Positions 1 to 64,000 of a DNA stretch of 64,000 nt are shown in pieces; the stretch's first letter is position 1, and every line of letters begins with the position of its first letter. The DNA lies in contig NC_092813.1 of assembly GCF_040954645.1 (NCBI RefSeq), positions 20,891,735 to 20,955,734 on the forward strand, given 5' to 3'. Source of the stretch: Diabrotica undecimpunctata (taxonomy: Eukaryota; Arthropoda; Insecta; Coleoptera; Chrysomelidae). Position numbers and translations under genes: made by a program. The notes below the pieces were generated by a model. The model did no database searches, was not told where the DNA came from, and worked only from the letters and a program-made list of their open reading frames with translations.

Positions 1-1018
1 TAATTACTAGCAACCAAGATAAAATATTACAATTCACAGATGATATATGCATATATGTAGATCAATTGGAAATAGAACAAGGCAGTAGAAAAATAAATAC
101 AGTATTTAAACATCTACAAGAAGACCTAGATCAAATAGCATTAAACATATCAACCAAAAAAATACAAGCTTGCATATTCTCCCGAAAACGAAACATCCCA
201 GAAGTAGTGGAGTTGCAAAATGTCTCGTTTAAAGTTCAACCTAAAGTTAAATATTTGGGTATTATACTGGATAGGAAAATGATTTGGAAACCTGGGGATC
301 AGATCCCAACATAGCATTACTAATATATAGATCATACATAAGATCAATATTAGATTACGGATGTTACTTTTACAATCAAGCCGCCAAAACCCATCTTCAA
401 AAAATAGACATCCTTTCAAATAAATTTAGATTATGTAAAGGAGCTTTGATAAGTACTCCAATATCAAACCTAAGTGTAGAATGTAATGAACTACCACTAT
501 AGTTAAGAAGGAAAACTATGTGTTAAAAATTTATAACTAAAATGATAACTAAAGAGAGCATAATATGTAACGACTGCCACAAACTTTATGTAAATGACCT
601 AACCACTGAATACTGGAGGAAAAAGCCAACATCACTACGTGCCGAAAGTTACAATAGAATAAGACAATTTAAAAATAAACTATACACACCAACTCTGCCA
701 TCCATGTTTCAGATAAATCTAAACAATATACCAAACATACAAACCAACCTACATGAGAGATTACTCGAAATTTCCAGTTTACTTAAGGAATGCCATATTT
801 AATGTGGATATAGAAACTTTATTTCCGGAACATTACCAAATTTATACCGATGCCTCAAAAATGAATTCGAGAGTGGCCGCTGCCGTGTGGGACCCTAGGA
901 CAAAGTATAAAGAGGGTATACGACTTAATGAAAATTTTACAACATTTTCAGCGGAACTTATTGCAATACTGAGAGCAATGCAGTATATAAGCAGTATAAA
1001 CAATAACGAAGAGAAACT
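1..1018 (+). pseudogene. I-like non-LTR retrotransposon ORF2, first part (RT palm to RNase H)
   Basis: This is the outer of two nested retroelements and codes for the C-terminal half of an ORF2 replicase. The window opens inside the reverse transcriptase: an FTDD catalytic box lies at 33-44. A YLGIILD motif follows near 250, then an IYRSYIRSILDYG segment near 330-360, and an RNase H start with YTDASK near 843-860 and AELIA near 955. Comparison with the intact copy at 43841-47581 suggests a small deletion near 285-295 and frame changes near 290, 500-540 and 760. The RNase H domain is cut at 1018 by another retroelement and resumes at 2831. No ATG or 5' end is in the window. The I-clade call rests on the RNase H domain after the RT and on similarity to the intact copy. 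Confidence 0.85.
1007..1018 (+). repeat. Target-site duplication, left copy
   Basis: The 12-mer cgaagagaaact here is repeated exactly at 2831-2842. The outer RNase H reading resumes across the second copy, so the sequence between is an insertion. Confidence 0.9.
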
Positions 1019-1020
1019 AC

Positions 1021-1776
1021 TTGTACACCATCTATACGGCCGACACGCCAAAAGAACCAGGATCCCTGTTAAGTCTTTACGCTGACGATACGGCAATAGC
1101 TGTTAGCTGGAGAAATCCAAACCATGCAGCTAATCATCTGCAGAGAGCACTCAACAGATTCATAAGATGGTGCATCAAATGGAAAATAGCCATAAACCCA
1201 GATAAAACACAGGCTGTAATGTTTAGTCACAGAAAAAGTGTACCGAATCAAGAACTAACAATTGGAAACACCCCAGTACAATGGACAAATGAGGCCAAAT
1301 ACCTAGGAGTGTTACTCGATAAAAAGCTTACATTTACGCAGCACATAAATCAGCAAACGTATAGAGCCAAAGCGCTGAAAAGTCAGCTCTCATCGCTAAT
1401 TGGCAGAAGAAGCAAGTTAAGGTTCAAAACCAAAATTAGGATGGCGAATAGCATTATCCTACCAGTCCTCTCGTATGCCTCCGCTGCGTGGGGACACACC
1501 TGTAAAACTAACAGGAAGAAAATACAAACAGCGCAAAATCAAATAATAAGAGACGCACTAAATCTGCCAAGATATGTACCTCTGAGAAATTTATACAGAG
1601 ACTCAGGACAAACGAGGATCCTACACACAATGGACAAAAAGGCATACGAACTTTTCAATGGACTAAATAACCACCCAAGTAGCATGTTGAGAGAGCTGAC
1701 AAACTACAACGCAAACACCAGGACGGTACACAGAAGACCTAAACAGCAAATAGCCGGATATAGGGTCCCAAACTAA
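1021..1776 (+). pseudogene. Jockey-like reverse transcriptase, C-terminal fragment
   Basis: An open frame of about 250 codons without a proper start: the first codon is TTG at the insertion junction, so it is a truncated gene. It has the catalytic YADD box near 1078-1089 followed by TAIAVSWRN, a PDKTQAVMFS motif near 1200, a YLGVLLDKKL segment near 1300 and an LSYASAAWG motif near 1470-1490. This order is the palm and thumb of non-LTR reverse transcriptases. No RNase H follows, which fits Jockey-type elements better than the I-like host element around it. The frame stays open to a natural-looking stop at 1774-1776, so this copy is younger than its host element. Confidence 0.85.
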
Positions 1777-2052
1777 TAAATGAAGAATGAGATGGTCGCA
1801 AGGACGTCTAAACAAAAGAATGCAGTCATCAGAAAACAACCACCAAAAAAAAATCCTTCTCTTTTAGGACTCTGGCGAGAGGATACAGGTGCCAAGGCAC
1901 TTAGATAAGGACACTATACACCGGGGTGTGTGGAGGCCGTATACACCCTGCAATGCACACCCCAACCCACCCACACAATTAGCATGTAAGAAATAAAAGG
2001 GTAAGAATTGTGCCGGCATTTTAAAGTCCCAACGCCAAGGAAGACCCCACAT

Positions 2053-2097
2053 AAAAAAAATAAAAAAAAAAAAAAAAATAAAAAAAAAAAAAAAATC
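2053..2097 (+). repeat. A-rich tract in the nested element
   Basis: Mostly A with scattered T. It may be the poly(A) tail of the Jockey-like element or an internal A-rich part of a longer 3' UTR. Confidence 0.7.
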
Positions 2098-2812
2098 GGT
2101 TGTTTTCTTTTAAATACAGATAGTTTATAATCAATTTTAATCATTAAACGTTTTAACGTAAAGTCACTTAATTTCTCCATATAGAAGACCCTTCAGGCCT
2201 TCTATATACCGCTGATGCGGAATAGGCCCTTAAGGCGGATCGAGTGATACTGATCCTCTCGCGACACCCGAGCACTGAGGTCATGTGCGGCAAACATGGG
2301 CTCAGTGGCCGGACCCACATCGGACACCCAGCCGGCGAGGAGAACAAAATTTATTTTGCCAAATCGGCGGCTGAGTGATCGAGCACACACTCTTTCCGAA
2401 CATGAAGTCGACAGCTCAGGCTGTCGACTCCATGGACGGAACACACACGCTACTTTTTCTTTTTGTTTTAGGGACTCAAGTCCCGAAGTGCAGTTAGAGT
2501 AAAATCTATAGAATCAGTAAAGTAATTAGGGAGAAAAGCCTAGATGTGGCTACCCCTACAGTTAGGTGGCATAACCACAATAATTAAAAACGGGAGTTGT
2601 CTCATTACCCAAGGCAACTTTAGTAACTTTCAAGATCATAAGCCTCCTCACGTATGTCACACGATGAGGAGGGGTGGTGGAAAAACCTGGGGGTCAGATA
2701 GGTACCACTTCGACTAGCGAAGTGTGACCGGTTTGATCTTCGGACATGTGGATCCCATGCTTAGTATGGTATACACATGTTCCTAGAGGTTGGGTTGATC
2801 GCTTAGCGTGAT
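2098..2812 (+). other. Non-coding 3' region of the nested element
   Basis: About 700 bp clearly less AT-rich than its surroundings. No protein motif seen in any frame. It contains short self-complementary stretches (gtcgacagctcaggctgtcgac at 2406-2427, described here only as a palindrome of about 8-bp arms). Read as 3' UTR, or a second non-autonomous retroelement, ending in the TG run. Confidence 0.5.
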
Positions 2813-2830
2813 TGTGTGTGTGTGTGTGTG
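2813..2830 (+). repeat. (TG)n tail
   Basis: A TG dinucleotide run directly abutting the right target-site duplication. It behaves as the 3' tail of the insertion instead of poly(A). Confidence 0.75.
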
Positions 2831-3476
2831 CGAAGAGAAACTTCTAATCCTTACAGACAGCAAAAGTGCTTTACTTAAACTGAAAAGTTTGAAGGACATA
2901 TCAAACTACATATATATTGACATTATTAAAGCATATATCGCACTTAAGGCTAAGGGCAAACAAATATCATTTTGTTTTACTTTAGCTAAGAAGGCCACCG
3001 AACAAGAAAATGAAAGTGAATATAAATTAACATTAAATGATGTTTACGGTTATATTACCAGCAATAAAACCAAAACCTGGCAACAATGGTATAACAACTC
3101 AACTAAAGGGCTATTCTACAAAAACATACAATTAAATATTCCATCTAAATCATGGTTTAATCATTACCACGGCGAAAAAATCGTTGTTTCATACATATGC
3201 AGACTTAGATTTGGACACTGCCTAGTTCCAGAACACAAATTTAAAATAGGTCTTAGTGATAGTAATCTTTGTGAATGTGGTGAGTTAGGATCTGCAGAAG
3301 ATATGATACTAAACTGTAGACTAAAGATAATAGAAATAAATCAATTTATGAATCAAGTATATAGAGAAACCAATATTACAAGATCTTTTAATTTAAAAAC
3401 AATATTATCTAGTTTAGACGAACGTGTATATGAGATTCTAATTACACACATACTTAATATAAAATTAAAATTGTGA
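2831..3476 (+). pseudogene. I-like ORF2, second part (RNase H end and C-terminal zinc motif)
   Basis: Continuation of the gene at 1-1018. Directly after the right TSD copy the frame gives the RNase H motif LILTDSKSALL, then ISFCF and KKATEQ. The stretch that should hold the WVPSHIGIKGNELAD-type block is missing, so an internal deletion of a dozen or more codons is inferred near 2985. The C-terminal cysteine cluster LCECGELGSAEDMILNC at about 3268-3315 matches the position of the CTSC...HVLTEC motif in the intact copy, but its histidine is not evident. The frame closes at 3474-3476. Decay plus the nested insertion make the gene non-functional. Confidence 0.85.
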
Positions 3477-3665
3477 ACTATTAATACCTGTGTTTATCCC
3501 ATTTGTCTACCTATCTTTCCGTGGTCTAGTCTTGTGTGTGTGCATAGCTCTGAAAGACCCCTGAGCAGAAGTACTCCTTGTTGACATTCCTTATAATGTA
3601 ATTCAAAAACAAAAAAAAAGAATATATAACTAGAATATATTTTATGATATAGATATATTTATATA
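3477..3665 (+). other. 3' UTR and A-rich tail of the outer I-like element
   Basis: About 130 bp of non-coding DNA after the ORF2 stop, then an A-run at 3606-3619. No distinct target-site duplication could be assigned because the 5' end is outside the window. Confidence 0.5.
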
Positions 3666-4300
3666 CAGTCCATCTAATTTACAAACCGGTCGAAGTTGAC
3701 ATAGTTGCCAAAGTATAAAAAAAATCCTGAATCCATTTTAAATCAAATAGGTCACATAATTATTATTATACTCTTTACAACGACTATTTAAATTCTTACG
3801 TGACATTTTTGAAATAAAACACACTAATTTTGTTCTAAAAAGAACAGACTTTATTAAATTGGTAAATAAATAAATAAACAAAAAATATAAAACAAGAGGT
3901 ATTCACTTTAAAATTTAAAATAATAAAGTACAAAAAGTGTCAACACCGCAACTGTCAAATAAGTGTTACCAATTTATGCCAAAATTTCATCTTCGTTCGA
4001 TTACAGTTACAGTGTGTTCCGAACAAATGTTCTTCATAAAAACGCTTTATAATGCATTTATACAAATTAAATGAAACATATTGTTGTCTATTTCTTTAAG
4101 TTTAGTGTTAATAGAAATCTTTAAATATTAGTTCTACGCGTATATAATAAAAAATGTCTAGTGGCTGTAATGCCAGTGTACTCGGCAAAGTGATTCTAAA
4201 AAAGAACACTCCTACCGCCTAAATATTTCGTGTTGGTATCATGTGACGTCACGGGCTATGACGCCGATGACGTGCAACGGTTTGTAAATTAGATGGACTG
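3666..4300. mobile_element. MITE with 23-bp perfect TIRs and TA flanks
   Basis: The first 23 bases (3666-3688, beginning CAGTCCATCTAATTTAC) are the exact reverse complement of the last 23 (4278-4300). Both ends are bordered by TA (3664-3665 and 4301-4302), the TSD of the IS630-Tc1-mariner group, and CAGT is a common start for that group. The 635-bp interior shows no ORF with recognisable motifs, so it is a non-autonomous element. Whether the Sailor-like transposase nearby could mobilise it is unknown; I could not find that gene's own TIRs to compare. Confidence 0.9.
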
Positions 4301-5168
4301 TAAATGTGTAATATTGTATGATTGTAGCTGAAGATTAAATTATCCATTTATTGTTATAGAATCTAGGTATATCTTTAAAATACAAAATCTTATTTTAATG
4401 TATAGTAGAAACCCTCAATTCAGAAGAGTGATATCATAGTTTAAACGCCGAATATCCTCAAATTTAAATGTACACAGCGGCCCTCAAAAACTGCCTGTTT
4501 TCTCGATTGCAATGTGCGTTTCCTCATAAGAAATTACAGAATATATAAAGTAGTATATTTATTTGTGCTTCTCTATAGAAAAACTGACCAGGAGTTGTCG
4601 TACAGTGTAGCCAAATCTTGTTCACAAGTAGTAATTATGGTCATACAAAACCTGTATTCTTCCACGCAGCGATTATTACCGTCATAAAAATACCAAAAAA
4701 CATGATTTTTTCAATAGTAAAAATTAAGCACAAACTTGTAATAAAATAAATTTTATTTATATGTTCCGTTTCGTTACGTATTTAAATTTATAAAATAAAA
4801 ATCGATATTTTAAAACATTATTTTTCAATCGTTTGGCAATGTTGGAATTAGCGAGGGAACTCGGTTTTACAATTCGGATCCAGACATGCAGTAAAACTAG
4901 TTTTTATTATTTTTTGCCGAAGAAATGAACGAAGGAAACATTGATGTTTCTATGGGTAAATAGTGCATGTGTTTTTGTGAGTATATTTTATGTGATAAGT
5001 TTGTAAACTTATTGTTGTCAATATTGTTTTATCAATACTGTATTGTAGTATTGATAAAACGTGTTATTGATAATAAGAGGGTTATAGTTTGTCGTTTTAT
5101 AGTAAATGTTTAGTTATATTCTTTGAAATTATTGTATATATAGTATATATCCAGATTATTGAAATACA
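4301..5168. other. AT-rich stretch without a gene
   Basis: No coding motif in any frame. It probably includes the 5' non-coding part of the Sailor-like transposon that follows. The only structure I see is the short palindrome at 5026-5060. Confidence 0.5.
5026..5060. repeat. Perfect 14-bp palindrome, 7-nt spacer
   Basis: gttttatcaatact at 5026-5039 is the exact reverse complement of agtattgataaaac at 5047-5060, about 110 bp upstream of the transposase start. Confidence 0.85.
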
Positions 5169-6565
5169 ATGGACGAAAAACCGAGTTGTTCCAAGAGAAG
5201 ACAGCAAAATTCTGATGTTGATTCCAAGAATGAAAAGCCGCAAAAGAGACGGAAAATGTTAACGTCCGAAGAGAAGGTAATGATACGAAACGTTTATGAA
5301 GGAATTGTCGGCAGAAAAATGGCATTAAACGTTAGCCAAGCGGTCGACATTTGTAGCAGTTTAACAAAAGTATCCGTTAGCTGTATTTATCGTGTACTTA
5401 AAAATACATCGGAAAATAAAAAGCAAGAAAAAGGTAAAACTAGAGGTAGGAAAAGCATTGTTTTGGATGACGAGACAAGGAATATTATAAGTCGAAAAAT
5501 TCATTCATTTTATTTTCGGAGTGAAATTCTAACACTGAAAAAAATTTCTCAAGAGCTCGAAAATGATGACTCTTTACCCAAGATATCTCGTAGGGTCTTA
5601 ATCAGGACCATGCACGAAATGAACTTTCGATACGTAAAACGCAACAGAAAAAGTATGCTATTAGAAAAAAATGAAATTACTCTGTGGAGAAGAAAATATT
5701 TAGAAGAAATACGAAAAATTCGCAGCACTGGATGCAAAATATATTATTTGGATGAAACCTGGATTAACGAAGGTCATACAGTTGGAAAAGTTTGGCAAGA
5801 TTTAAATGTAAAAAGTAAACGCGAAGCATTTATAGAAGGCTGGTCTACAGGATTAAAGGCTCCATCAGGAAAGGGACGGCGTTTAATCATCACCCATATA
5901 GGAAGTGATACAGGGTTCCTTGATGATGGTTTGCTTCAATTTGAGTCGAAAAAAACAGGTGATTATCATGAAGAAATGACTTCTGAAGTATTTGAGCGCT
6001 GGTTTAAGAGAATCTTACCAAAATTGGAATCTGGGTCTGTGGTTGTTATGGACAATGCGCCATATCATAGCCGCAGACTAGAACAATTACCGACGACGGC
6101 ATGGCGGAAAGGGAGAATTCAAGAATAGCTTACAGAAAAGGGGATTGCATACGAAGAATCAATGCTCAAAATTCAACTACTTGACATTGCATGGTTAAGG
6201 AAAAGTGAATATCTTAAATATGTTGTGGATGAAACTGCAAAAGATTATGGTGTTAAAGTTCTGCGTCTACCACCTTATCATTGCGAACTTAATCCCATTG
6301 AACTTATCTGGGCGCAAGTGAAAGGAGAAGTAGCACGCAATAACAAAACGTTCAAATTAAACGAAGTTAAGGAATTTTTGATTCAACAATCCATGTAACT
6401 CCAGAGAAATGGGCTAAATGTATAGGCCACATAATTAAAGAAGAATATCGTATGTGAGAACTTGACACTCATGTCGAAGTTTTACTAGAGCCAATTATAA
6501 TTACACCAGGTGAAGATAATGACAGCGATAGCAGCACTACATCTTCAGATTTAGACAGCGAATAA
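5169..6565 (+). pseudogene. DD82E (Sailor-like) IS630-Tc1-mariner transposase, inactivated
   Basis: A cut-and-paste transposase starting at ATG 5169. A basic N-terminus with a KPQKRRK-type nuclear-localisation stretch precedes a helix-turn-helix region (residues about 35-80). The catalytic triad is visible: D in YYLDETW (residue 195), D in VVMDNAPYH (residue 295) and E in NPIELIW (residue 378). Eighty-two residues separate the second D from the E, far more than the 34-41 of ordinary Tc1/mariner enzymes; this spacing defines the described DD82E/Sailor group. Lesions: an in-frame TAG at 6126-6128, a frame change near 6385-6395 and a TGA near 6456. The C-terminal tail is acidic and serine-rich and ends at 6563-6565. 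Assignment to the superfamily is firm; the Sailor label is from the spacing alone. Confidence 0.85.
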
Positions 6566-6695
6566 TATTTTCTAATAGTTTAGTAGGAACATCAGCATAA
6601 AAAAACCAAAAACAAAAAAAAAACGAGAAGAACATAGTAAGTGTGTATAGTGTTTGTGTTAGAATAGAACAATGTTTTGTTAGTAGAGACAGTAG

Positions 6696-6790
6696 GGAAT
6701 AAGCCACAAAATATTTATTCATAGGTTTAATTTACTGACGTTTCGATCTCTATATAAAGAGATCGTTTTCAAATATACAAATGATAGCAA
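6696..6790 (-). repeat. Extra copy of the foldback arm
   Basis: Begins with aataagccacaa and holds the motif gacgtttcgatctc...gagatcgttttc (6737-6772), as does the left arm of the foldback at 6846. Read on the minus strand it is a stem followed by GAAACGTC, like a decayed hammerhead core. Confidence 0.75.
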
Positions 6791-6845
6791 TATTTATTTT
6801 TTTTGTGGCTTTTTGCTTGTGGCATTCCGTATTTTTAGGGAGAAT

Positions 6846-7087
6846 GTTGGAAATAAGCCACAATACATCTATTTACATGTTTATTTTACTGACGTTTCGA
6901 TCTCTATTACAGAGACCGTTTTTAAAGTTAAGAAAAAAAAAGAAAGTAATATAAGAATATATAAATATATAATAATAAACAAATAAAATAAATATAACTA
7001 TAATTTATATCTTTGAAAACGGTCTTTGGATATAGAGATTGAAACTTCAGTAAAAACCAGATAAATATATTGTGGCCTATTTTGAAC
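6846..7087. repeat. Foldback element, ~85-bp imperfect inverted arms
   Basis: Left arm about 6846-6930 (gttggaaataagccacaata...) and right arm about 7003-7087 are diverged reverse complements around an AT-rich centre. Each arm carries one copy of the stem-plus-GAAAC motif (6891-6926 minus; 7012-7050 plus). Non-coding. Confidence 0.8.
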
Positions 7088-7289
7088 AATAATATTTAAA
7101 CAATATAATATAATTAACGTTGAAATAAAAGTGAGTGAACGTCACTGGATTTTCATACGTCTTTCCCCACTTCTACGCCTTTAAACGATGACTCACTCTT
7201 CCAAATAGTGAAAATAGAGTTTAGAGCAAAAATAAGTTCGGGTAATGGATTAAGTCCACAGTCAGGAAATTCGATGACATACACACACA

Positions 7290-8340
7290 AGTTAGTTTTT
7301 GGTCAAATATCATATCAAGAAATCTTACTTCATCTACATCTACATCCTCCATTTAAATATAAGTTTTTCGGTTGTATTTGGTGACTTTTCGTAAAACATA
7401 CTGCTTTGGTTTTGAGAGTATTGAACTGGAGACCACTTGTGAATGACCATTCTTTAATATGATTTATCGCTTTTTGGACATGATTATGGATGGTTGTTAT
7501 GTTCTTTTCTCTACAAAGTATAACTAAATCCTCTGCATATAGCTTAGCGTCTACAGGACGTTTTATTTTTGCGGTAATAGAATTAATAGCTACCAGAAAC
7601 AGAGTAGTGCTAAGGTTCGAGCCCTGTGGTATACCATTTTCTTGATTTTTTAGTTGAGGAATAGACGCCGTCTACTACTGAATTGAAATTGTCTATTTTT
7701 TAACAAGTTTGATATGTATTTGAGTATATTACCTCTTATTTTCCATTCGCTGAGCGTTTTTAAAATTGAATATTTCAAAACTGAATCGTAGGCTTTACTA
7801 ATGTCGAAAAATATTCCAATACAATGTTGTTTGATTGCAAAAGCCTCATGTATTTCCGATTCTACATCAATAAGGTTATCTAAAGTAGAACGACGCTTTC
7901 GAAAGCCACTTTGTTCTGGTATAATTAGTTTCTTTGATTCCAGATATCACATGAGTCTGTTATTTATTATTTTCTCTAGCATTTTGCACATACTACAAGT
8001 ACGAGATATTGGCCTATATGTTTCGGGATGTGATTTTGATTTAGTTTGTTTAGGATTAGGAATTATTATTGAATTTCTCCAGAATTCTGTAAATACATTT
8101 TTTGAGAAAATTAGGTGGTACATGCTGAGTAAGTATTCTTTAGATGGGTAGGTGAAGATTTTTAGAAAAATATTGGGTATATTATCTGGCCCAGAGCACG
8201 AGGTTGCAGAGGATTCTTACAGTTTTCATTGCCGTTTCTAATTCATCCATCGATATCGGAAAGTTTATTTCGCTGTTATTTTGATCTTCATAGTCTGTGG
8301 TATATTTTTCTTCATTTATTTTGTTCTTTAAGAAAGGCTA
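7290..8340 (-). pseudogene. I-like non-LTR reverse transcriptase fragment
   Basis: Read on the minus strand, this segment gives the ordered motifs of an I/Jockey-type RT: ETYRPISRTCSMCKMLEKII, LIIPEQSGFRKRRSTLDN, GIFFDISKAYDSV, a degenerate PQGS box, and YAED in place of the catalytic YADD (about 7534-7545). Several stops and frame changes break it, and one catalytic aspartate is replaced, so it is dead. The upstream (N-terminal) part of the same gene lies at 14059-14290, on the far side of a DNA transposon. No RNase H was recognised at its 3' side. Confidence 0.8.
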
Positions 8341-8372
8341 TAGCGGTATAAAATGGTCAAAATTGCATCATG

Positions 8373-9125
8373 CTCGATTTAGTTTTGGGTCTGACCATCC
8401 GAAAGGACATAATTAAAAACTCACTCAGTTAAAGTTTTAAGTCCCTAGGTGCCTCTGCTGGTTCGCTATTGTAAAAAACGTATAAAAAAAAAAATTTTTA
8501 GACGCTGTATTGCTGCAAAAATCTGAAAAATTTCATGAAAGCGTATTTTAATAACATAAAACTGCCTAATATTTTTCAGATTTTTAGCTTGAAAATTAAG
8601 CCTAGGAAAAATATTTGAAATTTTCAGTGATATTTTAGGTTATGTCGCAAATTTTTGGCCAACTTTAAAACAATGTTTTTTTTGTGGGTTTTTTCCGGTT
8701 TTTCGAATGGCATAGGTATTATTATCATTTTCAACTTGAAAATGCTTAAAAATCAAAAAAACTGCTTTTTTGGCATTTTTCTGAAGTTTTTGACTCATAA
8801 CTTCAACAATATACACCTAAATTAATGATAATTCATATTTTTATATGTATTCTCACCTTTACAATCGAAATATAAGCTATTAAAACTATAACTGTTTTCC
8901 TACAGCATGCTTGCTCCAAAAAACGAAAAACTCCGTTTTTAAGGCGTTGTTTTTAAGCTTTCGCTATATAACCTCTAAATTCAGTGTCTAAATGAATGGT
9001 AATTTACATTTTGACATGTATCTTTCCCTTTACAATTAAAATTAGCTTTATAATCAAAAACCGAAAAACCCCATTTTCTCCATGTTTTTACTACATAACC
9101 TCAAAAGTCTCTGAAAAATAAATCC
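8373..9125 (+). repeat. Long terminal inverted repeat, left
   Basis: Matches the reverse complement of 13318-14058 along nearly its whole length, with scattered substitutions and small indels. Landmarks shared by both arms include ccctaggtgcc, gacgctgtattg and atattttaggttatgtcg. It also carries repeated stretches of the type aaaaaccgaaaaaccccatttt. Confidence 0.9.
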
Positions 9126-9289
9126 TATTTTCGATATCTTTTACTTAAGTTTTACAGCTGATCGTACGCAGGAAAACACAATATTTTTTTTAGAGGTAAA
9201 GAAAATTCATATATTTACTAATTAACAATCTATATTTACAATATTCTATTTAATCTAGTTACATTGAATGGCAGAATAATTACATTTTA

Positions 9290-9531
9290 CTAATCTTCCT
9301 CACTATCCTCGTCGATTACCGGATCAATCTCCGCTTCACCAAATATTTCTGAAAGAAATTTAGCTGGTCTAATAATGTCCGATTTGTACCTAGCATTGCT
9401 TAAATAATATATAATAGCAGCAACATGTGAACAGAGTCCAACAGTTCTCAATACATTAGCACAATCGCACGAGTGACGAAAAATTGCATTGTAGCCAATA
9501 GATTCTGGTTTATACTCAATGTAACACTTTT
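9290..9531 (-). pseudogene. SWIM zinc-finger C-terminus of the DDE_Tnp_4 transposase
   Basis: The minus strand reads through a cysteine/histidine pattern CDCANVLRTVGLCSH, i.e. CxC...CxH, the signature of a SWIM zinc finger. It is followed by VAAIIYYLSNARYKSDIIRP and an acidic tail ending at the stop 9290-9292. SWIM fingers bind DNA or protein; here it would be the C-terminal domain of the transposase coded upstream (higher coordinates). About 320 bp without clear homology separates it from the DDE core, so the gene is interrupted or has lost sequence. Confidence 0.8.
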
Positions 9532-9856
9532 TAAATAATAATATAAAATAATATATTATATATAATAAATTTTAAATAAATTTTTTTGTTGATATGTCTG
9601 AATTGTTTCAAAACCTTGATAATATTCGGTTTCATTCGGATGTATTCTAAATTAATTTCGTTTCTATCGTTCAATAACTTAGCTAGGTAACATACAGTAC
9701 GTACCTAACTGGTATGTACCCGAAAAGAATATTTTGAGATCTCTCTCTGTCATCTCTGGAAAATCGAGAATTGCTCGCGATGTTATCTTGGTTGTCGTCG
9801 TACCTCGTCTAGACTACCTCGCTGTTTCAGCCTCTTTAGCCAATGTGTTATTCAAT
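9532..9856. other. Spacer between DDE core and SWIM end
   Basis: AT-rich, then a short pyrimidine-rich stretch around 9740-9840. No motif seen; possibly a small insertion in the transposase gene or its decayed linker. Confidence 0.4.
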
Positions 9857-10660
9857 TTACTGGAATTCAAAATTTCTTGTATTATTAATTTTTTTTAATT
9901 CTTCATCTTCTTCTTCATCGCTATATAATCTTTTGCCATAACGGTTATTAAGAAAACATGCAATTCTGCAATATGCTCCAGCTTTTGGTAACAATTTATT
10001 ATCCAATTGTTGATGGAGAAGCTTATATTTTTTTCCAAGAATGCCGTGGACAGCTTCTACTACCCATCTTAGTTTGGTAAAGTAACGAGATTCATTAGCT
10101 TCATCTGTGGATAAACTTGGTCTTTTTCCTTTTAATGCAGGCATCAGAACCTTAAAGCCAAGATCTTCTTAATATGATACGTCTCTAAAGCCCCTATCTA
10201 CAATACAAACATCACTTTTTTTCATAAGTGACCTTATTCCATTTGGATCTTCCATAACCTTCTTCATGATCCTTGCATCATTTTCTGTAGCTAAGAATGG
10301 ACAGGGTAGATCTACAACAAATCCGTCTGTTGTGCAGATGGTAAACGGCTTGCACAATGGTTTTTTTTGTCCCGAATATGATTATCTTTGATACCAATTA
10401 TTTCTGCTTTTTTGGTGAACTAAATAAGTACCGTCGAAAATTAATGTGAGCTGATCGTCCGTCAAATTAAATAACTTTATGGCATAAACAGAAGTATGGT
10501 TACGGATTAAGTCTTCTCTCACAAGACTTTTTACTGCAAAATATTGTGGCAATACATCTCTCTCGAATAAATTTATTACAAACTCGCAAAAATCATATAC
10601 TTTGATCTCATTATCTATCCCGAAAACTGATGAAATAGAATTATTTAATGATCCAGTTCT
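9857..10660 (-). pseudogene. DDE_Tnp_4 transposase catalytic core
   Basis: On the minus strand, going down from 10660, the segment reads LTLIFDGTYLVHQK (first catalytic D), CKPFTICTTDG, SDVCIVDRGFRD (second D), LMPALKGKRPSL and TKLRWVVEAVHG (catalytic E), then CRIACFLNNRYGKRL. This order is typical of DDE_Tnp_4 transposases widespread in insect genomes, which cut and paste DNA through a two-metal RNase H-like fold. All three acidic residues are still present, but the frame is broken near 10370-10390 and by a stop at 10169-10171, so no full-length enzyme is made. Confidence 0.85.
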
Positions 10661-11523
10661 TCATTTAAATAAGCATACAACCAAAGCTTGTATAACATCT
10701 CTTGAAGTTGAATTTCTCATCGAAAGTAATAATTGCTGTAGATCTTCTAATTGATTTTTAATAAAACTTGTAAAAGCGAATAACTGATTTTCACTAAGGT
10801 CATTTAATTGAACTTTATCTAAAAATGTTGAAGATGCTGAATTCGATAGTTGTGTGAGAATACATATCTCATCCGTTGTTAAGAAACTGGAGTTACTGTG
10901 TATTTGTATCATGTAAGTCGTCATCAAAAAAATGTTTATTTAAGTGACGAGTAAAAACTCGATTTCCACTAGGAATAAAAATATTTAATTTTTGGAAGCA
11001 TTGCAGCCTGGCATCAATTGGTACTGAGGTTAAATTATCTTTCATTTTACATACACAATAAAGTATATGTGAAATAAATGTTCTATTTAATGGTAGTTCA
11101 ACCGTAGGCTTTTTTTTTCTTGAGGTGGATTAACTACAATCTCAAAAACACTACCAGAACTTTGGGATGAAATGGGTGTGTCCGAACTTAACTGGCTCTA
11201 ACTCGATTGACTGGGTGATGGTTGTGGTTTAGATATATTGTGCTCTGATAAAAAAAAACATGCCTTCTGCATGAATCGCAAAGCTTGAACCCGACTTCAA
11301 CATTAATAATATTTAATTGCTCTCGAACAGCCTCGCATTCAGATCGATTATTAATAATTTTTATGCGAGCAGCGGATTTGTTGGTTCTCCGAAAACATTT
11401 GCAGCATTGAGCATTTGCATTAAAAGCAGCAATGAAATCCATATTTAAGTTACTACAAAAAAAATGACATTGTTTATAACGAATACAAAAGTAAATAGCT
11501 ATTGGCTTCACGTATTTGTTCAT
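10661..11523 (-). pseudogene. N-terminal part of the DDE_Tnp_4 transposase
   Basis: Two minus-strand pieces. The upstream one (11188-11523) has paired cysteines, CCKCF and LCDSC, about 45 residues apart, like a small zinc-binding domain for end recognition. The downstream one (10661-10927) reads TTDEICILTQLSNSASSTF..., a helical linker that precedes the catalytic core in this type of protein. The 260 bp between them hold no clean frame. Starting ATG candidates are 11523 or an internal ATG near 11440. Function is inferred from position relative to the DDE core. Confidence 0.65.
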
Positions 11524-12843
11524 TTATTATTTAAATATTTGTTCTAACATTTTTAGTTATAATTTTAACAATTATTTAATAATTATGATTAATATTTAAA
11601 TTTTCGAATTGGGAAAAAATAATTATGTACATTGAAATTATAATTATAACCTTTTTTAATTAATTCAAATATGTCATACGCCTGCCAAAATGCCTAAACA
11701 TTATTTTTATGCTGTTTTGACAGGTAACAACAGGAATATTTATACAGAATTGACAGTTACTTTACAACCAGAACTTATTTTTCCCACAAAGAAGATTTAT
11801 TTCCTCATTAAATATGTTTGTAAAGCTGACAGTGGCACATGCTAAATAAAACATGGTATTATAGTGCGTATTGTAGAGTAGCGAATAAAAAATAAAAGAG
11901 CAATGGTAAGGCTCAGAAGGAGAAGGGACCATACCGATAAAAAAAATAATAAAATATTCTATACAAAAAGCTCAAACAGTTTTGAAATACAATTTATACA
12001 GCTATTCATAAAATCTTAGAATAATTATGCTATCATTAGGTTTATCAAGAAATACTCACTAAGATATTTTTGTTGATTGCTAATAATTTGAATCAATAGA
12101 AAAAAATTAATCAATGTTATTACAAAAATAAAGTACTATTGAATAAATAACCAATCTAACCAAAAGTAACCAAAACAATATGTGTAGAAGAGTTAATTTA
12201 AATTCAACTCCGAGTTTAACATAAAGACTTCAGTGAAAGAAAGTGATAAATAAAGACCCAGATTAAGTTCACAATCTAATAAAGCGTATTCATAAAAAAA
12301 TTCATTTGTTAGTTGCCTAGTAGGTTATAATAAACTTGAAAAATTGGGACAAATAAAATAAACTGGCAACCTTAGTCAACAAGACCTTTTTTAACCATAG
12401 GACCTAACTGAAAACTCGCTTTACCGTAGGTATCTACTACCACAGTAAATATTTTTACACAACATTTTTAACACAAAAGAAAAAATTGCATAATCTCACC
12501 AACTTTATCACAGTTAAACCTGATCAAGCCAAAATTATTAACACGAAAAATTCAATATAAATCAAATTCTGAACCGAGCACTTAAACGGATACAAGATCT
12601 AGATACTTATCACTTCTCAAGTAATACACAGTGAAACTATACATATATAAGTTCTATGTACAACAAAGTATATTATAAAAAAGAATTTGTTGCTTCACAA
12701 TTATAAAAAAATAATATTGGTTATTGTTGCCTGTTATTTTAGACACGACACAATTCTGCTGTCACATTCAAAAGCAATTCAAAATAAACACAAAAACAGA
12801 GAGCCATTGAACATTTGAGGAAAAGCCCCGCCGAAAAGATAAA

Positions 12844-12927
12844 GGTCCTAACACGCAAACTGACTAAGAGCGATATAGAGGATATGGCCCTACACACGCA
12901 AACGCACTAAAAGCGATATAGAATGCG
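12844..12927 (+). repeat. Tandem pair of a ~41-bp unit
   Basis: Two copies (about 12844-12884 and 12887-12927) share ggYccta, acacgcaaac and gcgatataga. Immediately left of the inverted repeat at 12926-13034. Confidence 0.75.
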
Positions 12928-13034
12928 AGCCCGATTATAATAGATATACATGGCGTTGGTGGTTGCGCCGCGTAATATCAACTACAGTGTGGCGCAACTA
13001 TCAACGCCAGGTTTTCTGTTACAATCAGGCTCCC
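12926..13034. repeat. Inverted repeat with GC-rich 19-bp core stem
   Basis: tggcgttggtggttgcgcc (12951-12969) pairs with ggcgcaactatcaacgcca (12991-13009), with two G.T pairs. Pairing continues outward with mismatches (gagcccgattataat against its diverged partner near 13020-13034). It could be a tiny MITE or a structured RNA element. Confidence 0.75.
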
Positions 13035-13317
13035 TGGATATGTGGGATGTAGGGCTAAGACATGAAGGCCAAAACAGTTAAGTAAATATAAAATATGAAA
13101 TAAAAGAATAATGATATAGGCATGGGTATAACGCTCTTCTATCTAAGCGGTAGAATATGGCATGGACAAGCGTGATACGAGCTTATGAATGTATATAACA
13201 AGGATCTCAAAAGTCATGGAACTATATAGACATGAGTCTGTGTATAAATGCATGTACATTGTGGTATAATATCAGGTATATAGATATATTCGCTAAGTGC
13301 GTTCTAATTCACGATTC

Positions 13318-14058
13318 ATTTTTCAGAGTCTTTTGAGGTTATGTAGTAAAAACATGAAGAAAACGGGGTTTTTCGGATTTTGATTATAAAGCTGATTTTA
13401 ATTGTAACGGGAAAGATACATGTCAAAATGTAAATTACCATTCATTTAGACATTGAATTTAGGGGTTATATAGCGAATGCTTAAAAACAACGCCGAAAAA
13501 ACGGGGTTTTTTGGTTTTTGGAACATGCTGTAGGAAAAAATTATTAGTTTTAATAGCTTATTTCGATTGTAAAAATAAGAATACATTTAAAAATATGAAT
13601 TATCATTAATTTAGGTGAATGTTGTTGATGTTATGAGTCAAAAACTTCAGAAAAATGCCAAAAAGAGCAGTTTTTTTTGAATTTTAGGCATTTTCCACGT
13701 TAAAAATGATAATAATACCTATGCCATTTGAAATAACGAGAAAAAACCTATAAAAAAATATTGTTTTAAAGTTGGTCAAAAATTTCCGACATAACCTAAA
13801 ATATCACTGAAAATTTCAAATGTTTTTCCTGGCCTCAATTTTCAAGCTACAAATCTGAAAAAAATCAGGCAGTTTTGTATTATTAAAATAGCTTTCATGA
13901 ATTTTTTTAGATTTTTTGCAACAATACAGCGTCTAAAAAAATTTTTTTAATACGTTTTTTTCCATTGCAAACCCCCAGCGGCACCTAGGGACTTGAAAAT
14001 TTAACTGACAGTTTTTAGTTATGTCCTTTCAAATGGCCTGATCCAAAACTGAATCGAG
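13318..14058 (-). repeat. Long terminal inverted repeat, right
   Basis: Reverse-complement partner of 8373-9125. The outer end, gaatcgag at 14051-14058, mirrors ctcgat at 8373-8378. Just outside is a short tandem tatcgag (14059-14072). Confidence 0.9.
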
Positions 14059-14290
14059 TATCGAGTATCGAGTTTTTTTCATAACCTAATGCCAGTATAT
14101 TTGATATTTCGTTTTGAGATTTACATATTACATTATTTTGCTCTAGCAGGTTTATCGACTTAAGTGATTTTGCACCAGATATTCTTTTTACTTTTTTCCA
14201 TACAGTTGTTCCATTGTTTAGCAAAAAAGGAGTGTGTATGTGTAATATAACAAAAGTATTTGGAGTAGCAAAAAACAATTAAATTAAAGC
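14059..14290 (-). pseudogene. Upstream piece of the interrupted I-like ORF2
   Basis: The minus strand reads TTVWKKVKRISGAKS and EQNNVICKSQNEISN. This matches the linker just before the RT domain in the intact I-like element of this window, whose counterpart is AWKKVKKISGVSTQNG. The reading then runs into the right TIR of the DNA transposon. With 7290-8340 it forms one retroelement cut by that insertion. Similarity ends near 14215, so this copy was probably 5'-truncated there. Confidence 0.75.
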
Positions 14291-15640
14291 TCGCTAGCAG
14301 AATGTGCCGGATAATGACTACTTGACACTCAAAAGGGGGTTCGGCCAATTTGCATGCCCTACAGAGAGCGTAAAATGAGAAAATGAATGATAGAGTAATA
14401 AAAAATATATGAATAAAGTAAATGACAGTGATAAACTACGGCAGTTGCTCTAAGATGTGATTGGACACCAGGAAAGTAATAACCTATACCTTCCCAGGTA
14501 TTTTGTAAAGCTGTTTGCTGAAATAAAAGGAAAAACAGGTATTAATTGAAATATTTATTCTTCACCATAAATTTAATATCTATCCAAATAATATACAGTC
14601 TAATCCTTTATAGCTACCCACCACCAATTATGTACAGTCAACCTAGTTACTTATATGCTAAAAAAGATTTTCTGGGTATACACAATTAATTCTTGATCTG
14701 AATTTACAAATAATAAAATATAAGAAAATTTTAAGGATTCGACCTAAGAAGGTAATTTACTTGCCTACTAGAGATGTAACTCTGAACTTCGGCTTTCAAT
14801 TTAATGTCCTAACAAAAAAAGTAATAGGGACACTATCCTGATGGGATAGATGTCCAAGGTTTAAATATATAATAATAAAATATTAATAAAGAACTCTCTG
14901 ATTAAATGTGTACACATAAAACCGTACAACGGAGTTGAAAGGGGGGATTTAAACCTCAACCGGTAGTTGACAATTAGTCCTTAAATATTATTTATTATTT
15001 TAGAAAAAGTGAATGACTGGTCTTTATTATTATGCAAAATAGTACGAATTAAAGTAAAAAAAATATAAAAAATTATTAAAATTGATAAACCAAACCTAAT
15101 ACAAATTGGCAGTGTTCCACACTCTAAATGAGGGCGGTCTTTCCGGCTGGTTCCCTGAAGTTGTCCGGGAAGTCTTATGAGATCTGGAACTCTGATGGAA
15201 CAGCTAAGGGTGACGATAAAGGTGCAAACCCAGTAGGGAACAACTCAATTCCTCCTCTATTACAAACCCCAACAAAAATAAAAATTAAGAATTCTTGATT
15301 CTGGACTTAACTTCTTAAGTAGGCGGCTAAGAGTGGCTATAAATCAAATGGTAGACACTAAAAATAAACTAAAAATTTTTCATCTTCTTCCCCAAAAAAA
15401 TACTTATCTTCAAACAAATTTAGCACAGCCGCTACTTTTTCTAGTTAACCAAACTTCCTTTGACCAAAGTTGAAACCAGAATGCGCGCTAATTGTTAATT
15501 GTTAGTCGGATAAGCATGCCTGCCTAAAACGGCCGCTGGAGTCGCTGTTTAATACCAACTTAGAAATTTAAAATTAAGAAGTATTAATGGGAAATAGATT
15601 TAAAAATTTTATTTAATAGTGAATAAAGATATATTAAAGT
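14291..15640. other. Non-coding DNA, possibly a minus-strand LTR
   Basis: No protein motif. A less AT-rich block at about 15110-15250 stands out. The right edge looks like a polypurine tract/LTR junction on the minus strand, so part of this stretch may be a 3' LTR. The other LTR edge was not found. Confidence 0.4.
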
Positions 15641-15669
15641 GACACTCATTACAGTCCCCTCTTACTTGG
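15641..15669 (-). other. Candidate polypurine tract / LTR start
   Basis: On the minus strand, CCAAGTAAGAGGGGAC is followed at once by TGTAATGAGTGTC: a purine-rich tract ending in GGGGAC next to a TG start, as at the 3' LTR of retrotransposons. No paired LTR or PBS was seen, so this is tentative. Confidence 0.45.
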
Positions 15670-17519
15670 AGAAAAAAAAATTTTAAACGAAATTTTTTTT
15701 TCTTTTTGCATACCTATCGAAAATCACAGAATAGGTATGAACCGTGAGTTGTGACAATAGCTCGAACAGACGCTTAAATGTTGGTTAGTCAAAGTTTCCG
15801 TCATTGCAGTACAAGCAAAGCATACAAATAAATCTAAAACTAAAATTTTTAGCCATGTCCCTAGTTTGCCAAATGTGGCTAAAATACACTAATTTAATAA
15901 ACTAACTTCCGAACAATCTACATCGATTCGCAAGATTACAATTAACCACAGAATATGAATGACGTATAAAGAAATAGACATCTAGAGATATCCAAATATT
16001 TACTAAGAGACTTACAAGTCATGTACTATCTAAAGTACATAAACTACAATAAGACTTTCGTGTAGCCTAAAATAGTCGTAATAACAAATACTTAATTTAA
16101 ACGTATCAAAACAATGTAAAGTCAGACACTGATTCCAAAATTGACTATTAGGTGGACAACAGATTTATAGTAGCATATCCAAGGATAATCAATCAGGCAG
16201 AGATGTGGAACGATTCACAAATTACAAGTAACAATAAAAAATTCCAAACATATGTATAAACCAATTTAAGTATTGAATTGGGCACTAAATCCAAAATTGA
16301 TCCACCAGTGGACAACATATTTATAGAACAGCATATCCAAAGATATAATCAACCAGGCAAACGAGTCACCAATTTCTTACTCTAATCAACTAATCCAAAA
16401 AGTAACAATAGGAAAAATTCTAAATATATATAAACCAATTTAAGTGTTGAATTGGGCACTAAATCCAAAATTATTCAACCAGTCGACAACAAATTTATAG
16501 ATTAGCATATCCAAAGGTATAATTAATCAGGTAAATGGGTAACCGATTCACACTCTAATCAAATAATCCAAATAAATTAGGTCAACATATACCCACATCC
16601 GGTAATATGTGCCTAAACCACAATATTCACAGACTAAATCATTGAATCTAAATCAACATCAAACAAATTAACTTATGCTGATATTCACTAACTATAGCAG
16701 GTAGCTATAATAGATTGATAAGAATACCAGATATAAGGGAGCTACATGGCATTTGGTAAGCCAATAATAACTACTCAAAATATCCAAAAAGTATAAGTTA
16801 AAGAAGTAAGTAATGAATAAGTAAGTAATCAGCAAAAAGGCATCAAGAACGAACAGGTCAATTTCTGTAGAAACTGCAAATTAATGATTCGTTCTGACGT
16901 TACTAAGAAAGAACAAGATATGTTCTAGTTCTAAATCTAAAATCAACAAGGGAATGCCTAAGAAAAGAAGTGAATGTAACTGTAAATGGTCATTTCTTGA
17001 CTAAAATATAAATTACTAATTTCAGAAAGCAATCTAACTATGCTAGCCATAGAGGTAGTAATGACAAGAATAACTTAAAATAAGTAAGACTCAGAAGTCA
17101 GCTAAAGGAAATCTTCTGTAATTATAATTGAACATAGTCTACAAAGACTCAAGATTAGAATTGTAAATTCAAGTAGAATTCAAATTGAAGATACTAGTTA
17201 ATCACTAACAAATATTTTACTGCCCCGTCATCTGCATAACCTATCATGAAAATGGTGAATTCCAAAACTCATCGAACAACTGAGGCCTCTGATTAAATAA
17301 CAACTTCAAACCCACGTATTCGATCAACTATGCATACGCAGAATAGTCCATATGATATAAGAGTATACAAAAACAAATACCAACAAATTATATAAATGAA
17401 TTCCTAATAACTAATTTCAGAATAATCCCATATAGTACATCAGGGTATTACTTAAAATAACATATGACCATGACCAATAAAGTGACACTAAAACTAAAAA
17501 TTAAAATATAATTTTTAAA
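15670..17519. other. A-rich non-coding stretch with diverged repeats
   Basis: Many stops in all frames. Short phrases such as catatccaaagatataatc and accaatttaagt recur (see 16120-16560). It could be the non-coding interior of a decayed LTR element whose end is at 15653. Confidence 0.4.
16120..16560 (+). repeat. Three diverged tandem copies, ~155-175 bp period
   Basis: Copies begin near 16120, 16262 and 16436. Shared phrases are cactaaatccaaaatt, gtggacaaca/gtcgacaaca, tttatag, agcatatccaaa and atcaggcaaa-like text. Confidence 0.7.
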
Positions 17520-18629
<1,110 letters not shown>

Positions 18630-19334
18630 ATGGCGGATGGTAAGGTTGATAACGATGGTAAAAGAAAAAGCAAAGAGGAGATAGACATATTTAGCAGGAG
18701 CAGAAAATTGAGCCGAACGCCAGACAGGTCGAAACCAACAACGAATGAAACCAGCAGCCAGAACGAAATGATGGAACTAATGAGACAAATAGCAAGCGAT
18801 AATAAAAAGAAAAACAGGGACCTGGAAGAGATAAAAAATACAATGGGTAATATGATTGAGGAACTAAAAGAAATTAGGAAGAAAAATAGTCAATACAAAT
18901 TGCAAATGAAAGAAATAATAAGAGAAAATGAAAATCTAAAGAAAGAAATGACAACGATGAAACAAAAAATAGATAAAATAGAGACAAAAATGGGAGTAAA
19001 ATCAAAAATAAATAGAGTACAAAAGATAAATGAAACAATGTGTGTTATCGAATGTAAAAAATTCGAAGACAAAATGAAAATACTAAAAGCCAAGGGTAAA
19101 CTAATAAACTATAAGCAACATAGAGTATATATAGAATGTGACCTAACATTAAAAGAGATAGAGATACAAAGAAATCTTAGGAAGATAGCAGCAGATGAAA
19201 AGACTAATGGGAAAAGGACAAAAATTGGATATGGTTTCATAGTTATTGAAGGCATTAAGTGGAAATGGAATCAAAAAACAAGCCAGATAGAAAAGATAAC
19301 ATCCAATACAGAACCAACTGGTTCAAAAAACTAG
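18630..19334 (+). CDS. ORF1 coiled-coil protein of the RTE-like element
   Basis: A 234-residue open frame starting at ATG 18630 (context aagATGGCGG). The N-terminus (1-45) is basic and polar (GKRKSKEEI, SRSRKLSRTPDR). Residues about 45-130 are strongly heptad-like (MRQIASDNKKKN, LKEIRKKNSQ, ENLKKEMTTMKQKIDKIETK), predicting a long coiled coil that could make the protein multimerise. Residues about 135-215 (RVQKINETMCVIECKKFEDK...) read like a compact domain similar in place to the RNA-binding part of non-LTR ORF1 proteins, but I do not recognise a named fold. It likely coats the element RNA. The frame is intact although ORF2 is not. Confidence 0.8.
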   Translation: MADGKVDNDGKRKSKEEIDIFSRSRKLSRTPDRSKPTTNETSSQNEMMELMRQIASDNKKKNRDLEEIKNTMGNMIEELKEIRKKNSQYKLQMKEIIRENENLKKEMTTMKQKIDKIETKMGVKSKINRVQKINETMCVIECKKFEDKMKILKAKGKLINYKQHRVYIECDLTLKEIEIQRNLRKIAADEKTNGKRTKIGYGFIVIEGIKWKWNQKTSQIEKITSNTEPTGSKN

Positions 19335-19370
19335 CTGGACCGAGAAACAAAACAGGCACAGAACAGGGAC

Positions 19371-22357
19371 ATGAGCAGATCTAAAGATAATAACACAAAC
19401 GGAAGTAAAAACAAATTGAAGTACAACTTAAACACAGAAAAGAACAAAACAATTTGGAAAATGGCATCATGGAATATGAGAGGTATAAATGGGAAGGAAA
19501 TAGAACTGGGGGAAGAAATTAGAGATAAGAACATTGAAATAGTAGCTATAACAGAGACAAAGAAAAAAGGAAAAGGATCAATAATATTAGAAAACGGAAT
19601 GTTACTAATATACAGTGAAGTGGAAGAAACGAAGAGAGCTCAGGCAGGAGTAGCGTGCATGATAGAGAAGGAGAGTATCAATAAAATAAAAAATTGGATA
19701 TATTACAACGAACGTATACTAAGAGTAGACATAGATATGGATACAGAGGAAACCAATACAAACCTAATCATATGTTATGGACCAGATGAAGACGAAACAA
19801 AAAAACGAAAAGAATGAATTCTGGGACAAATTACAAGAAGTAATAAATGATTGTACAGAGAAAATTGTGATCACAGGAGACATGAACAGTAGAGTGGGGA
19901 AAGAAACAGAAAAATGGAACAATGTCATCGGACCTTATGGGGAGGACAAACTAAACAAAAATGAAAAATTACTACTCGAATTCTGTCTAGACAATAACCT
20001 GGTGATTATGAACACACACTTCTAACATAAAAGGATACACAAGATCACAAGAGAAGTCAAATCAAGAGACGAACAATCAATTATAGACTATACTATAGTG
20101 CAAAAAACAGAGAAGAACTGGATAAGAGACGTAAGGGTAAAAAGGAGTTATGAAATTGGTAGTGACCACTATCTACTAGAAACCACATTCAAAAGCAGAA
20201 GAAAAGAAATAAAAAGAAATGAGAACATAAACAGAAAACACAAAGAAATAATAAAAATTTATAAACTAAGGAAAGAAACAACGAGAATAAGATTCTCAGA
20301 AGGACTAGAGAAAGAGATGGACAATGAACATGAAATAACAGAAACAATAGAAGAAGAATGGGAAAAATTTAAAAATGCGATGATAAAAACAGCTAAATCA
20401 ATATGTGGAACCAGAAGAAATAACAACAGAGGGAAACGAACATCTTGGTGGAACAATGAAGTGAAAAGAGAAATAAAAGAAAAGAAGAAACTATGGAAAG
20501 AATACATCCAAGACAAAACACAACAAAAATATGAAAATTATAAGAGACAAAGAACAAAAGTTAAAGAGATAGTTAAGAAAGAGAGAAAGAAAAGTTGGGA
20601 AAAATTCGGGGAAAAATGGAAGAAAACAGCACAGAAAACGTAAAATTATTTTACAGAACACTGAAAAACCTAAGAAGCAACAAAGAAACGAAACTGAAAC
20701 AAATAATGAACAAGGAAGGAACAATAATAAACGACGATAAGACAATAATGAAAAGATGGAGGGAACATTTTCAGCTGATACTGAATGGAAATAAAGCGAA
20801 TACAATGGAGAAGGAAAGCCACAACAGGAGAGTATCCATGAGAAACACGGAAAATCCAGAAACTATACAAAAAGAAGAACTGGAAGAAGCAATAAGAAAG
20901 ATAAAGATTGGAAAAGCACCAGGAAGCGATGAAGTAGCACCAGAAATGATGAAATATATAGGAGTAAAAGCAAAAGAAAAATTGTTATACATATATAACC
21001 TAATATGGAAGAGAAAAGTAATACCCAGAGAATGGACAAATGCAGTAATTATACCTATATACAAGAAAGAAAACACAAGAGACTGTAGGAACTATAGAGG
21101 TATATCACTACTATGTGTAGCAGCAAAAGTATACGAAACCATAATATAAAGGAAAATTAGAAAAGAAATAGAACATAAATTAGAGGATGTACAAAGTGGA
21201 TTCAGGAAAGGACACAACACACAAGACCATATATTCACCATGCAACAAGTAATAGAAAAAGCCTTAAAGAAAAATAAAGAAATACATCTGAGCTTTATAG
21301 ACATGGAAAAAGCATTCGACTCAGTCAAAAGAAAAGATATATGGGAAAGCCTAAAGAAGAAACAAGTAAGTGAAGAATTGATAGAGCAACAAAAAGTATA
21401 TACATGAAAACAACAAATACAGTAAGAATGTTAAATATACAGTCAGAACCATTTGAAACAACCCAAGGAGTTAGACAAGGGGGAAGTCTCAGCCCAGTAC
21501 TATTCATAAATGTAATAGATGAGATAGTGAAAGAATGTAAGAAAACATTCAAGAAATACTGCATCGGTTGGAACAGAATGCAAATGATAAATGCTGAGAT
21601 GTGTATATTTGCAGACGACATAGTATTAATTGCGGAAACTGCAGAAAAACTGAAATACAACTTAGAGAAATGGAACCTAGAAGCAAGCAAATACAACTTA
21701 AACGTAAACAAACAGAAGACTCAAATAATGAAAATATCAAGGAAACAAGGGACGGAAGATCAAATAGAAGTAATGATAGACCAACAAAAAATAATACAGA
21801 CAAATTCATACAAATACTTAGGAACAGTAATCAACAACAAAGGAGACATCGAGGATGATCTTAACAACAGAATGGAAAACACAGGAAAACTATTCCAAGC
21901 ACTAAATAGAGGATTCCTCAATAACAAAGAAATATCAACAAAGACCAAGATGACAATATACAAAACAATATATAGACCTACAGTGACATATGGAGCAGAA
22001 AATTGGATATTAAACAAAAGACATCAGAGCAGAATTCAGGCAGCAGAGATGAAATACCTCAGAAGAACGATAGGAGTAAAAAGAACTGATAGAATCAGAA
22101 ATGAAGAAATAAGAGAAAGACTCAAAATCAAACCGATACTCGAGTCAATCAAAGAGAAAAAATTGGCATGGTTCGGACATCTAACCCGGATGGACAATAA
22201 TAGACAAGTAAAAAGAGTGTGGGCCGCCAAACCAATAGGGAAGAACAGAAGAGGAAGACCCATTAAAGAATGGAACAGTGACATCTCGCAGATACTGCAG
22301 AGTAAGGGTAAGACTTGGCAGGAAGCAACACAGATGGCATCCAATAGGAAGGAATGA
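19371..22357 (+). pseudogene. ORF2 endonuclease-reverse transcriptase of the RTE-like element
   Basis: Nicks the target and copies the RNA in place. The APE-type endonuclease starts with MASWNMRGING and VAITETKKK, continues with VITGDMNSRVG and ends with GSDHYLLET near 20160. The RT follows with GKAPGSDEVAPEMMK (about 20910), NAVIIPIYKK, NYRGISLLC, DVQSGFRKGH, LSFIDMEKAFDS (about 21290), GVRQGGSLSPVLF and the catalytic FADD at 21608-21619. The C-terminus AWFGHLTRMDN...RRGRPIKEW is typical of RTE-like proteins; no RNase H is present. Lesions: frame change near 19797-19805 in an A-run, TAA near 20023, frame change near 20620, TAA near 21147, frame change near 21390. The core aspartates are kept. 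Confidence 0.88.
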
Positions 22358-22422
22358 AGAAAGTTCGTTAAGAGCTAGGACACCTCAGAAGACTGTCAAA
22401 TATTATAATTTAATGAATTGTC

Positions 22423-22486
22423 ACAGAATGACGGTATTAGATTTTTGTCAAAATGTTTTGACAAAAATCTAATACCGTCATTCTGT
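22423..22486. repeat. Perfect palindrome, 31-bp arms, 2-nt spacer
   Basis: 22423-22453 (acagaatgacggtattag...) is the exact reverse complement of 22456-22486. Only TG lies between the arms. It is 66 bp after the ORF2 stop of the RTE-like element, so it may lie in its 3' UTR. Confidence 0.95.
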
Positions 22487-22756
22487 TTTGTTATTTACTT
22501 CGTTGGAAGTACGAGAAACTGAATTCACTACGAATTTTGACTAGGATGAACGGCTTGTGGAATGCAATTTTAGATTCCCTTGCCGAGTAATTCATCCAGC
22601 TGTTTGTTTCGCAAATTTTAGGAAACACAGTGGTTAAGATTTGAATTCGGTTTCGCTAAGTAGAAATCGTTTGATTTCTCTTTTTGTTTAATGAATTGTA
22701 TTTTAAACGGCCCAACACCGAAAGGTACAAATGGGTCTACTGATTAAGTAAAGTAA

Positions 22757-22757
22757 A

Positions 22758-22852
<95 letters not shown>
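22757..22852 (+). repeat. (TA)n microsatellite
   Basis: About 95 bp of TA, preceded by aagtaaagtaaag. Confidence 0.95.
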
Positions 22853-22855
<3 letters not shown>

Positions 22856-24237
22856 ATGCTATTTAAATTGTATTATATTGCTTATTTAGAAAAAAATCCT
22901 GTCTATATTTATTAAATGATCTAATCTCCAATTAATCACAATAAATCAGCATTAATTAATAACAATCTCAGGCTATTTAACTTGTACTATTTACCTTTGA
23001 TCGTGGATTCAAAATATTTTCCAATTGGCTTCCTAATTGGGATAGGTATAACAATCAATCCTGTAATATTTGCAATATACTAACTTTAAATATATGAGAA
23101 GTTGTTTTCTATCATGGACCCAAATGTTATTTTACATTCATTTTTAATATGTGTTATAACTAAGCTCTTTTTATAATTTTTTTTTTAAATGATCGCAACA
23201 TTAACTGTCTCTATTATTTATTCAATTTATTTAATTAATAAATGAAAACCACACTCCTGCTCTACTGAAAATTTGACTGACCTTTCTTTCTCTGCCGTTG
23301 CAATTCTATGGCCACGCCACAAAAAAAAATCCTTTCTCTGCTTCTGCTCCTATTGTGGTCCAGATGAAGTACACCTTTCTCCTATCGGTCCTTGTATCTG
23401 CAACCCAACAACTCGTGTTAGTCTATGCAGCCTCCTTTTGTGCCAATCTCCGCGCCTGTTTATAACTCCAAATGTTTCCGGCTTCGTCTGATATTAATAT
23501 TCTTATACCCTTGGGTTTTTCTATCTCTCTGTACCCCGTTCCTCACACTGGTCAGCTTTTACACAGCAAATAAACACACCCGGTAAATTACGTCTTCGGG
23601 ACTTCAAACAAACACAAATCACAAAGCTCCTTCCTTCTTGGACGACGAAAACTGACTAACCAACCTTTTTCCTCTCTCCTATATCATAGCCAAAACCACC
23701 ACCCCCTTGCATTCAAAACTTGACCAATAAAAATCATCCACCTCTGTGACGTATATCGTTACCAACCAACTCTCTCTATAAAACGTCATTCGGGTAATTC
23801 CAGAAAACAACATTCTTTAATTATTCTAACTAAATCTCTCTGCTTTACAAATATTTCTTACTAATAGCTACAAACGATACCTGTTTCTCAATTCAATGTC
23901 TTTTGTTAATAAACTTTTACCGATATAATCTTTCGGGGAGAAAAACCACCGCAAATCCCGGTCTATTGTTTAAACACTTTCTATATACACTTTTATTCCG
24001 GTTAAATCCATTCCACAATAACCGACTTATTTAAATTTCTTATCGATAATATTTGAAAGTCTTGTCTCTGAGGCCTAATGAACAATTCTTCGAACAACTT
24101 AAAATACATATTTTGTCTTATACAGGATGTTTGAAAATTTATATGCCCGTGTCTTTATGAAATATCAATGATTTTAATTTTTATTTAAGTAACAAAATTT
24201 GTATATCGGTTTTTTTTGCTTATGGACATTCAAAAGT

Positions 24238-24242
<5 letters not shown>
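22853..24242. other. No gene seen; possible solo LTR
   Basis: No coding motif. 23270-24000 is distinctly C/T-rich on the plus strand and less AT-rich than its flanks, with a TATA-like ctctctataaaacg near 23774. This could be an LTR or promoter region of a retroelement, but I found no paired ends. Confidence 0.35.

Positions 24243-24330
<88 letters not shown>
24243..24330 (+). repeat. (TA)n microsatellite
   Basis: About 88 bp of TA following tacaacaa. Confidence 0.95.
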
Positions 24331-24333
<3 letters not shown>

Positions 24334-24673
24334 GTAGTATTTAACATAGTTCCCTACCAGTACCATTGTTTAAATAGGACTAGTTAGACAATCCTTATGG
24401 AACAAACGTTTGACTTTTATTCTGCCGTCATATGGCGGCCTCTAGTCATAAATTTAAAAAGCTATTAACAGAAACTTAATTCACTGCAGGATTCTATTCG
24501 AGTATATTTTTACCTGTCTCATAATTAATGCAAACCTGTACACGGATGCCAGATTGTGAAGAAAATATAAGACTTTAATAAAATGCTTATTGTTATTATC
24601 GTTGTATGCGTCTAGTGAAAGATAACTTGACTATTTCGAGCGAATATTTCAAATTGTTTTTGTACTTTGAGAC
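24331..24673. other. No gene seen
   Basis: AT-rich unique-looking DNA between a (TA)n array and the long hairpin. No motif in any frame. Confidence 0.4.
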
Positions 24674-25305
24674 TTCTTTTATTCCTTCTTCAAGACACTG
24701 TAATTAGAAGAAAGTGTAAATATTTACAACATATCTCAAATTGTCATTACAACTTACTAGTCGTTGAGATTATTTTTGTAAAGCTACGACACTCAACATT
24801 AAAAACACACATATAAAATATAACATTTAAAATAATGGACAATATACATTTTAAAATTTAGTTGGAAAGTTAAAATTTTGTTCACATCTTTCCATGGTGT
24901 GTTTTGACTGATCCATAGAGAACAGAAAAAAAAACAAAAATAGAGTGATTAAAAAGTAATTAGGAGTTCTTGCTATTATATTAATGGAAGTAATAGTAGT
25001 AGCAAGAACTCCTAATTACTTTTTAATCACACTATTTTTGTTTTTTTTTTCTGTTCTCTATGGATCAGTCAAAACACACCATGAAAAGATGTTACTAACA
25101 AAATTTTAACTTTCCAACTAAATTTTAAAATGTATATTGTCCATTATTTTAAATGTTATATTTTATATGTGTGTTTTTAATGTTGAGTGTCGTAGCTTTA
25201 CAAAAATAATCTCAACGACTAGTAAGTGGTAATGACAATTTGAGATATGTTGTAAATATTTACACTTTCTTCTAATTACAGTGTCTTGAAGAAGGAATAA
25301 AAGAA
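24674..25305. repeat. Long hairpin: ~300-bp inverted arms, ~26-nt loop
   Basis: Left arm 24674-24974 and right arm 25001-25305 are reverse complements with only a handful of differences by eye (for example ttaca against ggtaa, and small changes near the atctttcc/gatgtt stretch). The centre is attatattaatggaagtaa. No ORF with known motifs. If transcribed it would make a long dsRNA stem. The right arm ends within a hammerhead-like module; the left arm stops in the loop of the same motif. Confidence 0.95.
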
Positions 25306-25313
25306 TTCCGAAA
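25286..25313 (+). ncRNA. Hammerhead-like core at hairpin edge
   Basis: TTGAAGA (25286-25292), one extra A, stem GGAAT/ATTCC (25294-25298 with 25305-25309), loop AAAAGA, then GAAA (25310-25313). Same layout as the motif at 17849, but the first base of CUGANGA is T. Probably a decayed PLE-type ribozyme; activity is doubtful. Confidence 0.45.
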
Positions 25314-25427
25314 GCTTGACCAAAAGTCAAAAGAGTGTTTCTATAACATCCCGGCCAAACCTACTAACTGCAGCCCTAATAAAATGTGTTGTTTGTTTAT
25401 ATCGACAGTCAATAATATCCAGTATTT

Positions 25428-25429
<2 letters not shown>

Positions 25430-25482
<53 letters not shown>
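25430..25482 (+). repeat. (TA)n array, left half
   Basis: About 52 bp of AT/TA ending in acatat next to the BEL left LTR. The other half is at 32437-32493. Confidence 0.95.
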
Positions 25483-25488
<6 letters not shown>

Positions 25489-25944
25489 TGTTGGAACTTT
25501 GATTGATCTCCAACAATTGTTCGGGAGAAAGCTTATTAAATTCCTTTCCCCGTGCGTGTACAGTACCAAATATTTTAGGACCATGGACTGTACAAGAGTT
25601 TCCTTCGATATAGATAAGCAGACTTCACGGCGATGGTTCAGTATGTGTTTGGTTTTATAGGGGTTTGTACTTAGAGAAAAATAAGCGTAATTAATCGATA
25701 CTACACATTTAATAACGAGAAAATATTTACAAAGGCACTATTACTAAATAAAGAGTTCGCTTTAATAAATTGTTCATTTTTATACCGGCGTTTTAGGGGC
25801 GCGCGACTATAGAGAAAACTAAATGCACTTTTTCACCGCACTTTTGACAGTCTGTCAAATACAGTCTGTCAAATAAGATAAAATTCAACATTTGTGGAAA
25901 CGAAAAATAAACTGAAATTAATATAAAATGTTGTTTTTACAACA
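25489..25944 (-). repeat. BEL/Pao 3' LTR
   Basis: TGTTGG...ACAACA on the plus strand, nearly identical to 31980-32438. Contains a doubled acagtctgtcaaa. Confidence 0.95.
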
Positions 25945-25962
25945 TACTCGCCCCCGTTGAAG
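25945..25962 (-). promoter_or_regulatory. Polypurine tract
   Basis: The minus strand reads CAACGGGGGCGAGTA directly before the 3' LTR: the purine run that would prime plus-strand DNA synthesis. Confidence 0.8.
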
Positions 25963-26051
25963 CGCTGGCTTTAACACAAATAAACAGATTATATTATGCC
26001 AAGAGAGCATGCGGAAGAAAAAATACATTACAATTATCATCTTATACTAAC

Positions 26052-28334
26052 TTAAATTAAATCGTCATTGGGTAGAGGACACAATTTTGTAATAGAGCGC
26101 TTGAAGACTCCATCTTTAGTTTTCATCGAGGCAATTCTTACTCTCCCATCTTTTCCGGGAAAGACCTCAATAACTCTTGCTAGTACCCAATGAAGAGAAG
26201 GAGTGTTGTCTTCAATCAGCAACACGAGATCGTTAGGTTCTAGGTTTTTATGAGGGAGAAACCATTTAGGGCGATTTTGAAGCCTATTCAAATAGTCGAT
26301 AGACCATTTTTTCCAAAACACTTGTTGGAGTTTGGACAAACGTTGCCATAAATTCAATCTGTTTTCAGGAATGTGGATCACATCTTTTTCAGGAAAGGAC
26401 GTAAGAGATTGTCCAATCAAGAAGTGTCCAGGAGTAAGATACGTAAAATCGGAGGGGTCATTTGAAAGGGAACAAAGAGGCCGGGAGTTGAGCACAGCTT
26501 CAATTTGACCGAGAACTGTAGCGAATTCTTCGAACGTAAGCTTAACATTGCCAAGGAGCCTACGCATATGATGCTTTGCGCTCTTTATAGCACTTTCCCA
26601 AATACCACCATGGTGAGGGGCTCGAGGAACTATAGTTTTCCAGCGAATATGAGATGAGGCCAAAAATTCCTTAATAGAACGAGAGCTTTCCTTTTCCTTG
26701 AAAAACTTATAGAGTTCAAACAGCTGGTTGCGAGCACCAAGAAAGTTCGTGGCGTTGTCACTGAATATTGTTTGAGGGAGGCCTCTACGGCTAATAAAGC
26801 GTTTTAGAGCGAGAAGAAACGTCTCCGTAGAGAGGCCGGAAACGACTTCAATATGAACAGCTCGAGTCGACAAGCAAACGAAAAGAGCAATATACGATTT
26901 TAATAAAGGAGCCTTACGAAGGTTGGAAGACTTTATCTGAAAGGGGCCGCCAAAATCTAATCCGACGTGAGCGAACACTCGAGAGGAGTTTAAACGTTCT
27001 TTTGGTAAATCTGCCATGATCTGGGTAGCGGGTTTGGCACGAAACTTAAAACAAACCATACATTGGTGAGTGACCTTCTTGACTTCTCGTAGTCCATTTA
27101 AAGGCCAATATTTGAGACGAATTTGTGACAAAGTATTTTGAGGACCTGAGTGACAGAGTCTGATATGTTCTCTGTGGAGGATGAGACGAACTACACGATT
27201 TTTTGAGGGGAGGAGAAGAGGGTATCTTTGATCAAAGGTAACGTCTGAGTTTCTGAGGCGACCTCCCACTTGGAGCATTTCATTCTCATCCAAAAAGGGA
27301 TTTAGGGGTAAAAGACACTTATTAGATAGAGTTTTACCTTTCTTAAGCTCAGAAATCTCACTCGAGAAGTTGGAATACTGAAGCATCTTAATAATCTTAA
27401 GTTCAGCGTTTTGAAGTTCGCTGACTTCAAGGGTATTAGTTAACTTGCGAGAAAGCGGTTTAGCATTATTAGCAAATCTAAACATATAGGCTAAAGTTCT
27501 TACAAACTTTGAAAAATTGGAGAACCTATCATAAAGTGAGGTGAAGAAATCTATTTGATCATTTCGAGCGTGGAGAATGATTTTCCTTTCTTCAGGCAAC
27601 TTGAAAGTATACCCCTTTGGGTTATATTTCAATAAATCCAACCAAAGTTGATTTAAAAATGGAGGACCATGAAACCATAAGGACGAATTTATTAATTCAG
27701 AGGGTAGCATTCCTCGGGAGAGTATGTCGGCAGGATTCTCTTTGGATCGTACGTGCCTCCAGTGAGCATTAGGAGAATTATCTAAAATTTGTGCAACCCT
27801 ATTTGCTACAAATTGGGTCCAACGAGAAGGATGTGAACGAAGCCAAGCGAGAACAATTTCTGAATCCGACCACATATTTATAGAGTCTAATTGAGATAAC
27901 TTTTCTTTAACAATATTAGCAATCTTTGCTGTGAGTTTACTACACAATAGAGCACCCATGAGTTCCAATCTTGGAAGGGTCAAGGGTTTTAACGGAGCAA
28001 CGCGACTCTTAGATGCTAGAAGGGAACAAGACACCTGTTCTGATTTATAGGTCACACGTAAGTAGATACAAGCTCCATAAGCCTTTAAACTTGCATCTGA
28101 GAATGAGTGAATCTCAACACCAGTGATTACTTGACTTAAAAAGAGACATCTAGGTATACTTAAGTCCTTAAAATGAGAGAGACTGCTAATAAAACTTAGC
28201 CATTGATGTAACGTATCTGCGTCAATGGTATCGTTCCAACTGATTTTGGAAATCCAAATCTTTTGCATTATGAGCTTAGCGACAACTGTAACGGGATTAA
28301 TAAGACCTTGAGAATCAAATATTTGGGCAATCAT
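26052..28334 (-). CDS. BEL/Pao pol, 3' part (RNase H, integrase, DUF5641)
   Basis: A 760-codon open frame from ATG 28334. Order of domains: end of RT (IAQIFDSQGLINPVTVVAK), A17/RNase H-like region (SFSDASLKAYGACIYLR, LPRLELMGALL, MWSDSEIVLAWL, ENPADILSRG), integrase zinc motif (HREHIRLCHSG...HQCMVCFK, i.e. HHCC), integrase core with D in HVGLDFGGPF, D in TIFSDNATNFLG and E in HHGGIWESAIK, and a C-terminal DUF5641-like domain (NRPKWFLPHKNLEPNDLVLL). All catalytic residues are visible. It is not an independent gene: it continues the upstream pol after a one-base frame change near 28385, and ATG 28334 lies inside the conserved joint. Confidence 0.93.
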   Translation of the reverse strand: MIAQIFDSQGLINPVTVVAKLIMQKIWISKISWNDTIDADTLHQWLSFISSLSHFKDLSIPRCLFLSQVITGVEIHSFSDASLKAYGACIYLRVTYKSEQVSCSLLASKSRVAPLKPLTLPRLELMGALLCSKLTAKIANIVKEKLSQLDSINMWSDSEIVLAWLRSHPSRWTQFVANRVAQILDNSPNAHWRHVRSKENPADILSRGMLPSELINSSLWFHGPPFLNQLWLDLLKYNPKGYTFKLPEERKIILHARNDQIDFFTSLYDRFSNFSKFVRTLAYMFRFANNAKPLSRKLTNTLEVSELQNAELKIIKMLQYSNFSSEISELKKGKTLSNKCLLPLNPFLDENEMLQVGGRLRNSDVTFDQRYPLLLPSKNRVVRLILHREHIRLCHSGPQNTLSQIRLKYWPLNGLREVKKVTHQCMVCFKFRAKPATQIMADLPKERLNSSRVFAHVGLDFGGPFQIKSSNLRKAPLLKSYIALFVCLSTRAVHIEVVSGLSTETFLLALKRFISRRGLPQTIFSDNATNFLGARNQLFELYKFFKEKESSRSIKEFLASSHIRWKTIVPRAPHHGGIWESAIKSAKHHMRRLLGNVKLTFEEFATVLGQIEAVLNSRPLCSLSNDPSDFTYLTPGHFLIGQSLTSFPEKDVIHIPENRLNLWQRLSKLQQVFWKKWSIDYLNRLQNRPKWFLPHKNLEPNDLVLLIEDNTPSLHWVLARVIEVFPGKDGRVRIASMKTKDGVFKRSITKLCPLPNDDLI

Positions 28335-28350
28335 TGACAGTACTTCTCTC

Positions 28351-30675
28351 TTAGTGTATGAGTTCTTTAGGGTGAAATCTGGAAGAGAGATCAGGATTCC
28401 AGCATAAACCTAAAACCTTATTAGAGCAATTATCTGGAGCTATGACATAAGAAGAGTTTGAAGAGAGAGAAGAAATGTTTTTTAGAAACGAGTCCGAGTT
28501 AGAACACCATTTATGTAGAGAAATACATGCTGTTCCAAGTAAACTAGTTAATTCCTTGTGAGCTTTGAGGAGAGTTTGCTCATCATTAGCACCGTAGAGA
28601 ATGTCATCAATATAACAATTATTTTGAAGAGCGTCACTGGCTAGGGGATATTCAGTTTGATGAGTATTTGCCAGTTCCATTAAACAGCGAGTACTCTGAA
28701 AACTGGCGCTTTTAGTTCCATATGTAACTGTTTGCAATTCCAGGCACTCAATATCTTTTTCCGGGGAGTCACGCCAAAGTATGTTTAACAGAAAGGTTTG
28801 ATCAGGATTGATTTTAACCTGTCTGTACATCTTTTGTATATCAGTTGTGAAAACAAAGGAATATAATCGAAAGCGTAGCAAAATATCAAAAAGTTCCGGT
28901 TGAAGAGTGGGACCTTTGAGTAGGATATCATTTAACGAGTAACTACTAGAGCTTTTCATCGAACCATCGAAAACAACCCTAAGTTTTGTTGTTAAGGATT
29001 CTTCCTTTACTACACAGTGATGCGGGAGAAAATATTTATTTTCTAAATTTTCATTAGTAAGAGAGAGAGGGACTATTCTAGCATGTTCGAGAAAAAGATA
29101 TTCACTAATGAACGACTTATATTGAGCGTATGTATTTTCATTTTTTAAGAGCCTATTTTCTAAATTAATAAATCTCTTTAAAGCTACTTTAAAAGATTCA
29201 CCTAATTTTTTATGCGCATTTTCGCAGACAAGTGGTAGGTTTACTTGAAAACGACCCGAAGGTAAAATACGAGTGGTTTTATTAAATATTTGTTCAGCCA
29301 ATTCCTCATCGGGGGTTAATTTACTAACGTGGGGAACTTCTTCAATTTCGAAAAATTGTTGTATCAATTTATCTAAATTATTCTCTTCGGATTCGGACTG
29401 AACAAAGAGAGAAACATTTGACTGAGAAATAGCCAAGTTTGAACTCCGATGAAAGACATGAGGGGGAATAGTACCAAAAATAACATAACCTAAGTGGGTA
29501 TTCTGAAGAATGGGAAGATTCTTTCCTAAACGAATGAATCCATCAGTCAATAATTCGCTATAGATGTCGCCAGCTAGAAGCAAATCAATTTTACCGGGAA
29601 CAGAGTACGAGGGATCTGCGAGAGTGAGATTAGGTGGAACATTTATTTTGCTTCTATCTAGGGTAGCTTTAGGAAGCCTACAGGTTATACTATCGAGTAC
29701 AGCAAAAGAAGTTTTGAAACTTCTATCCTTCACATTATAGGGAAAAAATTCTATGTTAATCATTTGATTTGACATTGAGGTGTTTTCGGATATGGTTGAT
29801 ATCTGTAACTGTTTAAAATAAGGGGTGAGGTTTAACTTCTCAACCAAATCACGAGAAATGAACGAATGTTGACTCCCATTATCTAGGAGCGCCCTGGCAT
29901 GCATAGGTCTGCCATCTTTAGAATACACTGTCACTAAAGCGGTAGCCAACAATACATCAGCTTTAACTGATAAAGCAGAGAGAGAAGTGGCTGTATGAGA
30001 ATCTGCAGTATTTTGTACTTCTAAAGGAGGTTTGAACGAACTGGTAGAAGCTTCGTTTTGGGCATGAGCATTATAAGAGGGCGGAGTAGATGTGTAAGCA
30101 ACACGACTGGAAGAGCCTTGAGAATGTTTGGGAGCTTGAGCGTTGCGATCAATAGAGAAATATTGCCTATTCGTGTTCCTAGAGGAAGAGACATTTTCAG
30201 AGGTACTATGCAAGAGCGAGTGATGTCTTTTCTTACATATACTACATGAGCGTGAAGAGTTGCAATCTTGAGAAAAATGTTTATTACCCAAACAATTCCA
30301 ACAAAGTTTCTTACCTTTTACAAAATTAAATCTTTCCTGTAAAGAGAGACATTTAAAATCATTACACTGATAAATTTTATGAGAATTACTTTTACAACAT
30401 ATACAATTAGTATCCGAAAACGAGTTTGTTTGTAAATTAACTGATGAAAACAAAGATGTTTTTAATTGAGGTTTATTAAATTTTTTATCATTATCAGAAA
30501 CGTTTAATTTTTCTTGTATATCACATTTTTTCTCGAGAAAACTAAAAAACTGTGAGAGAGTAGGTAAAGCCTTTGAATCTATTTCATACTCAAATGACCT
30601 ATGCGTCGCGAAATCTAATTTTTGTAAAAATACTTCGATCAATAGTAAATCCCAGTGTTCGATAGGTACAGACAT
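28351..30675 (-). CDS. BEL/Pao gag C-terminus, protease and RT
   Basis: A 774-codon frame from ATG 30675. It starts inside Gag, then has cysteine/histidine knuckles (CICCKSNSHKIYQC, LCWNCLGNKHFSQDC, CSICKKRHHSLLH), a low-complexity linker, and a DUF1758-type aspartic protease with ALLDNGSQHSFIS. Most relatives have D-S/T-G here, so DNG is a notable change at the active site. The RT follows with VVFDGSMKSSSSYSLND, FTTDIQKMYRQVKI and the catalytic YIDDILYG (about 28592-28615). The frame ends at 28351 after a one-base shift near 28385; the next frame at 28334 carries on. An in-frame TAA at about 30697 separates it from the N-terminal Gag. Confidence 0.93.
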   Translation of the reverse strand: MSVPIEHWDLLLIEVFLQKLDFATHRSFEYEIDSKALPTLSQFFSFLEKKCDIQEKLNVSDNDKKFNKPQLKTSLFSSVNLQTNSFSDTNCICCKSNSHKIYQCNDFKCLSLQERFNFVKGKKLCWNCLGNKHFSQDCNSSRSCSICKKRHHSLLHSTSENVSSSRNTNRQYFSIDRNAQAPKHSQGSSSRVAYTSTPPSYNAHAQNEASTSSFKPPLEVQNTADSHTATSLSALSVKADVLLATALVTVYSKDGRPMHARALLDNGSQHSFISRDLVEKLNLTPYFKQLQISTISENTSMSNQMINIEFFPYNVKDRSFKTSFAVLDSITCRLPKATLDRSKINVPPNLTLADPSYSVPGKIDLLLAGDIYSELLTDGFIRLGKNLPILQNTHLGYVIFGTIPPHVFHRSSNLAISQSNVSLFVQSESEENNLDKLIQQFFEIEEVPHVSKLTPDEELAEQIFNKTTRILPSGRFQVNLPLVCENAHKKLGESFKVALKRFINLENRLLKNENTYAQYKSFISEYLFLEHARIVPLSLTNENLENKYFLPHHCVVKEESLTTKLRVVFDGSMKSSSSYSLNDILLKGPTLQPELFDILLRFRLYSFVFTTDIQKMYRQVKINPDQTFLLNILWRDSPEKDIECLELQTVTYGTKSASFQSTRCLMELANTHQTEYPLASDALQNNCYIDDILYGANDEQTLLKAHKELTSLLGTACISLHKWCSNSDSFLKNISSLSSNSSYVIAPDNCSNKVLGLCWNPDLSSRFHPKELIH

Positions 30676-30696
30676 ATTTTTAAGAGCAAGTAAAGT

Positions 30697-31368
30697 TTAT
30701 TTACAAAGAGTTAAAAATTCTCGTAATGATTTTGCGTTACTTTTAGCTAAAGATGGAGCCTTTAACAATTTTTGGATGTGTAAACTAATCACACGCGATT
30801 TATTTTCGTATCTATTCTTAAGCGTGTCCAAAGCGATCCGGAAATTTTCTTCTACAACTTCTATATTTTCTATCAAATGTAAAGGTTCATTTTTTAAGAA
30901 AGATTTCAGATATATAAATTTTTGCACATTGTTTAGCTCTACATTATTGATTATTAGCGTTTCAAATAGCTGATAAAACGCGTTCCAATCGGCGAAGTTT
31001 CCTGAGAATACCTGCATCGTAATTTCCGGCAACCTAACCTTAGCAGTGGCTACAGTTGGTGGAGTATCGTTTGAGATGAGCGAGTGGGAGGGTAACTTTA
31101 AAGCTTCCATCTTATGCTGCAGTCCAGCTAGTGTAGAAAAGTATTTTTCCTCCATCAGTACCCTGTCTTCTGTTTCAGAATCGGTTTCATCGATTTCTTC
31201 AATCTGATCCATCACGTCTTCATATTTCAGATAACACGTTTTCAATTCGGTGTGTCTGAGTTGAAACTGGAGACCGTCAGTTTCTGCATCTGCGTTTTCT
31301 AGTAACCAGTTCGCTATTCTGGTAATCTTGGCCTTCAGTTGTTTTCTCTTCTTCTTGAGATCTTCCAT
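30697..31368 (-). CDS. BEL/Pao gag N-terminus (DUF1759-type)
   Basis: A 223-codon frame from ATG 31368 to a TAA at 30697-30699. Basic, helical start (MEDLKKKRKQLKAKITRI), a coiled-coil-like stretch to about residue 85, then the DUF1759-type Gag core LPEITMQVFSGNFADWNAF...QKFIYLKSFL and a final SLREFLTLCK. It would form the capsid shell. The next ORF is in the same frame 21 bases on, so one stop codon interrupts a single gag-pol reading. BEL/Pao elements usually use one ORF, so this is most simply a nonsense mutation; programmed readthrough is less likely. Confidence 0.9.
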   Translation of the reverse strand: MEDLKKKRKQLKAKITRIANWLLENADAETDGLQFQLRHTELKTCYLKYEDVMDQIEEIDETDSETEDRVLMEEKYFSTLAGLQHKMEALKLPSHSLISNDTPPTVATAKVRLPEITMQVFSGNFADWNAFYQLFETLIINNVELNNVQKFIYLKSFLKNEPLHLIENIEVVEENFRIALDTLKNRYENKSRVISLHIQKLLKAPSLAKSNAKSLREFLTLCK

Positions 31369-31444
31369 TTTGACTTTAACAAAAGGTACTACTCCAAAAA
31401 CAAATGCCTAAGGCCGTGCAAACACCGAATTCTTTAGAGAAATT

Positions 31445-31592
31445 AATGTTTATATTATATACTAATATCTGTATCACACGGCGAAAATAGAGTCAATAAT
31501 GTTTTTATTATAATAACCTGTAGAGCACACAACGAGAATAGAGTCAATAATGTTTATATCATATAATAACATGTGTAGCACACGGCGAGAGA
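31445..31592 (-). repeat. ~52-bp tandem repeat in BEL 5' UTR
   Basis: Nearly three copies of a unit with aatgttt, a TA-rich part, cacacggcga and atagagtcaat. It lies between the 5' LTR and gag on the element's strand. Confidence 0.8.
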
Positions 31593-31954
31593 GTTTATAG
31601 TTTATTAAAACGCGATAAATGTCTTAAATTACACTGAAAGTTTACTTTTCAATTAAATTTTTCGCACACGCGGTAAATGTCTACAAATGTCTACTAATAA
31701 ATTTTTTAAAGAGATAGTCTTTTTGAAAAGCGGTTCACTTTGTGCATAAGCGAAATTATAATATGGAAAAATCTCACCCAATTTGTCCAGTAGTTTACAG
31801 CAACAGGCACAAACACCAGATAAAATTCACTTCTGTCCTTTTGTTTTAGAGTTTATCGCGACACATTAGTCTTTTCGAGGGTCTTTTAATCACATTTATA
31901 TAAATATGCAAACCTAAGAGTAAAGTACAAACAACGCGATCACCAAACACAAAA

Positions 31955-31975
31955 TCCGTCGAGTTAGGACCAAAA
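31955..31975 (-). promoter_or_regulatory. Candidate tRNA primer-binding site
   Basis: On the minus strand, TGGTCCTAACTCGACGG begins about 6 nt after the 5' LTR. The TGG start fits pairing with a tRNA 3' CCA end. I cannot name the tRNA from sequence alone. Confidence 0.6.
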
Positions 31976-31979
31976 ATAA

Positions 31980-32432
31980 TGTTGGAACTTTGATTGATCT
32001 CCAACAATTGTTCGGGAGAAAGCTTATTAAATTCCTTTCCCCGTGCGTGTACAGTACCAAATATTTTAGGACCATGGACTGTACAAGAGTTTCCTTCGAT
32101 ATAGATAAGCAGACTTCACGGCGATGGTTCAGTATGTGTTTGGTTTTATAGGGGTTTGTACTTAGGGGAGAAAAATAAACGTAATTAATCGATACTACAC
32201 ATTTAATAACGAGAAAATATTTACAAAGGCACTATTACTAAATAAAGAGTTAGCTTTAATAAATTGTTCATTTTTATACCGGCGTTTTAGGGGCGCGCGA
32301 CTATAGAGAAAACTAAATGCACTTTTTCACCGCACTTTTGACAGTCTGTCAAATACAGTCTGTCAAATAAGATAAAATTCAACATTTGTGGAAACGAAAA
32401 ATAAACTGAAATTAATATAAAATGTTGTTTTT

Positions 32433-32438
<6 letters not shown>
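31980..32438 (-). repeat. BEL/Pao 5' LTR
   Basis: TGTTGG...ACAACA on the plus strand; the promoter copy for this minus-strand element. Differs from the other LTR by 2 substitutions and 3 extra bases (aggggag). Confidence 0.95.

Positions 32439-32493
<55 letters not shown>
32437..32493 (+). repeat. (TA)n array, right half
   Basis: About 55 bp of TA adjoining the right LTR; with 25430-25482 it was one array before the BEL insertion. Confidence 0.95.
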
Positions 32494-32497
<4 letters not shown>

Positions 32498-33820
32498 ACG
32501 GCATAAAGTGGACTCCGCCCATGTTAAAATTCAGGTTCAATTGAGCTCCGTGGTCAAGTGGATACCGATATACGGAGCTCACTTGACCATTCCATAATAT
32601 TGGTTCTGTCGATTCATCAATATGTAGAGTTTAATAATTTATAAAAATTTTTTGGAGCCCGTAAATACCCCTGTATCATAAATGTATATCGTTTAGTTCA
32701 CGTGTATATATTATAGGGGTCGTACAGATCTTCTTCAATGTATATTTGAACCATACGTTTATCGGTTTAAGTAAGCTCTGAGAGTTTGGCAACTGTGCGA
32801 TTATACCGTATATTTTCAGCATATACCCTGAACGGTTCATATGGGCTCCTTATTTTTATCTACTGTTCGTAGACAGTGTAATCTAATACGCATTACACTG
32901 AGTAACAGAGGATATCTTATTACCTGGTATAACTACGTACTAAAAGGTAACTGGTTCTTTAAAAACAGGTATATAGATACAAAAGAATTTGGGCTTATTA
33001 TTTAATGGAATATTCGCTTGCATAGGAAATTTTATTTTTTCTGCATTTTTAAAAATGTTGTTCTTTTATTTAATATAATTTTATTAGTTCAATGCCGAAC
33101 TCGATGTTTTTTTTAATTACAGAAATTTCGTAATATATTTTGTTTACGTGAGTATGTCTTTGTACGTCTTATGTAAGCATCCGATTAATAAAAACTAATT
33201 TTATTTCATCCAATCTTCTGCGATATCTTTTATAAAGCTTTTTTATTATTTTAGTTCTGGTCTTATTTGTGTACTACATATGATATCTCGATGAACGGTT
33301 ATCTCAAAATAAATATGGTTAAGAGCTACAATAGATATTTTTGTGTTAAAATTGGTAGTAGTGTGCACAAAAACAAAGAATGGTTAATTTGTCTAACAAG
33401 GTATATTCGGCGGCAGATGCATATAGTGCAAGCGTCTATGTTTTAAGGGTGGAAGGATGTGCACCTCATTTTTAGCTGACAAGCTTGCGAACAATATTAT
33501 TTCTGGTCCTCAATTTACCTTTTAGTTTTAAACAATAATCTGTGACTGACCCCGTGCGATACAAACTATTTTCAAGGAATTTATAGGGAGTCTACGTTCA
33601 ACAATCATGACATTATTGGATGTTCAGTTTTGTGAAAGCGTCTATGTTAGGGAAATTGAAGGAGCACACACGAGCTTTTCAGGGGTTTTGGCTGAAAATT
33701 GATTCATAGTTTATTTTTATTGTGCAATAATAGGTGTATCGTCTATATAATAGAAGTCCTAGTATCTACCGGTATGGATCGTTCGTTTGTGTAAATGTTA
33801 TACAGTGTAGGTGCCTTTAT
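32494..33820. other. No gene seen
   Basis: No coding motif. A short inverted phrase gagctccgtggtcaagtgg/cggagctcacttgacc lies at about 32542-32590. Two diverged phrases, gcgtctatgtttt... (33431) and gcgtctatgttag... (33638), suggest an old ~210-bp direct repeat. Confidence 0.4.
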
Positions 33821-33821
33821 G

Positions 33822-34332
33822 CTACCCCAAGCGAGACCGTTCTTCATCTGCTATTCTTACCATTGAGTGAAATAAAAATATTCTCTTGTGTAGGCATAAG
33901 CAGACAATATAAGTGAGTTTGTTATCCAAGGGGATATCATATAGTTTTTGAAAAAATATTCTGTAAATTAAGGTGTCGTAAGCGGCATTTAGATTGAAAA
34001 ATACCACCACTGATACCCGATATTTTTCGTACCCATCTTTGATTTAGTATTTGTGATGTACATTACTTTGAATAGCTGACAAACTAAAAATTTCGGCTGA
34101 TAGTTTTTGTGGTCGTTGGAGTTTTTGCCAAGTTTAAGCAAGGTAACAACTTTAACTTGTCTCTAGACTTTGGGTATCTCCTAATTTGAATACAGTTGTT
34201 CATCATCTGGATAAGCCATTGTAGTGTTTTTGGTCCAGATTTCGTAATAAGCTTTGTGCTCAGATCCTCAATGTCGGTATTTGTATTATTTTTCATTAAA
34301 TATGTAGATGGTGGATCCAAGCTCAAAATCAT
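33822..34332 (-). pseudogene. Jockey/CR1-like RT fragment A
   Basis: Minus-strand pieces give KSGPKTLQWLIQMMNNC, a degenerate ALLKPGKDP-like block, and then FFNLNAAYDTLIYRIFFQKLYDIPLDNKLT. In a working RT the first of these acidic positions in motif A would be FxD; here it is FFN, so a catalytic residue is lost. Stops and frame changes occur between the parts. The segment covers only RT fingers and motif A; YADD and the C-terminus are absent. The same family recurs at 41636-41760. Confidence 0.7.
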
Positions 34333-35269
34333 TAAAAGGTTCTCTTAGCTGACTGGTTTTGTTCTTTCTTACTTTGAGTTATTCTTTGCTTTTTTTCCGA
34401 TAGAAATAGTATGTCTATATCATTCTATAATGTGGTTTTCAGCGATCAGCTATATACCAAATACCCTAGGTTAGGCCCTATATGTGTTTCCTGTACTAGA
34501 AATTAGTCAGATTCGTGTTTAGCTCATATGTCTGATAAGTTTAAATAAAGTAAAGTTTCTTGATTTTTAGATATACCCTTAACAGTTATAGACATATGTT
34601 ATTAGAATAGTTGGTCCTAAAAAGGACCAATTTGACAAAATCATATTAAAGGGGTGACTGAAGAATTAGCCGATTAATTAATTAATCATTACCCGGGGTA
34701 TGCCCGATTGCGGTGGTCTTATTAGTACTTCAATCTTCCTAAAGGCTCGTTTTTTAAACCCCATAAGTAATGCGTAATCTTTTACTTTTTATTAAAAATT
34801 TAAATTTTACATGCCGTGTATTACTTTTTGAAGATTATGTCTAATCAGATTTGTATAGTAATAATTTTAGGTTCTAAAGAACCTCTTTGTGGAAAATAAA
34901 TAAGTTTGTGATATCTGTCATAACTCATATATAGATAATAAAAAAATAAACAGGTAAAATAAGTGTAAACAATCTTAACTACATACATCGGCGCCACTGT
35001 TCAGGTGATGGGTTTATCACAAATATCAAAGGTTACATTTTAATTCAATGTACTATTTACGTATCTTCAATATTAAAAAAGTAGAAAAAGTTGTTGCATG
35101 TTTATGCTTTTATTTTTTTAAATCTATGCTAATTTCTTTCTAGAGTTACGTCTTTTTTGAACGACCTGTGTTCTTTTTTCAATTGGGTACTTGTCCAAAG
35201 CTATGACAAATACTCTGTCCTCTGCTATTCTACATTAATATGACTGATTTATTTTATCTTTCTTGCAAC
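34333..35269. other. No gene seen
   Basis: AT-rich, no coding motif. Contains tagttggtcctaaaaaggaccaa near 34610, a short self-complementary phrase. Confidence 0.4.
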
Positions 35270-36263
35270 TATTTTAATGGTCATCCTGTGTATCTTCTTC
35301 TTCTTCTACTTTTTCTTTTCATATAGACATAACTGTCTGTTTTTCAATGTGCCTCCAGTAAGTTGCCTTTCCATCGTTTTCGTGGTCGTCCTACTGATCG
35401 TCTTCCTATGGGTTAACCGTCTCTTGCCGTCTTTATTGTTTTATTTGTTGTCATTCGGCTTATATGATCGTTTCATTCTACTCTTCTATTTCTTAACCAG
35501 TTTTTGATGTTCTTCACCTTGCATCTACGTCGTATATCTGTACTTCTAGCTCTGTCCCATAGTGTCTTACCATCAATTTTTCTAAGTGTTTTCATCTTTG
35601 CTGTTTCATATCCTTTTTGTCCTCTCTGTGTCAGATCTTGTTTCTGCCGCGTATGTCATTATTGGTCTGATGACTGTTTTGTAAATTCTGCCTTTCGTTT
35701 CTGTTTCGATATTTTTATTTCTTCATAATGTTTCATTTATGCAGCCTGTGGCTCTGTTTGCTCTATTCACTGGGTCTTTCACTTTAGTTTCGAGCTTTCC
35801 GTAGCTAGATAATGTGATGCCTAGATATTTAAGCTCTAACACTTGTTCTATTATATGACCTTCCAGCTCCAATTAACATCTTAGTAAATTTGCAGTTGTA
35901 ACCATGCATTTTGTCTCTTTTGGGCAAATTAACATATTAAATTTTCTGGCGGTTATATGAAATTGGTACAGCATACGTTGTAAATCATTTTCACTTTAAA
36001 AGAGTAGTATTGCGTCGTCTGCACAGCAGATTATTTTAATTTGTTTTTCTTCCATTTGGTATCCTTTTTTAGTTCTTATTTTTTATTATTTCATCCATAA
36101 TCAGGTTGAATAATAGAGGACTCAGGTAATATTCCTGTCTTATTCCATTGTCACCTTCAATAGGGTCGGTTAGTTCTTCTTCTACTTTTACTTTTATTGT
36201 GTTGTTTTGGTATATATTTTCGATCGTTTTGATTTTTCCTAGAGGTATCTCTCTTGCGTACAA
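35270..36263 (-). pseudogene. RTE-like RT fragment
   Basis: The minus strand from 36263 reads REIPLGKIKTIENIYQNN, GIRQEYYLSPLLFNLIMDEII (QGxSLSPLLFN motif), IICCADDAILL (CADD in place of Y/FADD, about 36013-36030), and farther on IMTYAAETRSDTERTK, the C-terminal part of RTE-like proteins. Stops and frame changes are frequent. Neither the endonuclease nor a 3' end was recognised. On the plus strand this gives long leucine- and phenylalanine-rich readings, which are only the complement of the lysine-rich sense strand. Confidence 0.75.
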
Positions 36264-36547
36264 TAAGGGGATAACGTTTTTTTAATTTGTGTATCTTCTG
36301 TATATCATTATTTTGTGTATTAAAAATTAAATTTTGGTTATTATTTCTTAAGATTCTCTTAACGTGTTTATTAATTGTCTTGTTTTATGTGTATCAAGAT
36401 ATGTGTGTCATGATAGATTGTAATGCATATTTCATTTAATGTAATTAAAGTGCTCTTTGCGTTTGCCTATTACTTTCTCACTTCCTTAGCGATAGGTCTT
36501 TTTTTCCTCATCAATAACCTTATCCTCGCTCGATACAGCTATTTTAA
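36264..36547. other. Flank of the piggyBac element
   Basis: No gene. Ends with TTAA at 36544-36547, the piggyBac target. Confidence 0.5.
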
Positions 36548-36954
36548 CCCTCTATAGCCCCGTGTGTACTCAAGGTAACAAAGGAGTTTTTGATGCAGAA
36601 AACTTTTTTAAAACAATTTCCGACTCTAGTATGCCCTCTGTTAATTTCAGGCAATATTTGGTTATACATTTTAATACACTCTATGAACCTATGACGAAAC
36701 CTATATGGAAATGTTTAACAGTATGTCAAATGGACATGACTGCCTTATTAGTTTGTATTTTCGGTCGTGATTTATTGTTATAAATTGTGTACAATTTATA
36801 TAAAAATACATACAGAGGCATTATATCAGCATTTAGATATTGATTACCGTTGACATTTGTTTATTTTATTGTGTTGTTTCAGTACTGTGATAAAAAACAG
36901 GTATGTTGCTTTGAATCCACACTTTACCATATTATTTTAAATTATTTCTTTAAG

Positions 36955-38680
36955 ATGGATACAAAAACGTTCTACGGGAAAAGCAGTAAATATCCGAGGA
37001 ATCCAAAGACTCTGACTTTGATAGTGATAATAAGAAAGTAATAATAAATTTTCCAGGTACCCAGATATTAATCGATCCAGAATCAAATAAAATGGAAAAT
37101 GAAGACGATTTGTACGAAGCAAATTTAGACCAGGATACCAATTTAGATTTAGACTAAGATGAAGATGAGGGCGATACCGATAAAACTGAAAAACACACTG
37201 AACAAAATGTGCTCAAAAGGTCAATAATGATCGTAAAAAACATTCAGTGGAAGAGTGGTTCCCGAACAGTATTTCCAATTCCAGAATGGAAAGGTAATTT
37301 ACCAACATGCAAATTATTAGAACCGGAATCCCCTCTACATTATTTTAAAAAGATGATATCTACCAATATGCTGGAAAACATAGTAGAACAAAGTAATTTG
37401 TATGCACTGCAAAAGAATATAAATAAACCATTGAATATGACACTAGCAGAATTAAACCAATTTATTGGATCTATTCTACTGATGTCAATATATGGCTTGC
37501 CAAGGACAAGATCATTTTGGCAGAAGGAAACACGTATTGCTCAAATAGTCGATACTATACTAGGAATCGCTGGGAAGAAATAAAAACTAAAACGCATTTC
37601 AATAATAACGAAAATATGGTCAACAATAATGATAAGTTATACAAAATTAGACCATTCATCAACGGTCTATTTTAAAATTTTCAAGAACAAACCCAAAAAA
37701 TGGGGATACAAGGCATTTGTTTTGTGTGATAGCAATGGTATTGTTTATAACTGGGAATTATATACAGGAACTGTTAAAGATCCCCTTCATTTACCTAATG
37801 TAGACACCAGCGGTAATGTAGTAATAAGATTGTGTGAGATAATCAAACCAAACAAATACTATAAAGTATATTTTGACAACTGGTTCAATGGCATTCAGTT
37901 GCAGATTGAAACGGAAAAACGTGGACTGCAATGTTTGGGAACTGTTCTTCCGAACAGATTGCCTTATTGCCATTTTTCTGATGACAAGAATATGAAGAAA
38001 CAGGGCAGAGGTACTGTAGAAGAAAAGCACGCTACAGTAGATGGCATAAGACAAACAGCGTTAAAGTGGTACGATAATAAACCGGTTCATTTGCTTAGTA
38101 CATTTGTTGGTTCTAAGCCTACTTCGTTAGTCAAGAGGTGGGATAAGAAACAAAAATCAAGAATTATTGTATGCTGTCCAAATTCAGTACAATTTTATAA
38201 TAAATTTATTGGAGGTGTCGATCTTATGGATTCACTAATTGCTCTTTACCGAACAGACATAAGATCTAAAAAGTAGTATCTAAAAATATTTTTTCACCTT
38301 CTGGATTTAGCTGTTGTTAACAGCTAGTTGTTGCATCGTCGTGATTGCGATTACTTTGAAATTAAAAAGAAAAACCAGTACGCTACATAAGTCCCACTTA
38401 TGTAGCGTACTGTTAGCAAGCAATGATCAGATCAAAACCAAAGGACGTCCCAGGCTCAGTGAAATTGAGAACGAAATTTGTAAAAAAACAGAGGAGAGGA
38501 TCTACTGCTATTGTACTACCAAAGGAAGTTAGGCTTGACCAAACCTTCCACTGGCCAGTAATTTCTGAAAAAAAGGAAAGATGCAAAAAGCCAGGATGCT
38601 GTAATACTTCTAAAGTAATGTGCGATAAATGTAAAGTTGCTTTATGTTTTACAACTAACTACAAATATTTGTTTTTTTGA
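36955..38680 (+). pseudogene. piggyBac-type transposase (DDE_Tnp_1_7), inactivated
   Basis: Excises and inserts DNA at TTAA in working relatives. Pieces in order: an acidic N-terminus with stops (36955-37200); the entry domain with IPEWKGNLP, LNQFIGSILLMSIYGLPRTRSFW (37209-37583); the catalytic core with KKWGYKAFVLCDSNGIVYNWELYTG, YYKVYFDNWFNG and GGVDLMDSLIALYRTDIRSKK (37629-38276), which hold the later aspartates; FHLLDLAVVNS; and a C-terminal cysteine-rich domain CKKPGCCNTSKVMCDKCKVALCF (38582-38650). Between about 37660 and 37680 the block that should carry the DEQ/PFKGR region is missing, so an internal deletion is inferred. A short palindrome interrupts the gene at 38376-38412. Multiple stops make it non-functional. 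Confidence 0.9.
38376..38412. repeat. Perfect 17-bp palindrome, 3-nt spacer, inside piggyBac
   Basis: cagtacgctacataagt and acttatgtagcgtactg flank CCC. The duplication falls within transposase coding sequence and appears to have been added to it. Confidence 0.95.
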
Positions 38681-38873
38681 ATGACATAATAAATAAGTAT
38701 ATAACTTAATTCGTTAGTTTTTGCTAAACACTCCCAAAACTCTCCCCAAACGAAATTTAAAAAATATCTAAAAAAATTACTAGTTGTTGTAAATGGATAT
38801 TTGAGCACATATACAAATTAAAACATTTTATAAACAAACAAGTTTACAAAAAAGTCGGGCAATAGAGGGCTAA

Positions 38874-39479
38874 GATATTTATATTTCACTATATGCTCTA
38901 TCATTTGGTTTTCATTTATAATTTGCACCTATGACGAAATTTATAATATCTAAGATCTGGTGCTTTCATATGAAACAGGAATAAAACACTTGTTAGATAA
39001 TATTTATTCGTTTTGAGTACACTTTTCTTAGAACCTAGTATATAAAAAAATAAATATTTGTCTGTCAACAAATTTCTTTATAAAAGTACGAGGCACTATT
39101 CTCATGCTGTGAGCTTTGCTGCTCTGTTACTTTTATAACGCTTAAGCTATTTTTAATTTATTGTCAATATTTTTGAGGTGTGTTATCTTAAATGATCATT
39201 TTTAAGGTTAGTACGTTTGATTAAATGAAATTGACATTAATTTGATAGTTTCCATTTTATTAGTGCTGATGGTATATGACTAGCATCTGTTGGTACTATA
39301 TATCAATTTCAACATGTGGAAGTGAGAGCACTCTCTTGTTAGTAATTTCAGCGTAAATTTTGACGAAACCAGAAATAACCCATATTATTCTCCCCGTGTG
39401 ATCTTAGTATTTCCGTTGATTAAATAGTATAGGGTATCCAATATCAATATCTAATGTTGATTTTTAAATGCACACTTTA
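38874..39479. other. No gene seen
   Basis: AT-rich flank of the piggyBac element, no coding motif. Confidence 0.4.
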
Positions 39480-40660
39480 GATACTCTGTTTTTGTTTACC
39501 TTATTTTTAGACCTTTTTGCTCAAGCGCTCATCTCCATTGTCTCAATCATTAATTCAATTATCTCTCCTTATCTCTTACTAACACCACATCGTTAGCATA
39601 CATAAGGCACCAAGGGATATCTCCTTAACATGTTTTCGTTAATTTTTCCAACACTAATTAGAAGAGATAAGGGATTAGCACTGACCCCTGATGCAATACT
39701 ATTCTCAAATGAAATTTATCAGTCTTACCCTCACTTGTTCTAACATTAGTTTTCCATTACTTGCCTTATGATAAAAATTGCATCCGTTGTTGATATGCCT
39801 TGCATGAATTTAAACTGATTTCCTAATATTTCTGTTTCTTCCTCTATCCTACTATCAATTATTCTCTCCCACAGTTTCATGGTGTGACAGAGTAGTTTTA
39901 GGGCTCTATAGTTTGTACAGAGTTTAACATCTACTTTGTTTTTGTATACAGGTACTAAAATGCTACTTCTCCATTCATCCGGTATTCGCCTTACTTTCAA
40001 AATTCTATTAAATAGTCCTGTTAGCCAACTTGTTCCTGATTTTCCTAATGCTGATCATATATATCCAGGGATGCCATCAGGACCTATGCCTTTTCTTTTT
40101 TCATCTTATGTAGCTCTTGAATTACTTCCGCGGTCGTCATTTTCGGCATCATTGCTATTACTGTCTCTGTTGCCTCTATAGATGCTTTCTCAAACTCTTA
40201 GTTTAATTGGTCGTTAAAGAACTCCTTGTAGCTATTTTTTAGATCCTTTCCTTGCATAAATAGTTTAATGTATTTATCTCGTATACATTTAATCTGATTA
40301 AAATCTTTGGTTTTCTTTGCTCCACTTTTAACAATTTTGTATGTTTTTTCTTAGTACTCAGTTCATTGTACAGCTTTTCATGCGCTGCTACCTTAGATTG
40401 TGCTACCGCACATTTGCTTCCTCTTTATCTATTTGATACTTTTGATAATCTTATTCTGATATTTTTTCTTGTCCCTCCTTATATAATCTTCTATTGTCTT
40501 TTGTATTGTCTTAAACATCGTCTGACTATCTATATTTACCAATTTTTAAGTCAATTTTCTGAGATTTTTTCAAGTATTTTAGTTACACCCTCTTTAATAA
40601 TTTTTGACACATTTCTCCAAATTTCATTATGACCTTTTTCCATATTGCAACACATTCTTT
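39480..40660 (-). pseudogene. RTE-like reverse transcriptase
   Basis: From 40660 downward on the minus strand: a lysine-rich pre-RT linker (KLYNELSTKKK-like), EVIQELHKMKKEKG, GPDGIPGYIW-like text, RRIPDEWRSSILVPVYKNK, NYRALKLLCHTMKLWERIID, NQFKFMQGISTTDAIFIIRQ, LRIVLHQGS, and MYANDVVLV (about 39588-39604) in place of YADD. The N in place of an aspartate and numerous stops show it is dead. The motif style is that of RTE-like insect elements, distinct from the RTE-like copy at 18630. Only the RT and the linker before it are visible. Confidence 0.8.
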
Positions 40661-41635
40661 TTTATTTCTGTTCTAAATTGAACTACTTTGTCGCTTGTTA
40701 ACGTCAATTAATTGTTTTTGTGACTCTCCTCGATATTTTGGTTTTATTTCATATTTTACTTGTATATCTAGTACCAGCACTTTATGCTGTTGGCTTACAG
40801 TTTCACTAATTATTACTTTAGAGTCTTTACATAAGGGATTGGCTTACGATCCATATTTGGAATTGATTTTGTCTGCTTTTAAATTGGATAAGTTGGCTTT
40901 CTCTTTTCTAAAAGCATGTACTAACAGTGGACTAGGTATGGCCACTGTTAGTACATGCTACTGTTAATTCCAGCGTATTATCTGCCATATTATTTGCTGC
41001 TAATAGCATTCTAATATTTCATCTATAGATTAAATCCGTATAACAAATAGATATTTTTCACTTTCTCGGAGTAATAATATTCTAACATACAAAATCCTAT
41101 TAAATTGCCAAAACCTTCCTTGCATATTTTATTCACTTATAAGGGACAGCAGCAATATTAGTACCATAATAAGGGTATAGTCCTGGACTGGCTAATCGTT
41201 GGATAATAGGAAGCATGAGTGTAGCAGTTTTAATGTTTTCGGGACTGCTACCTGGTATGGGGGAGCAGAGATATCAGTACCAAGTTATTGCATATAACAG
41301 CACTATATAAACAGCACTATATTCTATAACACAAGAAACACTGTTATAAAACAGTCGAATAATATACAGATTCTCAATTCAAATATTCAAAAAATTAAAG
41401 AACAGCTTACTAAAATAGAAATCGCCTATTTAAAATGCAATCCATTAATGGCCCAAAGTACCAAGCACTTCTAGCATATGGTAATGATATTGATCTCATA
41501 AGAAACTCTCTCCCGTCTGCGACATCTTCAACAAAGTGAAGAGAACACGAAAAATGTTTTACTTAAAATCAACAAAATGAAAAACAAATACAAGCGAATC
41601 AACAGAAGAGAGCAATTCAATCTAGATTGTGAATA
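40661..41635. other. No recognised gene
   Basis: Mostly non-coding. 40913-40959 is a palindrome. At 41360-41630 the plus strand shows short codable stretches (IQKIKEQLTKIEIAYLKCNP) broken by stops; I do not recognise the family. Confidence 0.35.
40913..40959. repeat. Perfect 18-bp palindrome, 11-nt spacer
   Basis: agcatgtactaacagtgg (40913-40930) and ccactgttagtacatgct (40942-40959). Confidence 0.95.
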
Positions 41636-41760
41636 AAACAAGTGATGTTTTTATCTAAGGGGACGTCATAGAATTTTTGGAGAAATTTTCTCTAATTTAA
41701 TATGTCGTAAGCGGCATTTCGATTGACAAATACTACCCCTAATACCTGATATCTTTCGTA
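41636..41760 (-). pseudogene. Jockey/CR1-like RT fragment B (motif A only)
   Basis: About 125 bp almost the same as 33913-34035: the minus strand reads VNRNAAYDILN and continues toward REFLQKFYDVPLDK-like text. Only the motif A region is present. Its upstream side ends at a perfect palindrome (41757-41791), so the breakpoint coincides with an inverted duplication. Confidence 0.7.
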
Positions 41761-41791
41761 CCCGTTGTTGATTTTTGCAACAACGGGTACG
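41757..41791. repeat. Perfect 14-bp palindrome, 7-nt spacer
   Basis: cgtacccgttgttg (41757-41770) and caacaacgggtacg (41778-41791) around atttttg. Confidence 0.95.
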
Positions 41792-42232
41792 TTATTACAT
41801 ACTTTATAAGTATTACGAATAAAAATAAATAAGCAAGAAGAATGTAAGTGTACTATATTTAAACCAAGTGACAGAAAAAAGAATATTATACATACATGTA
41901 CTTCTAAATTAAAAATTATATGCCTGACAACGCAAGATACAAAAAAACAATGATTTAACATTGAAAACAATGATAGCTTGCACAAGCGACAAAGTATTTA
42001 AAACGATAAGGCCGAACATATTATATGTAATTGTAATAGATATGTTGGCTAAAATTATACCATAAGACACCGAAATATTATATCTATGTGTTTATGTGTA
42101 TCTAAAGTATAGTAGTATATTGAATTCCCTACATTAAAAAATCGAAATATTTAAATTAGACAGTAAAAAATTATAATTTTAAGATTGATTTATAAATTAT
42201 TATAATTTAAATTTTACTGCTTGATGAAACAA
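41792..42232. other. No gene seen
   Basis: AT-rich DNA up to the left TSD of the intact I-like element. Confidence 0.4.
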
Positions 42233-42245
42233 ATATTGTAAGTCA
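42233..42245 (+). repeat. 13-bp TSD of the I-like element, left
   Basis: atattgtaagtca, repeated exactly at 47686-47698. Confidence 0.85.
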
Positions 42246-42561
42246 AAGTCAATATTGTGTCAAAATAGTGACAAACAGCTCTGAAATATTAATAGTAAAA
42301 ACCGATAATTAACAAGTTAAAATTATTACTAAAGTAATTATAGTGATTGTTTAAGTGCAGGAAATCATACGTGAGTAAAGAAAACTTTGATTTTGTTTGA
42401 TTGCATGATAATAAACTGAATAAATTATTGTCCTAAATAACCTAATAATTAGGTTAAAATAAAAAGAGCAATTATCAAAATCTGGTTGCTAGTCAACTTT
42501 CAAATAAAACAGATCCGTACTCAGCCGAATTGATGAAACCGAAAAATCGAAAACGACCAAA

Positions 42562-43881
42562 ATGAATAGTAATAACGGCAATGTTATTATTGAGACTGAG
42601 AACTCACCAAACACTAAAAAATACTCCACAGCATTGATTCACTCACCAACAACTTTTCCTAGCAAAGATCAGGCAATTATCTTTTCTGCAATAGAGGGCC
42701 TCAAATTACAAGATTATTTATTAGAACTGGGACCACTTGTAGATCCAAAAAACATAATTTTTTCATCCAGAATTTCAAACAACCGTGTTTGTGTATACTT
42801 ATCAAGTAAATCAGCTGTAGACAAATTTTTAAAAGAACATAATTCTATTAAGATTAATAACACAGTAATACCAGTACGAAAGCTAGTTACCCCGTCACAA
42901 AGACTTGTTCTATCCAACGTAAGTCCCACAATTCCACATAATTTATTGGAAACCGAGTTAAAAATCATTGGATTACAGCTAATGTCACCCCTTACATTCT
43001 TACGAATTGGAGCAACCGATCCAGCGTATAGTCACATACTTAGTTTTCGAAGACAGGTGTACATATCTCCTCCAGAAGATAGTTTCCAAATTCCCGATAC
43101 ACTAGAAATTAATCATGATGACTTAAAATATCGCATATTTCTCACAACAGATTCATTATGCTATAAGTGCAAGCAACCAGGACATTTTGCATCTCAATGT
43201 GCCGGCCTTCAACTCCAAACTTCAACTTCTTCATATACTAGATCACAACAAGAAAGTTCCTCTCTAAACCATTCCTTAGACAGCAATAATGTAGGTGAGT
43301 TTATATCAAATACTACTAACCCTGAAATGATATGTGAACCAACACCAATTACTCCTACATTTAATGAGCCCAATCCTGACATACCCGCTTCTAATGAATT
43401 TCAAACAACTCCGATAACTAAACCTAAGACCTCCAAACGAAATTTATCTGAAATTGCAACATCTAGCCCAGAAGATACACCAGATATTACTAATTCCTCA
43501 GAACCAAAATCTTACTTTCCAACACCTGTTCCAAAAGTTCCAAAGAAAAAGTTGAAGTCGAAAGATAAACCCTCATTAGAATTTCCAGAATTGCCCCAAA
43601 AGATAACCAATTTTATTGACAATCACAATCCCAAGTTCCCACTCGATAGTCAACAATTCACTAATCTGTTAGAGAACACTCACGGTAGTAATGATGCATT
43701 AAGCATTGCTAAAGACTATACCCTACATATTTCATCTCTTATAGAAATGATAAATGAAATACATACCCAGGCTGAAGATCGAAATATGAAAATTAAATGT
43801 ACTAGACTAAGTAAAAAATTAACCAAACAACTGCTCGAACATGTTGGCTCATCTGACGACAGCGATATATCTCAAAACTAA
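42562..43881 (+). CDS. I-like ORF1, nucleic-acid-binding Gag-like protein
   Basis: 439 residues from ATG 42562 (context ccaaaATGAA). Residues about 25-190 hold a two-part region with IIFSSRISNNRVCVYLSS, VPVRKLVTPSQRLVLSNVSPTIPHN, and LTFLRIGATDPAYSHILSFRRQVYI, resembling the RRM-like pair found in ORF1 proteins of I-like elements. A single CCHC knuckle, CYKCKQPGHFASQC, is at residues 200-213. The C-terminal half is serine-, proline- and threonine-rich with a basic KKKLKSKDK stretch and ends in a helical acidic tail. It should bind element RNA and make the RNP. The stop at 43879-43881 lies inside the start of ORF2. Confidence 0.93.
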   Translation: MNSNNGNVIIETENSPNTKKYSTALIHSPTTFPSKDQAIIFSAIEGLKLQDYLLELGPLVDPKNIIFSSRISNNRVCVYLSSKSAVDKFLKEHNSIKINNTVIPVRKLVTPSQRLVLSNVSPTIPHNLLETELKIIGLQLMSPLTFLRIGATDPAYSHILSFRRQVYISPPEDSFQIPDTLEINHDDLKYRIFLTTDSLCYKCKQPGHFASQCAGLQLQTSTSSYTRSQQESSSLNHSLDSNNVGEFISNTTNPEMICEPTPITPTFNEPNPDIPASNEFQTTPITKPKTSKRNLSEIATSSPEDTPDITNSSEPKSYFPTPVPKVPKKKLKSKDKPSLEFPELPQKITNFIDNHNPKFPLDSQQFTNLLENTHGSNDALSIAKDYTLHISSLIEMINEIHTQAEDRNMKIKCTRLSKKLTKQLLEHVGSSDDSDISQN

Positions 43882-46800
43882 TTATTTAAATAAAAATAAA
43901 TTCATGTATAATAATATTTTACAGTGGAACTTAAACAGTTTTTACACCCGCCTACCCTTATTTCAGGTCCTTATTAAGAAATATTCACCTGATATTATAT
44001 GTCTTCAAGAAACTAATTTTAAAGGCAACAATGCGTATAACTTGAGGTCATATAATGTTTACTACCAAAATAGACAAACAAATCACGCTAGTGGCGGTGT
44101 TGCGATATATGCTAAAACCGATTTACAAGTAAACAGAATAACAATTAAAACAAACTTAGAAGCAATAGCAGTAACAGTAACAATAGGTACTAATCAAAAA
44201 ATGAACATATGTAACGTTTATATTCCCCCGAGCCAAAATATCCAAGGAAATGAACTTTCCGACATAATTATGCAAATTCCATCACCAAAATTAATTCTCG
44301 GGGACTTTAACAGCCATAATCTTCTATGGGGTTCCGGAAAAACAACTAAAAATGGAAAGGTATTAGCAAACGTAATTGATAGCATGAATTTAACAATAAT
44401 GAACGACGGAGCTAAAACTCGTTTCGACGCAGCTACTGGAAATTTTTCAGCTATTGACTTGTCTATTTCTGACCCATCGACGTTACTAAATCACACATGG
44501 CAAACCGTAGACGATTTATATGGAAGTGATCATTATCCAATAATAGTAACAAAAATTTCCAACCCCACAACAAAAACCAATCCTTTGCAAAAGTGGAAAA
44601 TTAAGCAAGCCAACTGGAACATTTTTAAAACAAAAATTACTGAAGAAATACCGAATATCCCTATAATTGAAGAAGACATAAACTTAACTTTAAAATTGTT
44701 TAATAACTTAATCACTGAAGCGGCCACAATTGCAATGGGAAAAACAAAGTATATAACAAAAAACAAAGTTGTTCCCTGGTGGAATGAAGAGTGTAAATTG
44801 GCAATAAAACAAAGTAAAAAAGCTTTAAATACTTTCAAAAGACATAAAACCAATGAGAACTTAATAGAGCTAAAGAAAAAAAGGGCATATGCAAAATTAA
44901 TTACTACCAGATCTAAAAAAGAGTCCTGGAAAAAATACGTTCAAAGTATTAACAGGAATACAAACATGTCATCAGCATGGAAAAAAGTTAAGAAGATTTC
45001 TGGCGTCAGTACACAAAATGGAATAAAATACCTACAACGAAATGGAAACATAATTAATGAAAACAAGAAAATTGTAGAAGAATTAGCTGAAACATACAGA
45101 CAAGAATCTACAAATGAAAATTACAGCAATACTTTTTTACGATATCGGGAAGAAGAAGAAGCAAATCCAATAGAAATTATAGCCAATAACGATGATATAA
45201 ATACTACAATTAATAAAACAGAACTATTAGAAACAATCCAAATGTTAAAAGACACATCACCAGGTCCAGATGACATACCCGCAATATTCTTAAAACAGTT
45301 ACCTAACGAAGCTTTAGACTTTCTATTGAATCTTTTTAATACAATCTGGTGTAAACATAAATTTCCTGACTTATGGAAACAAGCTATTGTCATCCCTATA
45401 CTAAAACCTAACAAACCGGCTACAGCGGCAGAATCATATAGGCCAATATCACTTACATGTTCTACTTGCAAACTGCTAGAGAAAATAATAAATAATAGAC
45501 TTATGTGGCATTTGGAACATCACAATTTACTTATACCGGAACAAGCTGGATTTCGTCCTTTGAGATCTACTATAGATAATGTTTTACATTTAGAAAGTCA
45601 AATTAATGAAGCCTTCTGTAACAATCAGAAATGCATAGCTGTTTACTTTGACATCCACAAAGCATTTGACTTAGCATGGCGACACAGAATATTAACAAAG
45701 TTGCAGACTTGGGGAATTCAAGGAAACATGTTGGCATTTTTGAACAACTTTCTACATGAACGCAAATTTTCTGTACGTAGTAATGGAGAAATTTCTAGTA
45801 TTAAGTCTCAAGACAATGGAACACCACAAGGATCTGTAATTAGCCCTACACTTTTTTTAATTGCAATGAATGATGTTATAAAAAATCTCAAGAGACCTGC
45901 ACAGGCTAGATTATATGCTGATGATATGATAATGTTTATCAAAGGAAAAAATATTAACTCGATGGTCAAACTTTTACAAGAAGAACTAAATAAAATCGAA
46001 AGGTGGTCTAATAGGAGTGGATTCTATTTTTCAGCTGACAAGACACAATATATTATTTTTTCCAAAAAGCCTATTCACACTAACATACCTGCCTTAAAAT
46101 TCGGCACAAAGTTTTTAAAACGAAGTACAAAGATAAAATATTTAGGCATAACATTCGACGAAACTTTAAGTTGGAAACCACATATTAAACAATTGGCGAT
46201 ATCATGTCAAAATGGTATAAATCTTCTTAAATGTTTAGCCAACACACGATGGGGTGCTGACGGAGATACATTATTACTGTTGTATAGAAGCCTAATTCGA
46301 TCAAAATTGGATTACGGATGCATTGCATATTCTTCAGCGTCGAAGACAAATTTAAAAATCTTAGACATTATACACAACAATGCATTACGCATAATCTCTG
46401 GAGCTTATAGAACAACTCCTGTTGCAAGTCTCGAGTGGGAACTTGGAGAGCCATCATTACATGAACGACGTAAATTACTTAGTCTATCTTACGCTTCAAA
46501 ACAATCATCACTACAACCTGACAACCATTTTCTTACTCAGCCATCGTTATCAAATATCAATATAAGAACACATTTACCATTTCAATTAAGGATCAAAAAC
46601 ATTTTAAACTCTATTGAAATTTTTAACTTTCCCTCAACACATTCAGCAAACGTAAACACGCCACCTCCTTGGTTAATACCTTTGCCTACTTTAAATTTAG
46701 AACTATCATCATATCATAAATCTGAAACTAATCCACAAATATTTATAAGCAATTATAATAGAATACTTTCTTCTTTCGCTGAATATACCCAAGTTTACAC

Positions 46801-47581
46801 AGATGCATCTAAAACAACTTCTGGTGTAGGATCATCATTTGTTATAAGAGACATAATAAAAAGTTTCAAATTGCCCACAGAATCCACTGTGATAACTGGA
46901 GAATTGTATGCAATATACAGAGCTCTAATTCACATACAAACAGTCAAACCAGATAAATTCCTTATTATTACTGACTCAATCAATTCCCTTCATATACTGT
47001 CAAAAATGTACACTTGCAACCCGATAGCTAAATTAATTAAAAACAAGATGCAGCAGCTGGAAAACAAAACATTAGTCTTCGTGTGGGTACCATCACATAT
47101 AGGCATTAAAGGAAACGAACTAGCTGATAAAAATGCTCGGGAAATAGCAAATTCCCCAAATATCAGACCGATAATAAAACCATTAGCAAAAGATCTCAAT
47201 CCGTACTTTAAACAAAAGCTGATATGTAATTGGACTAAATGTTGGGAAGAAAAATCCTCAAAGTTAAAAGAAATTAAACCAAATTTTGGACGATGGACTA
47301 ACAACGCCCCTAGCCGTTTCCTTCAGGTTGTATTAACCAGGCTCCGATTAGGACACAGCAAACTCACCCATGAATATCTCATGAAGAAGGAACCTCAACC
47401 AAAATGTACGAGTTGTGACGTGCCGTTAACAGTGAAACACGTATTAACGGAGTGTCCCAAATATAGTACTGAAAGACTAACTAATAAAATCCCATCAGTT
47501 ATAAGGGACATTTTTAGTGAGTGTACCAGTGAAAATATTGTGAAATTTTTAAGAGACTGTAACATATTGAACCACATATAA
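43841..47581 (+). CDS. I-like ORF2: APE endonuclease, RT, RNase H, zinc motif
   Basis: 1246 residues, uninterrupted. The APE endonuclease covers about 22-240: QWNLNSFYTR, CLQETNFKG, LILGDFNSHN, and GSDHYPIIV near residue 227. The RT covers about 460-760: SPGPDDIPA, ESYRPISLTC, IPEQAGFRPLRST, VYFDIHKAFDLAW, GTPQGSVISPTLF and YADD near residue 691. RNase H begins with YTDASK at residue 985, then GELYAI, LIITDSINSL and VWVPSHIGIKGNELAD, so all acidic residues are present. A CTSC...KHVLTEC cluster is near residue 1188. RNase H after the RT is characteristic of the I group. The frame overlaps ORF1 by 41 bp in another frame; ATG 43841 or the later ATG 43904 could be the start, the second just before the endonuclease. 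Confidence 0.95.
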   Translation: MLAHLTTAIYLKTNYLNKNKFMYNNILQWNLNSFYTRLPLFQVLIKKYSPDIICLQETNFKGNNAYNLRSYNVYYQNRQTNHASGGVAIYAKTDLQVNRITIKTNLEAIAVTVTIGTNQKMNICNVYIPPSQNIQGNELSDIIMQIPSPKLILGDFNSHNLLWGSGKTTKNGKVLANVIDSMNLTIMNDGAKTRFDAATGNFSAIDLSISDPSTLLNHTWQTVDDLYGSDHYPIIVTKISNPTTKTNPLQKWKIKQANWNIFKTKITEEIPNIPIIEEDINLTLKLFNNLITEAATIAMGKTKYITKNKVVPWWNEECKLAIKQSKKALNTFKRHKTNENLIELKKKRAYAKLITTRSKKESWKKYVQSINRNTNMSSAWKKVKKISGVSTQNGIKYLQRNGNIINENKKIVEELAETYRQESTNENYSNTFLRYREEEEANPIEIIANNDDINTTINKTELLETIQMLKDTSPGPDDIPAIFLKQLPNEALDFLLNLFNTIWCKHKFPDLWKQAIVIPILKPNKPATAAESYRPISLTCSTCKLLEKIINNRLMWHLEHHNLLIPEQAGFRPLRSTIDNVLHLESQINEAFCNNQKCIAVYFDIHKAFDLAWRHRILTKLQTWGIQGNMLAFLNNFLHERKFSVRSNGEISSIKSQDNGTPQGSVISPTLFLIAMNDVIKNLKRPAQARLYADDMIMFIKGKNINSMVKLLQEELNKIERWSNRSGFYFSADKTQYIIFSKKPIHTNIPALKFGTKFLKRSTKIKYLGITFDETLSWKPHIKQLAISCQNGINLLKCLANTRWGADGDTLLLLYRSLIRSKLDYGCIAYSSASKTNLKILDIIHNNALRIISGAYRTTPVASLEWELGEPSLHERRKLLSLSYASKQSSLQPDNHFLTQPSLSNINIRTHLPFQLRIKNILNSIEIFNFPSTHSANVNTPPPWLIPLPTLNLELSSYHKSETNPQIFISNYNRILSSFAEYTQVYTDASKTTSGVGSSFVIRDIIKSFKLPTESTVITGELYAIYRALIHIQTVKPDKFLIITDSINSLHILSKMYTCNPIAKLIKNKMQQLENKTLVFVWVPSHIGIKGNELADKNAREIANSPNIRPIIKPLAKDLNPYFKQKLICNWTKCWEEKSSKLKEIKPNFGRWTNNAPSRFLQVVLTRLRLGHSKLTHEYLMKKEPQPKCTSCDVPLTVKHVLTECPKYSTERLTNKIPSVIRDIFSECTSENIVKFLRDCNILNHI

Positions 47582-47632
47582 GTATGTTATTTATTTGTTA
47601 TTTGTAATCATTATTGTTTGTATTAAATTCAT

Positions 47633-47660
47633 CCGCTAATAACCAATATAGTTGATGCGG
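47633..47660 (+). other. 3' UTR stem-loop of the I-like element
   Basis: CCGC (47633-47636) pairs with GCGG (47657-47660), with taat/gat internal loop and AAC/GTT inner pairs. A matching structure with changed but still pairing bases is at 63533-63559 in another copy, next to the same A-rich tail. Confidence 0.6.
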
Positions 47661-47685
47661 CTGCCTTTAAATAAAAAAAAAAAAT

Positions 47686-47698
47686 ATATTGTAAGTCA
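47686..47698 (+). repeat. 13-bp TSD of the I-like element, right
   Basis: atattgtaagtca, directly after the A-rich tail (47669-47685). Confidence 0.85.
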
Positions 47699-48217
47699 TA
47701 CACTATAGCAATCGAAACATCGGAAAGTACATTTATAATATAATAAATATTTCAGTGCCAATGTATTAAAAAAAATTCTAGTACATAAAAATGGACACTT
47801 GCCTATTCAAAGTTTATAATAGACACTAATTTCAGTTTATCTATAATTAATGCAAGTAATATAAATTATAATTATTAAAATATTTAACTACATTAACCAA
47901 GTACGTATTTGTGAAATTTCTCGATGACTAAATTGATTGATATTTAAATAAATTTGAAGTTCCAAAACGTACCTGCTGTAAAATTTAAAAATCTACGACT
48001 AATTAAATTATTGGCAACATCGGAGGAGTTTAGTTGGGTACGCAAAGAAATGTATACGGATCCCAAAAGTGTTTTAACCTATTACAGAGTCCACTTAATC
48101 CGACGTGTTGGTCGGAGTCCACATAAAGCGCTACCCAGATAATAATATACACGGTGTATATTCGCCTGGAGTTAGTATAATACCGTTTTAGTACGGAGCT
48201 CTCATTAACCGCTAGAT
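47699..48217. other. No gene seen
   Basis: AT-rich. 48040-48200 holds tccgacgtgttggtcgga (near 48098-48115), a short palindrome, and ends ...acggagctctcattaacc before the microsatellite; cggagctc also occurs near 32575 beside another TA array. Confidence 0.35.
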
Positions 48218-48218
48218 C

Positions 48219-48306
<88 letters not shown>
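48218..48306 (+). repeat. (TA)n microsatellite with TATG interruptions
   Basis: TA run with three TGTA breaks. Confidence 0.95.
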
Positions 48307-48307
<1 letters not shown>

Positions 48308-48351
48308 AAGAGTAAAAAAACAGAAATTTTTAGATAGGAAAAAAAAAGATC

Positions 48352-48391
48352 CCATAGGACTACCAAAAACAAATTTTTGGTAGTCCTATGG
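48352..48391. repeat. Perfect 18-bp palindrome at a PLE breakpoint, 4-nt spacer
   Basis: ccataggactaccaaaaa (48352-48369) is the reverse complement of tttttggtagtcctatgg (48374-48391), the first bases of the PLE RT fragment, so the element's 5' edge has an inverted copy. Confidence 0.92.
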
Positions 48392-48618
48392 AATTTAGTC
48401 TTTCATCTATTCTAAGTAGCTATGTCATAGATGATGTTATCAGTGATTGTATCAACAATTGCACTTTTTTCATTCCTTTTTTTAAAGATATGTAGATGAT
48501 TTAGTTTTGGTACTTCCTAAACACAAAATTATTGAAATAGTCAACATTTTCAAGAATCTTAATCAACATATACAATTTACAGTTGAGGTAGAGGTAGACA
48601 ATTCTCTAGTTCCTTAGA
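48374..48618 (+). pseudogene. Penelope-like reverse transcriptase fragment
   Basis: About 80 codons. The plus strand reads FGSPMG-like text at the 5' edge, FSLSSILSSYVIDDVISD, then KRYVDDLVLVLPKHKI with the catalytic YVDD, and NLNQHIQFTVEVE ending in a stop after NSLVP. The order G-S-P-M-G ... R-Y-V-D-D ... F-T-x-E is typical of PLE RTs, which are related to telomerase. One frame adjustment is needed near 48380. Only the palm core is present; the GIY-YIG endonuclease is absent. Confidence 0.75.
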
Positions 48619-48639
48619 GTAGGTTTCAAGTCCAGTACT

Positions 48640-51050
48640 TTATACAGGTTGGTGAATTGTTTGCAGTTGGTAAGTTTGGTATGGTTGATTCGTAGTCTTG
48701 TAATAGTCGATGCTTCTCTTCCAGTTATGGAGTCTAGGGAGAGATGACCAATAAAAGATTGAAGATTATGAAAAGTTGTTTTGCTCTTTTGCTCTAAGTT
48801 TTGTCAAGTATCCTCTACCGACTTTTTAAAAACGAATTGCGAGATTCGTTAGCTAGTTGAATTGGAGTGACTTCAGTCACCCCATGGTTGGTAGCTTCTT
48901 TGGCAAAATGATCTGCTGTTTTATTACCAGTAATTCCGGTGTGAGAAGGCAGCCATATGAGAGAGACTGTTACATCGTAAGCAGAGAGATTTTGGTATAT
49001 GTCATGAATGTTTTGAACTAATAGGTGCTCAGTGAAAATTGTATTGACTAAATGGATATATGAAAGTTAATCTGAACAAATTACAATATGTCTGTTTTGA
49101 TGTGAGATGCATTTAAAAGCCCACAATACTATATAGTTCACCTGTGCAAACGTTGCATATTAAGGGTAACCGAGATGATCTTACAAGTTCATGTTTAGTG
49201 GTTACTGCACAATCAATACCAGTGGTAGTTTTAGAAGCATCTGTATAGAGAATTAAATTCTAAAAATGCTTTCTTTATAAGAGGGTTAGAAGATTCAAGT
49301 TTGTTAAAAATAGTGAGTGAGGTATATATTAAAGGGAGATCTTTAGACCAGAGGGGAAGTAAAGGTAGAGGAAATGAACTAGTCAGAAAAAGGTCAATAT
49401 TTTTAAGTAGTGGACAAATTAATTGAGGTATAGGTTTTATGATAAGGTGTTGGTTATTGTTAGTGGAAGAAGACGGCATTGTGGCAATTAGGGAATGAAA
49501 GGGATTAAATGGATTTGCAGATGTTGATACAGCATACGAAAGTAGAAGTGATTATCGTCTTAGGGTAGGAGAAAGTTCATTAGATTCACGGTGTATACTC
49601 TCAATAGGACTAAAGCGAAAAGCGCTCAGACCTAGAAGTAGTTTTATTGGCACCCCATTGAAGATGACTGAGGGTTTTAAAAATGTTCAACCTTTTAAAA
49701 CAATTGATTTTATGTTCAGAGATTTGATTTTTTCAATTTAGTCTGGAGTCAAACATAAAACCGAGAATTTTACAATAATTAACACCAGAAAGTAGAGAAT
49801 TGTTAAATAAAATTTGGGGTAAGGGAGTGGAAATCCCTATGGAAAATTTTATTAATTTGGTTTTGCTCTCAGAGAGTGATAATCCTAGTTCGTTAGATCT
49901 ATCTTGAAGTAGATTTATTACACTTTGTATAAGTTTATCTGAAGATGGGACAGATTTAAGATGGCAGTAAATGATTAGGTCATCAGCGTATTGAACATAT
50001 TTGATGGGAGGCAAATTTCGTTGATGGCAAGAATGAATAAAATTAAACTTAATGCAGATTCTAAAGGGACACCTTAATTTTGAGAAAGAGATCGAAAAAG
50101 TTTACCCTTGGCAAGGACTTTAAAGATTCTTTCAATTGGATATTTTTTTACAAATGAGAAAATATTACCATTTAAATTACAGTGGAAGATTTTGTCAATG
50201 ATTGCTTTTCTGGAGATTGAATAAAATGCCCATTCAACGTTAAATATAGTTGCTACGACATCTTGTTGATTATAGATTGCTTAAGAAATGTGTGTTTGAA
50301 AAATAAAAAGTTATCAATAGTAGACCGATTACGTCGGAAGCCGGATTGAGCGTCGGGAATAATATTATACTGTTTAACGAACCACGTGAGTATTTCATTG
50401 ATCATTGTTTCAAGAAGTTTGCAGGTAATACAAGTAAGAGAAACCAGACGAAAGATATTGGAGTTATAGAGGGCTGGTCAGGTTTTTTAATTGGAATGAT
50501 TATAGAATTGCGCCAAACATCTGGGAATTTTTGTGTGTTCTAGATAAGGTTATAAATTTCGAGAAGTTTGGAGAGAGATGTATTAGAGAGATTTTTTAAA
50601 TATATATAAGGGATATCATCGGGATCATCAGCAGATTTTGTACATGAAAACAAGGTAAATTTTAGTTTATTTAGGGTAAACAAGGCGTTCATAAACTTGA
50701 CATCGTGTGGAGTTGACGAGATGGTGGAGAAAGATTGAGCGCGTAAAGAACTGGGAGTCAAAGCCATATTACTTTGATTGAACCTGTCTTCAACCCTATT
50801 AGCGAGTGTGGCGGAAATGAATTGACTGTCAGAGATAACTGTGTTGTTGAAGATGATAGGAGAAATAGTTAGGATATAGGAATGAAGGATGACTAAATTC
50901 ATAGGATGAAGGTTAGTTTTATTGCCTTGGATTTGTGAAACAGTTTTTTTTATAAATGAGAGTGGAGTTATCATATCCACTGGTAACTTTAAAATCCTAA
51001 TATATAAGACTAAGTAAAGTAAACTAAATTGTAACATATAACTTTTAACG
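48640..51050 (-). pseudogene. I-like ORF2 (RT and RNase H), decayed, minus strand
   Basis: From 51050 downward: a pre-RT linker, DPDDIPYIYLKNLS (start of RT), a degenerate QSG/PASD region, YVQYADDLIIY (catalytic YADD kept, about 49975-49990), YCKILGFMFDSRLN, then LIYTDASKTTTGID (RNase H, about 49205-49250), GELY, LIWLPSHTGITGNKTADHFAK (about 48880-48960), and a residual C-terminal RLRINHTKLTN. Stops and frame changes occur throughout. It belongs to the same broad type as the intact element at 42246, but the wording differs, so it is another family. Its ORF1 seems to lie at 52065-52930. Confidence 0.8.
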
Positions 51051-52064
51051 GGTTTTTACCCAGATATTTAGTGGCTCAAAAATGTACACCTAGACACTGA
51101 TGATAGAATATAGATTCCGAAAACGATTTGTCTTCATGACATAGCCCGTTTGGGTTTTTTAATTTATGTACCTTTTATAAAGGATTTGAACAAATTTTTT
51201 TTTGTAATGATCTTTTTTTTATCTTAGTATAGATTAGGGCAAGATCTTTCATTAACGATTGTCAGCGGTATGTCAGTGGTAAATTTACTGGCTTCCTTTC
51301 GACTTTAGAGGGTCGTTGGTGCCTAAGGAATTTTCGAGAAATTTTTCAATATAATTCTAGAAAACCCTAATTTTTGTGTTTTTATAGAATTTGAGTGCAG
51401 CTTTTAGTTCGAAATAGTTTATACGAGAGTTCGGATAATTGGTATCTTGTGAAACTGAAGATGAATAATAAAAGTGCGAAGGAAGACAAGAGTATATATG
51501 GTTAGGTCCAGATTTGTTGCAAAACTTTTATTTTAAATTTTCTGCCAGAATCTTGGCTGTCTCTTTTTTTATTAACATTTTTTTTTCCAAACTGGACTTA
51601 GGCTAGTATTTGAAGTACATAAAGTTTTCTTACTCAATTAAATAAAATCGTGTCTAAATTTGGCAAAAGATGAAGTAAAAATATACAGAGAGCAGAAAAA
51701 ATGAATAAATGCGAGAGAAAGAGAGAAATTCTATTTATCGTGTATGCTGTGATTAGATTTGACATCAGAAGATTTATCAGAGGATGCACTTATATATACT
51801 CTTGTAAGTCGGAGGTAGGCTGTTCTTTTAACTTTTTTAAGATTTTAGTGATACGGTTTTTTAGTGACCCTTTCCTTGTACCTATGTAGAGCTGCAATAA
51901 GTCCTTTTGAATACCATCTATGTTGGAGGATTTTTAAGCTTCTTGTAGTGGGGTGATACATACAAAAGAGTTCTCAAGAAATGTAATAAGTTGCGTGGAA
52001 TTGAGTGTAAAATTGGTCGGATTATCTTTGTAAATCATTTCTATAGCGGAAATATAATAAGGTT
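51051..52064 (-). other. Decayed 5' part of the minus-strand I-like element
   Basis: The region where an APE endonuclease would lie. I see only short basic stretches such as KILKKLKEQPTSDLQ on the minus strand and no clear catalytic motif, so the endonuclease is mostly deleted or eroded. Confidence 0.4.
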
Positions 52065-52930
52065 TCATCGAGTAATCCAATCAAAGATTAGATTTGGACA
52101 TTTTTTGGCTGGTTTGGGTGGCATCGAAAATGTTGAAGGAGGAAAAGAACTTAATAGAGCAAGAATACCGGATGAAGATAGAATGGTAGGAGTATCAGGA
52201 GGACTGTCATTGAAGTGTCCCCTTTTTTGTCCTACTGCCAACATGCGCTTTGAATTAGTACGACGAGAGATGGATAAATCCATAATGGCAGCCAGGATGG
52301 GTATGTAGTTAACGGAGATGGACTCAATTTCCGAAGATAGAAATTCTTTGGATGAAGGTAAGGATTCAGGATTAAGGACTCCTTAGAGTCAGCTGAAAAA
52401 GAAGAAGAGGGAGGAGCATTAGCTGCAATGAGTGTGTGATCTGGTCAACTGGAGACTTTGCAATCAGACTCCACGGTACGACCCGTAAGCTTACAAAGAA
52501 AACACTATAGTCTGTCAGAGAATAAAAATATTTTAAAGGATGTATTTTCATGGTTAATTAACAGAGAAGATTGCATTTCTAAGTTCACCTTGTCAGCTAT
52601 TACAAATGTTACCCTATTAAAACTCATAATATATGCCTATTGATCATCTGACGTTCCGTATTTTTTAGGGACTGCTCGATTAGTGAATGCGGGATGGAAG
52701 GAGATACATTTGAAATAAGGATTCTTTTGGTCGCAGAAAGAAGCCTGCAGATAAAGATGACGGTGGAATTAATCATGACGTTCGGTGTATTAGTTGATCA
52801 ACGATGTCGGTAGAAGTGAGGAAAATGCAGATTCGATTATTTGAAATGCGAGATGTAAAAGTAATATTTTTTGGATAAACTATTTCAGCAATTTCTTTAA
52901 TATATTTAAATAAAACAGTATTCAAAACGG
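52065..52930 (-). pseudogene. Probable ORF1 remnant of the minus-strand I-like element
   Basis: The minus strand reads FLFSDRLQCFLC-like text and CFLCKLTGRTVESDC near 52465-52510, which looks like a CCHC knuckle with H replaced by R. Downstream comes a proline/serine-rich segment (NDSPPDTPTILSSSGILALLSS). Position upstream of the RT on the same strand and the knuckle-plus-low-complexity order match ORF1 of the intact I-like element. Stops are frequent. The call is an inference from order more than from similarity. Confidence 0.5.
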
Positions 52931-53429
52931 AGTGCATGACAATAACTTGTCCCCTTTTAGAAAACGAACGGGAAGGAGGTCTAGAGACTGCGGCAACGAC
53001 ATATGATTTTGGGATGGAATTGAAGTTGTTTTGTGTAAATGTAAATATTCAATTGCTGTTCATGATGTGTAGTCCTGGTTACCCAGACCGTAACACAATA
53101 CCTAAATGTGAGTACCTAATGGACCCTCTCCCAAACTGGAAAGAAAGAAAAAAAGGATCTCACCTATTTCTTGTGATTTTCACTGGTTTTCTTTAATTAC
53201 ACCAATATAGCCGCAATTAAATTCGACTATTGAAATATAAAACCACATTTGATACTCGTTTTCTTATCACATTGTGATTAAAGAACTTCGCTTCGTGTTG
53301 TTAACTCGTCGATGAATTACTTTATCTGTTTAACACTGTTTAAATCTTTAAAATCCGTGAGGAACTTTAAAAAGGGTGTTTAACCTTTGACAGGTATTTG
53401 ACGTTTTTTGAATCGATTATTTGAAGCTT
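52931..53429. other. No gene seen
   Basis: Non-coding. The sequence around 53050-53170 is slightly less AT-rich, without recognisable motifs. Confidence 0.4.
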
Positions 53430-55750
53430 TATTTATAAACTTCAACATTTTATTAAAAATGCAGTTTGAAAAAGTGCTTTTTAGCTTCTAAACATTTATA
53501 CTACTTTTGATATTTTTCATGTCATACGGCTGTACGTAGGCTCAATAAAAAGCTGGTGTAAAAGCACAATTAAAAAAAAAACAGAAATGTCCATAATCAA
53601 TAACAAGAAACAAGCTGAGATATTGCAGCGGACAAATCTCCCTTGCATTTTTCTGTGGCGATATTTTACGAGTACCATTATTTTAATGTTTCAAAACTAA
53701 TTTACTTCTTCACTGTGTATGCCATTTATAAATCGAATTATAAAATTTAGATATTCTTTTACAATGTGTTTAATTTTCAGCTTTTAATGTTAATAAACAA
53801 TGAAAATATTTGCAATTTCTTAAGCAAGAAAAAAAATGCTATTTGATTTCCTCTGGGCCATAGAAGGTTTTGGATTTTTTTTAAATGTTTTTTTTATTTG
53901 CTTTATATTGAGCCTACATACAAGCGTATGACATAAAAAAGTCAAAGTTATTAGAAATTTTTATATGCTAAAAATTTGTTATTCTTCAAACTGATTTTTA
54001 AAAACAAATTTAATATAACCTTGATGTTTTTTTTTAATAACTTAAAACGAAGACATAAAAATCGATATCTATTTACAAAATAACCCTAGAGTGACTGTTT
54101 GGACAAGTACAGTTGTTTAAATAATCGGTCTCCTGGATAAACAAATTGAATAACTCATAATAAACTGTATGGTCGTTCTATATGATATTTAGCTCACTTT
54201 AAAAACTCATTAACTGCCATAATTCTAAATAGTTGTATTACATATCGTTATGCAAAAAAGAAAGTTATTTATATTTATATTATTTATATTTATATTAACA
54301 TTTATAAATTTTCCTTTAAAAATAAGGGTTTTTAAATTATCTCGGTCAATTCTTTATGTATTTTAATTATAAAAATCTCAATATTAGAGAACATTTTATG
54401 ATCTATAACTTTTATTTTAACCATATATCTCTAACATGAATAAGAAACGTGTTATGCGCATAAACTTTTTTCACTTTTTACGATTGTTTAATAAGAAAGC
54501 AAAGCAAAATTAGCTGGAGTCTTTACATAATTATCATCAGCTACCCCTCATATACCTTTTAGAGACTTTAATTACCTGTTTAAGATTTTTTCAGCTTTTT
54601 TAGTTTTTTAGAGTTGTAGATCATAAAAAGTTATGTAATTTTTGAGAGTATCCAAATTAAAATACATGAAACTATTAACCGAAATAGTTGCAAAAAAAAA
54701 CCTTATTTTTGCAGTTATTTATAAATTATAATAACTAATAAAGTGCGCTAAATATCAATCAGAGCAAATAGTTTATAGGTTATTTATTCTGTTTATAAAC
54801 ATTTATAATAACGTTGATATCGTTTATGCCACAAACTTATTTAGAGGCTTATGAAAAACTGGTGAAAAACACACTTTCTAAAAAAAAACAGAATCTTCTA
54901 TGACCATTACTAGGCAAGAGAGCATTTTATATTTAAAACCAAAGCATTTTATTCTTAAAATCATATTTCCATTGTCTATTAACAGTAAGAGCTGAAAATT
55001 GAAGGGGCCCTAAATGAAGATCTGAATTGTGCGTTCCAACTTACATATGGCATATACGGTAAAGAAGTAAAAATTTATAACCCGTTAAAATGATGGTATT
55101 CGTAAAATACCGCTTCGGAAAAGTAGAATAGAGAACCATTTGAGCTCGGTTTTTTTTAGATTTGAACTTTTTCAAAATGAAGCGCGATTGCAAAATTTGC
55201 AATATCTTGGCTTCTGTAAAACATATTTTTTTTTTGAACTGGGATAGGTCAAAAAAAAGTTGTTTACATAATCGCTTTCTACGATAAACAAATCGTCACT
55301 ATTTTTATTAGTTACATTACATACCATTATGCAAAAACAAAGTTATTAAAATTTATAAATTTCTGCAAAATCAAGGGTTTTTTGCAATTATTTTGGTGAA
55401 TTCTTTATATATTTTAATTTAGAAACTCACAAAATGGAAGAACTTTTTGAATCTACAATTTTTATTTTAACTATTTTTCTCTAAACTGGATAAAAAACGT
55501 TTATAGCCAAAATCACCTGTATGTCTTCACAGATTTATTATTAACTAACCCTCATATATCTTTTAGAACCTTCAAATATCTGTATAAAATTTTTACGTGA
55601 AACCAATAATTTTTTCCCAGATGGACCTTTGCATAAATTAGTTCTACGATAAAGATGAACTTATTCCTACTTTTCAATACAATAACTAAAGATAGCTAAA
55701 TAAATACATATTTAAATATCTAATACTTTGTTTATGTTTATTAACTTGAT
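53430..55750. repeat. Complex of diverged direct and inverted non-coding repeats
   Basis: Several internal copies: inverted 53519-53547 with 53906-53934 (atgtcatacg...ggctcaata); inverted 53657-53732 with 55048-55113; inverted 54306-54417 with 54610-54727; direct 54100-54610 with 55240-55620. No coding motif. This looks like overlapping remains of one long palindromic, non-autonomous DNA transposon family. Confidence 0.7.
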
Positions 55751-56963
55751 TTTACTCACTAATTTGTTTTTCCGAAGTTTATTATATCATAATTATAATA
55801 CCAACGAAAACGTAAAATTCAAATTAATGCATCTCGAATATGACGAGTGCACCCTGGCGATAATAAAAAATGATGAATGAAAAAAAAAATAAACATTTTT
55901 TCAAGTTAATTACGTAACGGAAACGGTGTAAAATAAAAGAATATAAAAAAAGTTTCTATTTACTAACCAGAGTCTAATATCCATCTTTGACAAGGCGAAG
56001 GATTTTTGTCGGAAATCCGAACATTCTTAATCCATGAATTTTGTATGGTGATAAACCACATTTGTAATAACAACAAATATTTCCGGCCATCTGTAAAAAA
56101 CCATTTATTTATTATGGAAGTAACATTATTTTAATTTAAAATCACTTTTTTCAAATATTATCGAATGTATGTATTATCCGGTAAAATTTATTTCTAAATA
56201 CCTAATTTGTTCATTTCTCATACAATGTTTTTTTATGTTTTAAACACATGTAATTAAAATGTTTTACTTACCTCGGACCAAATTTTCGTAATACACTTCC
56301 AAATAAAATAAAATATTTAAATTCTTTAAACTTATTTAGATATAGGAAGATTTAGAAGCCACAGTACGTTTATGTACAATTTTAGTTGACACAATATTTA
56401 CTAGTTGATAGTAATAACTCTATTTTAATTGAATATCTTAAGTTATTTAAGGTCTGATTTTTGTTACATGTTTATTTGTAAGTAAACCTGTTGCTACTAT
56501 GTCAGTGAAATATTGCAACGCTGGTAAATTTAATTCAGGGGATCAAAAATGGACGTTTAGTTTACTCTTTAACTTTTTCACATAGCACCATCTAGTATAA
56601 TGTATATCAAACAAACAATGGTATATTAAAATCTATTGAGACAGAAAGAGTGGTGACATCTAGTGACTGTCTCAATAGAATCAAACAAATTTATACATTG
56701 CGTTGGCTAACTAGTCCCATTTAAACAATGCCAGTACTATAACGTTTAATATAAGTAAACACAGATAAGTGTACCTAGTAATAAGAATGAAAATGCTTAA
56801 TAATTTTAACTTATATAACCAAATGATAAACAAAGAATAAGCTGTAAATATCCAATATCTGTTGATTAATAATAAAGTTCCAAGAAAATACCAAATCATA
56901 ATCAAAACCGAGCCAAAACAATATTAGTCAAAATGGTAGATTAACTTTCATGGAAAACTTAAG
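55751..56963. other. No gene seen
   Basis: AT-rich. Includes a short inverted phrase tctattgagacag...ctgtctcaataga at about 56633-56681. The left end of the minus-strand Gypsy element, with its LTR if any, should be near 56700-56960, but I could not define it. Confidence 0.4.
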
Positions 56964-57389
56964 TTAATATTCATCTGAGGAAGAGGATGCTATGTCATCT
57001 ACTGTATTATCTGGAAGTAAGTCCTTTATATGAAATTGACCAATTCGTCTATTTGTCGAATTGTCTTTTAATTCATACACTAAAGGAGATATTACTCGAA
57101 CAACAGCAAAGGGAATGTATTTCTGGCAGAACTTAGCATAAATAGCATCACCCTTACTTAACTTTACAAAATTTCGCTTCAATACTCGATCGCCAATAAA
57201 GAATCGCATGTCTTGTTTCCTCAAATTATACTGACTCTGATTTCTAAGGTAAGAAGCTTTCAACTTTTTCCTAATGTGAGCGAAGAGTGGAGGTAAATTT
57301 TGAAGATCATCCATACGATGAAGTTTCTCCGAAACTTGAGAAAGGGTTGCTGAATTCTCAGAAATTAATCCAAAATAATCACCTAACAA
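56964..57389 (-). pseudogene. Gypsy integrase C-terminal domain
   Basis: 141 codons on the minus strand. It reads LKASYLRNQSQYNLRKQD, FFIGDRVLKRNFVKLSKGDA, and IPFAVVRVISPLVYELKDN, the GPY/F-like module after the integrase core, then FHIKDLLPD and an acidic serine-rich end. It tethers integrase to DNA or chromatin in working relatives. No chromodomain is seen. It is joined in another frame to the core at 57383-57733. Confidence 0.85.
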
Positions 57390-57733
57390 AGGAACATGCC
57401 TACAAAAATTAACATAAGCTGGAGAACATTGAGTGACTTTATAAACAGAAGTTCGAATGGCTTGTGAATGCTTCGATTTACACGTTCAGTGTGATTAGCT
57501 TGCGGATGATAAGATGCATTATAGAAAATCTTTTGGATCTTAGATTCATTCAAAAGATCTTTAAAGGCTTTAGAAATGAATTGTGGACCATTGTCACACG
57601 AAACTATTTGCGGAGTACCAAAAAGCAAGAAAACTTTTTCCTCTAAGAATTTTAAAATGGCTGGAGTTAGAAAAGTAGCCTTTCGAAGAGGACAAACTAA
57701 AGGAAATTTGGTGAAGTAGTCTACAACTACCAA
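57383..57733 (-). pseudogene. Gypsy integrase catalytic core
   Basis: The minus strand reads VVVDYFTKFPLVCPL (first D), IVSCDNGPQFISK (second D) and YHPQANHTERVNRSI (E), the D,D,E triad of retroviral-type integrases. The first codons of the core, before VVVDYF, lie in a damaged stretch at 57734-57837. The frame runs out at 57383 with a shift into the C-terminal domain. It would insert the element's DNA; here it is split into pieces. Confidence 0.88.
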
Positions 57734-57837
57734 ACAATACGTATTACCTTAATAACTACGTGAATACGGTCCAATAAGATCGAAAGATATCACTTGCGAA
57801 GACAAATTAATGTTCCTAAATAGCCCATTAATCCAGC

Positions 57838-58723
57838 TTAAGGTAGGTTACTCGAATTGCATGTTGCACAAACTCTACATCTCGAAATGTATTTCTTAAC
57901 TGAGTTGCGCAAACCAGGCCAGTCATGTAGCTCGGCTATCTTACTAAAATTTTTGTAGAAACCAAAGTGACCTGATGTCACATCATCATGAAAGGTTTTC
58001 AACACTTCATCCCTATTGGCTGTTGGGACTACTGTTTTCCAATCAGACATATTCGATAAAGATTCGACAGAACTGATAACATGTTTATAAAGGAGGTTAT
58101 TTTCCACCTTGAAATCAGGATATCTACTAGGTTCTTGGGTGACATTATGAATCATCTTTCGATACCAATTATCTGGAAATAAAGTGGACAGATATAAAAG
58201 ATTGATATCGAACGTTCGTGACAACGCATCTGCAACCACAACTAACACGATTGGCTTTGCGATGCACAATACTATAATCAAAAACAGAAAGCCCACAAAT
58301 CCATCGGGACAAACGCTGTGATAGATTTTTCATGGAATGTAACCATAATAAAGAACTATTATCCGTGATGATAGTGAACTTACGACCTTCAATATAGTAC
58401 CGAAAGGCATCCAGACCATGAATAATTGCAAGAAGTTCTCTTTCTGCGGTGGAATAATTTTTCTGTGCTTTATTAAGCTTTTTGCTGGTATAAGCTATTG
58501 GGTGTTCCGAACCATCCTTTATCTGAAATAGTACACCACTTGAAGCAGTGTTGGAATAATCTGTCATCAGATAAAAATGCTCTTTAAAATTCAGAGACGT
58601 CATGACAGGAGCACTAGTAAGAGCTTCTTTTATACGCCGGAAAGCATCATCGGCTTCTGAAGTCCATATAATAGTTTGGCCTTTTTTCCTATTTTCAAGC
58701 AAATCTGTAAGTGGGGACAACAA
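57838..58723 (-). pseudogene. Gypsy RNase H and integrase zinc domain
   Basis: Two overlapping frames. 58169-58723 has the RNase H: FYLMTDYSNTASSGVLFQ, YSTAERELLAIIHGLDAF and FTIITDNSSLLWLH, with the acidic residues kept, then RLSRWICGLSVFDYSIVH. After a frame change near 58230 comes VVADALSRTF and the integrase HHCC finger: FHDDVTSGHFGFYKN with CRVCATC (57838-58296). This is standard Gypsy order. The catalytic residues remain but the joint is shifted. Confidence 0.88.
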
Positions 58724-59652
58724 CGTAGATTAAGACGGAACAAACCGACGATAATATCCACACATTTCCAATATCCTACGGACTTGGGTGGTAGTCTTAG
58801 GTATAGGAAAGTCCTTAATGGCTGTAACTTTATCAGGATCTGTTCTTAAACCTTTACTATCGACTACATATCCTAAAAATTTAAGACTAGGACGACAAAA
58901 CTAACACTTATCTAAATTAATAGTCAAATTAGCCTTTTTGAGACGTAAAACAACTTATCTAAAATTTCCATATGAAGTGAAAAATCAGGAGTGACAACCA
59001 AAATATCATCCAAATAATAAAAAACATAGGGTTCTTATTGAGGACCAATGACAAAATCCATCAAACGACACACTGTCTGAGAAGCTGAAACAAGACCGAA
59101 AGACATAGTGACAAACTGGAATAATCCTTTCCCACTGACTGCAATACATTATATTTTTTACTTTCCTTACTTAAAGGTATTTGAAGAAAAGCTTAAGATA
59201 GGTCGATAGAAGAAATGTACCTAGCATTCTGGAGTTTACTTAAACTGACATCTATCCGGGGAATAGGATAAGCATCCCGATTTGAAGTAATACTATTCAA
59301 CTTTCGACCATCAAAGCAGACACCATCAAAGCAGACCCTAAAAGATCCTTTGTTTTCTTTGTTAACCACAGCGGACTACAGTAAGAAGACGTGAAAAATT
59401 CAATGATTTTTAACTCTAACATGGAATCGATTTCCTTTCCCAAGTCAACTTGCCATGGCTGAGGAATAAGATACTGATATTGTCTAAAAGGTGTGGTATC
59501 ACCTCATTAGTATAAGATATTTAGGAGGTACGACCTAACTTGTCTTTTGATGAAAGAGATACAAATTTAGGGATCATATTCTCTAATTACCTTTGTTCGG
59601 GACTAAATAAACTAGAAAAGTCCTGAATAGTAATAAGCACACACAGATTAAA
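58724..59652 (-). pseudogene. Gypsy reverse transcriptase, heavily mutated
   Basis: The minus strand shows YISSIDLSXAFLQIPL (stop inside), FQFVTMSFGLVSASQT, the catalytic FYYLDDILVV at about 59010-59035, FLGYVVDSKGLRTDPDK and MCGYYRRFVPS. These are the Gypsy RT palm and thumb motifs in order. At least six stops or frame changes are present, including an in-frame stop just upstream of 58723. Part of the N-terminal fingers (59400-59650) is barely recognisable. Confidence 0.8.
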
Positions 59653-60213
59653 TTAAGAAACAGAAAAATAAAAATTAAAACAATTTAGTGTGCTATTAAA
59701 AGCATTTAAGAAATCGAAACCTGAAATTATAGAATTCTGAACTGAGGGAATAACATAGAATGTAATTTGCTTACATAAATCTTCTACTGTGATTTCAGTT
59801 TCAAATTTGCCTGTAATAAACTGAACTGTACCATCTGCAGTAGATACTTGTAGAGAAGAAATGGGCATAATAGAAATCTCAGCATTTTTCAATAAAGCTA
59901 ATGAATGTGAACCTATCACAGAAATGTTTGAGACACTATCTAAAAGAGCTCAATGAGATTGTACTAAAATCTTAATAGGAAGATAGGGTCTATTATCATT
60001 ATGTTTCTTCACTAATAATGAATTCAAATCAAAACAATCCTTATCTGATTTGGAAGTATCTAGATGATGTGAAGAGTTAAAAGAAGAGGGCCGAGAAGTA
60101 GAAGGAAGGTGAGAAGACCACGATAAAGTTTCTTCTAAACGTTTACACTTCTCCGTAATATCAGCTATACTAATGATCTCTACGAGGGCCAACTGCTGAT
60201 GATAGAATGGCAA
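59653..60213 (-). pseudogene. Gypsy gag C-terminus and protease region
   Basis: Two pieces: 59950-60213, a helix then serine-rich text (SSHLPSTSRPSSFNSSH), and 59653-59919, a retropepsin-like fold (GKFETEITVEDLCKQITFYVIP, ISGFDFLNAFN). Where the active-site DSG/DTG should be, the minus strand reads LLDSVSNISV near 59930, so the glycine is V. A stop (TGA) sits just before it. No Cys knuckle was seen between. Confidence 0.7.
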
Positions 60214-60293
60214 TAGACATTTCAGGATTATCTTAATCTTTGCAGAATCTGTCAGAGGTGTTTCAAGGCGACTACAAATACCTAAAATATTAT

Positions 60294-60689
60294 TTAATTA
60301 TTTATAAACATCGTAACAGACTCGTCTGGCTTCTGTTTACGATTTTTAATTTGATCTAAAAGGTCGTCTTGAAAAGAATAAGGTAGAAAATCAGACTTAA
60401 GTTTCTGAGCTATATCAGACCAATTTGAAAAATTATTGCTGTTATTCATAAACCACGTAAAAGCTGCACCTGAAACCAATTCTGCAGACGCTGCGAAGAG
60501 ATCATCTTCACTCACTCCTCTCGACACACGAAGACATTCCACTCGATCCAAAAAGAAAATGACTTGGTCATATTGACCTTCAACAGAAAATGTATTGCCC
60601 CATTTATGAACCTGAATAGGTTTGGGTTGTAAAAATGCATTTTCCGCTTGGACAGAAGAGATTGGAGTTGATGTTGCTATTAAGCTCAC
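60294..60689 (-). pseudogene. Gypsy gag N-terminus
   Basis: 131 codons from ATG 60689: low-complexity start (LIATSTPISSVQ), then AAFTWFMNNSNNFSNWSDIAQKLKSDFLP and QIKNRKQKPDESVTMFI, the Retrotrans_gag core. It ends in a stop at 60294-60296, and the reading continues in another frame toward 60213. It would build the capsid. Confidence 0.8.
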
Positions 60690-60747
60690 TCGAGAATCAA
60701 GTTCGCCCGCTAGACTTAAGATTCGGACAGAAAAAGAGCGTTGGAAG

Positions 60748-61079
60748 TGTTACGATAAATATTACGGCGTATAAAACTGTAAATATTTTATTACTAATTC
60801 TTTTCTATTTCTAGTAATTTCGGCGCTCAGTTGAAAGACCTGTTTACCTGAATGATGATGAGTCACCCACTATTCGAAATTTCCAGAGGCAGGCCGAATA
60901 AAACCAGCATGGGTGACTTTCTCGGCTCTTCACGTAGATAAATTAGATAATTATTAATGTAATATAAATTAGGTATATTGTGCAAATAAAGACTTTAAAT
61001 AAACTTGTGTAAAGTATTATAAGTGTAGAACCTTTAATAATAAATAAAAACAATAAATTAGATTAATAATAATATTACA
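60748..61079 (+). repeat. Probable 5' LTR of plus-strand Gypsy element
   Basis: A 332-bp segment beginning TGTTACGATA and ending ATTACA (TG...CA). It has a TATA-like ggcgtataaaac near its start and a PBS-like TGGTGTC 5 nt after its end. The partner LTR is outside the window. Confidence 0.65.
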
Positions 61080-61084
61080 ATAAT

Positions 61085-61098
61085 TGGTGTCAAAAGTG
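61085..61098 (+). promoter_or_regulatory. Candidate primer-binding site
   Basis: TGGTGTCAAAAGTG. The TGG start at this distance from the LTR fits a Gypsy PBS for a tRNA 3' end. Confidence 0.65.
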
Positions 61099-61143
61099 AA
61101 TATAAAATAAACTGTAAAAATAACTAGGATTTATAAGCTCACA

Positions 61144-62423
61144 GTGACTAATTTAAGCAGGCATCTCGAGAATAGAGAATTAGCTTCTACCGCAAAAAAG
61201 GCTGAGTTAGTCCAACGACTAAAGAACGCTTTGGAGCAAGATGGTTTAGATCCAGAAACTTATATATTTGAAGACAAACATGCTACTGTTATCTCATCGA
61301 TTTCGAAACTAGAGAACAAAGTTTCTGGTGACATCGCATCATTAGAGAACAAAGTTTCCGGCGATATTTCGAAAGTTTCCGGCGACATCGCATCATTAGA
61401 GACCAAAGCTTCTGACGATATTTCGAATGTTTCTTCGGATGTAGCCAAAGTTTCTGGTGACATCGCATCAATAGAAGACAAAGTTTTTAACGAGATTTCT
61501 TGTCTGGAAAGCAAAGTTTCTACTAACATATCTTTGGAAATATCTAAAGTCATTTCTGATATGTCTGCCCTCGACGCGGTAAAAGGCCAAGTTGCTGCCA
61601 ATATGTTGGCCTTCGAAGAAAAGATATGGAAAGAGATGGAATGGAAGATGGAGGAAACAGAAACAGCAGAGAGAGGAAACAATCCAATTACAGTAGAGAC
61701 AAAAGAAGACGAGACTAAATGTAAGTTGGAAACACGGCCGAAATTTGAAGGAAGTGGAGGTTCTGTTCATGTTAAAGTCCCAACTTTCGATGGAAAATCG
61801 TCATGAAACAACTACATGAAACAGTTCGAATCAGCTGCAAGAGCGAATGAATGGTCTGAAAAAGAAAGGCAGTAAACCTGACTATCGCTCTTCGAGGAGA
61901 TGCCTTAGATGTGCTTCAGACCATAGCTGTAGAGGAGACGGATGATTTCGAACAATTGAAGAAGAGGTTGAATATGCGAGATGGCCACGAACATTTGGAG
62001 CATGTGTATCAGTCTCAGCTTAAAAATCGAAGACAAAAGAAAGATGAGGCTCTTCAAGAATATGAGGTAGATATTGCCAGATTAGTACGACATGCTTATC
62101 CAATAGCTCCCGAAAACATGATGGAGAAGCTGGACGTTCAAACGTTTATTGATGGTCTTCGTGATCATAAAATGCAGAGAACACTGCGATTAGCTCGTCA
62201 CAAGACGCTGGTTGATGTCTTATCCGCCGCCCTAGGATACGAGTCAGCTACACAGGCCTCTGGCGGTTACAGTAAAGTTAGGACTGTAAAAGAGGAAGGA
62301 GATAAAGATAAACTTGACCAGCTCGTTAATATGATGAAAAGTATGACATACAAGAAAACGAAGACCATAAGATGCTGGAATTGTGGCGAAAGAGGACACG
62401 TCGTGAAGATGGTGTATATGTAG
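61144..62423 (+). pseudogene. Gypsy gag with N-terminal SAP-like domain and coiled-coil repeats
   Basis: The frame opens at GTG 61144 with no ATG in reach, so the start seems lost. Residues about 4-40 (LSRHLENRELASTAKKAELVQRL) have the helix-extended loop-helix pattern of a SAP DNA-binding motif. Residues 50-150 are tandem repeats of a KVSGDIASLE-like unit, predicting a long coiled coil. Gag core follows: PTFDGKSS, then a TGA at 61804-61806 where a tryptophan is expected, NNYMKQFESAARANEW, a frame change near 61870, and 61911-62423 with LQEYEVDIARLVRHAYP. A CWNCGERGH knuckle near 62372 lacks its last cysteine because of a small deletion. The protease follows. Confidence 0.8.
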
Positions 62424-62494
62424 ATGGAGAAATAAATGGTAAAAGGCATACGTTGTTGGTGGATACCGGAGCGATTAGAACCATTCTGCTAAAA
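62400..62494 (+). pseudogene. Gypsy protease, first part
   Basis: After the knuckle the plus strand reads VYVDGEINGKRHTLLVDTGAIRTI, with the active-site DTGA of a retropepsin. The frame is then lost near 62490, where a non-LTR fragment begins. It resumes at 63593. Confidence 0.8.
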
Positions 62495-62759
62495 ACTTCA
62501 TAGAAAATCACCCTCTATCTTTCCCTCTAAACGTTGATCAACTTAACATGCTCTTAATGAATATCACGGGGTCAGCAGATCCTATAACCACAATTAAAGA
62601 ATATACCACAGACCTATCAGGTTCGTCCCATATGCTTAGTCAAGTTTATCCTCATTTAAAAGAAAGATCCATAAAACGTAAATTCAGGTTCATAATGAAA
62701 AAAATTCATAATTATATTAACAGTGAGGCATCGGAAGTTAAAAGTGACACATCTCAGTT

Positions 62760-63323
62760 AAGCCAACATTAATTAAAAACATCCCTTGTTGTCTAGTCCT
62801 TTCTGACTCTCTCAGCGCAGTCAAAGCTATGCAAAATGTATACCCTAAACACCCCATTGAGAAAATTATCAGGGCCAAATTATTAAAAGCTCAAGAAAAT
62901 TTCAGAAGAGTCCACTTCCTATGAATACCATCTCATATAGGCATAGAAGGGAATGAAGAAGCAGATACTAGTGCGCGTAACGCTATCACCAGTGACACAT
63001 CAGAAACACAGTGTCGGAGTATCGCAGGCGATCTAAAAGTTTATTTCAAAAATAAGGTGTTAAGTGCGTGGAATCGGGAGTGGAATGACTCTAGTTCGAA
63101 ACTCAGAACCATCAAAAGTAATATTTTTTCATGGAAGTCCACAGCCAGAAGTAGAAGATGCCAAACTATTATTCCACATCTACGACTTGGACACTGTAGG
63201 TATACTCATGCCTGTCTCTTCACAAATAATGAACCTCCAAAATGCGAAACATGCAATACAGTAGACAGTATAAAGCACTTCTTGATAGACTGTCCTAAAT
63301 ACGTAAATCAAAGACAGTCTTAA
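62760..63323 (+). pseudogene. I-like ORF2 C-terminus (RNase H end, zinc motif)
   Basis: From about 62770 the plus strand reads IPCCLVLSDSLSAVKAMQ, RRVHFL, a TGA where W is expected, then IPSHIGIEGNEEADTSARNA: the last two acidic blocks of RNase H. At 63057-63323 come AWNREWNDSSSKLR, IIPHLRLGHCRYTHACL, CETCNTVDSIKHFLIDCPKY, and a stop at 63321-63323. This order is the same as residues 1060-1230 of the intact copy. The preceding 62500-62760 has a short codable stretch (ERSIKRKFRFIMKKIHNYIN) that I could not align, so it may be part of another fragment. Confidence 0.8.
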
Positions 63324-63532
63324 AATTTGCCAAATAACCTAAAAGCACTCCTCAACAAACGTTTAGTTCCGAACAATTTATTAGGTTACTTACAATGTAT
63401 AAATATGTTACACAAAATTTAACTTAATTAATTGTTACAAATGTTTTATTGTTCACAAATTGTAATTAATTGTTACAATGATTGATTATTACAAATGTTA
63501 AATTTAATATTATTACAAATGTTACAGGAATG

Positions 63533-63559
63533 TCGCTAATAACCTTTGGGTGGATGCGA
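63533..63559 (+). other. 3' UTR stem-loop, second copy
   Basis: TCGC (63533-63536) pairs with GCGA (63556-63559) around taataacctttgggtggat. The first pair is T-A, compared with C-G in 47633-47660, so pairing is kept while sequence changes. Confidence 0.6.
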
Positions 63560-63592
63560 CTTTATTTCTTTAAATAAAAAAAAAAAAAAAAA

Positions 63593-64000
63593 GTTATAAA
63601 CAGCCGTAAGAGACTGTTACCAACGAGGTTGCGACTTCGGACCGCTACAGGTGAAAATACCAACATCTATGGAGAAATACAGGTACAATTGGGAATTGGA
63701 GCAGAAAAGTTCGTCCATACTGTTATGGTTGCTGACATCGAAGAGGATGTTATATTAGGAATGGACGTAATGAATATGCATGGATTCCAATTGGATTTTA
63801 AGAATGAGGTAATCAAAGTTGGCAACGAGGAGGTATTTCTTCATTCACATGATGACAACACTGTGCAGGCGGCCATTAAAGAAGATACAGTCGTGCCTGC
63901 GAGAAGCGAAACGATCATAGTAGCGTGGCTACAGGGAATTGTGGATGAAGGGACACCTGTTATGATGGAGCCTTGGAACCATGACGACGAGGTTGGCCGT
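63593..64000 (+). pseudogene. Gypsy protease, second part, running off the window
   Basis: Directly after the A-rich tail, the plus strand reads INSRKRLLPTRLRLRTATGENTNIYG, then VMVADIEEDVILGMDVMNMHGF, the C-terminal half of a Gypsy retropepsin (the ILGMD motif), then the linker toward RT (SETIIVAWLQGIVDEG). The frame stays open to position 64000. It belongs with 62400-62494. Confidence 0.8.

Follow-up and report, generated by a model that had tools for sequence, protein, structure and literature searches.

A long hairpin in the Diabrotica undecimpunctata genome as a probable minimal inverted pair of Penelope-like element insertions

Results

The window, i.e. the whole stretch of 64,000 nucleotides analysed here (Diabrotica undecimpunctata, RefSeq assembly GCF_040954645.1, contig NC_092813.1, positions 20,891,735 to 20,955,734 of the forward strand), lies on a contig of 33.85 Mb, referred to as C11, in a genome of 1.74 Gb. 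At positions 24674-25313 it carries a long hairpin that is real and far beyond chance. A repeat search of the window retrieved inverted arms at 24665-24882 and 25097-25314 (218 nt, 98% complementary) and a second arm pair at 24884-24940 and 25036-25092 (57 nt, 95% complementary) belonging to the same single hairpin, and the RNA of 24674-25313 folds with -457 kcal/mol, shuffled sequences averaging -107 (sd 5.7, n=20). The 632-bp hairpin with near-identical arms described in an earlier sequence-only reading is thus borne out, and the same fold supports its prediction that any transcript would form long dsRNA. Positions 24938-25037 also show a sub-threshold resemblance to mir-548 in Rfam (57 bits, cutoff 90), for which the length and nearly perfect pairing of the stem are probably responsible.

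On either side of the hairpin are parts of a LINE-like host element: its 3' end (24355-24673, minus strand; of the 40 copies of 24331-24670 that were scored, 33 start at 24355-24364) and the rest of it (48213-51110, minus strand), where a TA array, a Penelope-like reverse transcriptase fragment read by eye and LINE RNase H and reverse transcriptase (RT) sequences are found. The left arm (arm A, 24674-24987, minus strand) and the right arm (arm B, 24988-25428, plus strand) meet head-to-head at 24970-24992, the loop of the hairpin, and this junction has 21 exact matches in the genome. Beyond arm B follows a (TA)n tract (25430-25488), part of the target TA array, which was later split by 22.7 kb of nested insertions (25489-48212). 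The first of these is a BEL/Pao LTR retrotransposon (25494-32437, minus strand; A17 peptidase and DUF5641, with rve below cutoff), inserted into the same TA array as the hairpin and flanked by TA tracts at 25430-25488 and 32438-32495. At 42508-47581 (plus strand) there is a LINE with an open endonuclease-RT frame of 1252 aa preceded by a 457-aa frame, and at 22813-24244 another dispersed repeat likewise ends at a TA array, with a further copy at 5516-6959 of locus L051.

A 300-bp query from the arm had 1561 candidate places in the genome, 40 of which were scored, and many autosomal copies consist of one arm only, followed by coding sequence. The repeat unit, numbered u1-u567 and written antisense to the element, adjoins a (TA)n tract at one end and stops at the other just inside an open frame with an RT domain (RVT_1, Pfam E 5.9e-13). 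The frame's own match to the GIY-YIG endonuclease is weak (E 0.0006 and 0.0014; 20.5 and 19.3 bits, below the Pfam cutoff of 22.6); a relative, P0002 (54% identity over 97% of the query), carries PF01541 and, with such relatives added, a C-terminal GIY-YIG endonuclease can be assigned on sequence similarity. Protein relatives number 357 at E<=0.001 and, among the best 120 of them, the top one comes from Diabrotica virgifera, 87% identical over 83% of the query. The end of the unit falls 13 nt before the ORF match in five of the six loci with an ORF start and 17 nt before it in L072, as expected of the pseudo-LTR (pLTR) of a Penelope-like element (PLE). PLE copies end next to TA at either u1 (tailed) or u27 (tailless), with 423 and 516 exact genome matches, respectively. 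Since the unit continues into a frame with RT and a weak GIY-YIG match, and precedes the ORF, the arms are the 3'UTR/pLTR of a PLE. Arm A is accordingly a 5'-truncated copy of u116-u449, with PLE sense on the minus strand, and arm B a copy in the opposite orientation running from about u437 to u1 and including the optional 3' tail, u1-u26. The two alternative ends resemble the optional PLE tail of 30-40 bp, which has been tied to two adjacent RT start sites (Frangieh 2024, PMC11167929). A 3' end encoding the N-terminus of a next copy received no support from tblastn with the best 120 of the 357 relatives (best E 0.025), nor was a PLE match found in the continuations of three units (L067-L069).

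The hairpin is present at 28 loci, 18 of them on C11, eight on other large contigs and two on C30 and C36; the copy at L015, on C11, is interrupted by an insert. Fourteen of the 21 exact hairpin junctions fall on C11, which makes up 1.9% of the assembly, an excess that may reflect segmental duplication or a special chromosome. The inner junction common to the hairpin copies is u449/u432, at the loop, with an asymmetry of just 17 nt in the window hairpin, and the host flanks are common to the hairpin loci wherever they were compared. In the tree the B arms form one clade of 21 rows (support 98/91), the A-side clade is weakly supported (77/81), and a 3-nt deletion marks 22 of 23 rows labelled A and two of 23 labelled B; two row labels were wrong, L013_B being an A arm and L039_B not a hairpin. 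Most likely, judging from these comparisons, the hairpin arose once. The arms of one hairpin differ from each other about as much as from the median of other copies (2.5% and 2.5% in L019, 2.1% and 2.4% in L021, 4.0% and 3.2% in L023), and in 13 other inverted pairs the partner was closer than at least 86% of copies in eight cases and not in five.

At L042 and L043 the rest of the host element follows directly after the hairpin, at L046 about 0.3 kb separates the hairpin from the host RNase H/RT part, and L044 is without most of arm B; the 22.7 kb of nested insertions seen in the window is absent from these four loci. Host copies free of the hairpin have a bare TA array at this place in three of six cases (L064-L066) and have lost the array in the other three (L061-L063). 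Because bare arrays occur there, the PLE pair most likely entered a TA microsatellite already present and later travelled with the LINE-like element.

The outer edge of arm A has a different origin. The left arm ends at u116 in the window because about 1.3 kb was lost in a secondary deletion, which took away u27-u115 together with the TA tract and left a junction (24673/24674) with microhomology of about 2 nt. The 20-nt junction, GAGACTT joined to CTTTTATT, is found in eight fetched loci including the window, six on C11 and one each on C30 and C36, and undeleted sequence stands at that place in L009, L045, L047, L049 and L050, with L049 and L050 retaining the missing part, TA tract included. 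A sublineage with members on C11, C30 and C36 thus carries a left arm shortened by this deletion. Beyond the 3' end of the host, too, the eight loci share their sequence throughout the part fetched (23070-23323), which gives them the appearance of segmental duplicates.

This bears on the proposal in the sequence-only reading that the arm breakpoint falls at the loop of stem II in a hammerhead-like ribozyme and that ribozyme-bearing RNA ends guided an inverted insertion. The string in question, TTGAAGA-A-GGAAT-AAAAGA-ATTCC-GAAA, is present on the right arm (25286-25313, plus strand), and the left arm does stop within the stretch corresponding to it. The edge is nevertheless the deletion junction of the eight loci just described; in other copies both arms run through the string, which L049 and L050 also retain. 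Outer arm edges across copies fall at u1, at u27 (next to TA), u68, u89/90 and u116, unrelated to the string at about u116-u143, and the inner junction u449/u432 lies about 300 nt away from it. Arm boundaries independent of the module were among the outcomes that the sequence-only reading had itself named as refuting.

The hammerhead label did not hold either. Against the conserved core CUGANGA...GAAA, 99 of 100 matches have T at position C3, one has A and none has C, and all 84 matches to a stricter pattern have T, some copies being counted more than once in these figures as the fetched loci overlap. There is an extra A before the stem II position and no stem I in the string; three folded examples gave no stem I or three-helix hammerhead fold, and the module was as stable as shuffled sequences in two of them (z -0.09 and 0.06), with z at -1.16 in the third. 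Rfam returned no hammerhead in the window at gathering cutoffs, and none at E<=10 in the window stretch plus 12 other loci, where the sub-threshold hits belonged to other families. Nor was there an Rfam hammerhead match near the PLE ORF start in six loci, where a motif scan found four strings, three with T at C3 and one with a CTGANGA core, in L071 and outside the PLE copy. Two sites, window 51097 (plus strand) and L071 871 (plus strand), combine a CTGANGA...GAAA core with a short stem; neither has an Rfam hammerhead or, folded once, a hammerhead fold. We treat the string on the arm as a chance resemblance with no demonstrable part in hairpin formation, judging from its sequence and predicted folds.

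Head-to-head arrangement is not peculiar to the hairpin. The inner unit pattern occurs at 259 sites and, among the 100 listed, all 11 neighbours within 5 kb are head-to-head, where 0.07 would be expected. The 197 tailed or tailless ends listed from C1 and part of C2 yielded 19 neighbours within 10 kb, of which 15 are head-to-head, two tandem and two tail-to-tail (one 101 nt and the other 10 kb apart). Both lists hold exact matches among 100 places listed (C1-C2 or C1-C4), so young copies dominate them. One exception to the head-to-head rule, at G000:C2:100616520-100616653, consists of two tailed PLE ends tail-to-tail, about 100 nt apart. Inner junctions vary between pairs, with overlaps of a few bases or fillers of up to about 40 nt, and other pairs join unrelated inner ends (e.g. 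777/421, 64/538, 799/2537; a value of 2555, the left end of L052, is merely the cut end of the reference). Inner ends lie within 45 nt of each other in four of 16 pairs (L035, L055, L056 and the hairpin), compared with 1.0 under shuffling (P ~0.01); L039 (409/439, with extra sequence between) was excluded, and its inclusion makes five of 17. No TA run of at least 12 nt was found inside any of the 11 pairs, 60 nt at each end excluded, and in ten of them TA accounts for at least 26 of the 60 nt adjoining the pair at each end, L052 having 8 and 60.

The outer ends follow a more regular pattern. One partner is tailed and the other tailless in 14 of the 15 head-to-head pairs from C1 and part of C2 (P 0.0005), or in 13 of 14 (P 0.0009) if two pairs spaced 80 and 86 nt represent one amplified event. 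The same holds for ten of the 11 fetched pairs in which each end could be read, L035 being taken as tailless at u31 and six pairs (L030, L055-L057, L059 and L060) being left out for an unreadable end. In the union of the two sets, which share one pair, 23 of 25 are mixed (P ~1e-5), the tailed/tailed exceptions being L034 and one pair of 4.25 kb. The hairpin conforms to this rule, arm A being tailless (u27) and arm B tailed (u1) in L011, L019 and L023. Related PLE families were sampled through their 150 best N-terminal hits, a test which sees only copies retaining the 5' end; these hits gave 14 head-to-head, 12 tandem and no tail-to-tail neighbours within 10 kb. Five copies of one related family, with 816-aa frames, stand at G000:C1:87784091-87802688 in exact steps of 3036 bp, accompanied by one inverted copy.

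Discussion

The finding can be summarized as a minimal inverted PLE pair which most likely formed once and spread with its host element, together with a later deletion in one sublineage. We favour, as the probable origin of the hairpin, a very short head-to-head pair of PLE insertions in which both strands of one TA break primed reverse transcription. According to this model, the PLE endonuclease would cut both strands in the (TA)n array within the 3' part of the LINE-like element, and each broken end would then prime reverse transcription of PLE RNA near the 3' end of that RNA, one initiation taking place at the outer (tailed) and the other at the inner (tailless) start site. Synthesis of the two cDNAs would halt after about 430-450 nt, still within the 3'UTR, and be joined end to end. 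Two initiations at one TA break would account for TA at the outer ends, for the bias in orientation, for the mixed ends and for inner junctions that vary between pairs, and the locus itself offers support in the identity of the arms, the bare TA array, the single origin and the combination of one tailed with one tailless outer end. Biochemistry is in part congruent with this scheme: a purified PLE enzyme cuts both strands and extends them, initiates reverse transcription at two neighbouring sites and favours AT-rich DNA, although the start site did not differ between strands in vitro, which counts against our reading (PMC11167929). Also against initiation from the two ends of one break are the near-symmetry of four of the 16 pairs, the arms of the hairpin being no closer mutually than to other copies, the two tandem and two tail-to-tail neighbours within 10 kb and the tailed/tailed pairs. 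What survives of the sequence-only reading is the involvement of inverted retroelement RNA ends and the predicted long dsRNA, without the link between breakpoint and ribozyme.

A broader version of the same model, on which we are close to evenly divided and lean slightly towards doubt, holds that PLE integration is inherently two-sided, with the adjacent RT start sites shared out one per side, so that nearly all inverted pairs are mixed and the hairpin is the shortest product. If this were true, the enzyme would be expected to act as a dimer whose two active sites are not equivalent.

The best-surviving alternative is fold-back self-priming, whereby one PLE cDNA, or an antisense template, copied its own strand to yield a palindrome with a short loop. 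Self-priming was inferred from palindromes at inverted junctions in Arkhipova 2013 (PMC3846280), and the 17-nt asymmetry of the window hairpin, like the near-symmetric pairs, would suit it well. We nonetheless regard it as unlikely, as it predicts the same outer end on both arms, whereas the hairpin at L011, L019 and L023 has different ones, as do 23 of 25 pairs in the sampled part of the genome, and other pairs have unrelated inner ends. Sequential insertion, i.e. a second PLE copy landing beside the first in the same TA array, draws some plausibility from the nested insertions seen in this very array and from the few tandem and tail-to-tail neighbours. It would hardly account for one orientation in all 11 close neighbours (from 100 of the 259 sites) and in 15 of 19 on C1 and part of C2, or for the lack of TA runs between the partners in 11 of 11 pairs, and appears improbable to us. 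Guidance of an inverted insertion by hammerhead cleavage, with the breakpoint at the stem II loop, could invoke the GGAAT/ATTCC stem and the hammerhead near the ORF start of an Anolis PLE, Poseidon (PMC11167929); with C3 never C in any match, no Rfam hammerhead, and an edge that is a deletion found in a sublineage while other copies have their edges elsewhere, we give it very little credence. Least credible of all is a DNA transposon of the MITE kind, bounded by long terminal inverted repeats, or else a fold-back created in assembly, to which the long inverted arms, small loop and mir-548 resemblance might point, and which we rejected, the fold-back artefact being the case that the sequence-only reading had itself raised, since single-arm copies run into the PLE reading frame and the differences between arms A and B are consistent over 28 loci.

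Micron and MSITE elements, which are non-coding, also sit in TA microsatellites; the beetle element shares with them the insertion into TA arrays and differs in being PLE-derived. With canonical PLEs, as presented in PMC11167929 and PMC3846280, it has in common an ORF with RT and GIY-YIG domains, a pLTR before the ORF, 5' truncation, AT-rich targets and an inverted pLTR arrangement in which one partner bears a tail, and tandem copies are seen in related families of the Diabrotica genome. The beetle element departs from canonical PLEs in having its tail end 13 nt short of the ORF match instead of within the ORF, in targeting a (TA)n array, in the reduction of the pair to the 3'UTR and in the lack of a recognisable hammerhead in the loci scanned. 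That one of the inverted pLTRs may bear a tail had already been noted (PMC3846280), and inverted pLTRs and 3' extensions are given as PLE peculiarities in PMC8969392. We therefore do not claim the pair-forming mechanism as unpublished. The tailed/tailless rule as a genome-wide count is stated in no title or abstract retrieved by a search covering few subscription journals; inverted PLE repeats and optional tails are already in print, and the counted rule may be new. Although the kind of finding is known, this rule is the part worth following.

Two views exist on how PLEs integrate and on the reason for the frequent inversion of their copies, with self-priming proposed in PMC3846280 and priming from both strands shown in vitro in PMC11167929. 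In a large beetle genome, where near-identical copies run to hundreds and empty TA sites and tailed or tailless ends can be read, these models become separable by counting. The siRNAs of Drosophila virilis Penelope are thought to derive from long inverted repeats (PMC3136932); the beetle hairpin is alike in consisting of inverted copies able to give dsRNA, which here is predicted from sequence. The locus also illustrates how a PLE pair can hitch-hike within another retroelement, spreading a ready-made potential source of dsRNA.
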